NCBI RefSeq assembly: GCF_900114875.1
Contig: NZ_FPKW01000001.1
Span: 496,001 to 560,000, forward strand
Reading direction: 5' to 3'
DNA: 64,000 nt
Origin: Chryseobacterium limigenitum
Lineage (GTDB): Bacteria > Bacteroidota > Bacteroidia > Flavobacteriales > Weeksellaceae
Below are positions 1 to 64,000 of this stretch, piece by piece. The notes below the pieces were generated by a model. It was not told the DNA's origin. It saw nothing but the letters and a program-made list of their open reading frames with translations, and searched no databases. The position numbers were made by a program, and so were the translations under genes. The first letter of the stretch is position 1. Each line of letters opens with the position of its first letter.

Positions 1-1
1 T

Positions 2-622
2 TACACGAATCCAAATACTTTGTTATACAAATGGCTGTTTCAGCTTACAATGATTTTACTATTCATCCATCTATGTATTATTTTTAAAAATACAATACGA
101 TATACAGCATACAACGACCTGTTTATTTGGATACATATTGTGGCGGGAGCTTCCTTTTTATTGGCTGCCTGCTGGTTTATATTGAAAGCATTAAATTATC
201 CTGAGCTTTTTCGAAGAATTGATTCTACTTTACAATCAACAAAAGATTTTACTGAAACTCTGGAAACTGAAAATAAAACGGACGAAACAAAAAGTTTTCA
301 GATCGAACAGCTTAAAAACTTCATGACTGAAAAGGAGCCCTTTTTAGAACCTTCATTAACGATTCAGGAATTGGCAGATCAGGTGAAAATTCCGGTTCGT
401 GAGTTGTCTGTTTTAATCAACCATCATATCAATCAGCATTTTTTTGATTTTGTGAATGAATATCGCGTGAAAAAAGCAATGACCATTCTGAAAGACCCTA
501 CAAAAAGAGAATATACCGTATTGGAAATCTTATACGAAGTGGGCTTTAATTCAAAATCTTCTTTTCATACTTCATTTAAAAAACATACAAATCAAACGCC
601 AACAGCATTTAGAAACAATTGA
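2..622 (+). CDS. AraC-family regulator with membrane N-terminus (5' partial)
   Basis: The reading frame is open to the left window edge, so the N-terminus is missing. A TTG at 20 is in frame but sits inside a hydrophobic stretch and is unlikely to be the start. Two hydrophobic segments (about residues 10-30 and 40-65 of the visible part) are followed by a charged linker and a C-terminal AraC/XylS helix-turn-helix pair covering the last 100 residues. The second recognition region has the usual layout, with VLEILYEVGFNSKSSFHTSFKK followed by TPTAFR. Bacteroidota carry many such membrane-embedded AraC proteins, in which a multi-pass N-terminus replaces the sugar-binding domain. The ligand is unknown. 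A strong terminator follows at 663, so the gene closes its own transcription unit. Confidence 0.85.
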   Translation, partial: YTNPNTLLYKWLFQLTMILLFIHLCIIFKNTIRYTAYNDLFIWIHIVAGASFLLAACWFILKALNYPELFRRIDSTLQSTKDFTETLETENKTDETKSFQIEQLKNFMTEKEPFLEPSLTIQELADQVKIPVRELSVLINHHINQHFFDFVNEYRVKKAMTILKDPTKREYTVLEILYEVGFNSKSSFHTSFKKHTNQTPTAFRNN

Positions 623-662
623 TAATTAGCCAATTGTAAATACCCGAACTTTAGATTGTAGA

Positions 663-706
663 AAGTCGGACTCATTTTAACGAATAAAATGAGTCCGACT
701 TTTTTT
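663..706 (+). terminator. Rho-independent terminator after the AraC gene
   Basis: A 15-bp stem (664-678 pairing with 686-700, core AGTCGGACTCATTTT) with a short loop is followed by seven T residues. It separates the AraC gene from the hydrolase gene at 782. Confidence 0.9.
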
Positions 707-781
707 ACATGGACTTATCTCAAAACTTTCTACAGCATATTTGTATCAGAAAATTTAAAGTCAAATTAATACTTAGAAACT

Positions 782-1717
782 ATGAAAAAAATAAGCCTTT
801 TTATCTTAACATTATTATCAATGTTTTGTTTAGCACAATTGCATTCCGTAAAAATGGACACTCTTCTGACCACGGAAATTGGAGGAATAAAACAAGCAAT
901 AGAAATCAAAACAGACGATATTAACAAACCTATCCTTCTCTTTTTATCGGGCGGCCCGGGAAGTTCAATGATGAAAAATGCAGATTCTTATACCAATATT
1001 TTAAAAAATAAATTTACCATAGTTCAATGGGATCAGAGAGATGCAGGAAAAACATTAGCGTTAAATCCTTCTCCAATCCAACCTTCGGTAGAACTTATGG
1101 GAAAGGATACTTATGAGGTGATCAATTTTCTGTTAAAGAGGTTAAATCAGAAAAAACTGTACTTATTAGGCAGCTCTTGGGGAAATGCTTTAGGCTTTTA
1201 TATTGTTAGAAATCATCCGGAATTATTACATGCTTATTATGCTGTAAATCCCGTGATCAGTCAATTAGCGAGTGAAAAAGAATTACTCAAAACATTAAAA
1301 ATTCATTTTAAAGATAACCCTGTTGCAACGGAAGAATTGTCGAAAGTATATTTTCCTTTTACCAATGACGAGTCCATGTTTTATTTAAGAAAATGGCTTT
1401 TTTACAAAGATGGTAAAGAATATGTAACAACTGATGATTTCAAAAAGGGCTTTCTTCAATGGTCAAAAACATGGTCTCCTGCATGGAACGAAGTTATGAA
1501 AATTGATCTGCCAAAGACATTAAAGAAAGTCGACTGTCCAATTTATTTTTTCGTTGGTAAAAACGATATTCAAACGTTAACTTCCATTACAAAAGGATAT
1601 TTTGAGCAAGTGAAAGCACCCAAGAAAGATTTATTTTTATTTGAAAACTCGGGACATCAAATTCATAAAGATGAAGCAGATAAATTTCAAAATACAATCA
1701 TTCAAACAATAGATTAA
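782..1717 (+). CDS. Secreted alpha/beta hydrolase, proline iminopeptidase-like
   Basis: The 311-aa protein starts with a signal peptide (MKKISLFILTLLSMFCLAQ). The oxyanion/GGPG motif lies at residues 57-60 and WDQRDAGKT at 83-91, both characteristic of the proline iminopeptidase (S33) branch of alpha/beta hydrolases. The nucleophile elbow is GSSWG with Ser132; an Asp near 262 (VGKNDIQT) and a His in SGHQIH near 294 complete a plausible triad. The family removes N-terminal proline or cleaves small amides and esters, but the substrate cannot be deduced. The next gene follows after 26 bp on the same strand with an almost identical signal-peptide-coding start, so the two are probably co-transcribed. 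Periplasmic or lipid-free exported location is inferred from the signal peptide. Confidence 0.88.
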   Translation: MKKISLFILTLLSMFCLAQLHSVKMDTLLTTEIGGIKQAIEIKTDDINKPILLFLSGGPGSSMMKNADSYTNILKNKFTIVQWDQRDAGKTLALNPSPIQPSVELMGKDTYEVINFLLKRLNQKKLYLLGSSWGNALGFYIVRNHPELLHAYYAVNPVISQLASEKELLKTLKIHFKDNPVATEELSKVYFPFTNDESMFYLRKWLFYKDGKEYVTTDDFKKGFLQWSKTWSPAWNEVMKIDLPKTLKKVDCPIYFFVGKNDIQTLTSITKGYFEQVKAPKKDLFLFENSGHQIHKDEADKFQNTIIQTID

Positions 1718-1743
1718 TATACTCCTATTAAACTTTGGAAACC

Positions 1744-2871
1744 ATGAAAAAAATAAGCCTTTTTATCGCAATAACAGTATCGGTATTTTGTTTAGCACAA
1801 CAATCATTAAAAGAAAACATTAATCTTAAATCTGTTGTTGATAATGCCGCTCAAAAGATGGTTCAAAAACCATTAATTAATGCAGTCTCCATCGGAATCG
1901 TTTATCAAGGGCAAGAATATATCGGACATTATGGTGAACTTGAAAAAGGAAAAGCCAATCTTCCAACCAATCAAACCATCTATGAAATTGGTTCACTAAG
2001 CAAAACGTTTACAGGAACATTAGTTGCAAAAGCTGTTTTGGATAAAAAAATAAACCTTGAAGATCCTGTTCAAAAGTATCTTTCTGAAGATTATCCTAAT
2101 TTAAAATTCAATAACCATCCCGTTCGCATAAAGGATCTAGTCTCTCATACCAGCGGATTACCCTCTATGCTGCCTTTACCCATCAATGCATTTTTTAAAG
2201 ATTTCACCAATAAAAATACACCTGAAAACATTAATAATGTATTAAAAAATTACAACCAAAAAGATTTTTTAAGAGACTTACATACCGTAAAAATTGACAC
2301 GATTCCGGGATACAAATTTTCCTATTCAAATGCTGGAATAGAATTATTAAGTTCGGTGCTGGAAAAAGTATATCACAAAAAGTTTCAGGTTTTATTAAAA
2401 GAGTATTTAGCTCAAAATATTCAGATGAAAAATACAACCATTACACTGACAAAAAAGGAAGAAGAAAACCTTGCGGTTGGCTACCATTGTAATTATAATG
2501 ATATCGTAATGAAAATGCCTACATTACCTTGGGGTTCATCCGGCAATATAAAATCCACCCTTCCGGACATGATGAAATATCTTATTTATCAGTTGAAAAA
2601 CAATCCTGAAATAGCAGAATCTCACAGTCCATTGGTGAAAATTGATAATACATTTAGCGCAGGTTACGCTTGGCGCATCATGAAAGATGAAAAATTGGGA
2701 ACGCTTTACAAGCATCACGGCGGAGTTTTTCGTTCACAATGTTTTATCTATATCATCCCAAAATATAATTTGGGGGTATTTATTATCACTAATCAAAGTG
2801 GTGAAAACACTTCAAAAGATATGCAGGAAGCGTTAAACGAAATATTTGAAAAAATAGAAAAAAACAGCTGA
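1744..2871 (+). CDS. Secreted serine beta-lactamase / penicillin-binding-protein-like hydrolase
   Basis: Family S12 (class C beta-lactamase, AmpC/esterase EstB-like) is shown by the SxxK motif SLSK with Ser84 and Lys87, a YSN motif (in SYSNAG) near 195, and HHGG near 327 in place of KTG. I chose the ATG at 1744 because it begins a signal peptide (MKKISLFIAITVSVFCLAQ). An in-frame TTG at 1735 would add three residues. The fold covers beta-lactamases, D-aminopeptidases and esterases, so true beta-lactam hydrolysis is not proven. The gene lies 26 bp after the hydrolase and ends before the terminator at 2899. Confidence 0.87.
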   Translation: MKKISLFIAITVSVFCLAQQSLKENINLKSVVDNAAQKMVQKPLINAVSIGIVYQGQEYIGHYGELEKGKANLPTNQTIYEIGSLSKTFTGTLVAKAVLDKKINLEDPVQKYLSEDYPNLKFNNHPVRIKDLVSHTSGLPSMLPLPINAFFKDFTNKNTPENINNVLKNYNQKDFLRDLHTVKIDTIPGYKFSYSNAGIELLSSVLEKVYHKKFQVLLKEYLAQNIQMKNTTITLTKKEEENLAVGYHCNYNDIVMKMPTLPWGSSGNIKSTLPDMMKYLIYQLKNNPEIAESHSPLVKIDNTFSAGYAWRIMKDEKLGTLYKHHGGVFRSQCFIYIIPKYNLGVFIITNQSGENTSKDMQEALNEIFEKIEKNS

Positions 2872-2898
2872 TAATCTTCATAACTTATAAATAAACCA

Positions 2899-2946
2899 TA
2901 TCCTGTAATTTTATGATTAGGATCATAATATTACAGGATTTTTCTT
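2899..2946 (+). terminator. Terminator after the beta-lactamase-like gene
   Basis: Inverted repeat ATCCTGTAAT (2900-2909) with ATTACAGGAT (2930-2939), extended by a partly paired inner region, followed by five T residues. Confidence 0.82.
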
Positions 2947-2991
2947 TGTTTCTTACTCTAAAATTTACAGTATAATTAAAAATCAAACTAT

Positions 2992-3222
2992 ATGAAATTT
3001 AGCGAAGCAGTAAAGCATAAAAAAGAATCTTTAAAAAATGCAGATGAATCTGTATTAAAAGATTACCACATCATAATCACTCCCGCTAAAACAGATGAAA
3101 GCCAAAAGTACATTGAAGCTTTTACGGAAAATCCTGAAAAATTTAATGATGAAAGCTGTAAAAAATTCTGCTCCAATGATGATTATGAAGTCGTAAGTTT
3201 CAGAAAAGAGATAGAAGAATAA
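2992..3222 (+). CDS. Small hypothetical protein (76 aa)
   Basis: A 76-residue, highly charged, probably cytosolic protein with no signal peptide or hydrophobic segment. Two cysteines (in ESCKKFCSND) lie three residues apart near position 60. I recognise no family. It stands alone between a terminator at 2899 and the signalling operon beginning at 3476. The codon use (AAA/GAA/GAT-rich) matches its neighbours, which supports a real gene, but there is no functional clue. Confidence 0.65.
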   Translation: MKFSEAVKHKKESLKNADESVLKDYHIIITPAKTDESQKYIEAFTENPEKFNDESCKKFCSNDDYEVVSFRKEIEE

Positions 3223-3475
3223 AATTAAGACATCACATTTTAATTATTCTAAAACTAAATCATTTTCTAGTTTATTATCTAATTTTTAGGAATATAAAAC
3301 ATAATTAAATTATTCTTCAAATAATCACTAATGAAAAATTTTCTAAAAATTTGATTTAAATTTTAAAACATGTGGTACATAACTATAAATGGTTAAAAAA
3401 ATAAATGTTTTTCGGATTTTTGTGAGTATTTTTGACGCAAGAGTAAACATAATTAATTATTGATTTTTCATTCCT

Positions 3476-4951
3476 ATGATCTTAATTGTTGATGATAACC
3501 AAAACAATCTTTATTCATTAAAAAAATTATTAGAATCTAAAGATTTTCAGGTTGATATAGCCAGTTCCGGTGAAGAAGCATTGGGAAAAGCATTAAAAAA
3601 TGATTACGCTTTGATTATCCTGGACGTTCAGATGCCCGACATTGATGGTTTCGAAGTTGCAGAAACATTAGCCGATTACAGCAAAACCAAAGAAATTCCT
3701 ATCATATTCTTATCTGCCGTAAATACTGAAAAAAAATTCATCACCCGTGGATACGCTTCAGGCGGAAAAGATTATGTAACAAAACCCATAGATCCCGAAA
3801 TTCTTTTGTTGAAAGTAAAAACTTTCTACAACCTTCAGGAGCAAAATCTTGCGATGAAAAAAACGCAGCAAGGCTTGGAATTGGAAGTAAAAGGAAGAAG
3901 AGAATCTCAGGTTATTATGAAATCTCAGATCGATCATTTTCATCTGATGCTGGAATCTCTTCCACAAATTGCTTTTACATTAAATGAAGACGGAATTGTA
4001 GATTTTGTCAACAGAAAATGGCATGAATATTCCGATTCTGAACACGAATTTCCTGAAACTCATTTCGACGATCACAACATCAAAGAAGAATTTGAGCGTT
4101 GCAAAAAGAAAGGCAAAGCTCTCGAATTGGAAGTCAGAATAAAAAACATAGAGTCGGAAAACTATCGATATCATTTACTGAGAGTTACACCCGTTTATGA
4201 AGAAAATACTATAAAGAATTGGGTCGGAACATTTACAGATATTGACGATCAGAAAAAAGTAGAAAAAGAAAAAGACGAATTCCTGAGTATCGCCAGTCAT
4301 GAGCTGAAAACGCCTCTCACAAGCATTAAAGCCTATGTTCAGCTATTGGATCGTAAGTTAAAATTAGACAAAGATGGTGCGGAAGCTGGTTTTATGGTTA
4401 AAGTTCAGGATCAAATAGAGAAGCTTAACACTTTAATTACCGACCTTTTAGATGTTTCAAAAATAGAAAACGGTAAACTAAAAATCAACAAAAAACCTAC
4501 CAATATTGGAAACGTCATCCAAAATGCGATTGACACCATATTGCAGACACACGAAGACCGTCAGGTAAAAATCGACTGGCACGGAATGAAACCTGATATC
4601 TTAATTCCTTTGGATGAGATCCGAATCGAGCAGGTTTTGATTAATTTCCTTACCAACGCCATCAAATATTCTCCACAAAATAATCAGGTCATTGTTACCA
4701 CTTTCGTTGACGAAGAAGAGCAGGAAGTTAAAGTAAACATTACAGATTTCGGGATCGGGATTCCTGATTTTAAACAAGATGCCGTATTTCATAAATTTTA
4801 CCGTGTTGAAGAATCTTCGTTACAGTTTCAGGGAATGGGAATCGGCCTGTTCATCTGTTCCGAGATCATCAAACAACACCACGGAAACATCGGAGTATCA
4901 AGTAAAGTGGACGAAGGCTCTACATTTTATTTCACATTACCTTTAAATTAA
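3476..4951 (+). CDS. Response regulator-PAS-histidine kinase
   Basis: The 491-aa protein has an N-terminal receiver (acidic pair D6/D7, phospho-acceptor D50 in LDVQMPD, Lys103 in VTKPID), a PAS domain (about 150-260), a HisKA helix pair with the phosphorylatable His275 (SHELKTPLTS) and a HATPase with N box (NFLTNAIKYSP), DFGIGIP and a GMGIGLFI G-box. There is no membrane segment, so it is cytosolic. Receiver-first kinases are usually switched by an upstream kinase. The next gene follows after 5 bp, making this the likely first gene of the operon to 10757. A TAnnTTTG-like box (TATTTTTG, 3427-3434) lies 42 bp before the start, without a clear -33 TTG. Confidence 0.93.
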   Translation: MILIVDDNQNNLYSLKKLLESKDFQVDIASSGEEALGKALKNDYALIILDVQMPDIDGFEVAETLADYSKTKEIPIIFLSAVNTEKKFITRGYASGGKDYVTKPIDPEILLLKVKTFYNLQEQNLAMKKTQQGLELEVKGRRESQVIMKSQIDHFHLMLESLPQIAFTLNEDGIVDFVNRKWHEYSDSEHEFPETHFDDHNIKEEFERCKKKGKALELEVRIKNIESENYRYHLLRVTPVYEENTIKNWVGTFTDIDDQKKVEKEKDEFLSIASHELKTPLTSIKAYVQLLDRKLKLDKDGAEAGFMVKVQDQIEKLNTLITDLLDVSKIENGKLKINKKPTNIGNVIQNAIDTILQTHEDRQVKIDWHGMKPDILIPLDEIRIEQVLINFLTNAIKYSPQNNQVIVTTFVDEEEQEVKVNITDFGIGIPDFKQDAVFHKFYRVEESSLQFQGMGIGLFICSEIIKQHHGNIGVSSKVDEGSTFYFTLPLN

Positions 4952-4956
4952 TTTTC

Positions 4957-7900
4957 ATGCCGAAAAAAATCATAAGAAATCTTCAGTTTGGAGTTGGTTT
5001 ATCTTTATTAATCTTAATTGCCAGTTCAATTGCTTCATATATAAGCATCCAAAGACAGATGGAACACAGGGAAAGCTTGTCCCAAAGCCGTCGTTCGGTT
5101 ACCGCAGTAAAAGACGTTTTAATCGCTCTTTTAGATGCTGAAACAGGAAACAGAGGATATCAGTTAACGGGAAAAGAAAATTTCCTAGAACCTTACAAAC
5201 GTAGTTTAGCCGATTATCCAAAAGCTTTCGAGCGTGCAAAAGCATTAGATCTTAAAGATAAAAGTCAGCTTGAGCGTTTGAGTAGTTTACAGCAGAATGT
5301 CAACAGCAACATCAGCAATCTAAAACATTTTGTAGAAAACAGAAGAAAAGGCATTGTAATGACCCAGCAGCAGGTTTTGATGAGCAAAACTTACATGGAC
5401 AAATGCCGTCAGATCGTTCGCGACTTTGTACAATATGAAGAAGCTCAGCTTGCTATAAAGAATAAAGATCTTAACCGTTCTTCAGATACAACAGTATTAT
5501 TTATTCTATTTTCTGCCATAGCAGCCGTTGTTGTCACTACTTTTTTCTATATAAAATTACGTGCAGATCTTATTCGCAGAGATAAACTTGAAAAACAGTT
5601 AAAAGCTAAAGATCTGGAAATCAGCAGACGTGTAAGTGCAATTCAGCAAGTAGCCAACAGGGTTGCCAACGGCGATTACAGCCAAAAAGCGTCTGATACT
5701 TCTCAGGACGACCTTGGAGATCTGGTTGGATCTCTTAACAATATGACGGATTCTCTTAAAAAGTCTTTCGACGAGATCAATAAAAGTGATTGGCGCCAGA
5801 AAGGTCTTGCGATTTTAAATGAATCTTTGGTAGGAAATAAATCTGTAAACGAAGTTTCAAAAAAATCTTTACATCAGCTAATTGAATATGGAAATTGCAT
5901 CAATGGTTCATTATACCTTTTTGATGAAGGCGTATTAAAATTAAATACAGCTTTCGGACTGGAGGACAACATGAAAAAGACCTTTGAACCGGGAGAAGGA
6001 ATGGTTGGCCAAGCCTTTGTTAATGCAAAGATACAGGTTTATAATAATCTTCATGAAGATGATTTTACGGTAACTTTTGCCAGCAGTAAAATTACAATTT
6101 ACGGAATAATATTGTTGCCGATTTTAGCAGACGGTCATACCATCGGAGTTCTGGAATTAGGCTCAACATCTAATTTTGAAGAAGAACGTATAGATTATTT
6201 CACAGAATGCAGCCGAAATATAGGAATCGCTTTAAGCGCCGCAAAAAGCCGTGAAAAAGAACAGCAATTACTTGAAGAAACTCAGGCTCAATCGGAAGAA
6301 CTACAGGTTCAGCATTCTGAATTGGAGAATCTTAACACAGAACTGGAAGCTCAGACTCAAAAATTACAGGCTTCTGAGGAAGAATTAAAAGTTCAGCAGG
6401 AAGAATTGATGCAGGCTAATGCCGAACTGGAGGAACGTTCAAGATTATTGGAAGATAAAAATCACCTGATCGCTGAACGCAACAATGAAATTCAGAAAAA
6501 AGTAGAAGAACTTGCATTAAGCACAAAATATAAGTCTGAATTTTTAGCGAATATGTCTCACGAACTTCGTACACCTTTAAATTCTATCTTACTTCTCTCT
6601 CGTTTAATGGCTGAAAATCCTGATGAAAACCTAAATGAAGACCAAATAGAATCAGCGAAAGTAATCCAAAGTTCAGGAAGCAGTTTATTAACCCTGATCG
6701 ATGAAATTTTAGATCTTGCTAAAATCGAATCCGGTAAAATGACGTTGGAATATGAAGAAGTTATCATTGAAGAAGTTATAAAAGATCTAAAAAGTTTATT
6801 TAAACCTATTCTTCAGGAAAAAAGAATTGAATTTAACATTGAAATAGAAAATGATGTAGAAAAAGCTATTGAAACCGACCGTTTGCGTGTAGATCAGGTC
6901 ATGAGAAATTTACTTTCAAATGCTGCAAAATTTACAACCAAAGGAAGCATCAGTTTAAATATTAAAAAAGATCCGAAGAATAACGATTTCATCATTTTCA
7001 GTGTAAAAGATACCGGAATCGGAATTGCAGAAGACAAACAGAAAATCATTTTTGAAGCCTTTCAGCAGGCAGACGGATCAACAAGAAGAAAATTTGGAGG
7101 AACTGGTTTAGGTCTTTCCATAAGCCGGGAAATCGCAAGACTGTTGGGCGGTGAACTAACCTTGGAAAGCAAAGTAAATGAAGGAAGCGTGTTTAGCCTA
7201 ATTATTCCCACTAAGGCTGTCTCGGAAACAGTTCAGCTTGAAACGGATCAGCATTTAATGGAAATAATCCGTGAAGATGTAGAAGAAATTCAGCAAATTT
7301 TAGAAGACGGCGAGGTTTCCTACACACTTCCTGTCAACAATTTGGAAATTCCGGAAGATGTTGCTGATGATCGGGATAATATCAATAAAGACGATAAAGT
7401 TATTCTGATCGTTGAAGATGATATTAATTTCGCCAAAGCATTATTGAAATACGCTCATCTTCAAGATTACAAAGGCGTAGTTTCCGTACGAGGTGACCAT
7501 GCCTTATCCTTTGCTATTCAGTATCATCCGGCAGCTATTTTGCTGGACGTTCAGCTACCTGTAAAAGACGGATGGCAGGTTATGGATGAATTGAAATCAA
7601 ACCCTCAGACGAAGCACATTCCGGTTCACATGATGTCTGTTTTGCATGTAAAAAAGGAAAGTTTAATGAAAGGAGCTATTGATTTCATTAATAAACCTAT
7701 GGCTCTGGATCAGATGACCGAAGTTTTCAGAAAGATTGAAGAAGCCCTTAAAAAATCTCCGCAAAAGGTTTTAATCGTTGAAGAAAATGCGAAACATGCA
7801 AGCGCACTCTCCTACTATTTAAGCAACTTTAACATCTCATTATCAGTAGAAAACAACGTTGAAGATTGTGTTAAAGCTTTAACGGAAGGTAATTCTGACT

Positions 7901-8565
7901 GTGTCATTTTAGATATCGGAGCTGCAAAAGGAAGTCAATATCAAATCATAGAATCTATTAAAAGTTATGAAGGGCTTGAAAATCTGCCGATCATTATTTT
8001 TACAGGACATAATTTAACTCAGTCAGAAGAGCTGAAAATCAAGCAGTATGCTGATTCTATTGTTGTAAAAACAGCCCATTCTTACCAAAGAATTTTAGAT
8101 GAAGTTGGTTTGTTTTTGCATTTGGTTGAAGAAAAGAATAGTTCTGAAACCATTAAAAATAAAGTCTTAGGCTCTTTAACGGAAGTTTTAAAGGGTAAAA
8201 AGATCCTGATCACTGATGATGACGTTCGAAATATCTTTTCTTTAACCAAAGCTTTAGAGAAATATAAAGTCGACGTTGTTTTGGCAATGGATGGTAAGCA
8301 GGCTTTAGAAAAAATGAAAGAAAATCCTGATATCGACGTTGTTTTGATGGATATGATGATGCCGGAAATGGATGGATATGAAACCATTAAAGAAATAAGA
8401 AAAATACCTTCTCACACGCGTCTTCCTATTATTGCAATCACCGCAAAATCGATGATCGGCGACCGTGAAAAATGCATTGCTGCAGGTGCTTCAGATTATA
8501 TCTCGAAACCTGTGGATATTGACCAATTGTTATCGTTGCTACGTGTTTGGTTATATGAAAGTTAA
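4957..8565 (+). CDS. CHASE3-HAMP-GAF hybrid histidine kinase with three receivers
   Basis: The 1202-aa protein begins with a transmembrane helix (about 10-28), a CHASE3-like extracytoplasmic helical sensor with the ALLDAETGNRGYQLTG motif (55-72), a second membrane helix (about 176-198), HAMP (about 200-270), GAF (about 290-430) and a long coiled coil rich in EELQ/EELK repeats (430-520). HisKA His535 (SHELRTPLNS) and a HATPase follow, then three receivers with acceptors D864, D986 and D1132. The middle receiver has EE instead of the usual DD acidic pair and lacks a clean MPxMDG loop, so it may be impaired. The layout resembles Bacteroidota relatives of osmosensory and multistep phosphorelay kinases. 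No HPt domain is in the protein. Confidence 0.92.
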   Translation: MPKKIIRNLQFGVGLSLLILIASSIASYISIQRQMEHRESLSQSRRSVTAVKDVLIALLDAETGNRGYQLTGKENFLEPYKRSLADYPKAFERAKALDLKDKSQLERLSSLQQNVNSNISNLKHFVENRRKGIVMTQQQVLMSKTYMDKCRQIVRDFVQYEEAQLAIKNKDLNRSSDTTVLFILFSAIAAVVVTTFFYIKLRADLIRRDKLEKQLKAKDLEISRRVSAIQQVANRVANGDYSQKASDTSQDDLGDLVGSLNNMTDSLKKSFDEINKSDWRQKGLAILNESLVGNKSVNEVSKKSLHQLIEYGNCINGSLYLFDEGVLKLNTAFGLEDNMKKTFEPGEGMVGQAFVNAKIQVYNNLHEDDFTVTFASSKITIYGIILLPILADGHTIGVLELGSTSNFEEERIDYFTECSRNIGIALSAAKSREKEQQLLEETQAQSEELQVQHSELENLNTELEAQTQKLQASEEELKVQQEELMQANAELEERSRLLEDKNHLIAERNNEIQKKVEELALSTKYKSEFLANMSHELRTPLNSILLLSRLMAENPDENLNEDQIESAKVIQSSGSSLLTLIDEILDLAKIESGKMTLEYEEVIIEEVIKDLKSLFKPILQEKRIEFNIEIENDVEKAIETDRLRVDQVMRNLLSNAAKFTTKGSISLNIKKDPKNNDFIIFSVKDTGIGIAEDKQKIIFEAFQQADGSTRRKFGGTGLGLSISREIARLLGGELTLESKVNEGSVFSLIIPTKAVSETVQLETDQHLMEIIREDVEEIQQILEDGEVSYTLPVNNLEIPEDVADDRDNINKDDKVILIVEDDINFAKALLKYAHLQDYKGVVSVRGDHALSFAIQYHPAAILLDVQLPVKDGWQVMDELKSNPQTKHIPVHMMSVLHVKKESLMKGAIDFINKPMALDQMTEVFRKIEEALKKSPQKVLIVEENAKHASALSYYLSNFNISLSVENNVEDCVKALTEGNSDCVILDIGAAKGSQYQIIESIKSYEGLENLPIIIFTGHNLTQSEELKIKQYADSIVVKTAHSYQRILDEVGLFLHLVEEKNSSETIKNKVLGSLTEVLKGKKILITDDDVRNIFSLTKALEKYKVDVVLAMDGKQALEKMKENPDIDVVLMDMMMPEMDGYETIKEIRKIPSHTRLPIIAITAKSMIGDREKCIAAGASDYISKPVDIDQLLSLLRVWLYES

Positions 8566-8580
8566 ACAGAATAAATTCTG

Positions 8581-8946
8581 ATGAATAAAAAAATTTTAAT
8601 TGTGGACGATGATCCACGTAATATATTTGCCCTTAAATTGACGTTGAAGTCAAGAGGTTATCAGATTGAAAGTTCTACAATGGCGCAGGAAGCTATTGAG
8701 ATTCTTCAAAAAGATGACAAGATAAATGTTGTACTGATGGACATGATGATGCCCGAAATGGACGGATATGAAGCCATTAAAACCATTCGTAACATTCCAT
8801 CAATCAGTAAAGTAGATATTATTTCTGTGACTGCACAGGCAATGCCGGAAGACCGCCAAAAATGTCTGGACGCCGGAGCCCAGGATTATGTATCAAAACC
8901 GATTGACGTTGACCAACTGATAACTGCCATAGAAAAACTATCGTAA
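8581..8946 (+). CDS. Single-domain response regulator
   Basis: A 121-aa stand-alone receiver: acidic residues in VDDD (9-11), phospho-acceptor D54 in LMDMMMPEMDGYE, and a conserved Lys in VSKPIDVDQL. It is very similar to the third receiver of the kinase just upstream (shared MMMPEMDGYE and KPxDxDQL), suggesting duplication from it. With no output domain it probably shuttles phosphate or acts by protein contact. The start codon of the CheR gene immediately follows its stop. Confidence 0.9.
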   Translation: MNKKILIVDDDPRNIFALKLTLKSRGYQIESSTMAQEAIEILQKDDKINVVLMDMMMPEMDGYEAIKTIRNIPSISKVDIISVTAQAMPEDRQKCLDAGAQDYVSKPIDVDQLITAIEKLS

Positions 8947-9777
8947 ATGCTGGAACCAAGTATCGTAAAAGATGAAGAAGTAGAATACTTGATAAAAGAT
9001 GTGTACGCAATGTACGGATATGATTTTTCCGAATACAGCAGAGCTTCTTTTAAACGCAGGATTAATCGTATCTGCCTGATTGACAGATTCACCAGTTTTG
9101 CGGAATTGAGGTATACCCTACTTAACGATCCGGAATATTTAAAGCGTTTTGTAGAAGAAATTACGGTAAATGTGACAGAAATGTTCCGTGATCCGGCTTT
9201 CTTTAAAACATTACGCGAAAAAATTCTCCCACAACTAGGAACTTATCCTTTGATCAGAATATGGGCAGCCGGGTGTTCTACAGGTGAAGAAGCCTATTCT
9301 ATCGCCATATTGCTTAAAGAAGCGAATCTCTACCATAAGTCATTGATTTATGGTACGGATCTTAATCCTTCAGTATTGGAAACAGCAAGATCAGGTATTT
9401 TTCCGTTACAGCAGATGAAATTATATTCTGAAAATTATATGTTATCAGGCGGTAAAAAAGATTTTTCAGAATATTACACTGCGAATTATGACAGCGTAAG
9501 ATTTGATAAAAGTCTACAGGAAAAGCTCATCTTATCTACTCATAATCTGGTTTCAGACAGTTCTTTTAACAGTTTTCAGTTAATTATCTGCAGAAATGTG
9601 CTGATTTATTTTGACCGAGGGTTGCAGGAACGTGTTTTCCGTCTTTTTGATAACAGCCTGGAGAATTTAGGATATTTGGCGTTGGGATCAAAAGAAACGC
9701 TGAGATTTTCTAATTTAGACAAATCTTATCATCAGGTTGAAGATCAAAAAATCTGGAAAAAACTGGATCATAACTAA
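8947..9777 (+). CDS. CheR-type protein-glutamate methyltransferase
   Basis: The 276-aa protein contains the CheR N-terminal helical domain (about 10-70), the linker motif NVTEMFRD (75-82) and an S-adenosylmethionine fold with AAGCSTGEEAYS (107-118) and ICRNVLIYFD near 215. CheR methylates glutamates in chemoreceptors, but no methyl-accepting receptor, CheA or CheW is in the window. Bacteroidota often place CheR beside hybrid kinases, where the target may be a coiled coil of the kinase instead (inference). The ATG directly abuts the upstream TAA. There is no TPR extension. Confidence 0.92.
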   Translation: MLEPSIVKDEEVEYLIKDVYAMYGYDFSEYSRASFKRRINRICLIDRFTSFAELRYTLLNDPEYLKRFVEEITVNVTEMFRDPAFFKTLREKILPQLGTYPLIRIWAAGCSTGEEAYSIAILLKEANLYHKSLIYGTDLNPSVLETARSGIFPLQQMKLYSENYMLSGGKKDFSEYYTANYDSVRFDKSLQEKLILSTHNLVSDSSFNSFQLIICRNVLIYFDRGLQERVFRLFDNSLENLGYLALGSKETLRFSNLDKSYHQVEDQKIWKKLDHN

Positions 9778-9782
9778 ACGCA

Positions 9783-10355
9783 ATGATCATGAAAAACACA
9801 GATACAGAATTAATCGTTATCGGAGGATCTGCAGGCAGTTTACAGGTCATTCTGGAAATGATAAAAAATTTAGATATAGAATTAAAATTCCCCATTGTAC
9901 TCGTAGTTCACCGCAAGGCACATTCTACAAGTATACTTCCAATTTTATTACAGCAATTTTCATCCATGGAAGTCGTTGAAATTGAGGATAAAACAGAAAT
10001 TAAAAACAATACATTATACATCGTTCCCGCAGATTATCATTTGTTGTTTGAAAATAAAAAAATAATGTCTCTGGACAGTTCAGAAAAGATGAATTATTCA
10101 CGACCGTCCATTGATGTAACTTTTAAATCTGCAGCGGAAATTTATGGTGAAAATGTAATCGGAGTTTTACTTTCAGGAGCCAATGCAGACGGTGTGGAAG
10201 GTTTAGGATACATCAAAAAAAATGGAGGAAAAGTCTGGGTTCAGGATCCGGAGACAGCCGAAGTAAATTATATGCCGAAACATGCGGTACATGAAGTTGA
10301 TTATGATTTGATTATTACACCCAATAATCTGGCGAATTATATCAATCAATTATAA
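9783..10355 (+). CDS. CheB-type methylesterase/deamidase (catalytic domain only)
   Basis: The 190-aa protein is a stand-alone CheB catalytic domain: Ser16 in GGSAGS, His43 in VVHRKAHS, and Asp136 in LSGANADGVEG form the expected Ser-His-Asp triad. Classical CheB has an N-terminal receiver of about 130 residues; it is absent here, so phosphorylation control would need a separate receiver, of which three stand-alone or fused examples lie next door. Start may be ATG 9783 or ATG 9789. It follows CheR by 5 bp and forms an opposing enzyme pair with it. Confidence 0.92.
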   Translation: MIMKNTDTELIVIGGSAGSLQVILEMIKNLDIELKFPIVLVVHRKAHSTSILPILLQQFSSMEVVEIEDKTEIKNNTLYIVPADYHLLFENKKIMSLDSSEKMNYSRPSIDVTFKSAAEIYGENVIGVLLSGANADGVEGLGYIKKNGGKVWVQDPETAEVNYMPKHAVHEVDYDLIITPNNLANYINQL

Positions 10356-10394
10356 AAATTAAAAGAAAAAATTTAGGATTTAAATAGAACTAAT

Positions 10395-10757
10395 ATGAGT
10401 AAAAAGAAAATTTTGATTTTCGATGATGATACTACTATTTTAGAAATAATTACCATCATCTTTGAGGAGAATGGATATGAAGTCGAAATTTCAGAAACCT
10501 CTCATGATATTGTAGAAAAGGTAACAAAGTTTCAGCCGGATGTTATTCTGATGGATAACTGGATCCCAAGAATTGGCGGCGTTGAGGCTACAAAACTTTT
10601 GAAAAATCATGAAGAATTCAAGCATATTCCTGTCATTTATGTAACGGCGAACAATGATATCGTGGCTTTGGCTAAGGAAGCCCAGGCTGATGACTATGTT
10701 GGAAAACCATTTAATCTGGATGATCTGGAAGGGAAAGTTGCCAAATATTTAAGCTAA
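10395..10757 (+). CDS. Single-domain response regulator
   Basis: A 120-aa receiver with an acidic triple (DDD, 10-12), acceptor D54 in LMDNWIPRIGG and Lys in VGKPFNLDDL. The MPxMDG loop is replaced by WIPRIGG, as in several Bacteroidota single receivers. It is the last gene of the signalling operon, 39 bp after cheB, and is followed by a strong terminator. Confidence 0.9.
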   Translation: MSKKKILIFDDDTTILEIITIIFEENGYEVEISETSHDIVEKVTKFQPDVILMDNWIPRIGGVEATKLLKNHEEFKHIPVIYVTANNDIVALAKEAQADDYVGKPFNLDDLEGKVAKYLS

Positions 10758-10781
10758 AAATCATCCTCAAAATTCTCCCGA

Positions 10782-10840
10782 TACAATAATAAAGTCCCTG
10801 CTTATAAAGTGAGGGACTTTATTATTGTAAACTTTTTTAT
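10782..10840. terminator. Bidirectional terminator between convergent genes
   Basis: A long stem (TACAATAATAAAGTCCC at 10782-10798 with its complement at 10813-10829) carries A/T runs on both flanks. It lies between the signalling operon on + and the 97-aa gene on -, so it probably serves both. Confidence 0.88.
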
Positions 10841-10841
10841 C

Positions 10842-11135
10842 TTAAGCCTCAGTTTTTGAGCCCGAATTCTTTAAATATTCTATTTCTTTCTTCAGATCGG
10901 TAATATTGTAATTCATATGATTAAGGTTCAAAATAAGAGCCGTTAAAAACATTTTTATTCCTGGATTACTGATAATCTTATCTGAAAATGTAGGAACAAT
11001 TATTCTCGTTTTTGAAACAATATTTTTAGCTAAAATATATTCGTTAAAAAGGCTGATATCCAAATTAAAATTCTTTCTTATACTTAAAACCAGATATTCA
11101 TAAACAAGATACTTATTTTCTTTATGGTCTATCAT
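10842..11135 (-). CDS. Hypothetical protein (97 aa)
   Basis: A 97-residue protein with no recognised family. It begins with a charged segment, is rich in Leu/Ile/Asn and ends in a helical stretch (MNYNITDLKKEIEYLKNSG) that could form a short coiled coil. There is no signal peptide. It has its own terminator at its 3' end (10782-10840) and a long empty region upstream, so it is a single-gene unit if real. Confidence 0.6.
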   Translation of the reverse strand: MIDHKENKYLVYEYLVLSIRKNFNLDISLFNEYILAKNIVSKTRIIVPTFSDKIISNPGIKMFLTALILNLNHMNYNITDLKKEIEYLKNSGSKTEA

Positions 11136-12242
11136 CTTGTGAGTTTTTATACCATAGTATAAGTAATATCTATGCCATAATTGTTTTAATTCTTTTTTTG
11201 TGAAAAAACAGTAAAAACAATTAATATCTAGCCAACAGCTGTTTAATTATAAACTTCAATATAGGACACCTTAAATTAAGCAGAATTGCATACTTCTAAG
11301 TTATTCAATAACTCCTTTCTCGAATAAATTTGTATATCAATTCAATTACGCAATATCGTTATTTTAATATCGGTAAATAATTTCTAAAAAATAATTCCAA
11401 ATAGTTTTATTCAAATAATTATAATCGAAATTTCATTTAGTGTTATGTGCTTGTTCATCCTTCTTTATTGTTTAGAATTTATAAAGAGCGGTGGATTTTA
11501 TAAGCTAAAAAAAAGATTTGAGCCCCAATCGGTTTTCAGAATCTACATCCATTTATTTTCCAATCCTCTCTATATTTATTTCTGTAAAACATAGAGGGGA
11601 ATTTTTATTACCATCATATAAACAGATTTTTCAAAATAAAATATACATCATTTTATAAATTATTGATAATAAAATTCTTCTGAGACCTACTCCATCAGTT
11701 TTCTGCACAAACAAAATCTGTATCCAGTAATTTATTTTATAATTCTAATTTATTTTTTTAATAAAAACACTGAAAACAATGTATTCTACATACTTCAAAA
11801 ATACTGATTTTAAATTTTAAAACACTGAATTACAACCGTTTAAAACTTTGCGTTTTATTGCGTTTCATTAAGTAGAATTGCGTCAGGTTTCCCATGTTTT
11901 TGCTTATAAATTTGCCCTCTGACTACCCACTCAGATGAATTAATTTCTGACGAATGAGATACGATTCTAAACACACAAGGAAGAAATTTTTAACACTAAA
12001 AAAGTCAAGTACATGAAAAAAAATTACAGAACAGGAATGCCTCTTAATGCATCAATTAATTCTTGATCTTCGAAGTATGGATGCATGTAATCTTTCCTCA
12101 ATTCTATGTTGGAAATGAAAAACTAAAAGCAATCTTTTTTATCCGTTAATAATTCCCAAATGGAAATAAAAGATTCTTTAACCGGTTACTTATACCCCAT
12201 TAAAATAATAAGAAAAAAAAATATAACAACAAATCTCTAAAG
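11136..12242. other. 1.1-kb AT-rich region without a convincing gene
   Basis: No convincing gene is visible. The region holds: two copies of a 15-mer, ATTAAG[C/T]AGAATTGC, near 11274 and 11867; two TAAATTTG boxes (11325-11332, 11907-11914) matching TAnnTTTG but without well-placed TTG; a hairpin at 11565-11599 followed by a T-rich tail; and tiny reading frames at 11445-11594 (49 codons) and 12014-12067 (17 codons) that I do not trust. The second TAAATTTG box could drive a long leader for the gene at 12243. Confidence 0.6.
11565..11607 (+). terminator. Terminator-like hairpin in a gene-free region
   Basis: A 9-bp stem with one G-T pair (CCTCTCTAT at 11565-11573 with ATAGAGGGG at 11591-11599) is followed by AATTTTTATT. 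No gene ends here, so it may close a small RNA or be a relic. Confidence 0.35.
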
Positions 12243-13841
12243 ATGAAAACAAAAACACTATTTATTTTAGGAGCTCTATCCGTCTTCCCAATCGCAGCGC
12301 AAGCGCAAGTCGGAATTAATACCCCCAACCCTCAAGGAGCTTTTCACATTGATGGAGCTAAAGATAATAATACAACAGGTGTTCCCACTAATGCTCAACA
12401 ATCAAATGATTTTACAGTTTTAAATACTGGTAATGTAGGAATAGGAACTATCGCTCCTAATGCCGCATTGCAATTTAAAAATATTGTAAATAGTCGAAAA
12501 ATTGTGATGTATGAAACAGGTAATAATGACAATCAATTCTATGGATTTGGAGTAAATGGAGGAATTCTACGTTATCAAACTGATACCCAAAATAGTGATC
12601 ACGTTTTTTATGCTGCTTCAAGTGCAACAAATTCTAATGAATTAATGCGTATTAAAGGAAACGGAAATGTAGGTATAGGAGTAACTGCTCCTAACGCCAA
12701 TGCAATATTAGATATCACCTCTACAAATAAAGGAGTCCTTTTCCCCAGACTTACAACCGCTCAAAGAGATGCTATAAGCTCTGTACCCGAAGGATTAACA
12801 ATTTATAATTTAACTGCACACTGCTTACAATATTGGAATGCTACAACCTGGGCTGGCAATGACTGTTCTACAACACCAGTAGTAGGAACTATCGCAACCT
12901 TAAATTGCGCAGGTGCAACTAATAACGGGACATTAACAGGAGGTACGGCTGCTTCAGTAGTTACATCCGTAATTTCTTATACAGGAGGTAATGCTGGTAC
13001 GCATAATGGGCAGACAGTAACTTCTACCGGAGTAACAGGTTTAACAGCTACATTAGCTGCTGCAAATTTTGCCAATGGAAACGGAACTCTTACCTATACG
13101 ATTACAGGAACACCATCTGGAGCAGGTACAGCTAGCTTTGCTATTAATATCGGTGGCAGAACATGTACTTTGACAAGAACTGTTGCAGTTCCTGTTGGTG
13201 CGATTACAACATTAACTTGTGGTAGTGCTACTAATAATGGTACATTAACTGGTGGTACAGCTGCTTCGGGAGTGTCATCAGCAATTCCATATACTGGTGG
13301 TAACGGTGGTACACACAACGGACAAACTGTAGCTTCCACAGGAGTAACAGGTTTAACAGCTACACTAGCAGCAGGAAGTTTCGCTAATGGAAACGGCTCA
13401 GTTACCTATACTATTACAGGAACACCATCCGGTGCAGGTACAGCTAGCTTTGCTATTAATATCGGTGGTAGAACATGTACTTTGACAAGAACTGTTGCAG
13501 CACCGCCAATGGGAAATCCTTCATTATCATGTGGAGGTATTTTTGACACAGGGCCTTATCGTGTAGGGCAGTATATTGATAAAATTTTAGATGTTCCATA
13601 TACAAATAGTGGAGGTCCAGGAGCTTATCCTCAAGAGGTGTCAGAAAATTATGTCGGTTTATATGGATTGAATGTTGTCCTTCAAGCAGGAAATTTAGTT
13701 TCTGGTTCTGGTATACTTAAATACAGGATATGGGGAACACCAACACAAAAAATGTTTGACGATGGTGTGAATACATGGTTTCAGGTACTCTATTTTAAAG
13801 GTGCTTGGAAGTGTTCTGCTCCTTTCACTGTAAGTAGATAG
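12243..13841 (+). CDS. Secreted repeat protein with tail-fibre-like N-terminal part
   Basis: The 532-aa protein has a signal peptide (cleavage near AQAQ, 19-22). Residues 23-210 contain two VGIGT-type motifs, followed by LDI.STNKGVLFPRLTTAQRDAI and TIYNLTAHCLQYWNATTW, the layout seen in many Bacteroidota surface proteins that resemble phage tail-fibre stalks. Two adjacent 104-residue repeats (214-317 and 318-421) are nearly identical, and each has two Cys (NC/TC and TC). A diverged third unit (about 425-532) closes the protein. No por-type sorting domain is evident, so the export route beyond the inner membrane is unclear. The function is unknown; adhesion is an inference from the architecture. 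Confidence 0.85.
   Translation: MKTKTLFILGALSVFPIAAQAQVGINTPNPQGAFHIDGAKDNNTTGVPTNAQQSNDFTVLNTGNVGIGTIAPNAALQFKNIVNSRKIVMYETGNNDNQFYGFGVNGGILRYQTDTQNSDHVFYAASSATNSNELMRIKGNGNVGIGVTAPNANAILDITSTNKGVLFPRLTTAQRDAISSVPEGLTIYNLTAHCLQYWNATTWAGNDCSTTPVVGTIATLNCAGATNNGTLTGGTAASVVTSVISYTGGNAGTHNGQTVTSTGVTGLTATLAAANFANGNGTLTYTITGTPSGAGTASFAINIGGRTCTLTRTVAVPVGAITTLTCGSATNNGTLTGGTAASGVSSAIPYTGGNGGTHNGQTVASTGVTGLTATLAAGSFANGNGSVTYTITGTPSGAGTASFAINIGGRTCTLTRTVAAPPMGNPSLSCGGIFDTGPYRVGQYIDKILDVPYTNSGGPGAYPQEVSENYVGLYGLNVVLQAGNLVSGSGILKYRIWGTPTQKMFDDGVNTWFQVLYFKGAWKCSAPFTVSR
12882..13505 (+). repeat. Two tandem 312-bp coding repeats
   Basis: Units 12882-13193 and 13194-13505 encode 104-residue copies sharing TNNGTLTGGTAAS, STGVTGLTATLAA and TPSGAGTASFAINIGGRTC. 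DNA identity is high but not complete at synonymous sites, which indicates duplication followed by some drift. Such in-frame repeats can change copy number by recombination. Confidence 0.9.
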
Positions 13842-13876
13842 AAATGACATTTTTATTAAAGAATAGATATAGACAA

Positions 13877-13984
13877 AATAATTTCATTCTTAGTTAGTAT
13901 TTCAAACTATAAAACGATGCCCTCATTAGATCTTTCAATGATCCCGATTCAATTTATTATAAATGAGGGCTTTTTTTATAGGAT
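13877..13984 (+). repeat. 3'-flank/terminator module, copy A
   Basis: About 108 bp beginning AATAATTTCATT and ending in a terminator (13919-13977). It is homologous to 14837-14945, although the genes in front of the two copies are unrelated. Confidence 0.85.
13919..13977 (+). terminator. Terminator after the repeat-protein gene
   Basis: GCCCTCATT (13919-13927) pairs with AATGAGGGC (13962-13970), followed by seven T. The loop is long (34 nt) and partly structured. Confidence 0.8.
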
Positions 13985-14016
13985 AACAGAAAAAATTCAA
14001 TAATTAAAATTTAAAA

Positions 14017-14838
14017 ATGATGAAAAAAAATATATTGCTTGCTTTGGTTCTATTAATGATGAGCAAAGCCTATTCTCAAATTGTGTACGCACCGATCACT
14101 CCAAATGTTGATATCAATCTTTCTCCAACAGGCGGCAGTGCTGCTGATCTTTTCCCGATCGATTTCAATAATGATGGAGCTGTAGATTTTAATTTCAGAT
14201 GGGATGTCTTCAGCCCCGGAGCCTATTTTATGCATATTACAAGTGGTAACGCAGGAGCTTATAATTCGCAGAATCAAGCCATAGGTACGGGTTCTAATAA
14301 TTCATTCGGCGTTCCCTATGCGATGCCCCTGAATGCAAATACAAATATATCTTCCTCATCTACAGGATGGATTACCGAACAACGAGGTCCACTTATAGGA
14401 GATGGGCAAAGTGCTAACTTCTTAGGATTAGGAGACCGATATATTGGTGTCAGATTCAGAATTAGTGGGCAGTATCATTACGGTTGGGTATTGGTATCAT
14501 TTATTACCAATAAACTGATAATAAAATCATATGCTTATCAAAGCTCTCCCGATATGGCAATTTTAGCAGGAGATACCGGTGGTTCTCTGGGAGTTGGAGA
14601 TTATAATTTGGGTGAGAGCATAAAATTATATCCCAATCCTACTTCAGATTATATAAAAATAGAAGGTATTAAAGGAGGTATCACATACAAAATCTATAAC
14701 ATAGAAGGAAGAGTTGTAGAAACAGGAGCTACTGATTCTAACAATGAGATTAATGTTTTGCAACTCATTGCAGGTTCCTATACCCTATCTATTGAAGGAA
14801 AAAAACAGAATTATATTATAAAATTTATTAAGAAATAA
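14017..14838 (+). CDS. Type IX-secreted protein with C-terminal sorting domain
   Basis: The 273-aa protein has a signal peptide (MMKKNILLALVLLMMSKAYSQ). Residues 22-190 form an unrecognised beta-rich domain containing DFNNDGAVDFNF (a calcium-loop-like DxNxDG motif) and RYIGVRFRISGQYHYGW, a sequence style common in Bacteroidota secreted proteins. The last 70 residues are a type A por sorting domain: IKLYPNPTSDYIKIE, then YNIEGRVV and LIAGSYTLSIEG, ending in KFIKK. It is therefore predicted to cross the outer membrane by the type IX system. The start could be ATG 14017 or 14020. The enzymatic role, if any, is unknown. Confidence 0.87.
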   Translation: MMKKNILLALVLLMMSKAYSQIVYAPITPNVDINLSPTGGSAADLFPIDFNNDGAVDFNFRWDVFSPGAYFMHITSGNAGAYNSQNQAIGTGSNNSFGVPYAMPLNANTNISSSSTGWITEQRGPLIGDGQSANFLGLGDRYIGVRFRISGQYHYGWVLVSFITNKLIIKSYAYQSSPDMAILAGDTGGSLGVGDYNLGESIKLYPNPTSDYIKIEGIKGGITYKIYNIEGRVVETGATDSNNEINVLQLIAGSYTLSIEGKKQNYIIKFIKK

Positions 14839-14945
14839 TAATTTCATTTCAGTTAGTGTTTTTCAAACTATAAAATTATGCCCTCATTAGATTTTTCATT
14901 ATTGTGATTTGGTTTTCTTAATAATGAGGGCTTTTTTTATAGGAT
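14837..14945 (+). repeat. 3'-flank/terminator module, copy B
   Basis: Second copy of the 13877-13984 module. Shared features in order: AATAATTTCATT, AGTTAGT, TTTCAAACTATAAAA, ATGCCCTCATTAGAT, then ATGAGGGCTTTTTTTATAGGAT. Confidence 0.85.
14880..14938 (+). terminator. Terminator after the type IX-secreted protein gene
   Basis: GCCCTCATTA (14880-14889) pairs with TAATGAGGGC (14922-14931), followed by seven T. Confidence 0.82.
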
Positions 14946-14976
14946 TTATTAAAGCTGCTAATTATTTTAAATTTTT

Positions 14977-15007
14977 AGTCTTCACTTAATAGGTGAGGAC
15001 TTTTTTT
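14977..15007 (+). terminator. Additional terminator without its own gene
   Basis: AGTCTTCACTT (14977-14987) pairs with AGGTGAGGACT (14991-15001, one G-T pair), followed by T7. It lies only 40 bp after the previous terminator with no gene between, so it is either a backup or the relic of a deleted gene. Confidence 0.78.
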
Positions 15008-15091
15008 ATATACTGAACTTATGTAAACATTTTTATTTTAACTGATATAAACAGCTTTACTATTTTATCTTTTAAAAAAAATCTCATTCCC

Positions 15092-15120
15092 TTGCTATAC
15101 TGAAATATTTTTTATATTTG
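15092..15120 (+). promoter_or_regulatory. Bacteroidota-type promoter of the 242-aa gene
   Basis: TTG (15092-15094) and TATATTTG (15113-15120, matching TAnnTTTG) are separated by 18 bp, close to the flavobacterial consensus. The predicted transcript start lies about 10 bp before the ATG at 15139, giving a short leader. Confidence 0.75.
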
Positions 15121-15138
15121 TAAAAACATAAAATACAA

Positions 15139-15867
15139 ATGATTATGGCATCAACTAATGAAACCGGACATAACAAAAATGTCGCAAACTTCAATGCAGT
15201 ATATCACATTCTGGAAGAAATGGGACCACTATACAACCCTACCAATACTAAACTGCAATTATCAAACTTAGCAGATTTTCGTAATAGGCTGCAGGCTTCT
15301 GTTACAGAACTCAACAACAAACAGCCTGTCTACAAAAATGCAGTGGCATCCAGAGAAACCGCCATTGCACCACTCGGCAAATTGATGACAAAAGCACTTA
15401 ATTATGCCAAATCGCTGGATATCTCTTCCACAGATAAAGAGAATATTGCAAAGCAGGCAAAAAAAATCCGTGGAGATCAGAAACCTAAAGCTTTAAATCC
15501 TGAAACAAAAGAAACGGAAGGCATCTCAACTTCACAAATGAGTTACGACAGCCGTCTTGCCAATCTTGATGCATTTACCCATCAATTGGCTTCTTTGTAC
15601 CAATACGCTCCTAACGAACCGGAAATAAGCATCAAACAGCTGCAAACTATGCATGCAGAACTTACAGAGCTGAGTAATACTGTAAATGTTGCAGGCAATG
15701 CATTGATAACAGCCCGTAAAAACAGAAATCAGATCTTGTATAAAGACCAGACCAATATAATACAGTTAGTAAGAGATATAAAAGCTTATCTGAAATCTCT
15801 TGGTGATACCGCAAAACCTTATTATTCTGCAATAGTAAAATTAAAATTTAAAGAAGCATATATATAA
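15139..15867 (+). CDS. Hypothetical helical protein (242 aa)
   Basis: The 242-residue protein is mostly alpha-helical and probably cytosolic, with no signal peptide or membrane segment. It begins MIMASTNETGHNKNVANFN, a start I associate with a recurrent uncharacterised Bacteroidota family; I cannot give a function. Two long helical regions (about 40-115 and 150-235) flank a central linker with SQMSYDSRLANLDAF. The start could be ATG 15139 or 15145; both fit the promoter at 15092. Its reading frame is in phase with nine 21-bp repeats that follow the stop codon. Confidence 0.8.
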   Translation: MIMASTNETGHNKNVANFNAVYHILEEMGPLYNPTNTKLQLSNLADFRNRLQASVTELNNKQPVYKNAVASRETAIAPLGKLMTKALNYAKSLDISSTDKENIAKQAKKIRGDQKPKALNPETKETEGISTSQMSYDSRLANLDAFTHQLASLYQYAPNEPEISIKQLQTMHAELTELSNTVNVAGNALITARKNRNQILYKDQTNIIQLVRDIKAYLKSLGDTAKPYYSAIVKLKFKEAYI

Positions 15868-15876
15868 TACCTATGG

Positions 15877-16065
15877 AAAGTTCCTTATCAGACATAAGAA
15901 ATTTCTAATAACGAGTTGCAAACTTCAAATAATACACGGGAAACTTCTGATAACGAATAGGAAAATTAAAATAACGTATAAAAAATTCCTAATAAGAAAT
16001 GAGTAACTCCTAATAACGTATAGGAAACTTCTAATAATAAACAGGAAATTTCAAATAAAGAACAG
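15877..16065 (+). repeat. Nine 21-bp tandem repeats, decayed heptapeptide-coding array
   Basis: Nine consecutive units of exactly 21 bp (15877, 15898, 15919, 15940, 15961, 15982, 16003, 16024, 16045), approximate consensus GAAACTTCTAATAACGAATAG. Read in the phase of the upstream gene, the units give E-[TI]-S-N-N-E-x, with TAG or TAA at the last position of several. No transcription terminator lies between the gene and the array. Confidence 0.88.
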
Positions 16066-16076
16066 TCAAAATAAAA

Positions 16077-16112
16077 AAAACAACCTTTGCTTTATAAGTA
16101 AAGGTTGTTTTA
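16077..16112 (-). terminator. Terminator, best for the minus-strand regulator gene
   Basis: AAACAACCTTT (16078-16088) pairs with AAAGGTTGTTT (16100-16110). The T-run is longest when read on the minus strand, which suits the gene ending at 16232. Confidence 0.75.
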
Positions 16113-16129
16113 GTATAATTTATTTCCAC

Positions 16130-16220
16130 AAAGTTTGTCATCCCCGTAAGGATCTACATATAGTATTAGAAAATAGTAGGTAAAGATTCTTACCCGTATC
16201 ATTGCACGATGACAAACTTT
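16130..16220. repeat. 91-bp imperfect palindrome (REP/MITE-like)
   Basis: Perfect 12-bp ends (AAAGTTTGTCAT at 16130-16141 and its complement at 16209-16220) flank an inner, partly complementary pair (CGTAAGGATCT with AGATTCTTACC). It has no coding capacity and lies immediately after the stop of the minus-strand gene. It resembles dispersed intergenic foldback elements of flavobacteria. Confidence 0.7.
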
Positions 16221-16231
16221 ATAGATATTTG

Positions 16232-17710
16232 CTAATTAATATATGACATCATCATATAAAGATCATCCTGATTTCTAAGATTCATTTTCTTAATGATCCT
16301 GTATCGCCTGCTTTCAACAGATCTAATACTCGCGTTAGAATATATTGAGATTTCCTTGATCTCAAAATTCATTTTTATAAGCGTACAAAAATTAAGATCA
16401 GAAACATTCAGTTCAGGATACTCCTTTTGGAGAGCTTGATAAAAATTAGGATAAACCTTACGAAACTCAATATAAAATGAATTAATATCTTCTTTAGCAA
16501 GATTAACTAATCTCTTTGTAACGTCCAGATTATCCTCCTGTACAAGAACTTCATGATCATTTTCAGGATTTCTCTTAAAATTCTTATACCATAATAAAAA
16601 AGCTGCAACCCCTAAGACTAATACCGAAGCTATAACAGCTGACATTATTTTGCCTAACCCGCTTTCTGGCTCTTCTTTTTCAGAAATCTTTACGTTAATT
16701 TCATTAATCAGATCAATATTATCTGTTTTTTTCTTTATCTGCGTAATGCTATCAGAAAGATGTTTAAACTTCCATGAGTATATTGTTGCATTTTCAAAAT
16801 CTTTTGACTCACCATAAGAGGCAGAAATCATAGGATATACCTCATACAGATTATAGATACTTTTATTTTCTTTTGAGAGTGCAATAGCCTGTGAAAAATA
16901 AGAAATAGCCTCTTTGTAATTATGGTCAATATTTTCTATTGCCCCTTTAATGATAAAATTCTGTATGATAGAGTAATTATTCGGGTAAACAGCAAGGAGT
17001 TTATCAAGCTCTTGAGTATATTGTCTGGCTTCATTTGTATTTTCCGACAGAGCAACAGACCAGGCTAAGGATTCAAGACTATAAATGACGGTTATTTTCT
17101 TATATTTATTAGAATCATTAAGTTCCAACGCTGTAGAATATGCCTTCTTCTTTAATGTTATTACAGATTTCAAATCACCACTTAACCCTTGCTCATCAAC
17201 CATCAGATCTGTTTGTGCCAGATCAATAAAAATATCGTTGATTTTTTTATTTTCTTTAGAAGAATTCAGTTCATTATACTCTTCACATTTCGCTAAAATT
17301 TGTTGAGCCTTATTTACATAATCGAGTCTTAAAAGAGAGCTTTGATACATGAGCAATAATCTACAAAGCATGTCATAATCTTTCTGAGATTTTGCAAGAC
17401 CTACTCCTTCATTAATTCTTTTAAGAGACAACGCAAAGTCTCCTTCAAAGTAATATATTTTAGCTTCTTCAAAAATAGCATAGGTCTGCCCCTTTATAAA
17501 TTTGGCTTCTTTGGATGAGTAATATAGATCAGAGGTAAGATCTAAAAGTCTCTTCTTATCAATATTTTCTTTACTGTAAGTTTCATCAATTACTTTAATT
17601 AAATGATCAATTTCAGGAGTAGATTTCTGAGCATGTAATGTACTACAGATGATTATAAAGAAAATAAAAATTAGTAGGAAAGCTTTATTTTTTAAAATAG
17701 AAACCAACAT
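16232..17710 (-). CDS. TPR-containing membrane regulator with LuxR-type HTH
   Basis: The protein has an N-terminal signal/anchor ending LHAQ, tetratricopeptide-like helical repeats (about 30-330; for example YFEGDFALSLKRINEGVGLA and HNYKEAISYFSQAIALSKE), one membrane helix (VIASVLVLGVAAFLLWY, about 360-376) and a cytoplasmic C-terminus with a helix-turn-helix (DLNFCTLIKMNFEIKEIS then SIRSVESRRYRIIKKM). This periplasmic-TPR/TM/HTH layout is common in Bacteroidota. I prefer ATG 17710 over ATG 17722, because a TATATTTG promoter box ends at 17729, leaving almost no leader for the upstream ATG. The signal and the regulated genes are unknown. Confidence 0.85.
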   Translation of the reverse strand: MLVSILKNKAFLLIFIFFIIICSTLHAQKSTPEIDHLIKVIDETYSKENIDKKRLLDLTSDLYYSSKEAKFIKGQTYAIFEEAKIYYFEGDFALSLKRINEGVGLAKSQKDYDMLCRLLLMYQSSLLRLDYVNKAQQILAKCEEYNELNSSKENKKINDIFIDLAQTDLMVDEQGLSGDLKSVITLKKKAYSTALELNDSNKYKKITVIYSLESLAWSVALSENTNEARQYTQELDKLLAVYPNNYSIIQNFIIKGAIENIDHNYKEAISYFSQAIALSKENKSIYNLYEVYPMISASYGESKDFENATIYSWKFKHLSDSITQIKKKTDNIDLINEINVKISEKEEPESGLGKIMSAVIASVLVLGVAAFLLWYKNFKRNPENDHEVLVQEDNLDVTKRLVNLAKEDINSFYIEFRKVYPNFYQALQKEYPELNVSDLNFCTLIKMNFEIKEISIYSNASIRSVESRRYRIIKKMNLRNQDDLYMMMSYIN

Positions 17711-17728
17711 TTGTATAGTCATAGATAC

Positions 17729-17736
17729 AAATATAC
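17729..17736 (-). promoter_or_regulatory. Promoter -7 box of the TPR/LuxR regulator
   Basis: TATATTTG on the minus strand matches TAnnTTTG. A TTG at 17755-17753 lies 16 bp upstream, slightly short. The position decides in favour of the ATG at 17710. Confidence 0.6.
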
Positions 17737-17785
17737 AATGTAATTTTGATTCAAATTATATTCTAATACTACAAATAATACAAAA

Positions 17786-17826
17786 AAAATACATTAAAAT
17801 CTGAAAATACTTTCAGATTTTAATGT
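17786..17826 (-). terminator. Terminator of the carotenoid/photolyase operon
   Basis: ACATTAAAATCTGAAA (17791-17806) pairs with its complement at 17811-17826. On the minus strand it is followed by a run of eight T. Confidence 0.85.
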
Positions 17827-17852
17827 ATCATTTATTTTATTCACGCGCATAA

Positions 17853-19148
17853 TCATTCTACAATCAACCCTTCTTTATAGGTTTTCAAAGCCCTTTCTCT
17901 AGCCAGCTTGTGATCTACAATAGGCCTGTTTAGCAAAGCGTCCTGAGGAAGCCATTTTTTGATATATTTGAGATCTTTATCAAATTTTTTAGTCTGTTCT
18001 TCCGGGTTGAAGATTCTGAAATACGGAGCAGCATCGCAACCGCAACCTGCTGCCCACTGCCAGTTTCCATTGTTGGCAGAAAGATCATAATCTAACAGTT
18101 TTTCTGCAAAATACGCCTCGCCCCATCTCCAATCGATCAATAAATGTTTGGTCAGAAAGCTGGCGACAACCATTCTTACTCGATTATGCATAAAACCGGT
18201 CTCATTCAACTGTCGCATTCCTGCGTCTACAATCGGATATCCTGTATTGCCTTCGCACCACGCTTTGAATTCATCTCCATTATTTCGCCATTGGATATTT
18301 TCATATTTCTTTTTAAAACATTGAGTCACAACATGCGGGAAATGAAATAAGATCTGCATGAAAAATTCTCTCCATATCAACTCGTTCAGCCAGGTTTCAT
18401 TATGTTTTTGAGCAAACTTCACACATTTTCTCACAGAAATGGTTCCGAATCTCAATGCAATTCCCAAATGAGTTGTATGATCCAACGCCGGAAAATCACG
18501 GTTTTTATCATAGGTATCTATAATTTTTGAATCTAAAGAAGGTTGTGAAAATTCAAAGCCTGTCTTTTCAAATCCTATTTCTTTTAGGCTTACAATATTT
18601 TTATGATCTTTTAGTGGAAGAAAATTGTTAAAATTGATCTCAAAATTTTCAATCTTAATTGTGTTGATATTTTCTTTCCATTTTTTGGAATACGGAGTAA
18701 AAACGGTGTAAGGAGTCTGATCACTTTTAAGAATATCATTTTCTTCAAAAATAACCTGATCTTTATAATGCGAAAACTTTACATCTTTTTTAGCTAGAAA
18801 ATCAGCTATTTCTTGATCTCTTTTGATGGCTTGCGGCTCGTAATCACGGTTACAGAAAACGGTATCAATATCAAATTCTTTCGTTAGTTCTTCAAAGACC
18901 TCAAAAGGTTTTCCGTAAAACGTTTTTAAGCCGGTTCCATGTTCTTTTAACTCCTGATTGATCTCCTCTAATGCCTGATGAATATAGTCTACCCTTTTAT
19001 CATTTTTATCACTGAGTTGGTCTAAAATTTCACGGCCAAAAATAAAAATAGGAAGGACTTTTACACCCGATTGCAAAGCCTCATGTAAACCACAGTTGTC
19101 TTCCAACCTCAGATCTCGTCTGAACCAGAATATATTAATTTTATTCAT
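17853..19148 (-). CDS. phr: Deoxyribodipyrimidine photolyase (cryptochrome/photolyase family)
   Basis: The 431-aa protein has the N-terminal antenna-binding alpha/beta domain (MNKINIFWFRRDLRLEDN) and the C-terminal FAD-binding helical domain with WREFFMQIL, GYPIVDAGMRQLNETGFMHNR, LIDWRWGE and NNGNWQWAAG, all hallmarks of class I CPD photolyases. It repairs UV-induced pyrimidine dimers using blue light. It is the last gene of the carotenoid operon, overlapping lycopene cyclase by 8 bp, so photoprotective pigment and light-driven repair are probably co-expressed. The length is slightly below the usual 450-480 but all core motifs are present. Confidence 0.95.
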   Translation of the reverse strand: MNKINIFWFRRDLRLEDNCGLHEALQSGVKVLPIFIFGREILDQLSDKNDKRVDYIHQALEEINQELKEHGTGLKTFYGKPFEVFEELTKEFDIDTVFCNRDYEPQAIKRDQEIADFLAKKDVKFSHYKDQVIFEENDILKSDQTPYTVFTPYSKKWKENINTIKIENFEINFNNFLPLKDHKNIVSLKEIGFEKTGFEFSQPSLDSKIIDTYDKNRDFPALDHTTHLGIALRFGTISVRKCVKFAQKHNETWLNELIWREFFMQILFHFPHVVTQCFKKKYENIQWRNNGDEFKAWCEGNTGYPIVDAGMRQLNETGFMHNRVRMVVASFLTKHLLIDWRWGEAYFAEKLLDYDLSANNGNWQWAAGCGCDAAPYFRIFNPEEQTKKFDKDLKYIKKWLPQDALLNRPIVDHKLARERALKTYKEGLIVE

Positions 19149-19830
19149 CTTCTTTTTTAAATTTTTTGAATAAAAACAGATTCCATAATATCATTTCATA
19201 GCCATACACCGTATCTTCCAATGGAATGGTCAACATTCTTATTCCCATAAAGTTCTGAGGATTATAATTCACGATTGGAGATTCCAAACCGGTTCCTGTT
19301 AGAATTCCGTTTACTGCTAAAAAACCGGGCATTAAAATCAAATAGATGAAAGATGCTTTGCCTATCCATCGTGCTTTTAATACAAAATATAGCACAAACA
19401 TGCTCACTGCCGTTGTAAGAAATGTCATGAATGTATAGATCTTATCATGAAAATAAGCTGCTATAATTAAAGCTAAAACGATACTGATAATAACGAATAT
19501 TTTCTCGGGAAGAGGTTGCCAATTGAGGTTAAAAAATTTATCTAAACAGAAATAGGTAAATACACATGAGAAAGGAATGCAAATAAAGAATAATATTTCT
19601 TCAATCGGAAGATTTAAAATCCTGATTCCCAAAAGGTAATGATCATTAAACCACCACACGCCTATTTTCGTAAACCACGCGTCCCAAACTATAAAAACCA
19701 AAGCCACCAAAAAGGAAGCAGAGAAAAAAGCTCTGAAATGCCTGTTGAATTTTATTTTATGATGAAAAGAAAAAATAAAACAGATAAACACCGTAAAAAA
19801 ATTGATTAACAGGTAGGTATAGTGATGCAT
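19141..19830 (-). CDS. Lycopene beta-cyclase, fused CrtYc/CrtYd type
   Basis: The 229-aa integral membrane protein has about seven hydrophobic helices and two homologous halves, each with a diagnostic acidic motif: NLPIEEILFF near 75 and TIPLEDTVYGY near 205. These identify the membrane lycopene cyclase family (CrtYcd) known from actinobacteria and Bacteroidota, which converts lycopene to beta-carotene. It overlaps the photolyase gene downstream and lies 168 bp after crtZ. The spacer contains short CGCAAAG repeats. Confidence 0.9.
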   Translation of the reverse strand: MHHYTYLLINFFTVFICFIFSFHHKIKFNRHFRAFFSASFLVALVFIVWDAWFTKIGVWWFNDHYLLGIRILNLPIEEILFFICIPFSCVFTYFCLDKFFNLNWQPLPEKIFVIISIVLALIIAAYFHDKIYTFMTFLTTAVSMFVLYFVLKARWIGKASFIYLILMPGFLAVNGILTGTGLESPIVNYNPQNFMGIRMLTIPLEDTVYGYEMILWNLFLFKKFKKEDE

Positions 19831-19867
19831 TTTTTAACTTATTTATTGAATTCTGTTTTATACTAAT

Positions 19868-19962
19868 AATTTTTAACGCAAAGCCCGCAAAGTTTTTTTG
19901 ACAACTAGTCGTTTTTAAGGTTCGCAAAGGCGTTCTACTCGGCTAAGGTCACAAAGTTTTAT
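19868..19962. repeat. Intergenic CGCAAAG repeat stretch
   Basis: Between crtZ and lycopene cyclase there are several spaced CGCAAAG/CACAAAG words (AACGCAAAG, CCGCAAAG, TTCGCAAAG, TCACAAAG). Similar stretches occur between genes in flavobacterial genomes (general knowledge, not checked here). The function is unknown. Confidence 0.5.
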
Positions 19963-19998
19963 CAATGAATTTTGATGAGATGAAATTATAGATTATCA

Positions 19999-20454
19999 TC
20001 ATTTATTTCTATTAAAATACATTTTAAAATATTTAATCGGCACCCATAAAAATCCAAAACACTCACCTCTTTCCTTTCCTGTATGCTTATGGTGTTGCTT
20101 GTGCGCGCGTCTGATCGACAATAAATATGGGTTTTTCGTATCTCTTAAAAATTTTATTCTTTGATGAATGAAAATATCATGAACAAAAAAATAAGCCATC
20201 CCGTACAAAGCAATTCCGACAGCAATATAAAAATAGATGTTGTAATTATTGACCGTTCCGTAATACATCAAAGCGATGGTTGGAAGGGCAAAAATCAGGA
20301 AAAAGTAATCGTTTTTTTCTACATGTCCTTCATTACTGTGGTCGTGATGATCCCTGTGAAGCGACCATAAAAAACCATGCATGATGTATTTATGGATCAG
20401 CCACGTCATGCCTTCCATGATGAAAAATGTACTTATGACAATTAAAAAATTCAT
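19999..20454 (-). CDS. crtZ: Beta-carotene 3-hydroxylase
   Basis: The 151-aa membrane diiron hydroxylase has the histidine boxes HKYIMH (21-26), HRDHHDH (33-39), a VHDIFIH box near 115 and HKQHHKH near 133. It hydroxylates both rings of beta-carotene to give zeaxanthin. The usual length is 150-170 aa. It sits within the minus-strand carotenoid operon after a 218-bp spacer holding a foldback repeat, so an internal promoter or RNA-processing site between it and the SRPBCC gene is possible. Confidence 0.93.
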   Translation of the reverse strand: MNFLIVISTFFIMEGMTWLIHKYIMHGFLWSLHRDHHDHSNEGHVEKNDYFFLIFALPTIALMYYGTVNNYNIYFYIAVGIALYGMAYFFVHDIFIHQRIKFLRDTKNPYLLSIRRAHKQHHKHTGKERGECFGFLWVPIKYFKMYFNRNK

Positions 20455-20478
20455 GATTTTTATTTATTTAATTTTTTA

Positions 20479-20677
20479 TTTTAACCACAAAAGCTACAAA
20501 AGATGATAACACTTAAGATTTATTAAGTTAATCCGTAAACTGCAAAATAAGAACACTTAAGTTTTATGAAAATCTTTGATTTTCTTCTTATGTGGACTTT
20601 TTTTAACTAAAGTGTTCTAAAGTGTCAAAAAGCTTTTGTCTCTTTTGACTCCGTCGAATCTTCGATTTGTGGTTAGA
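20479..20677. repeat. Foldback intergenic repeat, copy 1
   Basis: About 200 bp with related ends in inverted orientation: TTTAACCACAAAAGCTACAA (from 20479) and, at the right, AAGCTTTTGTCTCTTTTGAC then TTGTGGTTA (to about 20676). The right edge covers the stop codon of the SRPBCC gene. A second member lies at 62516-62655. Confidence 0.72.
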
Positions 20678-21137
20678 TTTTACTATTAAACATTTTGTCT
20701 AAAACTTTATTTCGGTAGCTGAAAATATGTTCCAACTTATCTTTCACAAAAAGTTTGTGAGCAATTTCGCCTAAAAATCCCATTGGAAGTTCGTAGTCAA
20801 CGGTATCTTTCATTAAAACTCCTTTATCATTAGGAATAAATTCATGAAAATGATTCCATAATTTATAAGGTCCTTTTTGCTGATAATCGGTAAAACTTTT
20901 TTGAAAATCAACCTGTTTGATCTCTGTAGTCCAGTTCATCTTAATGCCCAACAACGGCGAAACATGGTAATCAATGATCATTCCTTCATAAATTTCGTCA
21001 TCATCAGTTTTAGTCAAAACAACAAATTTCATGTCTTTCGGAGTGATCTTAGACAGATTATTGGCCGAAGAGAAAAATTTCCATGCGGTTGCTATATCAC
21101 AATTCAATTGCTGCTCTTTATAAAGTCTGTGTACCAT
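20673..21137 (-). CDS. SRPBCC-fold protein in the carotenoid operon
   Basis: The 154-aa protein matches the START/SRPBCC (polyketide cyclase-like) fold as annotated for many crt-linked Bacteroidota genes: an N-terminal strand-helix (HRLYKEQQLNCDIATAWKFFSSANNLSKITP), a central WTTEI and FHEFIPNDKGVLMKDTVDYELP strand pair, and a long C-terminal helix ending RNKVLDKMF. Such proteins bind hydrophobic ligands. The position between crtB and crtZ suggests handling of a carotenoid or prenyl intermediate, but this is inference. It starts 9 bp after the crtB stop, so it is in the same transcript. Confidence 0.82.
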   Translation of the reverse strand: MVHRLYKEQQLNCDIATAWKFFSSANNLSKITPKDMKFVVLTKTDDDEIYEGMIIDYHVSPLLGIKMNWTTEIKQVDFQKSFTDYQQKGPYKLWNHFHEFIPNDKGVLMKDTVDYELPMGFLGEIAHKLFVKDKLEHIFSYRNKVLDKMFNSKI

Positions 21138-21146
21138 TGTAATTTT

Positions 21147-21983
21147 TTATAAAAATGAAGTTTTATACTGTAAATAACTGCTCATCATTAAAGAAATCTT
21201 TTTACTGTTTGAGATTCTTATCCTTTGATTAATGATCTTATGAGCCGAAGTTCTTTTGATCTTTCTGAAAAGTGAAATATAATAACGATACGCCAAATAC
21301 ACTCCAAATCTTGATGAATTGGGAAGCTTTTTAATTCCAATCAAGGCTTCATTAAACTCTTTTTCGATATCTTTTTCAATATCAGCTTTAATTTTATTAT
21401 CGAACAAGGTAATATCTACATCCGGAAAATAACTTCGTCCCAGAATCTGATAATCATCTTTCATATCTCTTAAAAAATTAACCTTCTGAAAAGCTGAACC
21501 TAATTTCATGGCAAAAGGCTTAAGTCTTTCAAATTCAGAAACATTCCCTTCTACAAATATCTGAAGACACATCAAGCCAACCACTTCTGCAGAGCCTAAA
21601 ATATATTGTTTATAAAGATCTGAATTATAATCTACTTTCTGAAGATCCATCTGCATACTATCCAAAAACTGATTAATCAGGTTCTGATCAATATCAAAAC
21701 GATGAACCGTGTCCTGAAACGACTGTAAAATAGGGTTTAATGAAATTCCATCCTCCAAAGCCTGAACGGTTTCTTCCCTGAATTTTTTAAGTAGTTTTTC
21801 TTTATCATACCCATGAAAACTGTCTACAATTTCATCAGCCAGACGTACATATCCATAGATCGCATAAATCGGATTCCTGATTGTTGGAGACAATGCCAAA
21901 ATACCCAAAGAAAAGCTCGTGCTGTACTGTTTGGTTGTTTCTTTACTTACCCGATAAGAAAGTTCATCAAATAATTTTTTCAT
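21147..21983 (-). CDS. crtB: Phytoene synthase
   Basis: The 278-aa squalene/phytoene synthase condenses two geranylgeranyl diphosphates to phytoene. The first aspartate motif is DEIVD (50-54), the second NFLRDMKDD (about 168-176) followed by GRSYFP. GYVRLADEIVDSF and the C-terminal YRYYISLFRKI are also typical. It starts 2 bp after the crtI stop, and both are probably translationally coupled. Confidence 0.95.
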   Translation of the reverse strand: MKKLFDELSYRVSKETTKQYSTSFSLGILALSPTIRNPIYAIYGYVRLADEIVDSFHGYDKEKLLKKFREETVQALEDGISLNPILQSFQDTVHRFDIDQNLINQFLDSMQMDLQKVDYNSDLYKQYILGSAEVVGLMCLQIFVEGNVSEFERLKPFAMKLGSAFQKVNFLRDMKDDYQILGRSYFPDVDITLFDNKIKADIEKDIEKEFNEALIGIKKLPNSSRFGVYLAYRYYISLFRKIKRTSAHKIINQRIRISNSKKISLMMSSYLQYKTSFL

Positions 21984-21985
21984 AA

Positions 21986-23458
21986 TTAATTCGTTTTGGT
22001 GGCTTCGATAGCTGCAATTTTTCCTGAAATGATCGACGGCGGAACTCCGGGTCCCGGAACGGTAAGCTGTCCGGTGTAAAAAAGATTTTTCACTTTTTTG
22101 TTTCTGAGTGACGGTTTCAAAACTGCGGTTTGCGACAATGTGTTGGCAAGTCCGTAAGCATTCCCTTCATAAGCATTATAATCTTCTTTAAAATCTTTAA
22201 TGCAATAGCTTTTTTTATAATCGATTTTTGATAGTAAATTTGAATCTCCTGTATGTTTTTCTAATCTTACGATCATTTCAAGAAAATATTTTTCTCTTTC
22301 CAATTCAGAATCTTCTATTCCGGTAGCAACAGGCATGAGAAGAAATACATTTTCGCAATTTTCAGGTGCTACATCCGGATCTGTTTTTGATGGGCAGCAA
22401 GCGTAAAATAATGGTTTTGTAGGCCATTTTTTATCTTCATAAATTTCTGTGGTGTGAAGGTCCAAATCATTTTCAAAAAACAATGTATGATGTTTAAGAT
22501 TTGAAATTTTTTCTTTAAAACCTAAATAATAAATCAAACAGGAAGGTGCAAAAGTGAGCTTTTCCCAATACGATTCTTTATAGTTTCTGAATTCTTCAGA
22601 TAACAATTTACTTTCCGTATGGTGATAATCTGAGGAAGCGATAATTGTATCAAAATCGATTTCCTTTCCATTAACTAACAGAGAAGAAACTTTACTATTT
22701 TTAACAATAATTTGTTCTACATTGGAATTAAAATGAAATTTCACTCCTTGACTTTCTGCAACACTTTTCATCGCATCTATCACTTTTGAAAAACCACCCA
22801 TCGGATACCAGGTTCCCAATTTATATCCTCCATAATTCATTAAACTGTATAGTGCAGGAATATCTTTTGGTGCTGCTCCAAGAAAAATTACGGGAAATTC
22901 CATTAAAGTAATCAACTTTGGATCGTTGAAATATTTTCTTACAAATTTTTTAAAATTAGTCAAAAGATCAAGCTTCAATGCACTTTTTGCAATTTTTGGA
23001 GAAACAAATTCAAACCATGAATGACAGGGCTTATTTACAAACTCCTTCATTCCTACTTCGTATTTGTATCGGGCATCTTCCATGAATTCATCCAGCTCTT
23101 TACCGGAGCCTTTTTCTGTTTTTTCAAACAAATCCCGCATTTCGATGTAGCTGTGAGGGATATTCATTTTACTGTCGGAGAATACTATTTCAAATTGAGG
23201 GTCGAGCGGGACAAGCTTAAAGAAATCAGACGTTTTTTTACCGAAATCTTCAAAAAATGATTCTATAATATCAGGCATCCAATACCAGCTTGGCCCCATA
23301 TCAAATGTATAGCCATTATCTGTAACAAATTTTCTGGCTCTGCCACCCGCTGCACTATTCTTCTCAAAGACATGAATTTCATGACCTTCTTTTGCAGAAT
23401 ATGCTGCTGCCGACAATCCCGAAAATCCAGAACCAATGATGGCTATTTTCTTTCTCAT
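21986..23458 (-). CDS. crtI: Phytoene desaturase
   Basis: The 490-aa flavoprotein has an N-terminal dinucleotide-binding motif (KIAIIGSGFSGLSAAAYSAKEGH), GPSWYWMPDIIESFFEDFG, and the C-terminal carotenoid-oxidoreductase signature GQLTVPGPGVPPSIISG. CrtI converts phytoene to lycopene by four desaturations. The length matches bacterial CrtI. It lies 2 bp from the marR stop and 2 bp from crtB. Confidence 0.95.
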   Translation of the reverse strand: MRKKIAIIGSGFSGLSAAAYSAKEGHEIHVFEKNSAAGGRARKFVTDNGYTFDMGPSWYWMPDIIESFFEDFGKKTSDFFKLVPLDPQFEIVFSDSKMNIPHSYIEMRDLFEKTEKGSGKELDEFMEDARYKYEVGMKEFVNKPCHSWFEFVSPKIAKSALKLDLLTNFKKFVRKYFNDPKLITLMEFPVIFLGAAPKDIPALYSLMNYGGYKLGTWYPMGGFSKVIDAMKSVAESQGVKFHFNSNVEQIIVKNSKVSSLLVNGKEIDFDTIIASSDYHHTESKLLSEEFRNYKESYWEKLTFAPSCLIYYLGFKEKISNLKHHTLFFENDLDLHTTEIYEDKKWPTKPLFYACCPSKTDPDVAPENCENVFLLMPVATGIEDSELEREKYFLEMIVRLEKHTGDSNLLSKIDYKKSYCIKDFKEDYNAYEGNAYGLANTLSQTAVLKPSLRNKKVKNLFYTGQLTVPGPGVPPSIISGKIAAIEATKTN

Positions 23459-23460
23459 TC

Positions 23461-24135
23461 TTAATTTTTCTCAAATGAATACTCCTGATAAACGGTGCTT
23501 ATCAAATCTTTACTTTCTATATTTCGGTTAAAAATTGGATAATGAAATTTATCTAATTTGTTCAGAATACGAATCAATTCCATCTTTTCAGAATAATTAA
23601 GATTTCCTGAGACAATATGTGTTGCGCTACGGATCTTTTTCATTTGAATTTCCAGCGCTTCAATTCCCTTATCTGTAATTTTTATAAGTTTCGTTCTTTT
23701 GTCATCACTTGAATCCGTCTGATTCACCCAATTTTGTTTAATTAATCTATTAATGATCAACATTCCCACAGGCTTATCATGAATATTTTTTTTGATGAGT
23801 TCCATTTTGGTCATTTCACCAAACGCTTTAAGGTTGATCAGATAAATAAAATCTTCCTGCGTTGCAAAATCAGAGCCCGAAATAGCTGATTTAGAATAGG
23901 TCTTTGCATATCTGTTAAGATGTACCAGTAAAGTACTGATCGCACTTTCAGGACTTCTTCCGCTTTCTTTGCCTTCCCAATAAGGAGCATCAGCTTCATC
24001 ATTATTTGTCATAGATTCTTTGTTATAGATCCAAGATTTAAATCCATCAACATCAGAAGAATACTGAGAATTTTTATTTTCAGACTCAAACTGCTCCAGT
24101 AATCCTACGACATCTTTGACAAGTGAAAAATTCAT
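23461..24135 (-). CDS. MarR-family regulator of the carotenoid operon
   Basis: From ATG 24135 the protein has about 224 residues, with a winged helix about 80-190 (ATQEDFIYLINLKAFGEMTKMELIKKN, then HDKPVGMLIINRLIKQNWV and the wing DDKRTKLIKITDKG). An upstream TTG at 24156 is in frame but overlaps the TATATTTG promoter box and is rejected. The N-terminal 75 residues exceed the usual MarR core and are unrecognised. As first gene of the operon (2 bp before crtI), it probably regulates its own pigment genes; ligand unknown. Confidence 0.88.
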   Translation of the reverse strand: MNFSLVKDVVGLLEQFESENKNSQYSSDVDGFKSWIYNKESMTNNDEADAPYWEGKESGRSPESAISTLLVHLNRYAKTYSKSAISGSDFATQEDFIYLINLKAFGEMTKMELIKKNIHDKPVGMLIINRLIKQNWVNQTDSSDDKRTKLIKITDKGIEALEIQMKKIRSATHIVSGNLNYSEKMELIRILNKLDKFHYPIFNRNIESKDLISTVYQEYSFEKN

Positions 24136-24153
24136 AATAATAAATTTAGAATA

Positions 24154-24161
24154 CAAATATA
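24154..24161 (-). promoter_or_regulatory. Promoter -7 box of the carotenoid operon
   Basis: TATATTTG on the minus strand, 18 bp before the marR ATG. The expected -33 TTG is not at a standard distance (nearest at 24175-24173, 11 bp away). A CAATTG core at 24173-24178 could belong to a MarR operator, but the flanking symmetry is poor. Confidence 0.6.
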
Positions 24162-24260
24162 CTAAAATTAATCAATTGTAATATATTTATAAACTAAATT
24201 CAATGATGTCATTTTAAAAATTTTAGAATTACATATTCATTAGTTCTTCAGCCTTAAAAC

Positions 24261-24302
24261 AAAAAATCCCTTCTAATCATATGACTAACAGGGATTTTTT
24301 TA
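24261..24302. terminator. Terminator-like hairpin
   Basis: AAAAAATCCC (24261-24270) pairs with GGGATTTTTT (24291-24300). A/T runs on both sides make it usable in either direction. Confidence 0.65.
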
Positions 24303-24316
24303 AAATTAACTCCACG

Positions 24317-24347
24317 AAAAAAGGAGACTCTCGCCTCCTTTTTTTTC
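24317..24347 (-). terminator. Terminator downstream of the two-component operon
   Basis: AAGGAG (24321-24326) pairs with CTCCTT (24335-24340), flanked by A6 and T8. It would stop minus-strand transcripts from the response-regulator gene. Confidence 0.72.
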
Positions 24348-24450
24348 TTGTATACTAACCTTAGATGACCATCTCACTTCTTTATATAATCTTTGTGTTT
24401 TTTTAATAAATCAGTTTTCAAGAAGGTGGTTAAAGGTTATCATATACCCT

Positions 24451-24503
24451 ATTTAATTTCATCACTTGTTCGATAATTTAATCTCATCACTTGTGCTCGA
24501 ATA
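24451..24503. repeat. Imperfect tandem duplication of about 26 bp
   Basis: ATTTAATTTCATCACTTG followed by TTCGATA is repeated as ATTTAATCTCATCACTTG followed by TGCTCGAATA. A weaker third version (TTATTATTTGTGTCAAAA) follows. Confidence 0.7.
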
Positions 24504-24768
24504 TAATTCAAGTTTATTATTTGTGTCAAAATTATTTGTGTTTAAAAAATTTACTTTTTTGAAAGTTTGAATTAAAATTAAAAAGCCAATAACCCTTTTC
24601 AATTAATAATCCTTGTTTTCGTTTAGTAAATTTCTCTGGTACAAAGTAACAACAATGGAGAATAAATTTATCTATAAAACACATCGATATATATCGATAA
24701 ACTTCTAGATATTTATCGATAAAAATAGCTTTAGCAGTAAAGAAAGTGAAGAATGGAGTCTTGAAATC

Positions 24769-25422
24769 TTATATTTTGTGATGAGTCTTGATGATATCAA
24801 TAAGCTCAACAAGATTTTCTATTTTCAGTTTATCAAATATATTTTTTTTGATCGTGCTTACTGTATTCTGCTTTATATCAAGATTATTGGCTATTTCCAG
24901 GTTGCCAAATCCATCTGCATACATTTCAGCAATCTGTAATTCTCTTTTCGTTAAATGATGAAGAGGATTCATAGAATTCGGATCATTGGCAAATTTCACC
25001 AACAAGTTTTGTGAAACTGCAGAAATATATTCACCTTTATTAACAATACTTAGAAGAGCCTGTCTTACCTCCTCTTCTTCGCTTAATTTGCTCAGAAAAC
25101 CGTTGGCTCCTGCATTGATGAATTTAAGGGCATGAAGTTCTTCTTCAAGACCGGAAAAGATCAGAATTTTAATATCCGGTTTTGCATTTTTGATATCCGG
25201 TAAAATATGAATACTGTTTCCGCTGGGGAAATGAGCGTCAATAATGGCTATTTCTACTTCTTTTGAGATCACTTCTTCCACCACTTTCTGTAGAGAGGAA
25301 GTCTGATGAATGGTAGCATTTGGAAAAATTTCGTTGATAGTAAGTGCCATTCCATGTCGCACGATGCTGTGATCGTCTGCTAAAAGGAACGTAATTTCTT
25401 TATTTTCAATTGGTATTTCCAT
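24769..25422 (-). CDS. NarL/FixJ-family response regulator
   Basis: The 217-aa protein has an N-terminal receiver (DD at 16-17, acceptor D62 in IIDAHFP, Lys in LSKLSEEEE) and a C-terminal LuxR-type HTH (LTKRELQIAEMYADGFGNLEIANNLDIKQNTVSTIKKNIFDKL, about 152-195). It overlaps the 3' end of the histidine kinase gene by 17 bp, so the pair forms a two-component system. The target genes are unknown. Confidence 0.93.
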   Translation of the reverse strand: MEIPIENKEITFLLADDHSIVRHGMALTINEIFPNATIHQTSSLQKVVEEVISKEVEIAIIDAHFPSGNSIHILPDIKNAKPDIKILIFSGLEEELHALKFINAGANGFLSKLSEEEEVRQALLSIVNKGEYISAVSQNLLVKFANDPNSMNPLHHLTKRELQIAEMYADGFGNLEIANNLDIKQNTVSTIKKNIFDKLKIENLVELIDIIKTHHKI

Positions 25423-27139
25423 TGTTGCCGATATTTAAATTGATCCTGAATGTTACTTTTGTGCCTTCACCTAATTTGCTTGAGACAGATATTTCACCAT
25501 TAAAAAGTTCTATAATTTCCTTGCATAAATTCAACCCAAGTCCTGCACCAAGATTATCGATTTCGCTAGAAACCATACCTTGATAATAAGGTTCAAAAAT
25601 ATTTTTAAGATCAGATTCTGATATTCCTGCGCCGGTGTCTCCTACTGTTGTCAACAGTGAAATCCTATTTTTTTCTATGACTTCGGTTGACATGTTAAGA
25701 TCAATCTGTCCGTTTTCTGTAAACTTGTTGGCATTTCCCAGAATATTCATGAAAATCTGGTTGATCTTTATATTATCTGAATATACGACCGTTCCCGCAG
25801 GTATCCCATCATTTACCACAAACTTATTATTTCTGGTTTCCAGGTAAGGCGTGATAGCTGTTACAATAGAATTAATTTCCTCTTTAAGATTAAAAACATT
25901 CTTTACCAATCTCTGATCTGCATTCTGATTTTTTGTGTATTCTAAAATCTGATTAGACTGTATCAACAATGTACTGTTGGTAAATTTTATGGACTTAAGA
26001 TACTCTTTTATCGTCTCATCTTTTGTCGTTCTGTTGATTTTATCAATGAAAATATTGATGATTTTTAACGGAGATCTTAATTCATGGCTCAACATTCCTA
26101 AGATTCTGTTTTTGAAATTAAGGTTATTTTTAATTTCCTTATTTGCAGCATTTAATTTCCACTCGTAGATAAATGCGACTCTTGTGAAGTACATGATCAA
26201 AATTGAAACAATGAACATCAGAATCATTAGTCCAAGCACCAAATAAGTTCGGATCTCATTATTAATCAACTTCTGTTTGTTGTATTCTTTTTCCAGATCT
26301 GATTTGAATTCTTTGATTGCATTTCCATAAATATCTATCAGCCCGTTACTGTAAATCAATAATTTATTAAAACCACCATAAAAATTTCTGCTATCATGCT
26401 GATCCTTAACTGTTGACAGTTGGATCTTCTTAATTTCAGTTGTATAATGTTTTTCCATAGATTTTATGGTATTATTCATTTCTGATTTTAAGCTAGACAG
26501 ATCCGCCGCTTTTTTATTCTTTAAAGTAATAACTGTGCTTTCTTTTTGGACATCAACTTTACCCGCGATTGCATCTCGCAAGCGTCCTACAAAACCTTTT
26601 TTCTTTATTGTATCAGAATAAGTATGTGTCTCAATATCAATATCATCAAAATTATTTTTGACTTTAAATTTTTCAATATTATACTGCTTATCTTCAATCT
26701 TTGGGGGCGGATTTTGGGCATATTCGTATACAGAATCAATTAATGTTTTTAGCTTCGTAATTTTCAGCGTATCCTTCTTCTGTAAATTAAATTTACTTTT
26801 CAGTTTTGGAGCTATGCTTTCATTTTCATTAATCTTATTGAAATTATTTTTAAGCTTTGTAAGAGATTCAAAGTATAATTTTAAGTCTTTATCATCCTCG
26901 CTGATCATATATCGTTGAAGATGGTTCTGAGCGTTCATGAAGTCTTTTCTTGAATTATCGGTTATCCCTTCCAATTCACGGCTCTCCTTCAATTGATTCT
27001 CGATAAATTTCAGTTTTTTCTCATTGATAAATTCATTGTAAAAAAATACAGCGATAATGACCTGTATTAATAAAATACACAGGATCAATGAGTAATGAAC
27101 AATCTTCCTCAACTTGAAATTTAAGAATTTATATTTCAT
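25406..27139 (-). CDS. Membrane histidine kinase
   Basis: The 577-aa protein has TM1 (about 14-33), a large mostly helical extracytoplasmic domain (about 35-295) with no domain I recognise, and TM2 (about 297-318). HisKA follows, with the phospho-accepting His in MLSHELRSPLK near 350, then a HATPase with N box (NILGNANKFTENG), DTGAGI and LGAGLGLNL. It is the cognate sensor of the overlapping NarL-type regulator. The large helical sensor has a variable, Lys/Ser-rich centre (about 135-210). A possible promoter box TAACTTTG lies at 27260-27253, 114 bp upstream. Confidence 0.92.
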   Translation of the reverse strand: MKYKFLNFKLRKIVHYSLILCILLIQVIIAVFFYNEFINEKKLKFIENQLKESRELEGITDNSRKDFMNAQNHLQRYMISEDDKDLKLYFESLTKLKNNFNKINENESIAPKLKSKFNLQKKDTLKITKLKTLIDSVYEYAQNPPPKIEDKQYNIEKFKVKNNFDDIDIETHTYSDTIKKKGFVGRLRDAIAGKVDVQKESTVITLKNKKAADLSSLKSEMNNTIKSMEKHYTTEIKKIQLSTVKDQHDSRNFYGGFNKLLIYSNGLIDIYGNAIKEFKSDLEKEYNKQKLINNEIRTYLVLGLMILMFIVSILIMYFTRVAFIYEWKLNAANKEIKNNLNFKNRILGMLSHELRSPLKIINIFIDKINRTTKDETIKEYLKSIKFTNSTLLIQSNQILEYTKNQNADQRLVKNVFNLKEEINSIVTAITPYLETRNNKFVVNDGIPAGTVVYSDNIKINQIFMNILGNANKFTENGQIDLNMSTEVIEKNRISLLTTVGDTGAGISESDLKNIFEPYYQGMVSSEIDNLGAGLGLNLCKEIIELFNGEISVSSKLGEGTKVTFRINLNIGNNGNTN

Positions 27140-27350
27140 ATCTATTTATCAGCTAAATTAATTTTCCCGACTACTTAAGTATGTGATGTTGATGTAAAGC
27201 GAATAATAATTTTCCTCAAAAACATAGTAATTGATGTATATCATTCAATTCGCAAAGTTAAAGTAATTTTTGTGTTTTTATAATAGTAAATATCAGACAA
27301 ATGCAGAGAATTTCATATTAATTTATATCAAAAATAGTTATATAATGTGT

Positions 27351-27668
27351 TTATTGATGTCGATTTCCTTTTTGATAGTAGGTAATGTTTTTATTCTGAC
27401 TGATTTTAGAAATATTTTCTACATTTTCCACATAGTGATGAGTTGAGGAATGATTTTCCGGCTCAGATCCTAACTTGTTAACACGCAGACGTTTCACGTT
27501 TCTATAAAATTGATTATCAAATGTTCTGTAAGTTTGACTTTCTTTATAGCTATTTCCATCTGACGCAGTGAATATTTTTAAGCTTTCCCTTCTTTTTCTT
27601 TTAAGATTAATAAAAACCAACGTTTCTGTTACCATTAATCCTAATGCTATTTTTACTTTATTATTCAC
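27351..27668 (-). CDS. Hypothetical small protein with N-terminal hydrophobic segment
   Basis: A 105-residue protein. Residues 3-21 (NKVKIALGLMVTETLVFIN) could be an uncleaved signal anchor, followed by a very basic stretch (LKRKRRES) and a polar tail rich in Asn, His and Ser. By the positive-inside rule the tail would stay in the cytoplasm. I recognise no family. It stands alone between the kinase promoter region and the acyltransferase gene. It could be a spurious frame, although the codon use is acceptable. Confidence 0.5.
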   Translation of the reverse strand: MNNKVKIALGLMVTETLVFINLKRKRRESLKIFTASDGNSYKESQTYRTFDNQFYRNVKRLRVNKLGSEPENHSSTHHYVENVENISKISQNKNITYYQKGNRHQ

Positions 27669-27752
27669 ATCAACTATTTGCTTTGAATAAACAAATAGCC
27701 TGCCATTAAAAGTGAATAATTTACGTCAAGACCTTACGAATACAACATTTTT

Positions 27753-28892
27753 TTACATCGAAAGGTTTTTCTGATGTTTAATTTTATTGATCACAGGATT
27801 GGCATACATGGCCAGAAAACTCTTTTTCATAGCCGCATCAGAAATATCGATACGCATTTCCATTCTTCGCTCAAACAGCATTTTTTCATTCTCTGAATAA
27901 TTTTCCGAATATTGATTGGTTTCATGAAGCAAATCATAAGCAATAAAATTAGTTGGCCAAAGCTTATAATTCTGAATAATAGAATCGTCAATAATCTGCG
28001 AAATCGCCTGCAGCTGTTTATTTTTGTTGTCTATTTTCGATACAATATCATCAAATTCAGTCTCAAGAACGTCACCAGCGTGTATATGAATGCGTTTTTT
28101 TTGTCCCAATACTCCACTCAGCATTGTTTTAAAGTCTTCATCAGGGTTTTTAATATATTCCTCATTTCTTGATTTTGCCATCAAATGTGGCATTTTAAGA
28201 ACATCCGTAGGATCATATTCGTATGAGATAGATAACGGAATAATTTTAAGTGTTTTGAAGAAATCGGTTAATGATTCACTTCCTGCCATAGCAAGCATTT
28301 TCAATACACCTTGCTGAGTAGCATCGTTTCCATCTTTGGTACGGCCTTCACGCTGTGCGATCCAGACAGAGCGGTTTTCTTTGGCTAATAAATCGTAAAT
28401 ATATTCGGACATTATCTTAGAACTGCTCAATTGCTCACGAAGAGGAAGACCTCTCTGAACCAAAAAGTTACGGTTCAGTTTTGCGAGTACATGGAGAAAT
28501 GTTTTCTGAACAAGATTATCTCCAATAGCAGAAGAAGTCATGATCAATCCACGATCTAACAGCACTAAATTAAGGAGACACGTATCCAAAACAATATCTC
28601 TGTGGTTGGATATGAATAAATAGGATACATTTTTATCCAAATGATCAAATCCAGAGGTCGTTAAGCCCTCAGAACTCTGTTTAAGAATCTGACGCACCGT
28701 CTGCGATATATACTGATGCTGAAAATCACTGATGGAATGAATATTTTTAAACGGTTCAAACCAAAATTTTTCATCATTATCAGGGAAAGTAAAACTCATT
28801 AACGCCTTCATCATTGGGTGCCTTGCAATACTTAGCAGAGCATCATTCACTTCATGGTCATAAAAAGGCCTTATATCATCAAACTTCGTCAT
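27753..28892 (-). CDS. PlsC/PlsB-like acyltransferase
   Basis: The 379-aa protein has the glycerolphosphate-acyltransferase style motifs FISNHRDIVLD (93-103) and QREGRTKDGND (about 186), with no clear membrane helix. In canonical PlsC the catalytic His and Asp are separated by four residues (HX4D). Here His97 is followed by Asp99 and Asp103, so spacing departs from the rule; related Bacteroidota proteins appear to share this. It probably transfers acyl chains to a lysophospholipid or similar acceptor at the inner membrane. It is a single-gene unit. Confidence 0.8.
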   Translation of the reverse strand: MTKFDDIRPFYDHEVNDALLSIARHPMMKALMSFTFPDNDEKFWFEPFKNIHSISDFQHQYISQTVRQILKQSSEGLTTSGFDHLDKNVSYLFISNHRDIVLDTCLLNLVLLDRGLIMTSSAIGDNLVQKTFLHVLAKLNRNFLVQRGLPLREQLSSSKIMSEYIYDLLAKENRSVWIAQREGRTKDGNDATQQGVLKMLAMAGSESLTDFFKTLKIIPLSISYEYDPTDVLKMPHLMAKSRNEEYIKNPDEDFKTMLSGVLGQKKRIHIHAGDVLETEFDDIVSKIDNKNKQLQAISQIIDDSIIQNYKLWPTNFIAYDLLHETNQYSENYSENEKMLFERRMEMRIDISDAAMKKSFLAMYANPVINKIKHQKNLSM

Positions 28893-29008
28893 ATCATTAT
28901 TAAAATTACGTTTTGCAAAAGAACAAAAAATTATTGACTACATCTGATGATGTATATCATAATTATCTTTTTATAGATATTCAGTGCATAAAAAAAAGAA
29001 ACACTTCA

Positions 29009-30034
29009 TTATTTTTGATTTAAATAATTCTTTAGATCCGATATACTTTTAACATTCAACCCTTTAGACTGTTTCCTGCGCATCATTAATGCATAAGAAT
29101 TATTAAAACCAAGCGGTTTCAGCCACTGGATTCCGTATTGTTTTTGAAATTCTGAGTTCACATAACGATATGTTTCATCAGCACTCTGACTCACTTTTTT
29201 AATGGTCTGCTCGGTAGGTTTTAATAATACTAAAAGTCCGGTTCCTGTATATTCAGTATAAAAATCGATGGCATCGTTCATCAAGGCAGCGAAACAGATC
29301 TCAGTCCCTCCCAATCCTGTTTTTGTTTCTACTTTATAATGGGTATTGCCTTCAATCAGTATTTTATACATTTCCGTGAGAATATATTGTTCACCGAAAA
29401 TCTTTGACCCAATCCGGACCGTTCCTGAATTTCCCTTTCTCGAAATTTTATATAAATTGTTTTTAATTAAAAAATCTTTGGCAATTTTTTCAGGTGTCTG
29501 ATGAAGATAATCGGATTTGTAATTTAAATCTGTCATAATTGAATCATTAAATTTACCTGACAATAAATTCAATATTTTCTCCAATTCAGGAAACTTTTCT
29601 AATGTTTTGGTTTTAATGATCGGGGCAGCGAAATAAGGCGGAAATATTTTTTTATCATCATTCGGAACATACAAATCAAAAGCTTTGATTCTACCATCAG
29701 TAGAATATCCGCTGATCAGATCTAAATCCTTCTCATAGACAGCTTTGTACATGACCGCATCACTTACTACGACAGGATTTACATTCAATCCATATACGGA
29801 ACGTAAACCGAGATCACCGTCTTGCCTTCCCATAAATTCCAGGGTAAAACCGGCTTTAAGCTTATTTTCCGAAACAGAAGTCAGAAAATAAATGGCTCCG
29901 ATAATAATCAAAATCGCTGGAACAATATATTTTAACTTTTGAAATAATCGATACCCCGATTTTTGTAAAACAGCAATCGCCTGATCCAACAAAACAGCCA
30001 ATAATACTGCGGGAATTGCGCCCGCCAAAATCAT
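29009..30034 (-). CDS. Glycine-betaine/choline ABC transporter permease-binding protein, 5'-truncated, permuted
   Basis: The 341-aa product begins with what is normally the last permease helix (ILAGAIPAVLLAVLLDQAI), then a membrane anchor (about 36-53) and an OpuAC-type substrate-binding domain. Most of the permease is missing and no ATPase gene is adjacent, so it is probably a remnant or a solitary anchored binding protein. Inside the binding domain the lobes are in swapped order: the segment with GYSTDGRIKAFDLYVPNDD (about 105-123) precedes RIGSKIFGEQYILTEMYK (about 197-214), TGLGGTE and EYTGTG. Upstream on its strand lies only AT-rich DNA leading to the polyketide operon. Confidence 0.78.
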   Translation of the reverse strand: MILAGAIPAVLLAVLLDQAIAVLQKSGYRLFQKLKYIVPAILIIIGAIYFLTSVSENKLKAGFTLEFMGRQDGDLGLRSVYGLNVNPVVVSDAVMYKAVYEKDLDLISGYSTDGRIKAFDLYVPNDDKKIFPPYFAAPIIKTKTLEKFPELEKILNLLSGKFNDSIMTDLNYKSDYLHQTPEKIAKDFLIKNNLYKISRKGNSGTVRIGSKIFGEQYILTEMYKILIEGNTHYKVETKTGLGGTEICFAALMNDAIDFYTEYTGTGLLVLLKPTEQTIKKVSQSADETYRYVNSEFQKQYGIQWLKPLGFNNSYALMMRRKQSKGLNVKSISDLKNYLNQK

Positions 30035-30763
30035 TTTATTAATTGAATTTTAATTAAATGATAATAATTCTGTATCATCCTTTTACTTTAAAATTTGGAA
30101 TTATAACTTTTTGACTCATAAAAGATAACAATTTTGTATAAATTTTTGCAATATATTAACTCTTACTTATTGGTAGATTATATTTATGTAATATAAAAGA
30201 ACAAATCTCCATTTAATGAAATATTTTATTATTTTATTTATATATTTGTTCAACATTACATAATTATAAACGATTATAATTATATAATTATACTGATTGT
30301 ACCCGCTTTTTCTTGAGAATAAAAACATAAATAACTGATTTTAACAGTATTTAGACAATTTAAAATTCTTATTTAAGAATTAATATCAAATTATCTATTT
30401 TATTAAAAATAAATCAGGAGTTGAATTTTTTATTCAGTCGTAAAAGACAAACGCTTTTAATATTCAAAGTATATGCGTCTTGTCATGAAACATATTGTTA
30501 ACATTCAATAAACATCAACGAAATGAAAAATTTTGGATTAATTTCTTTTATAAAGCCTGAAAACAATCTCATATGTAATAACCTCTTGGTTAATAGCAAT
30601 TTTAACATTTTCTGTATTAAAAAATCATTGTTAAATTAACATAATATTTAAAAATATAATAATCAGACACTTTACTTTAGTACAGTAAAATTTGTTTTTA
30701 AAAGACTGCAATTTTTAACGTTTTGTTATGTAAACTCTGTTACCATTTCAATATATCAACACA
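30035..30763. other. 729-bp AT-rich divergent region upstream of the polyketide operon
   Basis: Extremely AT-rich, with one exact promoter box on + (TATATTTG, 30241-30248, no matching TTG) and a 38-codon frame at 30523-30639. It lies between the divergent truncated opu-like gene and the polyketide synthase gene, so it should hold the operon promoter. I see no exact TAnnTTTG close to 30764; the nearest look-alike is TAAAATTTG at 30686-30694, one base too long. Confidence 0.6.
30523..30639 (+). CDS. Possible 38-codon leader frame
   Basis: ATG to TAA encoding MKNFGLISFIKPENNLICNN and 18 more residues. Its start context (ATCAACGAAATGAAAAA) closely copies that of the polyketide synthase gene 241 bp downstream (ATCAACACAATGAAAAA), so it may be a leader peptide, a decayed duplicate of the gene start, or chance. 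Confidence 0.25.
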   Translation: MKNFGLISFIKPENNLICNNLLVNSNFNIFCIKKSLLN

Positions 30764-33700
30764 ATGAAAAACTTAACCATTTTTGGACTAACGCCTTTTG
30801 AAAAGCCGGATGCTACCCTTGTGCTTGCAATACATCAGGCAGGCGCATTTCCCATACTAAGCTTAGGGCACGAATTAACGACCGCACAGCAAGCGCTGAA
30901 TCAGCTTGAACAGGCAGATATACCATCTTTTGGTATTTGCTTCTCTAATAATAAACTTACATCGCTTCAACTTTCAGAGAAGGTAAAATTTGTGATCCTT
31001 CCGTTTGGAACTACGGTGAATTCGATTTCGGATTTATCTATTATTTACCAGGTAACCAGTTTGAAGGAAGCCAGAGAAGCCGAAAAATCAGGAGCGAAAG
31101 GAATCATCATAAAAGGAAACGAAGCAGGCGGACTTGTCGGCTACGAATCAACTTTTATCTTATTTCAACGTATCATCAAAGAAATTAAATCCATTCCTGT
31201 TTGGGTACAAGGAGGAATCGGACTTCATACTGCGGCGGCGGCAAAAGCATTGGGGGCAACAGGCGTTGTACTGGATAGCCAACTCGCTCTGTTCCCGGAA
31301 AGTTCTGTTCCAAAAGACACGAAAGATCTCTGTTCAAAACTCAATGGAACAGAAACTAAAATCATAGCCAATCATCGCGTATTGGTGAGACCCAACTCGC
31401 CTGCATTACCGGAAAATATAGCCGCTGAAGATCTTAAAAAATATTTCACAGATCTTGATATTACTAAGAGCTACATCCCAATGGGACAGGATATTTCCTT
31501 GGCAACAGACCTTTACGAAGACTTCAAAAATCTAAAGAAAATGGTTTTCGGATTTAAAGAAGCGATGTATGGTCATTTAAGACAGGCAAAAGCTCTTCAG
31601 GTCATTGATCAGGACAATATTTTAGCTAAAGAATTAGGTTTAAAATATCCAATTGCTCAAGGTCCAATGACTCGTGTGAGTGATGTTCCGGCATTCGCCA
31701 ATGCAGTTGCAGAAGCAGGAGCTTTACCATTCGTCGCTTTATCTCTATTAAAAGGTAATGCAGCAAAATCTTTGGTATTTGATACTAAAAATTTAGCTGG
31801 AGAAAAAACCTGGGGTGTGGGAATTTTAGGATTTGCCCCTCAAGAATTAAGAGAAGAACAAACATCCTATATATTAGAAGCTAAACCTCCCGTTGTATTG
31901 ATTGCCGGAGGAAGACCAGCCCAGGCAAAAGTTTTTGAAAAAGCTGGAATTAAAACCTTTTTACACGTTCCTTCTCCTGCCCTTTTAGATATTTTCTTAA
32001 AAGAAGGAGCTACGAATTTCATATTTGAAGGACGCGAATGTGGTGGTCACGTTGGCCCACTTTCAAGTACTGTTCTTTGGGAAAAACAAATCGAACGTAT
32101 TTTAAAAGAAGATCATCCTGAAAACATCAGTGTATTTTTTGCTGGTGGAATTCATAATGATTTTTCAACCGCTTTTATTTCGATCATGGCTGCTCCATTA
32201 GCTGCAAGAGGTGTGAAAGTGGGTGTATTAATCGGGACAGCCTACCTTTACACAAAGGAAGCAGTCTCTTGTTGTGCGATTCAGGAAGAATTCCAGGTAC
32301 AGGCTTTACAGGCAGAAGAAACAGTTTTATTGGAAACCGCTCCAGGACACGAAACGAGATGTTTAGACACTGCATTTGCTCAACATTTTAATAATGAAAA
32401 AGCAAAACTGATCGCAGCAGGAACAGATAAAAAAGAAGTTTGGGAACAACTGGAAAAATTAAACGTAGGCCGTTTAAGAATTGCAGCAAAAGGCGTAGAA
32501 CGACAAGGCGATCAACTGGTTACTATCCCAAAAGAAGAACAACTGGATCTTGGAATGTACATGATCGGACAGGTTGCTACGATGCATGATAAAGTAATTT
32601 CTTTGGATGAACTGCACGAAAATGTAAGTATTAATAATCAAAAATATATTCAGGAAGCTGAATTATCAGAAGCTCCAATATCCGTAGAAAAGCCATTAGA
32701 CATCGCCATTATCGGTATGGAATGTATTTTCCCTGATGCAAAGAATTTAGAAGAATACTGGCGTAATATTATTTTAGGAAAAGACAGTGTAACAGAAGTT
32801 CCGGACGAAAGATGGAATAAAGAACTGTACTATCATCCGGATTCCAACGAATCAGATGTATCTCACTCAAAATGGGGCGGATTTATTCCAAAAATTGATT
32901 TTGATCCTTTAGAATTTGGAATTCCACCACAATCTTTAGCTGCTATTGAACCAACACAACTGCTGACTTTATTGGTTGCAAAACGCGCCATGGAAAATGC
33001 AGGTTATGATGAAAAACATACGAACAGAGAAAATATTTCGGTCATTATAGGTGCCGAAGGTGGTAATGATTTAGCAAACAGCTACAGTTTCAGAGGATTT
33101 TATAAACAGGTTTTCGGTGAACTTCATGAAGAAGTCAAAGAAGCTTTTCCTCACACCACAGAAGATTCTTTCCCCGGAATTTTAGCGAATGTTATTGCTG
33201 GAAGAATTACGAACCGTTTAGATCTTGGTGGAAGAAATTATACGGTAGATGCCGCATGTGCTTCTTCTTTAGCAGCGCTTGAACTGGCTTGTCAGGAATT
33301 GATCTTAAATAAATCAGACATGGTTCTTGCCGGCGGAGCAGATTTACACAACGGCATCAATGATTATTTAATGTTTTCAAGCACTCATGCCCTTTCCAGA
33401 AAAGGAAGATGTGCAACTTTTGACAGCGAAGCAGACGGAATCGCTTTGGGCGAAGGGGTTGCTATTTTAGTATTAAAAAGATATGACGATGCCGTACGTG
33501 ATGGCGACCGTATTTACTCTGTTATTAAAGGTGTTGGCGGTTCGAGTGACGGTAAAGCTTTAGGTCTAACTGCTCCAAGAAAAATCGGGCAGGTTCGTGC
33601 GCTGGAAAGAGCATACACTCAAGCCGGAATCAGTCCTGCATCGGTTGGATTGGTTGAAGCTCACGGTACAGGAACTGTTGTTGGAGATAAAACAGAATTA

Positions 33701-36700
33701 AGTGCATTAACGAATTTATTCAGCCGTTCTGGAGCTTTGCCGGGACAGACGCATTTAGGTTCAGTTAAAACTCAGATCGGACACACAAAATGTGCGGCTG
33801 GATTAGCAGGATTAATTAAAGCTTCATTAGCCGTATATCACGGCGTAAAACCTCCTACCCTTCATCTTCAGAAACCTAACGCTTATTATAATGCTCAAAC
33901 AAGTCCTTTTGCTTTTTATGCAGAAAGCGGATTGTGGAGTGATAAAAACCGTTATGCAGGAATCAGCGCGTTTGGATTTGGAGGAACCAATTTCCATACG
34001 GTTATTGCCAATCATCCTAAGCAAGACGATTCTGCGGTATTGCAATCTTGGCCTTCGGAATTATTTGTATTCCGTGGAGACACTTATGAGGAAGCTAAAA
34101 TTCAATTAAATCAGATTAAATCTTTACTTGAAGTCAATGACAGTATTGCCTTAAAAGATATTGCTTACAGTTTAGCAACTAGTTCAGAAAAGCAGGTTCA
34201 GTTGAGCATTGTTGCCGATACTACTGAACATTTAATGATGAACATCGAATTGGCTTTATCCGGAATTGAAAGCAAGGACACATTCACTGTTAATAAAAAA
34301 GAAGGAAAAGTAGCATTCCTATTCCCAGGACAAGGCAGCCAGCGTATCAATATGGCTCGCGATTTATTTGTTGCTTTCCCGGAAATGAGAAAGCTGATCG
34401 ATTCTTATCCTGAATTAGAAAAAGTTATTTTCCCTTCAAAAACATTTGATGAAGCGACTTTAACACAGCAAAAAGAAACGATAAAAGATACCCGTTTAGC
34501 ACAACCATTATTAGGAATTGTAGATCTTGCCTTAGCTAAACTCCTACAATCTATCGGAATTGTTCCGGATATGTTGGCAGGTCACAGTTATGGTGAACTA
34601 CCGGCATTATGTTTTGCAGGCGTTTTTGAAGAAGAAAAATTGGTTGATTTAAGTATCAAAAGAGCTCAATCCATTTTAGATTCTGTAGAAGGCGGGGATC
34701 CGGGAACGATGATTGCGGTAAGTTCGACAAGAGAAAACTTACAGCCTATTTTAGATACAGTTGAAGGTTGCTATCCCGTAAATTATAACGCTCCGACGCA
34801 ATGCGTGGTCGCAGGAACCACAGACGCCATCAACAAATTGATGGAAATCCTTAAACAGGAACGTATTTCTGCTAAAAAATTAGAAGTTGCCTGTGCATTC
34901 CACAGTCCTTTATTGGCTAAATCTAAAGATTTCTACGAAACCGTTCTTCAAGATATTCCTTTCGAAGAAATGCAGATTCCGGTTTGGTCGAATACAACAG
35001 CAACAACTTATCCAACGGCAGTTTCAGAGATAAAAGAAAGGCTAACGGATCACTTAATACAACCCGTAAGATTTGTAGAAGAACTTCAGGCGATGTACGA
35101 AGATGGCGCAAGAATTTTCATCGAAGTCGGTCCCGGAAAAGTATTGGCAGGATTAGCCAAATCGTGTCTAGATAAAGAGCATCTAACGCTATCCGTAGAA
35201 GATACTAATGGTAATAAATTGACTTACCTCCTTTCTATGCTTGCTCAATATCTAGGAACAGGTCGTAATTTTAATATTGCTAAACTTTTCGATGGCCGTA
35301 ATGTTCAATTAATACAAATTGATCAACCAGAATTATACAAGAAAAATCCTGCTATCTGGCGTGTAAACGGACAGGCAGCTCACCCAACGACTGGTACAAT
35401 GCCTGCCAATGGTGCATTACCAATCATAAATCCACTTCAAATGAACAATTTTACGAATAACCAACCTCCCGTGATTGAAACTCAGTCTAATACTGAACGT
35501 ATGCTTCAGGAATATTTAGACAGCATGAAAATGATGATCCAGGCACAACGAGATGTGATGCTTACTTTCCTTGGACAGAATCCTCAGGTAAGCCCTGCTC
35601 CTGTTTATGTTTCATCAGTTCCGACTCACTCAAACGGTCATGCACCAATCATCTCTGCTCCAAATAATGACGGTGCCGAAAAAATGGTTATCATACCTGT
35701 AAAAGAAGCTCCTACAAAGAATATTAAAACATTATTGCTTCAAGTTGTAAGTGATAAAACAGGCTATCCTCACGAAATGCTGGGCATGGAAATGGATTTG
35801 GAAGCGGATTTAAGTATCGATTCCATTAAAAGAGTTGAAATTATTGGAACACTGAAATCTGAACTAGGTTCTTTTTCTTCAAACAATGCCAATGAAGACA
35901 CCATTATGGAGCAATTGGCTTCAATAAAAACTTTAAATGGTTTGGTTTCTTGGTTAACAGAATATTCCGGAGCTTCAAACACTTCAGAAAAAGCTGTCGT
36001 TACAGAAACTCCAACTTCAACTCCTCAAAATCAGACCGGATTTTCTCTTCAAGAACTCCAAACAGCAATTCTGGATATTGTAAGCGATAAAACAGGATAT
36101 CCGAAAGAAATGTTAGGCTTAGATCTAGATTTGGAAGCTGATTTAAGCATCGATTCCATCAAACGTATGGAAATCATCGGTGAACTTAAAACCAAAATCG
36201 GTTTTGGGGAAGATCTAGAACAGGCGGATGATCTAATGGAAAAATTAGCCGCTATCAAAACATTGAACGGATTAGCTTCATGGATCAATGAGATGAGTGG
36301 AAATAACACTCCTGAACCTATTCAGAATTTATTATCCCGTCTTCGATTTGATTTAACGCCAACTGATGTTTCTTTAATCGAAAATAGCGAAATCCTGCAA
36401 GGAAAACGTTTTGCGATCACTCAAGACAACAGCAACCAAACCTTAGCCATCAAAAATGCCCTTGAAAAGCATGGAGCAATCGCTGAGTTGGTGGATGCTG
36501 ACAAAGACCTTACCAATTTTGACGGATTAATTATTCTTGACTTATTTTCATCTCCCGTAAAGCAAAATATTATTGATCATGTTGATTTAATTAAAAGATT
36601 AGACCTTGATAAGGCTCAATGGATTTATTTAATTTCAGATATTCCCGCACACGTTCAGGAACTGACGGATACGACTCTCTTGCGTCATTACAAAGGACAT

Positions 36701-37753
36701 CCGGGACTTTTCAAAAGTTTAGCAAGAGAATTTGAAAATACGAATTGCAGATTGATCAGTTTAAATTCTCCTCAGCAAGTAGATCAAATTGCTGATATTA
36801 TTTTAAAAGAAATACTGACAACCGATAAACCGTCTGAAGTTATTTACAAAAATGATCAAAGACATAAAGTGGATATCATTCCATCACCATTATCAACAGG
36901 ACTGAGTGAGGCACAAATTCAATTAGATAAAGATTCTGTGGTTTTGGTTCTTGGAGGCGCGCAGGGAATTACTTCCGAACTAGCAAAACACATGTCACAG
37001 GCTTATCCTTGTACTTATATTTTGGTGGGAAGATCTGCAGATCCGAGAAATCAGGCAATACATAAAGAATTAGAAGTCATGAAAACCAAAGAAGAAATAA
37101 GAGCTTATCTTATCAAATCCGGAACATTTACTTCACCTTCTGAAATCGAAAAAGAAACAATAAAAGTTTTCAAAAACAATCAAATCCTGCGCACAATCCG
37201 TGATATGGAGCAAATGGGAAATACGATTATTTATCAATCATTAGATCTTTGCGATGAAAATGGTTTATCTGAATTAATCAACAGTATTTATGAAAAATAC
37301 AACCGCTTAGACGGGGTAATTCATGGGGCAGGTCTTTTGGAAGATAAATTATTCAAACAAAAAACAACAAGCTCATTCGGAAGAGTTTTCGATACTAAAG
37401 TAAAACCGCTTCGTGTATTGGCAGAAAAACTGCGCACGGATTGTCAGTTTGTAGTACTATTCTCAAGCATCGCTTCGGTTTACGGAAATAAAGGTCAGAC
37501 CGATTACGCTGCAGCAAACTCTGTGTTGGATGATTACGCAAATGCTTTAAACAAAAAACTAAAAGGAAAAGTAATTTCCATCAACTGGGGTCCCTGGAAA
37601 GGTGCCGGAATGGTTTCATCAACCCTGGAAACAGAATATGAAAGAAGAGGCATTTCTTTAATTCCATTGGAACAAGGCAAGGAAATTTTCCTGAATGAAA
37701 TAAAATACGGAACTGAAAGTCAGGTATTAATCATGTCCGGAAGTAACTGGTAA
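30764..37753 (+). CDS. PUFA-synthase-like iterative polyketide synthase, NPD-NPD-KS-AT-ACP-ACP-KR
   Basis: The 2329-aa multienzyme has, in order: an NPD/nitronate-monooxygenase-fold domain (1-240), a second NPD fold (265-615) like the PfaD-type FMN enoyl reductase, a ketosynthase (643-1085; Cys near 831 in DAACASS, EAHGTGT, QIGHTKCAAG), a malonyl-type acyltransferase (1181-1472; GQGSQ, GHSYGE, CAFHSP), two carrier domains (1655-1730 and 1768-1840; both ADLSIDSIKR, the PUFA-synthase signature) and a ketoreductase (2057-2329; GGAQGIT, SSIASVYGNKGQTDYAAAN). Only the second NPD keeps the catalytic-type His (GGHVG); the first reads GGLVG. With the DH of the next protein, a full reductive cycle is possible. 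The product is a long lipid-like chain by inference. Confidence 0.93.
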   Translation: MKNLTIFGLTPFEKPDATLVLAIHQAGAFPILSLGHELTTAQQALNQLEQADIPSFGICFSNNKLTSLQLSEKVKFVILPFGTTVNSISDLSIIYQVTSLKEAREAEKSGAKGIIIKGNEAGGLVGYESTFILFQRIIKEIKSIPVWVQGGIGLHTAAAAKALGATGVVLDSQLALFPESSVPKDTKDLCSKLNGTETKIIANHRVLVRPNSPALPENIAAEDLKKYFTDLDITKSYIPMGQDISLATDLYEDFKNLKKMVFGFKEAMYGHLRQAKALQVIDQDNILAKELGLKYPIAQGPMTRVSDVPAFANAVAEAGALPFVALSLLKGNAAKSLVFDTKNLAGEKTWGVGILGFAPQELREEQTSYILEAKPPVVLIAGGRPAQAKVFEKAGIKTFLHVPSPALLDIFLKEGATNFIFEGRECGGHVGPLSSTVLWEKQIERILKEDHPENISVFFAGGIHNDFSTAFISIMAAPLAARGVKVGVLIGTAYLYTKEAVSCCAIQEEFQVQALQAEETVLLETAPGHETRCLDTAFAQHFNNEKAKLIAAGTDKKEVWEQLEKLNVGRLRIAAKGVERQGDQLVTIPKEEQLDLGMYMIGQVATMHDKVISLDELHENVSINNQKYIQEAELSEAPISVEKPLDIAIIGMECIFPDAKNLEEYWRNIILGKDSVTEVPDERWNKELYYHPDSNESDVSHSKWGGFIPKIDFDPLEFGIPPQSLAAIEPTQLLTLLVAKRAMENAGYDEKHTNRENISVIIGAEGGNDLANSYSFRGFYKQVFGELHEEVKEAFPHTTEDSFPGILANVIAGRITNRLDLGGRNYTVDAACASSLAALELACQELILNKSDMVLAGGADLHNGINDYLMFSSTHALSRKGRCATFDSEADGIALGEGVAILVLKRYDDAVRDGDRIYSVIKGVGGSSDGKALGLTAPRKIGQVRALERAYTQAGISPASVGLVEAHGTGTVVGDKTELSALTNLFSRSGALPGQTHLGSVKTQIGHTKCAAGLAGLIKASLAVYHGVKPPTLHLQKPNAYYNAQTSPFAFYAESGLWSDKNRYAGISAFGFGGTNFHTVIANHPKQDDSAVLQSWPSELFVFRGDTYEEAKIQLNQIKSLLEVNDSIALKDIAYSLATSSEKQVQLSIVADTTEHLMMNIELALSGIESKDTFTVNKKEGKVAFLFPGQGSQRINMARDLFVAFPEMRKLIDSYPELEKVIFPSKTFDEATLTQQKETIKDTRLAQPLLGIVDLALAKLLQSIGIVPDMLAGHSYGELPALCFAGVFEEEKLVDLSIKRAQSILDSVEGGDPGTMIAVSSTRENLQPILDTVEGCYPVNYNAPTQCVVAGTTDAINKLMEILKQERISAKKLEVACAFHSPLLAKSKDFYETVLQDIPFEEMQIPVWSNTTATTYPTAVSEIKERLTDHLIQPVRFVEELQAMYEDGARIFIEVGPGKVLAGLAKSCLDKEHLTLSVEDTNGNKLTYLLSMLAQYLGTGRNFNIAKLFDGRNVQLIQIDQPELYKKNPAIWRVNGQAAHPTTGTMPANGALPIINPLQMNNFTNNQPPVIETQSNTERMLQEYLDSMKMMIQAQRDVMLTFLGQNPQVSPAPVYVSSVPTHSNGHAPIISAPNNDGAEKMVIIPVKEAPTKNIKTLLLQVVSDKTGYPHEMLGMEMDLEADLSIDSIKRVEIIGTLKSELGSFSSNNANEDTIMEQLASIKTLNGLVSWLTEYSGASNTSEKAVVTETPTSTPQNQTGFSLQELQTAILDIVSDKTGYPKEMLGLDLDLEADLSIDSIKRMEIIGELKTKIGFGEDLEQADDLMEKLAAIKTLNGLASWINEMSGNNTPEPIQNLLSRLRFDLTPTDVSLIENSEILQGKRFAITQDNSNQTLAIKNALEKHGAIAELVDADKDLTNFDGLIILDLFSSPVKQNIIDHVDLIKRLDLDKAQWIYLISDIPAHVQELTDTTLLRHYKGHPGLFKSLAREFENTNCRLISLNSPQQVDQIADIILKEILTTDKPSEVIYKNDQRHKVDIIPSPLSTGLSEAQIQLDKDSVVLVLGGAQGITSELAKHMSQAYPCTYILVGRSADPRNQAIHKELEVMKTKEEIRAYLIKSGTFTSPSEIEKETIKVFKNNQILRTIRDMEQMGNTIIYQSLDLCDENGLSELINSIYEKYNRLDGVIHGAGLLEDKLFKQKTTSSFGRVFDTKVKPLRVLAEKLRTDCQFVVLFSSIASVYGNKGQTDYAAANSVLDDYANALNKKLKGKVISINWGPWKGAGMVSSTLETEYERRGISLIPLEQGKEIFLNEIKYGTESQVLIMSGSNW

Positions 37754-37771
37754 ACGCTGTAGAAAATAAGT

Positions 37772-40700
37772 ATGAAAAAAACAGATGTTGCTGTAATTGG
37801 TTTGTCTTGCGTCTTTCCGGGGGCGCAGGACGCCGACACTTTTTGGCAGAATATTGTCAATAAAGTAGATTCTACCCAACTGGCTCCAGCCGACCGAATT
37901 GATCCTGTTCATTTTAGCAATACCACAAATCCGGTTGACCGTTTTTATTGCCAGCGTGGCGGATTTATTTCTGATTATGAATTCGATCCCACCGCTTTCG
38001 GTATTTTACCTTTGGCGGTTGAAGGAACAGAACCCGATCATTTATTAACGCTTGATCTGGTTCAAAAAGCCTTAGACGATGCAGGAATATTTAAGAAAAA
38101 CATTTCGCTCGAAAAAACTGGAATCATCATTGGAAAAGGAAACTACACCGGACCGGGCGCAACTCGTGCCATCGAAATTGTTAGAACCGGAGAGCAAATT
38201 TCCTCTTTATTAAAGGAATTGCTACCCGAAGTTTCTTCCGCCGATATTGAAAAAGTAAAGCATGCTTTTCAGGAAAGAAAAGGACGTTTTGCAGCCGATA
38301 CCGCAATGGGATTAATTCCTAATCTTGTTGCATCTTTAGTTGCTAACCGATTCAATTTGGGTGGAGTTGCATTTACCGTAGATGCCGCTTGTGCAAGTGC
38401 CTTAATTGCAGTAGATCACGCGGTACAGGAGCTTCAAAGAGGAAGATCTGATATCATGATTGCAGGTGGAGTTCATACCGGACAAAACGCTGCTTTCTGG
38501 AGTATTTTCGCACAGTTAGGAGCATTATCTCATCAACAAAAAATTAAGCCTTTCAGCAATGATGCAGATGGTTTATTAATTGGTGAAGGTTGCGGTTTTG
38601 TGGTCTTAAAAAGATTGGAGGATGCCATTCGTGATCAGGATAAAATCTATGCCGTTATCAAAGGAATCGGTGTAAGCAGTGATGGAAACGGAACAAGCGT
38701 AATGAGTCCTTCTGTAAAAGGTCAGTTAAAAGCTTTACAACAAGCTTGGGCAAATGCAGATTTAGACGAAAACCAAATCGGTTATATTGAGGCTCACGGA
38801 ACAGGAACTCCGCTTGGCGACAAGACAGAATTGCAGACTTTAGCTCAGTTTTTCGGAAAAGAAGAAAATGCTAAAATCGCAGGAATCGGTTCTGTAAAAT
38901 CGAATATCGGTCACGCCATGCCCGCTGCAGGAATTGCAGGGTTGATAAAAACTTGTCTCGCGCTTCATAACGATACATTACCACCGACTTTATATTGCGA
39001 AAATCCGACTTCGGAGATGCAGAATACCAGATTCGAACCTGTACAGGAGGCAAAAAACTGGTCAAAAACAGGGTTGCCAAAAGTAGCAGCAGTCAATGCT
39101 TTCGGATTCGGAGGAATTAATGCACATGTGGTTTTGGAAGGGTATGATATGCCTAAAAAAGAAAAAGTTCTCATCTTAGCCAGACCAACACACGAAGAAT
39201 TATTATCTGCTTTACAAAATAACGACACGACTTTAGGAGAAGGAGATTATCGTATTGCCCTATTCGATCCGACTCCTGCAAGAATTGAAAAAGCCATTAA
39301 AATCGTTGCTAAAAATAATCCTTGGCGCAACAAACAGGATATTTGGTACACCAACGCTCCTCTGTTGCAGAATGGAGAAAAAGTAGCCTTCGTTTTTCCT
39401 GGATTAGACGGTTTGGCGAAAGGTGAAGTAGAAAGTGTAAGCCGTTATTTCAACATCATCGCACCGATTGAAACGGAAGGTGAAGGATTATTAAATGATG
39501 CTTTAAATATTTTCAACAATTGCAGTATTCTTGATAATTCATTAAAAAAATTAGGAATTATACCGGATATGAATGCAGGTCACAGCTTAGGTGAATGGTT
39601 GGCAGGCTACTCTTCTGAATTAGCAGAAGTAAATTCTGTAAAAGCTTTAATTGATGTTTTAAATCCTGAAACTTTTGAATTAAAAGATTCAAAATTCATC
39701 GCCATCGGAGCCGGAATTGAAACCATAAAACCTATTATAGAAGAAATTTCAAACGTTTATATCTCGAATGACAATTGCCCGAATCAGGTGATTCTTTGCG
39801 GAAGTAATTTGGCTTTGGATGAATTGGTTCCTGTATTAAAATCAAAACAGATATTTCATCAAATTTTGCCGTTCCAGTCTGGTTTTCACTCCCCTTTTAT
39901 CGCCGATAAACTGGATGTGATTTTAGCCGGAATGGAAAAAGCACAATTTCAAAAAACAAAAATCCCATTGTGGTCTGCAACGACATTGGAGCCTTATCCA
40001 TCTGATCAGGATGCCATTAGAAAACTGAGTGCGGAACATCTTGTTGAACCCGTTCGTTTCCGTGAACTGACAGATAAATTGTATGAAGAAGACGCAAGAT
40101 TTTTCATACAAGTCGGAACAGGCGGATTGATTGGATTTATTGATGATACATTGAAAGGAAAAGCATTCAGTACAATTGCGTCAAGCGTCCCTACTCGTTC
40201 TGCACTGGCTCAATTTCAACGTGTGGTTGCTGCGCTATTCGTGGAAGGAAAAGTGGTTGCGTTGGACTTTTTGGATATTCAAGCCTCATCAAGAAAACCA
40301 TCCGGAAAAAATATGAAACTGGAATTAGGTTCACCAATTGTGCGTGATTTTGCAGCCATTAAAACTTTAGCGAAATCTATCAATACTTCAAAGCAAAAAA
40401 TGACTGCAGCAGTTGCAAAATCAGGCCATCCGCTTGTTCAGGCATTTCAGGAGAACATTTCGGATATGATTAAAATGCAGGAGGAAGTTTTAACGTTATT
40501 CCAAGACCGTCCGAAAGTTTCGATTCCGAATGTGGTTATACCAAAAGTCCAGGCTCCGATAAGCAAGAATTTTGAGAAAACATTATACGTGACATTGGAA
40601 ACCCACCCTTACCTCATCGACCACAGCTTATTGAGACAACCGAAAGGCTGGCATGAAGTTGCCGATATGGAACCCGTGATTCCGATGACCATGATTTTTG

Positions 40701-42007
40701 AACAACTGGCGGAAATCGCACAACAGGAAATTGAGGGAAGCCAAATTCATAAAATCATGAATGTAAGCGTTTTTCAATGGATGAATGTGGCAAAACCTTT
40801 CGAAAAAACAGTAAAAGGAGAATGGAAATCCACCAATCACGCTTATTTAGATATTGAAAATTTTGCGAATGCAGAGGTTTTATTGACCTCAACTACAAGA
40901 CCGAATCCAACCTTCAATCTTTCCATCGGAGAAATATTACCCATCGAAAGAACTCCGGAAGAAGTGTATGATATGCATATGTTTCACGGTGAAAAATATC
41001 AGGGAATTACGGAGATTTCAAAAGTAGGAACGAAAGGAATTATCGGAAAAATCAAAGGAAACGGAGGGAAAGGTTCATTGCTAGATAACGCAGGTCAATT
41101 ATTTGGACTTTGGTTGCAATTAACGTTAACAAAAGACAGAATTGCCTTCCCGGTAAAAATCAAAGACATTGAATTTTTCGGAGATCTACACGATCAGGAC
41201 GGCATGTTTGAATGTACCTGCAGTCTGACTGAAATGAATGACGAATTTGCAATCGGAGATATTCTTTTAACCAAAAACGGAAAAGTATGGTGCAAAATTT
41301 CAGGGTGGCAAAACCGCCGTCTGGAAATCGATGCGGCGCTGTGGAATGTTTCGATGTCGCCTTTGCACAACCGTCTTTCTGAGGAAATTGCTCCCGAAGT
41401 ATTTTTCTTCCATCAGGCGTATTCAAGAGTGGCGTCGTGGGATTTTATCCTGAAACGTTATTTCAATCAAACCGAAAAACAGCATCATCAAACATTACTT
41501 CCAAACAAAAGAAAAAGCTATATGGTAAGCCGTGTTGCGGTGAAAGATGCGGTGAGAAATCTTCTTAAAAAGGAAAGAAATCACGCTTGCTTCCCCATCA
41601 CTTTTGAAGTTGGTAAAGATGAGGTCGGAAAACCTTATTTAATCGGAGATTCAACAAAAGACATTCATATTTCTTTAGCACATAAAGGAAAAGATGCCGT
41701 CGGAATTGCACAAACCGGAAAATCAGTCGGGATCGACATGGAAATCATTGAAGAACGAAGCTCAGGATTCTACGATTTGGTCTTTACAGATAACGAATTA
41801 GTATTATTAAAAGACAAAAATCAGGCAGAATGGACCACTCGTTTTTGGGTAGCAAAAGAAGCGTACGGAAAGTTTTTGGGAACAGGATTGAAAGGAAATC
41901 CAAAAAACTTCGAAGTAGAGAAAATAACAGACGATTCTTTATGGATCAGTCAAACAGAAATCAAAACAATTAAACATAAAAATTATATCATAGGATGGAC
42001 ACTATAA
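37772..42007 (+). CDS. Polyketide synthase, KS-AT-DH with fused phosphopantetheinyl transferase
   Basis: The 1411-aa partner protein has a ketosynthase (5-456; Cys near 207 in DAACASA, EAHGTGT, NIGHAMPAAG), an acyltransferase (about 534-810; GHSLGEWLAG, GFHSPF) whose usual GQGSQ entry motif is degenerate (GLDGL), a dehydratase hot-dog region (about 935-1190; THPYLIDHS with His near 943, later DNAGQLFG), and a C-terminal 4'-phosphopantetheinyl transferase (about 1200-1411; GIDME near 1319, WVAKEAYGKFLG near 1359). The fused transferase should activate the carrier domains of its own pathway. It begins 18 bp after the first synthase and overlaps the acyl carrier protein gene by 13 bp. Confidence 0.93.
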   Translation: MKKTDVAVIGLSCVFPGAQDADTFWQNIVNKVDSTQLAPADRIDPVHFSNTTNPVDRFYCQRGGFISDYEFDPTAFGILPLAVEGTEPDHLLTLDLVQKALDDAGIFKKNISLEKTGIIIGKGNYTGPGATRAIEIVRTGEQISSLLKELLPEVSSADIEKVKHAFQERKGRFAADTAMGLIPNLVASLVANRFNLGGVAFTVDAACASALIAVDHAVQELQRGRSDIMIAGGVHTGQNAAFWSIFAQLGALSHQQKIKPFSNDADGLLIGEGCGFVVLKRLEDAIRDQDKIYAVIKGIGVSSDGNGTSVMSPSVKGQLKALQQAWANADLDENQIGYIEAHGTGTPLGDKTELQTLAQFFGKEENAKIAGIGSVKSNIGHAMPAAGIAGLIKTCLALHNDTLPPTLYCENPTSEMQNTRFEPVQEAKNWSKTGLPKVAAVNAFGFGGINAHVVLEGYDMPKKEKVLILARPTHEELLSALQNNDTTLGEGDYRIALFDPTPARIEKAIKIVAKNNPWRNKQDIWYTNAPLLQNGEKVAFVFPGLDGLAKGEVESVSRYFNIIAPIETEGEGLLNDALNIFNNCSILDNSLKKLGIIPDMNAGHSLGEWLAGYSSELAEVNSVKALIDVLNPETFELKDSKFIAIGAGIETIKPIIEEISNVYISNDNCPNQVILCGSNLALDELVPVLKSKQIFHQILPFQSGFHSPFIADKLDVILAGMEKAQFQKTKIPLWSATTLEPYPSDQDAIRKLSAEHLVEPVRFRELTDKLYEEDARFFIQVGTGGLIGFIDDTLKGKAFSTIASSVPTRSALAQFQRVVAALFVEGKVVALDFLDIQASSRKPSGKNMKLELGSPIVRDFAAIKTLAKSINTSKQKMTAAVAKSGHPLVQAFQENISDMIKMQEEVLTLFQDRPKVSIPNVVIPKVQAPISKNFEKTLYVTLETHPYLIDHSLLRQPKGWHEVADMEPVIPMTMIFEQLAEIAQQEIEGSQIHKIMNVSVFQWMNVAKPFEKTVKGEWKSTNHAYLDIENFANAEVLLTSTTRPNPTFNLSIGEILPIERTPEEVYDMHMFHGEKYQGITEISKVGTKGIIGKIKGNGGKGSLLDNAGQLFGLWLQLTLTKDRIAFPVKIKDIEFFGDLHDQDGMFECTCSLTEMNDEFAIGDILLTKNGKVWCKISGWQNRRLEIDAALWNVSMSPLHNRLSEEIAPEVFFFHQAYSRVASWDFILKRYFNQTEKQHHQTLLPNKRKSYMVSRVAVKDAVRNLLKKERNHACFPITFEVGKDEVGKPYLIGDSTKDIHISLAHKGKDAVGIAQTGKSVGIDMEIIEERSSGFYDLVFTDNELVLLKDKNQAEWTTRFWVAKEAYGKFLGTGLKGNPKNFEVEKITDDSLWISQTEIKTIKHKNYIIGWTL

Positions 42008-42294
42008 ACACTACAGAAAAATTAAATCACGAAGAATTATTCACTCTTTTAAAAGGTTTCATCACGGAAGTTATCGGCGAAGAATTTGTAGAAGAAATGG
42101 ACATTACTCCTGAAAGTTCTTTCACAAAAGATCTGGAAATGGACAGCATCGAAATCGTCTCTTTTTCCGAGAAAATTAAAGCGCATTTTGGGGAACAAAT
42201 CGATTTCACGGGATGGCTGTCTTCAATGGATCTGGACGAATTGATCAACCTTGATTTAAGTATGATTATCAATTACATCTACGAATGCCAATAA
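41995..42294 (+). CDS. Stand-alone acyl carrier protein
   Basis: The 99-aa protein has an acyl-carrier fold with the phosphopantetheine-accepting Ser51 in DLEMDSIEIV, and typical helices II and III. Unlike the carrier domains fused in the synthase (DSIKR), it belongs to the DSIE type, so it may carry a starter unit or the finished chain to the hydrolase or acyltransferases. It overlaps both neighbours (13 bp and 10 bp), showing translational coupling. Confidence 0.88.
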   Translation: MDTINTTEKLNHEELFTLLKGFITEVIGEEFVEEMDITPESSFTKDLEMDSIEIVSFSEKIKAHFGEQIDFTGWLSSMDLDELINLDLSMIINYIYECQ

Positions 42295-43076
42295 TCTCTG
42301 TAAACGATAAAAAGGTTCATATTCAGGAACTCAACAAAGGGGCTGAACAAACTGTGGTAATGATCCACGGTATGTTCAGCAACCTTTCCATTTATTATTT
42401 TAATATTGCTCCGATTCTGGCAAAACATTTCCATGTTGTGATGTTTGATTTAAAAAGTCACGGCATGAGCGAACGTTTTACAGACGGTTACGATTTAGAA
42501 AATATGTCTTCCGATGTCTTGGTTTTGATGGATGCTTTAAATATAAAAAAGGCACATCTTGTCGGCTATAGTTTTGGAGGGTTGATTGCTTTAAAAACAG
42601 CTTTAAAAGATCCCAATCGCATTAAGCAATTGGTGGTTATTGAAGCCCCGGATCCTCAGGACGAAAAAGCCAGAGGTATTATCGAAGAATACAGCAAAGA
42701 GTTTCTGGAACATTATGTCGCCAATTTTACCGATACCACAAAAGTACAGATGGGAAAAAGGCAGATGGAAAAAAATCATCGTATGTATGAGTTTTTGTTT
42801 AATCAGACCACGATTAAAGCGGATATGATTAAAGAAAAACATTTCCTGAGCGAAGTCGATTTTTCTGAATTAAAACCTTCAACATTGCTAATGTATGGCG
42901 CAAATTCCAACTGCAGACCTACAGGAGAATGGCTGAATGAACAAATCGGACAAGCTGATTTAGAATTAATTCCAGGAGATCACAACATCCCGATTCAGGA
43001 ACCTGTTTTGATTGCAGAAACTATTGCCCATTTTTTATCAAAATCATTAAAAACCTTATCACAAAACCATGGCTAA
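42285..43076 (+). CDS. Alpha/beta hydrolase, candidate chain-releasing thioesterase
   Basis: The 263-aa protein is a cytosolic alpha/beta hydrolase with HGMFSNLSIYYF (28-39), FDLKSHGMSER (54-64), nucleophile Ser96 in GYSFGG and a catalytic His in GDHNIP near 238. There is no signal peptide. No thioesterase domain is present in the synthases, so this enzyme is the best candidate to release the chain or hydrolyse an intermediate (inference from position). It overlaps the ACP and the glycosyltransferase genes. Confidence 0.87.
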   Translation: MPIISVNDKKVHIQELNKGAEQTVVMIHGMFSNLSIYYFNIAPILAKHFHVVMFDLKSHGMSERFTDGYDLENMSSDVLVLMDALNIKKAHLVGYSFGGLIALKTALKDPNRIKQLVVIEAPDPQDEKARGIIEEYSKEFLEHYVANFTDTTKVQMGKRQMEKNHRMYEFLFNQTTIKADMIKEKHFLSEVDFSELKPSTLLMYGANSNCRPTGEWLNEQIGQADLELIPGDHNIPIQEPVLIAETIAHFLSKSLKTLSQNHG

Positions 43077-45465
43077 ATTTGTATTTGTAGTTCCACCATT
43101 GACAGGTCATGTGAACCCTACACTAAGTATCGGTGCCACTCTTCTGGAAAGAGGACATCAGGTTGCATGGATAAGTCTTGACCAAAATTTAACCTATAAA
43201 CTTCCGGAAGGCGGAGAATTATTATTGATTCAATACGACCAGACCGACGAAGAAAAAAGAGACAGCGAAAACTATCTCGATATCATTTCTAAAAAAGTTG
43301 TCTACGGAATCGACAGCATCAAATTTCTTTACGAAGATGTTTTGATTCCTCTAAACAGATATTGCTATAATGGAATTATTCCTTTGTTAAAAGAATATCA
43401 ACCCGATTTGGTGATTGGCGATCATCAGTTATTTGCGGCTTCTATTGCTGCAAAAAAATTACGTTTGCCTTATGCTACAACAGTTACTGCTCCCGCTGCC
43501 ATCAAAATTATGAGTGAACTTCCAAAAGTTCATGAGTGGGAAGAAAAGCAGATTGTTGCATTACAGCAGGAATTAGGCGTTGAAGAAAATCATGCATTAG
43601 ATTGTTCCGATTTATTGACATTGGTTTTAACGTCACAATATTTCTTTGGAGAAATGGATCTAACTTCCAACTACCAATTCACAGGGCCGGTTCTTACAGA
43701 GCGTCGTATTTCCAGTGAATTTGACTGGGAAAAATTCAATGCTAATTCAAGAAAAAAGATTTTGGTAAGCATCGGAACGACTTTCGATCACGAGCATAAA
43801 AAAGCATTTTTCCAAAAAGTGGTTGATGCTTTTAAAGATGAAAATTTAACCGTAGTTGTCGTTTCAGACCCTCAACTTTTCGAGCAATGGCCGGAAAATT
43901 TTATGGTGTATCAGCAAGTTCCTCAGTTGGATTTGTTACCTCATCTTGACGGTGTTGTTTCTCACGGCGGTCACAATACGGTTTCCGAAGCATTATCAAA
44001 TGGTTTGCCTTTGGTCGTGATTCCGATTGCTTATGATCAATCGCATGTTGCGGGGCGTGTTGTGCGTACAGGAGCGGGTGAACGTCTTAATTTTAACAGA
44101 TTTAAAGCGCATCATTTAAACGAAGCCGTACAAAATATTTTAACCAATCCTGAATATAAAAAAGCTGCAGAAATTGTCCGCGAATCTTTTGCTGAAGCCG
44201 GAGGAAGCGCAACAGCAGCCAATTTACTGGAAAATGCCATCACAAACTCAACTATGGAAAAACCGAAGTCAAAATTTTTATTTGTTATTCCTCCGTTTTT
44301 TGGACATATCAGTCCGACATTGAGCGTTGGAGCGAGTTTAATTGCGCGTGGTCATGAAGTAAAATGGTTCGGAATCACGCCTTTAGACAACAAACATATT
44401 CCGGAAGGCGGAAGTTATTTTTACCCTGAGCAAGATTTAATTCCATATCAGGATGAAATTGCCAGGATTTTAAAAAGACAGGATGATGGCCCCGCCTGTT
44501 CAGGACCTGAAGTGATGAAACTTGCTTTGGAAGAAACCTATGTCCCTTTCGCTAAAATGATGATGCCCGGACTGGAAACACTTACAAAAGAATGGCGACC
44601 CGATGTTATCGTCAACGACTGTATCACTTTCGGAGGAGCGCTTTTTGCTCATAAAAACAATATTCCGTGTGTGACGACAACACCAGTTCCACCCGATGTG
44701 ATGGGCGATACCGAAAACAGTGCCCAAAAAATATTTGAATGGCAACAGAATTTAATTAAAGAACTTCAAAAAGAAGTTGGAATCGATGATGACGGAATTT
44801 TCATTCATTCCCATCATTTGAATTTAATATTTACCTCTCAGAAATTTGCTGATTTTGATGAGGTTCCAACGCATATGAAATTTGTAGGACCTGTAAAAGG
44901 TCGTCCGAATCCTGCGCCTTTTGATTGGGATAAATTGAACGCTTCGACAACACCAAAAATATTTGTTTCATTAGGAACGCTTTTAGTAGATATTCGAAAA
45001 GCATTTTTCGAAAAAGTAATTGCGGCTTTTGCAGATCAGCCTGTAACCGTAATTGCCGCTACTCCACCGGAAATTTTTGAAGAATGGCCTTCGAACTTTA
45101 TTGTGAGCAGTTTTGTTCCGCAATCTGCCTTAATGCCACACATGGATGCCGTGATTTGTCATGGTGGTTTTAATACCGTGAATGATACATTTACCAACGG
45201 ATTACCGATGTTGATCACGCCAATTGCTTACGATCATTTTCATATTGCAAAACTAATTGAAAAAGCAGGTTGCGGAATCAGTATCAGATATAAAAGATTA
45301 CGTGTAGATGCGCTTCGCCAGACTGTTTTTGAATTATTGGAAAATCCGACTTACAGAAATGCTGCAAAAGAAGTTCAATCGAGCTTGATCAATGCAGGCG
45401 GAAACGACCGTGCGGTAGAATTACTGGAGAATTTTATAGAACAATCAACCTTAGTTCCTGTGTAA
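43069..45465 (+). CDS. Fused twin UDP-glycosyltransferase (MGT/GT1 family)
   Basis: The 798-aa protein consists of two complete, diverged GT1-family glycosyltransferases of about 398 residues each. Both begin with a P-P-[LF]-[TF]-G-H-[VI]-x-P-T-L-S motif, and each carries a sugar-nucleotide-binding signature, HGGHNTVSEALSNGLP (first) and HGGFNTVNDTFTNGLP (second). The second half begins with an in-frame ATG at 44254 (residue 396), suggesting fusion of two adjacent genes through stop-codon loss. Relatives glycosylate macrolides and carotenoids (CrtX-like). Two halves could add two sugars in turn. It follows the hydrolase with an 8-bp overlap. Confidence 0.9.
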   Translation: MAKFVFVVPPLTGHVNPTLSIGATLLERGHQVAWISLDQNLTYKLPEGGELLLIQYDQTDEEKRDSENYLDIISKKVVYGIDSIKFLYEDVLIPLNRYCYNGIIPLLKEYQPDLVIGDHQLFAASIAAKKLRLPYATTVTAPAAIKIMSELPKVHEWEEKQIVALQQELGVEENHALDCSDLLTLVLTSQYFFGEMDLTSNYQFTGPVLTERRISSEFDWEKFNANSRKKILVSIGTTFDHEHKKAFFQKVVDAFKDENLTVVVVSDPQLFEQWPENFMVYQQVPQLDLLPHLDGVVSHGGHNTVSEALSNGLPLVVIPIAYDQSHVAGRVVRTGAGERLNFNRFKAHHLNEAVQNILTNPEYKKAAEIVRESFAEAGGSATAANLLENAITNSTMEKPKSKFLFVIPPFFGHISPTLSVGASLIARGHEVKWFGITPLDNKHIPEGGSYFYPEQDLIPYQDEIARILKRQDDGPACSGPEVMKLALEETYVPFAKMMMPGLETLTKEWRPDVIVNDCITFGGALFAHKNNIPCVTTTPVPPDVMGDTENSAQKIFEWQQNLIKELQKEVGIDDDGIFIHSHHLNLIFTSQKFADFDEVPTHMKFVGPVKGRPNPAPFDWDKLNASTTPKIFVSLGTLLVDIRKAFFEKVIAAFADQPVTVIAATPPEIFEEWPSNFIVSSFVPQSALMPHMDAVICHGGFNTVNDTFTNGLPMLITPIAYDHFHIAKLIEKAGCGISIRYKRLRVDALRQTVFELLENPTYRNAAKEVQSSLINAGGNDRAVELLENFIEQSTLVPV

Positions 45466-45469
45466 GCTT

Positions 45470-46738
45470 ATGAAAAGAAGATTGTTATTTGGAGAACGAA
45501 TGTTGCTTGGGGACGGAACAGAACCTTTCAACACCGTTATTCCGTTCAGATTAAAGGGTACATTTAGCCTGAAAGACATTCAGCATGCTCTGAATCAGCT
45601 TCAGGTAAAACATCCTTGGTTAAAGGCTGTAATTAAACTTGATGAAAAAAATATTCCCTGGTTTGAGGTTTCAGAAAAAGCAAAAATCCCGATCCGAATC
45701 CTAGCCCAAAAAGGCGAAAATGATTGGTTCGAAGAATCTAAAAATGAGTGGTACAAAATGTTTAATTACAAAGAACAGCCACTCATCAGATTTGTATGGA
45801 TCAAAGGAGACGAAACTTCAGATATGATGTTTGTATTCCACCATTGCTTATGTGATGGTGGTTCTGCCTTGTCTCTATTGGATGAGTTTTTGAAATTACT
45901 GGATAATCCGACTTATGATATTGGGTTGGAAAATCCAATTTTAGGCATTCAGGATGTTGTTCCGAGTAAAATTTTATCTAATCGCGGACAGCAATTCAAG
46001 GCAAAAGTGATCGGAAGATTGGCTGCTACAGTGATCAAATATATTCCTGTCAGTAAAAAATCCATTGACCGACAAAGCGATTATTTAATTAATTGGAAAT
46101 TCGATCAAGAAACAAGTAAGGAATTAATTTCTTATTGTAAATCTCAAAAAGTTACTGTTAATACGTTTTTATGCGCAACAGTTTTAAAAGCATTTGAAAA
46201 AATCAGGAAAGAAAAAGCCTTCAATAAAGTTTCGTGTCCGGTTGATATCAGGCGTTTTGCCAATCAGATCAAGTCGGATCATATTTTCGCTTTTGGATTA
46301 ATGATTGTGGTTTCTTTAAACAAAAAATTCGGTTTTGAAGAAAATTTAAAGCTGATGCAGGAAGCTGTCGAGAAAAAAACATCAAAGCTTAATCCGTACA
46401 TCACAATGATGGTGATGGAATCTGCTCACGATGCATTAACAAACTTCACTAAATTATTAAAAAACGGAAAATCTTCCAACGATTGCATGTTTTCTAATTT
46501 GGGACGTATTCAGATCGCTCATCAATACAAAGATTTTTCATTGGAAAATATTTTCAGTCCGTCCGTGATTGGGCCTTTGGGAAACACAACGACAATAGTT
46601 ACCTCAACTTTCCGAGGGGAAATGAATTTTTCTTTCATGGGAAGTGAGGGTTATTTGCCTTATTCGGACGCTTTGGCAATTCGTGATGAGGTGACTAAGA
46701 TGGTTAAACAACAAATAGAATCTTTAGCCGTATCATGA
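45470..46738 (+). CDS. Condensation-fold acyltransferase (PapA/WES-like), copy 1
   Basis: The 422-aa protein has the condensation/CoA-acyltransferase motif HHCLCDG (124-130; HHxxxDG) and a second-half DIRRFA followed by DHIFAFGL, as in PapA and condensation-type O-acyltransferases. Such enzymes esterify hydroxyl groups of glycolipids or link acyl chains from carrier proteins or CoA. It begins 4 bp after the glycosyltransferase stop, and its stop overlaps the next start (ATGATG). The likely task is acylating the sugar or lipid made by the upstream enzymes. Confidence 0.85.
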   Translation: MKRRLLFGERMLLGDGTEPFNTVIPFRLKGTFSLKDIQHALNQLQVKHPWLKAVIKLDEKNIPWFEVSEKAKIPIRILAQKGENDWFEESKNEWYKMFNYKEQPLIRFVWIKGDETSDMMFVFHHCLCDGGSALSLLDEFLKLLDNPTYDIGLENPILGIQDVVPSKILSNRGQQFKAKVIGRLAATVIKYIPVSKKSIDRQSDYLINWKFDQETSKELISYCKSQKVTVNTFLCATVLKAFEKIRKEKAFNKVSCPVDIRRFANQIKSDHIFAFGLMIVVSLNKKFGFEENLKLMQEAVEKKTSKLNPYITMMVMESAHDALTNFTKLLKNGKSSNDCMFSNLGRIQIAHQYKDFSLENIFSPSVIGPLGNTTTIVTSTFRGEMNFSFMGSEGYLPYSDALAIRDEVTKMVKQQIESLAVS

Positions 46739-47982
46739 TGAAACGAAAACTAATGTTGGTAGAAAGAATCATGTATGTTGATTCTGAAACTCCTCTAAAT
46801 TTGGTATTTACTGCAAAAATCAACGGTGAAATCTCGGAAGATAGTTTTAAAATTGCCTTAGATAAAATTCAGCGAAAACATCCTTTGTTAAGAGTTTCAA
46901 TTGATCATAAAAGTGCAAAATATCCTTTTTTTATTGAAGAAAAAGAGATTGCGCCCATTCCACTTCGAATTGTAGAAAGAAAAACGGATCAAGACTGGCT
47001 TTCGGAATCAGAAAATGAATGGTACAGACTTTTTGAAGACAACAAAAAACCAATGGCTCAGCTCGTTTGGGTAAAAGGTGAAAATACATCCGAAATTCTT
47101 TGGGTAATACCTCACTGTCTTTGTGACGGAACAACGGGCGTTACATTGATTCGCGAACTTTTAGCTTTATTAGACAATCCTTCCATTGAATTAAATTCTT
47201 ACGAAAGCTTTGATTCTGTTAATGATTTTCTGCCTACCGATTTTAATTTAAAAAAGAAGAAACGAAAAGCCAAATTTTATTTAATGATGGCAAAACTGTT
47301 CTTTTTAATTCAATCGAAAAGCAAAAACAGGAATCACGGAAAAAATTATGCACTTCACCGAAAACTGGATGCCATTGTTTCAAAACAAATAGTTGAAAAA
47401 TGCAAAGCGAATAAAATTTCTGTTCATGCTTTGTTGTGTTCGGCTTTTATGCAGGCTTTTAAAGAGGTTCAGGGTAAAAATGCGAAAGGAAAAGTAATCA
47501 GTCCGGTGGATGTTCGCCATTTTATTCCGGAAATTAAGCAGGATCATATTTTTGCGTTTGCTCCGACTGTTGAACTGTCATTAAAAAAAGGAAATCAGGA
47601 TATATTGGAAAACTCCAGACACATCAAAACAGAACTTCTTGAAAAAATTGAAAAGATGGATGCAAGAGAACTGTTGTGGATGGGCGAAAACATGCATCCC
47701 GTTGTTGAGCGTATGATTTCTATGCTAAAATCAAGCAAAGGCGGGCATGATATTACCTTATCCAACATGGGAAGAATTGATATTCCGAATGCGTATAAAA
47801 ATTTTAAAGTTGAAACCATTTTCAGTCCGACGGTTGCTTTCCCTTGGCTGAACTCAAACACTTTGGTCGCAACAACTTATAATCAGGAAATGGATTTCAC
47901 CTTCATGTCTAATGAGAATTTTCTTCCAAAAGAAGAAGCGATAAAAATTAAAGATAAAGCTATTGAACTGTTGACTTCATGA
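46735..47982 (+). CDS. Condensation-fold acyltransferase (PapA/WES-like), copy 2
   Basis: The 415-aa paralogue of the preceding protein shares ENEWYRLF, the DVRHFIPEIKQDHIFAFAP block and the C-terminal SNMGRI and NIFSP/TIFSP elements. The motif reads PHCLCDG (126-132): the first His of HHxxxDG is Pro, while the catalytic second His127 and Asp131 remain. It is probably active with altered donor or acceptor geometry. It overlaps the genes on both sides by 4 bp. Confidence 0.84.
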   Translation: MMKRKLMLVERIMYVDSETPLNLVFTAKINGEISEDSFKIALDKIQRKHPLLRVSIDHKSAKYPFFIEEKEIAPIPLRIVERKTDQDWLSESENEWYRLFEDNKKPMAQLVWVKGENTSEILWVIPHCLCDGTTGVTLIRELLALLDNPSIELNSYESFDSVNDFLPTDFNLKKKKRKAKFYLMMAKLFFLIQSKSKNRNHGKNYALHRKLDAIVSKQIVEKCKANKISVHALLCSAFMQAFKEVQGKNAKGKVISPVDVRHFIPEIKQDHIFAFAPTVELSLKKGNQDILENSRHIKTELLEKIEKMDARELLWMGENMHPVVERMISMLKSSKGGHDITLSNMGRIDIPNAYKNFKVETIFSPTVAFPWLNSNTLVATTYNQEMDFTFMSNENFLPKEEAIKIKDKAIELLTS

Positions 47983-48560
47983 AATTTAAAATAAAAAAGA
48001 CCCAACCGAAACCTATCAAAAAAACCACGCTGAATCGCTTTCTCAGGAAGCGGATGATCATTTATGTTCTTCCAAATATGTTTTTTAATTTTATAATTGC
48101 TTATGCGAGTTTTAATGAATTGGGATACACTCATTTTTTTGCAGGAACGCAATGTCTGGCTCGGCTCACTTTACCAATGGCTATTTTTTTACCCGTTGTT
48201 CTTACGATAGACATCATTAAAAGAGTAACTGATGCCGCTAGTCAAAATGCTATTGAATTCGCAGTGGATGATCAACTTAATTTAAAAAAAATGATAGCCA
48301 AACTAAGTATTTTGCATGGTATAATTACCGGATCATTGGTATTGTCAGGTTTGCTTTTTGCACAACTGATATTATCTGAATATTATAAGCTCGATGCTGC
48401 TGCGATGGCAATTGTTGTTGGGATTTTGGCTGGTTTACTCTCTATTCTGTTCACCTATCTTCCAATTATAAAGTTAAAAAGACATTTGTATAAACCTATG
48501 CATATTATTTCTTCTGATATGACTGAAAAAAATTTTAACCCAATAAAAAAACCGCTCTAA
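47979..48560 (+). CDS. Four-helix membrane protein of the polyketide operon
   Basis: The 193-aa protein has a basic N-terminus (KFKIKKTQPKPIKK) and four hydrophobic helices (about 29-50, 63-82, 112-135, 140-165). I recognise no family. Its 4-bp overlap with the second acyltransferase makes it part of the same operon, so it may anchor the enzymes or help export the lipid product. No MmpL-like or ABC transporter is in the cluster. Its stop lies inside the hairpin that terminates the convergent peptide gene. Confidence 0.78.
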   Translation: MKFKIKKTQPKPIKKTTLNRFLRKRMIIYVLPNMFFNFIIAYASFNELGYTHFFAGTQCLARLTLPMAIFLPVVLTIDIIKRVTDAASQNAIEFAVDDQLNLKKMIAKLSILHGIITGSLVLSGLLFAQLILSEYYKLDAAAMAIVVGILAGLLSILFTYLPIIKLKRHLYKPMHIISSDMTEKNFNPIKKPL

Positions 48561-48570
48561 AAAAGAGCGG
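48544..48570 (-). terminator. Terminator of the glycine-rich peptide gene
   Basis: CCGCTCT (48552-48558) pairs with AGAGCGG (48564-48570). On the minus strand it is followed by seven T. It overlaps the last codons of the membrane-protein gene on +. Confidence 0.82.
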
Positions 48571-48593
48571 CATACCTTATAATACAGACTATC

Positions 48594-48866
48594 TTAACAA
48601 GTAGATCCGCAAGCAAGAAGTTGAATGTGAATTACACCATTAACCGCACACTGTACTTGACATAATGTACCGCTAACAACGCCACCTAAACCACCTACTG
48701 CGCCACCAATAGCACCACCTAGACCGCCAACAACACCACCGACACCGCCTACTGCACCACCAATCGCGCCACCTAGGCCACCTACTAGTCCACCGATGTT
48801 ATCAAGTAGTCCGTTACCAGAAATTGTTTTCAATTCGTTTCTGTTTAATTTTTTTAAGTTTTTCAT
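48594..48866 (-). CDS. Glycine-zipper peptide with bacteriocin-type leader
   Basis: The 90-aa peptide begins MKNLKKLNRNELKTISGNG, a leader typical of Bacteroidota bacteriocin-like precursors processed by C39 peptidases. Residues 25-62 consist almost only of Gly with Ala, Val, Ile and Leu, in two copies of a GGLGGAIGGAVGG block, a GxxxG glycine zipper suited to inserting into membranes. The tail has four Cys at 69, 73, 86 and 90 (two CxxxC pairs), possibly disulfide-bonded. No modification enzyme, immunity gene or C39-peptidase transporter is in the window, so maturation would have to be provided elsewhere. Antimicrobial function is inferred. Confidence 0.8.
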   Translation of the reverse strand: MKNLKKLNRNELKTISGNGLLDNIGGLVGGLGGAIGGAVGGVGGVVGGLGGAIGGAVGGLGGVVSGTLCQVQCAVNGVIHIQLLACGSTC

Positions 48867-49254
48867 GAATTAAATATTTATTTGATTAATACTTCACGAA
48901 TATATGAATAATTACAATAATCTTAAATAATTTTAAAAAAAAATAATTAAATATTTTTATTATTTAATATTCGATTAACATAATTGATTATTAATACATA
49001 TTCAATTCCAATCCTAATCATTTCATTTAATGAATATTAACTAAATTTTAAGAATAATAAAATACTTTTCCACAATATGAATTTGTTCACATAATTATTT
49101 CTGAAAACAAAACCATAAGCACTTTTTTTCATTTTATTACTACCTTTAAGACTCTTTTTATAAGAATATACCTCTATTTTACATCTACGATTCATAAATT
49201 ATTAGTTTAACTATATTTTTCATAGTCCTAATTCAAAGAATTTTCCATTTTATT
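48867..49254. other. AT-rich intergenic region upstream of dps
   Basis: About 390 bp of very AT-rich DNA between the divergent peptide gene and the dps operator region. I see no gene, terminator or exact TAnnTTTG box in it. Confidence 0.6.
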
Positions 49255-49282
49255 CACCGACTGTTTTTGCCCGTTCACCGAA
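49255..49282 (+). promoter_or_regulatory. Direct-repeat operator upstream of dps
   Basis: CACCGACT, 2 bp, TTTTGCC, 2 bp, TTCACCGAA. The two CACCGA half-sites are exactly 21 bp apart. The element ends 84 bp before the dps ATG, and CTTTACA lies at 49315-49321. It recurs at the same distance upstream of the bicupin gene (53692-53719). Confidence 0.8.
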
Positions 49283-49366
49283 AAGGAAACAATTTCAGAA
49301 AGATTCTTACAGATCTTTACATCATAAAACAAGCACTATTGCTTAAAACTTTAAACCTTAATTATT

Positions 49367-49840
49367 ATGAAAGCAAAAATTGGCATCACAGAAAAAAACA
49401 CAGAAGCAGTTGCTGAACAATTGGCAAAATTATTAGCTGATGAATTTGTATTGTACACAAAAACAAGAAATGCACACTGGAATGTAACGGGCGATAATTT
49501 TCACGCCATGCATATCTTCTTCGAAAATCAATACAAACAATTAGACGAGTTGATTGACAGTGTTGCTGAACGCATGCGTAAAATCGGGCATTACGCTCCT
49601 GCAACAATGAAACTCTATTTGGAACTTACCCACCTTACAGAATACAGCGACAGAACAAATGACGGTTTAGGCTTCATGAAAGATCTATTGAGTGATCACG
49701 AAAGTATCATTGAATTTCTCCGCGGAAATATCACCCCTTTTGCAGAAGAATACAAAGATTTCGGAACCAGCGATTTTATTACAGGCCTGATGGAAACTCA
49801 TGAAGAAATGGCCTGGATGATCCGTTCATATTTCAGGTAA
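49367..49840 (+). CDS. dps: Dps-family DNA-protecting ferritin
   Basis: The 157-aa protein has the interface ferroxidase residues His37 (NAHWNVTG), His49, Asp64 and Glu68 (ELIDSVAERMRKIG), with the same spacing as in Listeria Dps. Length is typical. Dps dodecamers oxidise Fe(II) with hydrogen peroxide and store iron, protecting DNA. It carries the CACCGA direct-repeat element upstream and is followed after 66 bp by the LytTR regulator gene. Confidence 0.95.
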   Translation: MKAKIGITEKNTEAVAEQLAKLLADEFVLYTKTRNAHWNVTGDNFHAMHIFFENQYKQLDELIDSVAERMRKIGHYAPATMKLYLELTHLTEYSDRTNDGLGFMKDLLSDHESIIEFLRGNITPFAEEYKDFGTSDFITGLMETHEEMAWMIRSYFR

Positions 49841-49876
49841 AATTAAAAGCCAAAGTAAAAAATAAAAAGGAATAAG

Positions 49877-49884
49877 TATATTTG
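49877..49884 (+). promoter_or_regulatory. Promoter -7 box of the LytTR regulator gene
   Basis: TATATTTG (matches TAnnTTTG) ends 22 bp before the ATG at 49907. No TTG lies at the expected -33 distance. Confidence 0.6.
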
Positions 49885-49906
49885 TGTAAACTATAAACTT
49901 ACTATC

Positions 49907-50602
49907 ATGAAAGCTTTGATCGTTGATGACAATGATATAGCAAGAACTACTTTGGCTCATTTGGCAAAACAGATTCCGGATCTTACCATCGTAAAAGAAT
50001 ACTCTAATGCTGTTGAAGCTTACCATTATTTACAGGCAAATCCGGTAGATCTGATATTTTTGGATATCGAAATGCCTGAAATGACGGGAATTGAATTAAC
50101 GAAAACTCTTTCAGGCAGAGATACCATCATCATTTTCACTTCTTCAAACAAAGAATATGCTTTGGAGGCTTTTGAACTGAATATTGCCGATTACATCTTA
50201 AAACCTATCACTCCCGCAAGATTTTTGCAGGCTATGAGCAAGGCGCAGGCTATTTTTGACAGTAAAAAAGAGAATGTTCAGGTGAATAAAGATGAGTTTT
50301 TATTCGTCAGAGATTCAAATATCACAAGACGTTTAAAGCTGGATGATATTTTTTATGCAGAAGCAATGGGTGATTACGTAAAATTTTACACCAAAGAAAA
50401 AATGTTTGCCATACACGGAACCATGAAATCTGCGGAAGACCGCTTACCCAAAGATCATTTTATAAGAGTTCATCGCTCTTATATTATTGCAGTAGGTAAA
50501 ATTGACACCCTTCAGGATGGCGGAATCATGATCAACGGTAAATTTATTCCCGTGGCCGATGCTTACCGAAAAGCTCTCAATACAAGAATGAATGTATTTT
50601 AA
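49907..50602 (+). CDS. LytTR-family response regulator
   Basis: The 231-aa protein has a receiver (DD at 7-8, acceptor D53 in FLDIEMPEMTG, Lys in ILKPITPARF) and a C-terminal LytTR DNA-binding domain (about 130-229; FLFVRDSNITRRLKLDDIFYAEAMGDYVKFYT, FIRVHRSYII, IPVADAYRK). LytTR regulators such as AgrA and ComE bind two direct repeats whose centres are about 21 bp apart. Elements of that geometry precede dps and the bicupin gene, one on each side of this gene. The hybrid kinase 64 bp downstream is the likely partner. Confidence 0.94.
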   Translation: MKALIVDDNDIARTTLAHLAKQIPDLTIVKEYSNAVEAYHYLQANPVDLIFLDIEMPEMTGIELTKTLSGRDTIIIFTSSNKEYALEAFELNIADYILKPITPARFLQAMSKAQAIFDSKKENVQVNKDEFLFVRDSNITRRLKLDDIFYAEAMGDYVKFYTKEKMFAIHGTMKSAEDRLPKDHFIRVHRSYIIAVGKIDTLQDGGIMINGKFIPVADAYRKALNTRMNVF

Positions 50603-50666
50603 CACTCTTTGATTCTGAATTCTAATTTAGATTGAATAAGCCATCAATCGTTATTACTATTTACTT

Positions 50667-52874
50667 ATGATCAATACATTTTCTATAATGGGAAACAAAC
50701 GATTTAGCTATTTTATAATTCTTACATTTATTGCAGGGACTCTGTTATTGATAGCCGTTCAGATCAATTCAGCTAAAAATACGAAAGCGCTTATTCAGAA
50801 TAACAACACGCTTCTCAACGAGCTGCGTTCCAGCAATCATTTAAGAGAAATAGACCGTGATATTCTGGGTGTGGAAAGCAGAATACGGGCTTCTATCGCA
50901 ACCAATGACACCACGCATCTGGAAGGTATCAATCAGAAAATCAATCAAATTGAAAATTTTCTCGATTCTCTTTCAAAAGACAATACAGATGCCGAAGAAG
51001 AGCGTTTGATACACAGACTCAGCGTTCTTGCAATGGAGAAAAAAACGACCAAGGAGAAATTATTACACCGATATCTTTCTTTGGGAAACATGAATGATAA
51101 TACGTCTATTGCCAATCCGCGTGCAAGATTAATTTCCAACGAAATCACAACAATTACAGCAAAAATCTACGAAAGTCGTCAGTTACATATGGTTGAACTC
51201 AGTAAACGAAGCGAAGAAATGGGAAGAAAGGCCAGACTTTACGATATTTCTTTATTGATTTTATTGATATTGAGTGGCGCTGTTGCCGGTTATCACATAC
51301 TTCGTCAGTTTAAAAGACAACAATTATTGATAGAAGATTTAGATATTGCAGAAAAGAAAGCTTCCGTCGCTGCGCAGACTAAAGAAAATTTCTTGGCCAA
51401 TATGAGCCACGAAATACGGACTCCGTTAAGCGGGATTTTAGGCTTTACCAATTTATTGCAAAAAAGACCTTTGGATGAGACTTCTACAGAATTTGTATCA
51501 TCAATTCAGCGGTCGGGAGAAAATTTAATGGCCATCATTAATGACATTCTTGATTTATCTAAAATTGAAGCAGGAATGATGCGCATCACACCCGGAACCT
51601 TCAGTATTAACGGATTGGTAAATTCTGTAGAAACATTTTTCCTTGAGCGCGCAAAAGAAAAAGAACTGACGATTTCCAGCAAAGTAGATCCATCAATTCC
51701 GGATACGCTGACGGGAGATGCAACAAGGCTTACCCAAATTTTAGTCAATCTCATTGGTAATGCAATAAAATTTACCCATCATGGAAAAGTACACATTGAT
51801 GTTTACAAAAAATCTCAGACGGAAACCGAAATTGTCCTTGGATTTAAAATTTCAGATACCGGAATAGGAATCGATAAAGAGAAATTGAGCGAAGTTTTTG
51901 AAAGATTTAATCAAGGAGAAGAATCTACCACAAGAAACTATGGCGGGACAGGTTTAGGTCTGTCTATTGTTAAAAAATTGATATTGTTACAAAATGGTGA
52001 CATCAATGTAGAGAGCGAACAGGGAAAAGGAACAACTTTCAGTTTCTACATTCCTTACGGTATTTCGGAGGAACAGCTTAACACAATAGCTACTGTTAAT
52101 ACTGACTATTTTAAAGATAAATCAAATGTGCCTCTGCGTATTTTAGTGGTTGATGACAATACGATCAATCAAAGTCTGATGAAACATCTTTTATTACAAT
52201 GGAATATTGATTTTGATATTGTATCTAATGGTCTGGAAGCCATTCAACAGCTTATTAATCAAACTTATGATTTGGTTTTGATGGATATTCAGATGCCTCA
52301 GATGGACGGTTATGCTGCAACCCAACAAATCCGTGAAGTTCTGAAATTAGATGTTCCGATCATCGCAATGACTGCACATGCACTTGCCGGCGAAAGAGAA
52401 AAATGCCTGAGCAGGGGGATGAATGAGTACATTTCCAAACCTATAAAAGAGGAAGAACTTTTTAAATTAATCTCAAACTTTGGATTAGAAGAAATTCCCC
52501 AAACAGAAATGAAAACTGAGAAGATAATTCCAAATTTTAAATACATAGATCTAACGTATATGCAGTCCATAAGCGGCGGCGATACAACTTTTGAAAAAAC
52601 CGTTACGCAGCAGTTTATCGACACTATTCCGCAACATTTGCGACAGCTCGTGACAGCTTATCAGAATAATGAATTTACAACGGTAAAACTCAGAGCGCAC
52701 GATCTTAAATCCAGCACAGCTATTATGGGAATTCTCCCTTTAATAGAAGAAAAACTGAATATTCTGGAAATGGCTACAGAACAAAATGCAACATTGCAAC
52801 AGGCTTTGGAAGAGGTAAAAAATATTATCGATTTAGCACTTGACGAAACGAAAATTTTCGCAGAATCATTATAA
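50667..52874 (+). CDS. Hybrid histidine kinase with receiver and HPt domain
   Basis: The 735-aa protein has TM1 (15-31), a helical extracytoplasmic sensor (32-192, unclassified), TM2 (193-210), HisKA His248 (NMSHEIRTPLSG), a HATPase (NLIGNAIKFTHHG, DTGIGID, YGGTGLGLSIVKKL), a receiver with D540 (LMDIQMPQMDGY) and a C-terminal HPt with His678 (AHDLKSSTA). This is a complete internal phosphorelay, whose HPt can pass phosphate to a separate regulator, most simply the LytTR protein encoded just upstream. Confidence 0.94.
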   Translation: MINTFSIMGNKRFSYFIILTFIAGTLLLIAVQINSAKNTKALIQNNNTLLNELRSSNHLREIDRDILGVESRIRASIATNDTTHLEGINQKINQIENFLDSLSKDNTDAEEERLIHRLSVLAMEKKTTKEKLLHRYLSLGNMNDNTSIANPRARLISNEITTITAKIYESRQLHMVELSKRSEEMGRKARLYDISLLILLILSGAVAGYHILRQFKRQQLLIEDLDIAEKKASVAAQTKENFLANMSHEIRTPLSGILGFTNLLQKRPLDETSTEFVSSIQRSGENLMAIINDILDLSKIEAGMMRITPGTFSINGLVNSVETFFLERAKEKELTISSKVDPSIPDTLTGDATRLTQILVNLIGNAIKFTHHGKVHIDVYKKSQTETEIVLGFKISDTGIGIDKEKLSEVFERFNQGEESTTRNYGGTGLGLSIVKKLILLQNGDINVESEQGKGTTFSFYIPYGISEEQLNTIATVNTDYFKDKSNVPLRILVVDDNTINQSLMKHLLLQWNIDFDIVSNGLEAIQQLINQTYDLVLMDIQMPQMDGYAATQQIREVLKLDVPIIAMTAHALAGEREKCLSRGMNEYISKPIKEEELFKLISNFGLEEIPQTEMKTEKIIPNFKYIDLTYMQSISGGDTTFEKTVTQQFIDTIPQHLRQLVTAYQNNEFTTVKLRAHDLKSSTAIMGILPLIEEKLNILEMATEQNATLQQALEEVKNIIDLALDETKIFAESL

Positions 52875-52924
52875 AATCAAATTTTTTGGATTAATTTATT
52901 TCAATCATCAAAAACAAAATCATT

Positions 52925-53476
52925 ATGGAAAACCAAGGTGCATCAGTTGTGATTACCCATCATATTTTGGATGGTAAGCAGAAAGAATATGAAAATTGGT
53001 TAAAGGAAATCGTTCCGCTGACCAAACATTCCGAAGGTTTTATTGATCATCAGATCGTACGTCCTATTCCCGATTTAACCTTTGTTTATACTGTAATTAT
53101 TCGATTTGACACCATCACAAATCTTAAAAAATGGATGGAATCTGATGACAGAAAAAAATTGATTGAAAAAGCAAATCCTCTATTCAGGAAAAATGATAAC
53201 TATCAAATAAAATCAGGATTAGATTTTCTATTTAATGCTGAAAATGAAGGAAATAAAATCCCCGTTCGATGGAAACAATTTCTCGCAACTTGGTCAGCAA
53301 TTTATCCTTTGTCTATTATCATCCCATTAATTTTAATACCATTATTGAGGTTTTTAAAAATTCCTGCAAATCATTATTTTGATGCATTGATCAATTCAGG
53401 AATCATTGTTTTTATGATGGTATTTGTTGTAATGCCTAATTATACAAAATTGATAAAAAAATGGCTGTATAAATAA
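52925..53476 (+). CDS. ABM-fold (antibiotic biosynthesis monooxygenase) protein with membrane tail
   Basis: The 183-aa protein has an N-terminal ABM/EthD-like ferredoxin fold (about 5-100; VVITHHILDGKQKEYENWLKEI, EGFIDHQIVRP, YTVIIRFDTITNLKKWMES) and two C-terminal membrane helices (about 121-143 and 152-172). ABM domains bind small organic molecules and some act as quinone monooxygenases. A membrane-anchored version is a recurrent bacterial form of unknown role. It follows the hybrid kinase by 50 bp and has its own terminator. Confidence 0.85.
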   Translation: MENQGASVVITHHILDGKQKEYENWLKEIVPLTKHSEGFIDHQIVRPIPDLTFVYTVIIRFDTITNLKKWMESDDRKKLIEKANPLFRKNDNYQIKSGLDFLFNAENEGNKIPVRWKQFLATWSAIYPLSIIIPLILIPLLRFLKIPANHYFDALINSGIIVFMMVFVVMPNYTKLIKKWLYK

Positions 53477-53503
53477 TTGAAAATCATATAAATTGAAAAT
53501 CAT

Positions 53504-53531
53504 AATCACTGGGAAGTCTCAGTGATTTTTT
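53504..53531 (+). terminator. Terminator after the ABM-fold gene
   Basis: AATCACTG (53504-53511) pairs with CAGTGATT (53520-53527), followed by a T run to 53531. Confidence 0.8.
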
Positions 53532-53691
53532 GTTGTTATAGAGAATATAAAATCTTAATCTAGATTTTTAGTTGAGAATCATGGAAAATGATCAACTTGA
53601 TGTATTTAGTATTTGCCTATAAATCAATCCGGATTTCATTTTTTAATTTTAAACCATAAACTAGATTCATCATCTACTCCTTTTAAATTCT

Positions 53692-53719
53692 CACCGACTC
53701 ATTTTGCCTTTTCACCGAA
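53692..53719 (+). promoter_or_regulatory. Direct-repeat operator upstream of the bicupin gene
   Basis: The same element as at 49255-49282: CACCGACT, 2 bp, TTTTGCC, 2 bp, TTCACCGAA, with 24 of 28 positions identical. It ends 84 bp before ATG 53804, and CTTTACA recurs at 53752-53758, at the same offset (33 bp) as upstream of dps. The rest of the 327-bp gap 53477-53803 holds only the terminator at 53504. Confidence 0.8.
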
Positions 53720-53803
53720 TGACTCTTCAAAACCTGATGATTCCTCAGTAGCTTTACAATAGAAATAAAGACAAACACTAATTAATCAATAAAAACTACT
53801 GTT

Positions 53804-54850
53804 ATGAAAAACGAATCATTAAGTTTCAGATATGAACTAGAGAAAAAAGAGCCTCGCACCAATGACGGTGGAACCACAAGAGGAGCTTCTGTGACAGATT
53901 TTCCTGCTTCTATAGGTATTGCGGGAGTTTCTATGAGATTACAGCCGGGAAGCATGAGAGAATTGCACTGGCATGCCAACGCTGCAGAATGGGCTTACGT
54001 GATTTCAGGAACTGTTCGTACAACGATCATTCATCCGGACGGGCACAGCTATATTGATAATTTTGAACCGGGTGATGTTTGGTATTTTCCAAAAGGTTAC
54101 GGGCACTCAATACAGGCAACGGGAACAGAAGAATGTCATTTCATTTTAATTTTTGACAATGGTAATTTTTCTGAAGACCATACATTCAGTGTTACAGATT
54201 TTGTATCATGCATGCCACCGGAAATCGTTGCTCAAAATTTAGGATTAACCCTTGAAGAAGTTGCCGCATTACCTCAAAAAGAAGCTTATTTCGCAGCAGG
54301 AATTGTTCCCGATGAATTATCGTTTAACGCAACCGCCCGTACGCAAGAATCAGATATACAGCTAACCAGTTTTCATCGTTATCCTTTGCATGCACAACAA
54401 CCGAGAATCGTTCCCGGAGGTGGTTTACAAAGATTGGTTACCAGCAAAGAATTTCCTATCAGCAGTACGATGTCGGGTTCAATTATAGAATTACAGCCGG
54501 GTGCTTTAAGAGAAATGCACTGGCATCCCAACGCGGACGAATGGCAATATTATATTTCCGGACAGACAGAAATGTCGGTTTTCTTAGCAGAAAGTACGGT
54601 AGTAACTGAAGAATTTAATGCAGGTGATGTTGGTTACGTGCCGATGGGAGCCGGACATTATATCAAAAATACAGGAGATACGGTTTGTAAAATTTTAATT
54701 GGATTTAACAGCGGAACGTATCAGTCCATTGATTTAAGCGAGTGGTTGGCAGGAAACCCGAAAGATGTAGTAATCACTAATTTTGGATTGAAAGAAGGCG
54801 AAATAGAAAAATTCCCAACGGAGAAGGTTTTTATTCAGTCTAAAAAGTAA
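53804..54850 (+). CDS. Bicupin, oxalate-decarboxylase-like
   Basis: The 348-aa protein contains two cupin domains, each with a metal-binding set: HWH 55-57, Glu62 and His101; and HWH 239-241, Glu246 and a His near 285. The layout and length match manganese oxalate decarboxylases. In the Bacillus OxdC family the N-terminal lid reads SENST with a catalytic Glu; here residues 123-127 are SEDHT, retaining Glu124. Oxalate decarboxylation to formate and CO2 is the best prediction, but oxidase-like or other bicupin activity is possible. There is no signal peptide. First gene of a probable operon with the two following genes. Confidence 0.88.
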   Translation: MKNESLSFRYELEKKEPRTNDGGTTRGASVTDFPASIGIAGVSMRLQPGSMRELHWHANAAEWAYVISGTVRTTIIHPDGHSYIDNFEPGDVWYFPKGYGHSIQATGTEECHFILIFDNGNFSEDHTFSVTDFVSCMPPEIVAQNLGLTLEEVAALPQKEAYFAAGIVPDELSFNATARTQESDIQLTSFHRYPLHAQQPRIVPGGGLQRLVTSKEFPISSTMSGSIIELQPGALREMHWHPNADEWQYYISGQTEMSVFLAESTVVTEEFNAGDVGYVPMGAGHYIKNTGDTVCKILIGFNSGTYQSIDLSEWLAGNPKDVVITNFGLKEGEIEKFPTEKVFIQSKK

Positions 54851-54877
54851 GCACTTTCTATTTAAATCTATCATTAA

Positions 54878-55591
54878 ATGGATAAGCCTTTAGCTTCAGA
54901 AAGCATTTCTTTTTCAGCTAACCAGATCAGGATACAGGAAAGATTAGCCATATTTCTTGCTTTTATTGCAGGATACATCGATGCCACAGGTCTTATCAAA
55001 TGGAAAACATACGTGTCTTTTATGAGCGGAAACACCACGCAGTTAGGCACCTCACTTTCTACCGATAAATATGGAATTATCATCACATCGTTTACGGTTA
55101 TTGCCTGTTTTCTATTGGGAATTTATGCGGGAACCTGTTTATCACTATGTAAAAGAATTAAGAACCAAATATTAACATTTCATATAGTTTCCGGAATTTT
55201 GATTTTCTATACAATAATTGCTTATTTTTATAATATCAATACTATTTCCTCTATTGCAATTATAGGATTTTCAATGGGAATTATGAATACGATCGTAACT
55301 TCTGTCGGGAACCAGAAAGTAAATACAGATTTTGTAACCGGAACATTAAATAGCTTAGCAAGAAACACCGCAATGTTGAGTATGACCAATAACAAAACAG
55401 AAAGAAAACAATATAAAGCCAACGCTATCCATCTTTTATTGCTTTGGATCGGCTTTTTATCCGGTGCATTTACAGCTCCTTTCCTACTCTCTTTTTTGGG
55501 AAATTGGTCTTTTGGTTTTCCTGCGATTTTATTACTGATTTGTGGATCATGGATTTCAGTTTTCAATATTAAACTTAACACACACACTTAA
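54878..55591 (+). CDS. YoaK/DUF1275 family membrane protein
   Basis: The 237-aa protein has six predicted membrane helices and the family motif GYIDATGLIKWKTYVSFMSGNTTQLG (about 28-53), plus a second GTLNSLARNT segment near 152. DUF1275 (YoaK) proteins are small inner-membrane proteins of unknown transport role. It follows the bicupin by 27 bp and precedes the DsbA-like gene by 12 bp, implying co-transcription with both. Confidence 0.88.
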   Translation: MDKPLASESISFSANQIRIQERLAIFLAFIAGYIDATGLIKWKTYVSFMSGNTTQLGTSLSTDKYGIIITSFTVIACFLLGIYAGTCLSLCKRIKNQILTFHIVSGILIFYTIIAYFYNINTISSIAIIGFSMGIMNTIVTSVGNQKVNTDFVTGTLNSLARNTAMLSMTNNKTERKQYKANAIHLLLLWIGFLSGAFTAPFLLSFLGNWSFGFPAILLLICGSWISVFNIKLNTHT

Positions 55592-55603
55592 AACACAATA
55601 ATT

Positions 55604-56122
55604 ATGTCATTAAAACCAGCCGTCAGCAATACTGACCACGCACAAGGCAATGAGGATGCCAATTTAGTCATCGTAGAATATGGAGATTATCAATGTCCTT
55701 ACTGTGGAGCAGCTTATCCTGTTTTAAAAGAATTGATGAACCAGTTCGGAAATCAGATCAAGTTTGTTTTTAGAAACTTCCCGCTATCCGAAGCGCATCG
55801 ATATGCAAGATCGGCGGCAATCGCAGCCGAAGCAGCCAATTTACAAGGAAAATTCTGGAAAATGCACGATGCGATCTATGAAAATCAGGAATACTTGAAT
55901 GAAGATTTTCTGTTTGAGTTGGCACAAAAATTACATTTAAATATTGATCAGTTCAAAACAGATCTTGAAAAACCGGAATTAGCCGAAAAGATTGATGCAG
56001 ATTTCGAAAGCGGAATTATCAGCGGAGTGAATGGAACACCTTCATTTTTTGTCAACGGAAAAAAATTCGATGGCGGCACGGAAGATCTGTTTCAACTTTT
56101 GAATGAAAATACGGTTTCTTAA
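55604..56122 (+). CDS. DsbA-like thioredoxin-fold protein
   Basis: The 172-aa protein has the redox motif CPYC (31-34 in EYGDYQCPYCG), the helical insertion of the DsbA family (55-140) and a cis-proline in GVNGTPSFFVNG near 147. No signal peptide is present, so unlike classical DsbA it is probably cytosolic, as in the oxidoreductases often fused or linked to NhaA. It probably handles disulfides or oxidative stress. It is the last gene of the bicupin operon. Confidence 0.9.
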   Translation: MSLKPAVSNTDHAQGNEDANLVIVEYGDYQCPYCGAAYPVLKELMNQFGNQIKFVFRNFPLSEAHRYARSAAIAAEAANLQGKFWKMHDAIYENQEYLNEDFLFELAQKLHLNIDQFKTDLEKPELAEKIDADFESGIISGVNGTPSFFVNGKKFDGGTEDLFQLLNENTVS

Positions 56123-56128
56123 AACATC

Positions 56129-56222
56129 GAATCTCGCGCAGCCCGACTTGAACGGAGCTCATTTTTTGCAAGGGATTTAGCTTGGGAAAAATAGCGGGAG
56201 TGGAAGGCGGATTAAGCTGCCC
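56129..56222. repeat. GC-richer intergenic block
   Basis: About 94 bp (from TCTCGCGCAGCCCGACTTG to AAGCTGCCCAAAT) stands out in base composition against its AT-rich surroundings and has no long reading frame. It may be the relic of a gene 3' end or a dispersed flavobacterial repeat; I cannot decide from one copy. Confidence 0.4.
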
Positions 56223-56388
56223 AAATAAAAAGCATACAACAAAATCAATTTTTTAAATTTTTTATCAAAATCGAACGATATTAAACTAGATTAACAGAGA
56301 TTGAATTTCACTGTACTACATTTGCTAAAGAATTAAGACAAGAAAATAATTTTAATATAAATTAATAAAACAATTAAATACAATAACA

Positions 56389-57210
56389 ATGAGCACACTA
56401 AAATTAAAAGACGGAACAGAAATTTTTTACAAAGATCAAGGAAAAGGACAAACTTTGATGTTTCACCACGGATGGCCTTTATCATCGGATGATTGGGATG
56501 CACAGGTGATCTTCTTCTTACAGAAAGGCTACAGAGTGATCACTCATGACAGAAGAGGTCACGGACGTTCTAGCCAGGATATTTACAATCATACCATTGA
56601 ACAGTATGCTGCTGATGCTGCAGAATTGGTAGAATTTCTTGACCTGAAAGATGTTGTTCACATCGGGCACTCTACAGGTGGTGGTGAAGTTATAAGATAC
56701 GTTAACAAATATGCTAATGGAAGAGCTAAAAAAGCGGTTTTAATCAGCGCAGTTCCTCCAATTATGGTTCAAAGCGACAGCAATCCGGATGGTGTTCCGA
56801 TGTCTGTTTTTGACGGCATCAGAGACCAAACTCTTAACAACAGACAACAGTTTTACATTGACCTGACTTTCCCTTTCTACGGATATAACAGAGAAGGTGC
56901 TGACGTGAAAGAAGGTGTACAGAGAAACTGGTGGAGACAAGGTATGATGGGCGGAATTGTTGCTCATTACGACGGTATCAAAGCGTTTTCTGAAACAGAT
57001 TTCAGAGAAGATCTACAAGCAGTTGATATTCCGGTTTTGGTTCTTCACGGAGAAGATGATCAGATTGTTCCTTACCAAAATGCAGCCTTAAAATCAATTA
57101 AATTATTGAAAAACGGAACGTTAATTACTTATCCAGGTTTCCCTCACGGAATGCCAACTACTCATGCTGATGTCATTAATAAAGATCTTTTAGAATTTAT
57201 ACAGTCTTAA
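56389..57210 (+). CDS. Alpha/beta hydrolase, cofactor-free chloroperoxidase-like
   Basis: The 273-aa cytosolic protein has FHHGWPLSSDDWDAQV (25-40), THDRRGHGRSSQ (52-63), nucleophile Ser95 in GHSTGG, an Asp in HGEDDQIVPY near 224 and a His in PGFPHGMP near 253. This set matches the non-haem haloperoxidase/arylesterase subfamily, which makes peracids or hydrolyses esters and lactones. The real substrate is unknown. It is a single-gene unit with a terminator after it. Codon usage looks optimised (few rare codons), suggesting high expression. Confidence 0.9.
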   Translation: MSTLKLKDGTEIFYKDQGKGQTLMFHHGWPLSSDDWDAQVIFFLQKGYRVITHDRRGHGRSSQDIYNHTIEQYAADAAELVEFLDLKDVVHIGHSTGGGEVIRYVNKYANGRAKKAVLISAVPPIMVQSDSNPDGVPMSVFDGIRDQTLNNRQQFYIDLTFPFYGYNREGADVKEGVQRNWWRQGMMGGIVAHYDGIKAFSETDFREDLQAVDIPVLVLHGEDDQIVPYQNAALKSIKLLKNGTLITYPGFPHGMPTTHADVINKDLLEFIQS

Positions 57211-57230
57211 ATTTTAAGATAAATAATAGA

Positions 57231-57264
57231 AAGCCCTTGAATAGTAATATTTAAGGGCTTTTTT
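57231..57264 (+). terminator. Terminator after the chloroperoxidase-like gene
   Basis: AAGCCCTT (57231-57238) pairs with AAGGGCTT (57253-57260), followed by T residues to 57264. Confidence 0.85.
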
Positions 57265-57331
57265 GTTCTTTTAATGAAATCTTAAATAAAAAATACACTT
57301 TTCTCACTTGGTTTAGTTTAAAAAAAATTAG

Positions 57332-57363
57332 TTGAAACTCATAATTTATTTATTTTATCTTTG
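57332..57363 (+). promoter_or_regulatory. Candidate promoter of the saccharide-degradation operon
   Basis: TTG (57332-57334) and TATCTTTG (57356-57363, matches TAnnTTTG) with a 21-bp spacer. It lies about 170 bp before the GH28 start, implying a long untranslated leader. The rest of the gap 57211-57532 holds the terminator at 57231 and AT-rich DNA; a hyphenated GCAATCGATTAC motif lies just downstream at 57370. Confidence 0.55.
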
Positions 57364-57532
57364 AAAATATGCAATCGATTACAATTAGAGTGTTATTTTT
57401 AAATAAAACATTGAAAAAATTTTACAATACAGACAGTGCAGGATAATTTTTTATCACAATTATTTTAGATTGCAACAAATAAAGAAAATTATTTAAAATA
57501 GTCTTTCTTAAAAACGATACAACTCTACCATT

Positions 57533-58933
57533 ATGAAAAAATATGCTTTATTCTTTCTTTTACTATTAATATCCATCCCTTTTTCGGCTCAATATAAACC
57601 CTGGACTTCAGCGCAACAGCCTCTAAAAGAAATTGATGCGTTAAAAAAACAAATTGTAAAGCCCAATTTTAGAAAACAAGACTATCTCATTACAGATTTT
57701 GGTGCCATAGGAGATGGAAAGACAAAAAATACAGAAGCATTTAAGAAAGCTATTGAAAAATGTAATTCAGAAGGCGGAGGAAGAGTTGTCGTACCAAAAG
57801 GAGTTTTTCTGACGGGTGCTATTTATTTAAAAAGCAATGTCAATCTATATGTAAGTGAAGGTTCAACCATTTTGTTCAGCCAGGACAGCAACGACTACCC
57901 GATTGTATTCACAAGATGGGAAGGAATGGAATGTATGAATTACTCATCCTTAATTTATGCTTACGAAGAAGAAAATATCGCCATCACCGGAAAAGGAATA
58001 TTAGACGGAAATTCGGATAACGACCATTGGTGGTTTTGGTGTGGAGCAACAAAGTATGGTTATAATGAATCTCGTCCGGGAAGACAAAATCCTGCTCGTG
58101 CAAAACTTCACGAATATATGGCTCAGAGAAAACCTGCCAGAGAAAGAATTTTTGGTGACGGATATTATCTGAGACCCAATTTTGTTCAGCCTTATAAAAG
58201 TAAAAATTTCTATATGGCAGATGTTTTGGTTAAAAATTCTCCGATGTGGAACCTGAATCCCGTACTCTGCGAAAATGTTTTCATTGAAAGAGTAAAAATC
58301 ATAAGTCATGGTCCTAATAATGATGGTTTCGATCCGGAGGCCTGTAAAAATGTCTGGATTAAAGACTCTTATTTCGATACCGGAGACGATTGTATTGCCA
58401 TAAAATCAGGAAGAGACGAAGACGGAAGAGGTATAGGAAAACCTGCAGAAAACCACATCATCGAAAACTGCGAAATGAAAGACGGACACGGTGGCGTTGT
58501 AATCGGAAGCGAAATTGCAGGCGGAGCCAAAAATATTTATGCCATAGGAAACGTCATGGATAGCAAAAATCTTGACCGAGCTTTAAGAATTAAAACAAGC
58601 TCAAGCCGTGGCGGAATCATTGAAAACGTATTTTTTTACAACACAAGAGTTGGCGCTTATAAAGAAGCGGCTGTCCGTTTCAATATGCATTATGAAAAAC
58701 CCGGTAATTTTATTCCGACCATCAGAAACATTTGGGTAGAAAATTTAACCGTTGAAAAAGGTGGAAAATATGCCGTTCTTTCTGATGCTTACGAAACTTC
58801 TCCGGTAACAGATTTCACAATGATCAATGCTAAAATTAATGGAGTTGAGATTCCCTATAAAGTTGATTTCTTGAAAAATGTAACGTTGAAAAATGTAATT
58901 GTTAACGGAAAACCTTTAACCAATTTTAAATAA
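57533..58933 (+). CDS. GH28 polygalacturonase-family glycosidase
   Basis: The 466-aa protein has a signal peptide (MKKYALFFLLLLISIPFSAQ) and a right-handed beta-helix with a pectate-lyase-like start (ITDFGAIGDGKTKNTEAFKKAI). GH28 catalytic blocks follow: NNDGFDPEACKNV (general-acid and base Asp region), DTGDDCIAIKSG with the catalytic Asp pair, and GHGGVVIGSE with the conserved His, then RIKTSSSRGG. GH28 enzymes hydrolyse galacturonan or rhamnogalacturonan linkages with inversion. It is followed after 1 bp by the DUF4450 gene, so the two act on the same polysaccharide. Confidence 0.94.
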   Translation: MKKYALFFLLLLISIPFSAQYKPWTSAQQPLKEIDALKKQIVKPNFRKQDYLITDFGAIGDGKTKNTEAFKKAIEKCNSEGGGRVVVPKGVFLTGAIYLKSNVNLYVSEGSTILFSQDSNDYPIVFTRWEGMECMNYSSLIYAYEEENIAITGKGILDGNSDNDHWWFWCGATKYGYNESRPGRQNPARAKLHEYMAQRKPARERIFGDGYYLRPNFVQPYKSKNFYMADVLVKNSPMWNLNPVLCENVFIERVKIISHGPNNDGFDPEACKNVWIKDSYFDTGDDCIAIKSGRDEDGRGIGKPAENHIIENCEMKDGHGGVVIGSEIAGGAKNIYAIGNVMDSKNLDRALRIKTSSSRGGIIENVFFYNTRVGAYKEAAVRFNMHYEKPGNFIPTIRNIWVENLTVEKGGKYAVLSDAYETSPVTDFTMINAKINGVEIPYKVDFLKNVTLKNVIVNGKPLTNFK

Positions 58934-58934
58934 A

Positions 58935-61900
58935 ATGCGAAGAAAATCCATTTTAACAGGTTGTATCATCTTATCTGCCTATTCGTTTTCATTTTCTCAA
59001 TCAAAACATTGGCAGAATAACGAAAGAGAACTGCATTATAAAGAAGATAAAGGCGATTTTTTATTGGTTAACGGAAAATACCGTTTCAACCGTGCTTTGT
59101 ATGGAGACAACCGAGCTTCAAGAGTAGAAACCGGAGATTTGCCGGAATTCGCGCTGTATCTTCCGGGAATGGGAGGAAATCTTCAATTCGTTATTCAGAA
59201 AGGAAATTCCATTAAAAAATTGATTAATGCTGAAAAGATTGAAACTCGTTATCGCCCAGGATCGATGATTTACAATATTAAAGATCCTATTCTTGGATTT
59301 GGAAGTTTAAAACTGACAGTTTTAGCACAATCAAAAGAAGAAGGTTTGATTTTAAAAATGGAAACTGAAAATATAGATTCTTCAACAAAAATCTATGCAG
59401 TTTATGGCGGAGCGAGCGGAACAACCTTCAGCAGAAACGGCGACATTGGCGCAGATCCGGAATCAGGATTTTATTTGCTTCCTGAGTATTGTTTCAAGAA
59501 TCAATTTCAAATCAATAAAAATCAATTTAACCTTTCTTATTTAAACAAAAAAAAAGAAACTCAAAGCATTAACGGAAGTTTTTCAAGCACCAATTCATTA
59601 CAATTGACTGATGCAAAAACATTAGAAAAACTATCTGATTTTACTCAAAATAAAACAGAACAATCACCGATAATTTACGCTTCATATTCAGCAGAAAAAA
59701 GTCCTGTTTATATTCAAATTGCAAAAGGAAAATCAGATAAAAACTTTTCTGATAAAGATTTAAAAACTTTATTTAATGAAGCTGAACAATCTCGATTAAC
59801 ATTAACAAATAGGATTCAGTTAAAAACTCCGGATTCGGATTTGAATAATTTTGGGGCAACTTTAGCCATTGCAGCGGACGGAATTTGGGAAAGTCCAACC
59901 TATCTTCACGGTGCTGTAGCATGGAAAATGCGGCTAAATGCGTGGCGTGGCGCTTATGTTGCAGACGCTCTCAGTTGGCACGACCGTGCAAAAGAACATT
60001 TTGAAAGTTATGCAAATTCGCAGGTTTTGAAACCAGATTTCGCACCTGTTGAGATGGATACTTTACTTCATTTAGCCCGACATTCCGAAAAAATGGGCAA
60101 TTCTGTGTTTTCAAGCGGATATATTTCCAGGAATCCCAATGATAATTCAAAACCACATCATTATGACATGAATCTGGTGTTCTTTGATCAGATGTTTTCT
60201 CATTTCAATTACACCGGAGACGTTGAATTTTTAAAGAAAATGTGGCCAACAATGGTTCGTCACATAAATTGGGAAAAAAGAAATTTCAAACGTGGTGAAC
60301 TTTACGATGCATATGCCGCTATTTGGGCGAGTGATGCGCTCCAATATTCGGGTGGAAAAGTTACTCATACTTCTGCCTATAATTACAGAGCCAACCGCGA
60401 AATGGCAAAATTGGCGAAAATAATTGGCGAAAATCCTCAACCTTACGAAAAAGAAGCTGAAGCCATTTTAAAGGCAATGAAAAATCAGCTTTGGACTAAA
60501 AATAAAGGGTATTTTGCTGAATATAAAGATACTTTGGGCAATCAAATTCTTCATGATAAACCCGGAATCTGGTCGATTTACCACGCTTCAGATGCTTACA
60601 TTTTAAATGAATTTGAAGATTATCAAAACACTCAATACATCAACAATTATATTCCGAAAATTCCGATAAAAGTAAAAGGAGAAGCTGATAAAAACTATTA
60701 TACTTTGTCGACTACAAATTGGCAGCCATACGACTGGTCGATCAACAATGTAGCTCTGGCAGAGAATTTACAAACTGCCTTGGCGTATTGGCAAGCTGGC
60801 CGAACTGAAGATGCCTACCGACTTTGGAAAGGCAATTTATCAGAAAGTATGTATTATGGAGTTAGTCCGGGAAATTTTGAACAGCTGTCGTATTACGATG
60901 CTTTTCGTGGAGAATTGTACAGAGATTTTGCCGATCCGATTGGCGTTGCAGCACGAACTTTAACGGAAGGACTTTTCGGGGTTTATCCTAAATTATTAGA
61001 AAATAAAATCAGTATCAAACCAGGATTTCCTAAAGATTGGAATTTTGCTGAGCTGAAACATCCTGATTGGGAATTAAAATTTAACCAAAACTCAAAAAAA
61101 ACTGAATATTTTTTCAAATCAAATTATTCAAAATCGATTGCTTTGGAAATACAGATTCCTGTAAATCATACCGAAATAAAATCAGTAAAAGTAAATGATA
61201 AAAATGTGAAATTTGTGATAAATCCAAATTCTATTTCACAACCTTTCCTACAGTTTGAAACTCCAACTGGAAAAGAATTTTCAATTGAAATTACGTATTC
61301 AGGAGAAGAATTAAAAAATGAAAAAACAGATTACGTCAGTTATATCTCTGAAAATCTTCAACTTATTCTGGATTCAAAAAAGAAGATTCAGCTAATTTAC
61401 GATCCACAGGAATTAATTAAAAATAGAAAAGAGAATCAATTTGAATTAATTAAAGAAGAAAGAAAAGGAACTTTTTTCGTTCAATTGGAACAAAATGGAA
61501 CGAAATGGTGGCAACCTGTAAATGTAGATATTCAATATCCTTTACAAATTAAATGGATAGATAAAAAGCTGCAAATTCAATCAAAATCATTCAATCAGAT
61601 TAATGGAAAACTGATTATTAATGGCTTAAATAAAACTTTTTCAACTCCGAAAAATCAATCAACAACAATTGAAATTCCTACAAATGTTTTAAGCAAAGGA
61701 ACCAATTCTATCGAACTTGAATATAATAGAATTAAGCAAAATGTAGAAATCACAGATTGGGAAATTGAAAACAAAGAAGAATTTAACACCATTTCATTAA
61801 CATCAAAATATAATGAAAAAGTAACCCAAATTTTCAATCAGAAATATCTTTCACCACGATTGAATGTCCCTACTCTACAGCTTCCATGGCAAGGAATCGG

Positions 61901-62498
61901 AAATTGGTGTTATCCATTAATCACCGCTCAAATCGATGACAGCGGATTGATGGCAAATCGTAAAAATGGCAAAGTTGATTTTCTTGGAGTTCCTTTTTTA
62001 ATTGATAATTCGGAGAAAAATATTGTATTTACGAGTCAATGGGATAATTTTCCAAAATCGGTTGAAATTCCAGTTTCGGGAAAGGGAAAAAAAATCTATT
62101 TTCTGATGGCAGGTTCTACCAATCCGATGCAATCACAGATTATTAATGGAAAAATTACCGTTCAATATGCTGATGGTTCGACTACAGAATTAGAACTGAA
62201 AAACCCAACCAATTGGTGGCCAATCGAACAAGATTTACTTGATGATAATTTTGCCTTTGAAATTCCGGATGATAAAATTCCGTACAGAGTAAAATTAAAA
62301 ACCGGAGAATTATATAAAGGCGGAAGTTTAACGAAATATTCAGGCATTAAAGGATTTACAGACCGAGCTGTAGAAGGCGGTTCTGCAACCATTCTGGATT
62401 TGCCAATTGACCCGAACAAAGAATTAAAATCAATACAATTAACCGCAGTGAGCAACGATGTTGTCATCGGAATGATGAGCGCCACTGTATTAAAATAA
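58935..62498 (+). CDS. DUF4450 secreted six-hairpin glycosidase-like protein
   Basis: The 1187-aa protein has a signal peptide and starts with a DUF4450-type region (YRFNRALYGDNRASRVETGDLPEFALYLPGMGG, about 48-80). The central part (about 290-700) resembles an (alpha/alpha)6 glycosidase barrel, with HDRAKEHFESYANSQVL, YSGGKVTHTSAYNYRANREMAKLAK and WLTKNKGYF-type helices. C-terminal beta-sandwich regions follow. Proteins of this kind occur in Bacteroidota pectin/rhamnogalacturonan loci; the precise activity is not established. It is translationally coupled to the GH28 gene. Confidence 0.85.
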   Translation: MRRKSILTGCIILSAYSFSFSQSKHWQNNERELHYKEDKGDFLLVNGKYRFNRALYGDNRASRVETGDLPEFALYLPGMGGNLQFVIQKGNSIKKLINAEKIETRYRPGSMIYNIKDPILGFGSLKLTVLAQSKEEGLILKMETENIDSSTKIYAVYGGASGTTFSRNGDIGADPESGFYLLPEYCFKNQFQINKNQFNLSYLNKKKETQSINGSFSSTNSLQLTDAKTLEKLSDFTQNKTEQSPIIYASYSAEKSPVYIQIAKGKSDKNFSDKDLKTLFNEAEQSRLTLTNRIQLKTPDSDLNNFGATLAIAADGIWESPTYLHGAVAWKMRLNAWRGAYVADALSWHDRAKEHFESYANSQVLKPDFAPVEMDTLLHLARHSEKMGNSVFSSGYISRNPNDNSKPHHYDMNLVFFDQMFSHFNYTGDVEFLKKMWPTMVRHINWEKRNFKRGELYDAYAAIWASDALQYSGGKVTHTSAYNYRANREMAKLAKIIGENPQPYEKEAEAILKAMKNQLWTKNKGYFAEYKDTLGNQILHDKPGIWSIYHASDAYILNEFEDYQNTQYINNYIPKIPIKVKGEADKNYYTLSTTNWQPYDWSINNVALAENLQTALAYWQAGRTEDAYRLWKGNLSESMYYGVSPGNFEQLSYYDAFRGELYRDFADPIGVAARTLTEGLFGVYPKLLENKISIKPGFPKDWNFAELKHPDWELKFNQNSKKTEYFFKSNYSKSIALEIQIPVNHTEIKSVKVNDKNVKFVINPNSISQPFLQFETPTGKEFSIEITYSGEELKNEKTDYVSYISENLQLILDSKKKIQLIYDPQELIKNRKENQFELIKEERKGTFFVQLEQNGTKWWQPVNVDIQYPLQIKWIDKKLQIQSKSFNQINGKLIINGLNKTFSTPKNQSTTIEIPTNVLSKGTNSIELEYNRIKQNVEITDWEIENKEEFNTISLTSKYNEKVTQIFNQKYLSPRLNVPTLQLPWQGIGNWCYPLITAQIDDSGLMANRKNGKVDFLGVPFLIDNSEKNIVFTSQWDNFPKSVEIPVSGKGKKIYFLMAGSTNPMQSQIINGKITVQYADGSTTELELKNPTNWWPIEQDLLDDNFAFEIPDDKIPYRVKLKTGELYKGGSLTKYSGIKGFTDRAVEGGSATILDLPIDPNKELKSIQLTAVSNDVVIGMMSATVLK

Positions 62499-62515
62499 AA
62501 TAATTAGAAGGCTTT

Positions 62516-62655
62516 TTACCACAAAAGCTTCAAAAGAAATGTTTGAAAATAAAGTCTTGCAAGAGTTTACAAAATATAAAATGTTATTTCTATTATTTTG
62601 TAGGCTTTTAAATATCTATTCATGCTAAAATCTTTTGACTCTTTTGCGGTTAAAA
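62516..62655. repeat. Foldback intergenic repeat, copy 2
   Basis: Left end TTACCACAAAAGCTTCAAAA (from 62516) and right end AATCTTTTGACTCTTTTGCG then GTTAAAA (to 62655) are in inverted orientation and match the ends of the 20479-20677 element. It separates two genes of the same locus. Confidence 0.7.
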
Positions 62656-62673
62656 CATAAAATAAATTTAAAA

Positions 62674-64000
62674 ATGAAGAAATTAGTCATATATCTTAGT
62701 CTCTATTGCATTGGATTTTCTTCTCTCAATGCCCAGAAAATTGATCGTCAAAAAGTCGTTCAGCGTCATAATATCGTCAATACAAAAGTTGATACGTTAT
62801 CATCTTTAACTGTCGGAAACGGAAAATTTGCGTACACCGTTGATGTTACCGGAATGCAGTCATTTCCTGAGGTTTATAAAAACGGAGTTTCTTTGGGAAC
62901 TCAATCTGAATGGGGTTGGAACAGCTTTCCAAATACAGAAAATTATACGTTTGATGAAACGTTAAAAGCTTACGATTTCAATGACGATGGGCGAAAAGCA
63001 TTGTATAGTGTTCAACTCAAAGAATCGGAACGAAACAAAAAAGCAGTTGAATATTACCGTGTGAATCAACATCGTTTGCAGTTGGGAAATGTCGGGATTG
63101 AACTGTATAAAAAAGATGGTCAGAAAGCCAAAATTTCAGATTTACAAAACATCAATCAGAAAATTGATTTGTGGACAGGAATTATTACAAGTGAATTCTC
63201 ATTGGAAGGAACTCCTGTAAAAGTGTGGACGGCATCTTTCCAAAATTCCGATAAAATTGCAGTTAAAATTGAATCGGATTTGGTTATTCAAAACAGATTG
63301 AAAATTTTTGTGCGTTACCCCTCTCCGACTGGACAATTCTTGGATGACGCAGTTTTTTATGGCAATGAAAAGGAACATTCGACAAAAATTATTTCATCTA
63401 ATTCAACTCAGGGATTGATTGAGCATAAATTACAAACTGCTGATTATTTTACTCAATTGTATTTCACGGAAGGAAAATTACTTGAAGCTGGAAAACATTA
63501 TTTCGTGTACGAACCTTCTTCTAAAAACAAAACAATAGAAGTAAGTGTTGAATTTTCGTCTAAAAATCCAAAAAGCAGTAAAACATTATTTGCCGACGCT
63601 GAAAAAGAAAGCACTTCAGGATGGAAATCCTTCTGGGAAAGTGGCGCAGCCGTAGATTTTGAAGGAAGTACAGACCCAAGAGCAAACGAATTGGAACGCA
63701 GAGTTGTTTTATCGGAATACTTGACCAAAGTACAATGCGGAGGGAGCAATCCGCCACAGGAAACGGGCTTAACTTTCAACAGCTGGTACGGAAAACCGCA
63801 TACAGAAATGCATTGGTGGCACGGCGTTCACTACGCTTTGTGGGGAAGACCTGAGATTTTGGAAAAACAATTGGATTATTATTTCAGATCATTTGAAAAA
63901 GCAAAAGCTTTAGCCCAAAGACAAGGATACAAAGGCGTAAGATGGATCAAAATGTCCGATAATGACGGGAATGAAAGCCCATCTTCTGTCGCAGCTTTTT
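62674..64000 (+). CDS. Secreted glycosidase-like protein, six-hairpin type (3' partial)
   Basis: The frame is open from ATG 62674 to the window edge (442 codons visible). It begins with a signal peptide (MKKLVIYLSLYCIGFSSLNAQ), then an N-terminal beta-sandwich (TLSSLTVGNGKFAYTVDVTGMQSFPE and later YRVNQHRLQLGNVGIEL). The visible end enters an (alpha/alpha)6-type catalytic region: PRANELERRVVLSEYLTKVQC, SWYGKPHTEMHWWHGVHYALWGRPE, then LAQRQGYKGVRWIKMSD. This order is typical of trehalase/phosphorylase-like and related glycosidases of Bacteroidota. The substrate is probably a plant-wall side chain, from its neighbours. The C-terminus lies outside the window. Confidence 0.87.
   Translation, partial: MKKLVIYLSLYCIGFSSLNAQKIDRQKVVQRHNIVNTKVDTLSSLTVGNGKFAYTVDVTGMQSFPEVYKNGVSLGTQSEWGWNSFPNTENYTFDETLKAYDFNDDGRKALYSVQLKESERNKKAVEYYRVNQHRLQLGNVGIELYKKDGQKAKISDLQNINQKIDLWTGIITSEFSLEGTPVKVWTASFQNSDKIAVKIESDLVIQNRLKIFVRYPSPTGQFLDDAVFYGNEKEHSTKIISSNSTQGLIEHKLQTADYFTQLYFTEGKLLEAGKHYFVYEPSSKNKTIEVSVEFSSKNPKSSKTLFADAEKESTSGWKSFWESGAAVDFEGSTDPRANELERRVVLSEYLTKVQCGGSNPPQETGLTFNSWYGKPHTEMHWWHGVHYALWGRPEILEKQLDYYFRSFEKAKALAQRQGYKGVRWIKMSDNDGNESPSSVAAF

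Follow-up and report, generated by a model that had tools for sequence, protein, structure and literature searches.

A conserved Type N synthase operon with glycosyltransferase and acyltransferase genes in Chryseobacterium limigenitum, predicted to direct a decorated long-chain lipid

Described relatives and layout of the operon

Type N synthases of the Pfa superfamily were described by Shulse and Allen in 2011 (PMC3098273) from Chryseobacterium gleum and Chitinophaga pinensis, and their product is given as unknown in the accessible part of that paper. The same part describes Type F (Hgl) as lacking a DH, Types A and B as having separate pfaD and pfaE, and Type P, to which Beijerinckia indica ATCC 9039 belongs, as making membrane or cyst lipids (PMC3098273). 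A paper on heterocyte glycolipids, likewise available in part, relates the hgl islands to PUFA synthases. The window, i.e. the whole stretch of 64,000 nucleotides that was analysed, carries a synthase of this superfamily within an operon of eight genes, the features of which are as follows.

30764-48560, + strand: eight-gene operon (eight same-strand ORFs)
30764..37753, + strand: PKS1, 2329 aa, NPD1-NPD2(FabK-like ER)-KS1-AT1-ACP-ACP-KR (Pfam, NCBIfam, Foldseek, residue alignment)
30764..31531, + strand: NPD1, first NPD-like barrel of PKS1 (NMO match from residue 68; structure model)
31622..32650, + strand: NPD2, FabK-like enoyl reductase of PKS1 (TIGR03151, residues 287-629, below the curated cut-off; Foldseek FabK)
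32699..33868, + strand: KS1 in PKS1 (PF00109/PF02801, residues 646-1035)
34316..35173, + strand: AT1 in PKS1 (PF00698, residues 1185-1470)
36938..37600, + strand: KR in PKS1 (PF08659, residues 2059-2279)
37772..42007, + strand: PKS2, 1411 aa, KS2-AT2-DH-PPTase (Pfam, structure model, residue alignment)
37781..38995, + strand: KS2 in PKS2, intact in the window (PF00109/PF02801)
40574..41341 (limits approximate), + strand: DH, double hot dog, in PKS2 (AlphaFold model of residues 900-1245, Foldseek)
41723..41971, + strand: PPTase domain in PKS2 with ISLAH (P1b'-type) motif (PF01648, residues 1318-1400)
41995..42294, + strand: free ACP, 99 aa (PF00550)
42285..43076, + strand: alpha/beta hydrolase, 263 aa, probable thioesterase or release enzyme (PF00561, PF00975)
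43069..45465, + strand: fused pair of GT1/MGT-family glycosyltransferases (GTs), 798 aa (TIGR01426, two stretches)
45470..46738, + strand: PapA/condensation-like acyltransferase 1, 422 aa, HHxxxD (PF00668; 8s6l structure match)
46735..47982, + strand: PapA/condensation-like acyltransferase 2, 415 aa, PHxxxD (PF00668, PF16911; 8s6l structure match)
47979..48560, + strand: small hydrophobic, probable membrane protein, 193 aa (no Pfam or NCBIfam match)

Surface glycolipids of mycobacteria are made by Pks, PapA and GT1 systems in which a PKS chain receives GT1-type sugars and is esterified by PapA proteins; the operon would be alike in its working but differs in its synthase family.

By the description of Shulse and Allen (PMC3098273) the core of the operon is Type N. 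The genera agree (27 Chryseobacterium and two Chitinophaga loci among the best 80 of 212), the ISLAH of PKS2 corresponds to the PPTase motif P1b' (hShxH) given in the accessible part of that paper, and the synthase is the sole Pfa-like one of its genome, PKS1 and PKS2 being the only frames longer than 430 aa among 12 PF00109 matches in the host. The initial annotation had known of no described product for this gene set, and a search of the mostly open-access literature likewise located none; the gene set itself was not wholly unknown, its core having been catalogued as Type N in 2011. The word 'glycosyl' occurs nowhere in the main text of Shulse and Allen 2011 (PMC3098273), and the tailoring set, the GT fusion, the decaying second KS and the exchange between lineages were not found described in the literature, parts of which were accessible. 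The locus is an orphan, well-bounded, conserved and mobile lipid-type cluster, in which the core is known and the tailored operon is a new form of it.

The core is labelled hglE-KS/T1PKS by antiSMASH in regions published for Chryseobacterium herbae and Sphingobacterium thalpophilum, according to the accessible parts of both papers. Region 2.2 of C. herbae ('hglE-KS, T1PKS, terpene', 495,527-554,653), listed there without a known relative, is very probably the C. herbae copy of the operon, since the coordinates of the latter (contig NODE_2, 512548-536774) fall within it; a similar hglE-KS/T1PKS region is reported in the S. thalpophilum genome paper. The operon is also carried by Sphingobacterium detergens, a species reported elsewhere, according to a citing paper, to produce a glycolipid surfactant.

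Comparison of PKS1 with described synthases indicated that the PUFA and Hgl systems, named earlier for comparison, do share related modules, but that the nearest relative of characterised type is Type P, which is homologous across all of PKS1. A protein encoded on plasmid pBIND02 of B. indica ATCC 9039, with the order NPD-NPD-KS-AT-ACP-KR and including the tandem NPD region, aligned with PKS1 from residue 5 (36% over 2151 aa), and the separate DH-PPTase protein of that locus was a homologue of the final part of PKS2 (26% over 531 aa). The Beijerinckia locus differs in that type III-PKS-like genes sit between its two proteins, its DH-PPTase protein lacks KS-AT, and its annotation shows neither a free ACP nor PapA-like genes; no type III PKS was found among the eight genes or the adjacent annotated ORFs of the window. 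Hgl and Pfa systems share relatives of the KS, AT, ACP, KR and ER and tandem ACPs with the operon, and the Hgl product is a glycolipid, but the cyanobacterial plasmid relatives covered only part of PKS1 at 28-31% identity. Moreover, Type F has no DH and an hglC KS-CLF-AT protein whereas the operon has a DH, and Pfa Types A and D have two DH and 4-6 ACPs whereas the operon has one modelled double-hot-dog DH and two ADLSIDSIKR motifs. On sequence, the Type P synthase (phenolic lipid, Azotobacter Ars) serves better as a model for the operon than the PUFA or Hgl systems do.

Domains and catalytic residues of the encoded enzymes

All eight ORFs were in place on the + strand, their junctions ranging from an 18-bp gap to a 13-bp overlap as first described, with spacings of +18, -13, -10, -8, +4, -4 and -4 bp in order from the ORF coordinates. 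Pfam and NCBIfam agreed on the KS, AT, carrier, KR, PPTase, hydrolase, twin GT and condensation/PapA domains that had been read from the sequence. No match to the Bacteroidetes-type promoter TTTG-N16-22-TAnnTTTG was found at the operon, and the whole window contained two matches, fewer than the chance mean of 6.06. The sole terminator candidate at the 3' end of the operon (48571-48551) is on the - strand, where this strong hairpin with T-run (window 48551-48571) stands behind, and serves, a reverse ORF of 90 aa (48594-48866), overlapping the end of the membrane protein gene.

PKS1 scored above the NCBIfam PfaA cut-off (1056.8 against 1010.1 bits) and PKS2 below it (447.1 bits). The carrier motif ADLSIDSIKR was found twice in PKS1. 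An NPD enoyl-reductase module had been listed among the parts and is present, but not as a gene of its own: it forms the first ~630 residues of PKS1 as two tandem NPD-like barrels. The best Foldseek match of NPD2 was FabK (E 9.8e-17). Residues were compared in an 81-locus set, consisting of the window and the best 80 of 212 relatives from a scan of named genomes, and the row counts below refer to it. The GGH histidine of NPD2 was kept in 79/79 full-length PKS1 rows, while NPD1 had no His at the equivalent place, either in the window or in 76/79 rows, and is, because this active-site-like His is absent, probably non-catalytic. The catalytic residues of KS1, AT1, ACP1, ACP2 and KR were identical in all 79 full-length rows.

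The DH proposed for PKS2 gave no Pfam match at E<=0.001 and was recovered by structure, the AlphaFold model (mean pLDDT 81.4) matching solved PKS dehydratases (best E 3.2e-14). Its His951, Asp1105 and Gln1109, the PPTase His, Asp and Glu, and the AT2 catalytic residues were identical in all 81 loci, and Ser51 of the free ACP was present in 74/74 rows. The Cys of KS2 was found in 77/81 loci, its first His in 76/81 and its second His in 79/81.

The hydrolase Ser and His were present in 78/79 rows, the single miss being a contig cut. The GT protein matched TIGR01426 in two stretches (384.3 bits against a cut-off of 260), Pfam and NCBIfam resolved it into two UDPGT/EryCIII-like units, and His/Asp/His was kept in 77/77 rows for each unit. 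Acyltransferase 1 matched PF00668, with a PapA_C match below the Pfam cut-off, and carried HHxxxD in 69/69 rows; the second His and the Asp of acyltransferase 2 were kept in 70/70 rows and the first position was Pro (PHxxxD) in 67/70. Motif rows and the Pfam Condensation match thus placed the PapA features, HHxxxD and the condensation fold, in the acyltransferases. The best PDB match of both was 8s6l, labelled phthiocerol dimycocerosyl transferase (E 8.9e-14 for the first, 1.1e-21 for the second), an entry for which a literature search located no paper. The small membrane protein belonged to no Pfam or NCBIfam family. Most catalytic residues examined across the operon enzymes were invariant.

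Conservation, variants and transfer between lineages

The best 80 of 212 relatives were picked by an Apibacter-first alignment, which makes the sample uneven; besides the Chryseobacterium and Chitinophaga loci given above they comprised 22 Pedobacter, six Mucilaginibacter, six Sphingobacterium, four Apibacter, four Dyadobacter, two Flavobacterium and seven others. In this set (window and best 80 of 212) the order PKS1-PKS2-ACP-hydrolase-glycosyltransferase(s) was kept in 79/81 loci, the exceptions being L109, whose contig ends in the hydrolase, and Olivibacter L140. At least one PapA-like gene was present in 72/81 loci and two or more in 71/81, and nine lacked them, two of those being cut or exceptional; these PapL counts come from the 81-locus comparison, 8/16 congeneric stretches having had both PapL queries at one place with the longest match kept. 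The membrane protein was found in 65/81 loci, with none recognised in Dyadobacter. The claim that the tailoring genes belong with the synthases as one biosynthetic unit with glycosylation and acyl-transfer genes was borne out by this order, and conservation in relatives is taken to exclude a chance origin of the arrangement.

The same counts bear on the view that the proteins form a polyunsaturated fatty acid synthase with unrelated neighbours. The PfaA score of PKS1 speaks for it, but there is one DH against the two of Types A and D (PMC3098273, accessible part), the ER is fused in cis in PKS1, and tailoring genes stand beside the synthase in 79/81 loci, so that this explanation, marked down for its DH count and its gene neighbourhood, is highly improbable.

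Across 78 loci, 43 families were represented by the gene adjoining PKS1 upstream; the 28 Chryseobacterium loci had 12 of them at this place. As flank families vary and the operon order is constant, the unit is bounded by the eight genes and has moved. The operon was not intact in every carrier: loci L115 and L137 had a PKS1 of less than full length, and PapL1 was split in L088 and L091.

Two kinds of variant were observed in the tailoring genes. In loci L071-L077 (Apibacter, Dysgonomonas, a Prevotella bin and a Flavobacteriaceae bin) a MATE gene lies upstream, the GTs are two separate genes and a PMT-like gene replaces the PapA-like genes; PMT-like and MATE genes occurred in 7/81 loci. Across the 81 loci the GT was one fused protein in 35 and a gene pair at the same place in 42, with four left without a score, the form being scored by ORF count as tblastn matches spanned two ORFs in some Pedobacter and other pairs. 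A single change on the tree sufficed for the GT fusion, and likewise for the PMT versus PapA switch. Two Streptomyces plasmids (NZ_CP108735.1 and NZ_CP108492.1) place the core across phyla, with the order PKS1-PKS2-ACP-hydrolase-GT (40% identity for PKS1, 35% for PKS2), but have a single GT of 431 aa followed by a SAM methyltransferase and no adjacent PapA-like genes. IS elements lie close by these versions (L151 13971-28942; L155 2006-16980). Since Streptomyces keeps a GT without PapA and with a methyltransferase, the GT is part of the core and acylation exchangeable. Together with the PMT/MATE variants this favours a core of synthase plus glycosylation on which the decoration can be exchanged, and we conclude that the core consists of synthase, carrier, hydrolase and GT, with acylation, methylation and the PMT-like step as alternatives.

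The KS2 losses were confined to five of the seven PMT-type loci, four of Apibacter and one of the Flavobacteriaceae bin; KS2 was degenerate in four of these and missing from the protein in the fifth (A. adventoris), was retained in the Dysgonomonas and Prevotella PMT-type loci, and was intact in the 74 non-PMT loci. KS2 would therefore be dispensable for chain building in the PMT-type branch, a pattern that fits a tailoring role without proving one.

PKS2 was found in 20/35 congeners and in 0/23 other genomes of the same draw. In the order draw it occurred in 27/395 genomes (24 from the genus, the window's own among them, two from a second genus within the family and one from another family), and in the phylum draw in 4/395; a GT query of the class draw detected the operon in 2/395, so that it is a minority trait in all three draws. 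The PKS2 tree (FastTree, local supports) showed that the Sphingobacterium and some Flavobacterium copies group with Chryseobacterium and not with Pedobacter or apart, Flavobacterium seoulense being nested in the window's subclade. This placement suggests horizontal transfer of the operon between lineages.

Proposed product and alternatives

We consider it somewhat probable that the operon makes a glycosylated, acylated long-chain lipid by means of an iterative Pfa-superfamily (Type N) type I fatty-acid/polyketide synthase, and in our judgement its location in the cell envelope has a little under an even chance. The lipid reading is favoured because the gene order is constant with varying flanks, active sites are kept, and DH and ER folds were found; because Type P is homologous over PKS1 and, in its DH-PPTase, to the end of PKS2; and because the active-site residues survive in each half of the fused GT, whose position is taken by an unfused pair in other loci. 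In the proposed pathway the PPTase of PKS2 would prime the ACPs, and AT1 and KS1 of PKS1 would elongate with malonyl units a chain whose length we infer to be long. Full reduction would fall to the KR, the PKS2 DH and the FabK-like ER, on the pattern of the related phenolic-lipid (Ars) synthase, and KS2-AT2 may add or modify the last unit, leaving an oxygen function. The chain would then pass to the free ACP and be released by the hydrolase, after which the two glycosyltransferases would attach two sugars and the two PapA-like enzymes would esterify hydroxyls of the sugar or the chain. The membrane protein, or the MATE gene in the variant operon, may aid movement of the product to the envelope.

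Weighing against the lipid reading, the homology of the GT units to the macrolide GT family makes a secreted glycosylated polyketide possible. Such a product, acylated as well and either antibiotic-like or a surfactant, is rather unlikely. The GT units fall in the macrolide GT subfamily and resemble macrolide and calicheamicin GT structures, the patchy spread (20/35 congeners) and the exchange between lineages resemble specialised metabolism, and the S. thalpophilum paper, in its accessible part, speculates that the hglE-KS/T1PKS region is antifungal. However, the synthase has a single, fully reducing set of iterative Pfa-type modules and no modular extension, the homologous Type P yields membrane or cyst lipids (PMC3098273, accessible part), and no dedicated ABC- or MFS-type exporter is conserved in the operon.

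The Olivibacter synthase (L140 14697-18583), with PKS1, PKS2 and ACP and without tailoring genes, the Dyadobacter loci with no recognised membrane protein, and the broken operons also weigh against the lipid reading; the Olivibacter genes adjoin those of a CMAS methyltransferase, an MFS transporter and a fatty acid desaturase. A non-glycosylated lipid, with the GT-family proteins serving otherwise, would accommodate a synthase lacking GTs but is very improbable given that donor- and acceptor-side His/Asp are kept in both units (77/77 rows) and that the Streptomyces version also has a GT.

Decoration of carotenoids by the GTs and acyltransferases was considered since a phytoene synthase gene (21147-21983) and an amine-oxidoreductase-type, phytoene-desaturase-like gene (21986-23458), both on the - strand, lie ~8.8 kb upstream in the window, and the antiSMASH region of C. 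herbae, as reported in the accessible part, unites hglE-KS, T1PKS and terpene. Against this, phytoene synthase (E<=1e-30) was detected in 14 of the 20 operon-bearing congeners and none was found in six; it lay on the same contig in eight of the 14, at least 150 kb from the operon, and on another contig in six, and 14/15 congeners without the operon have it. Its position and presence across congeners thus disfavour carotenoid decoration, which is extremely improbable.

To return to the glycosylated, acylated lipid, we propose more tentatively a diglycosyl, multiply acylated long-chain lipid class widespread in Bacteroidota, functionally like the phenolic glycolipids and acyl-trehaloses of mycobacteria and made by an operon passed on horizontally, with the second KS and the decoration genes swapped by niche (PapA-type acylation versus PMT/MATE-type glycosylation). 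If so, a conserved, chemically orphan lipid would be common to many cultivable Bacteroidota of soil, plants and hosts, the constant core with exchangeable tailoring would offer a direct genetic handle, since a mass shift can be predicted for every tailoring gene, and Type N, open since 2011, would gain a testable product class.

Elsewhere in the window, a LytTR regulator and several hybrid sensor kinases with multiple domains are encoded at 3476-8565 and 49907-52874.
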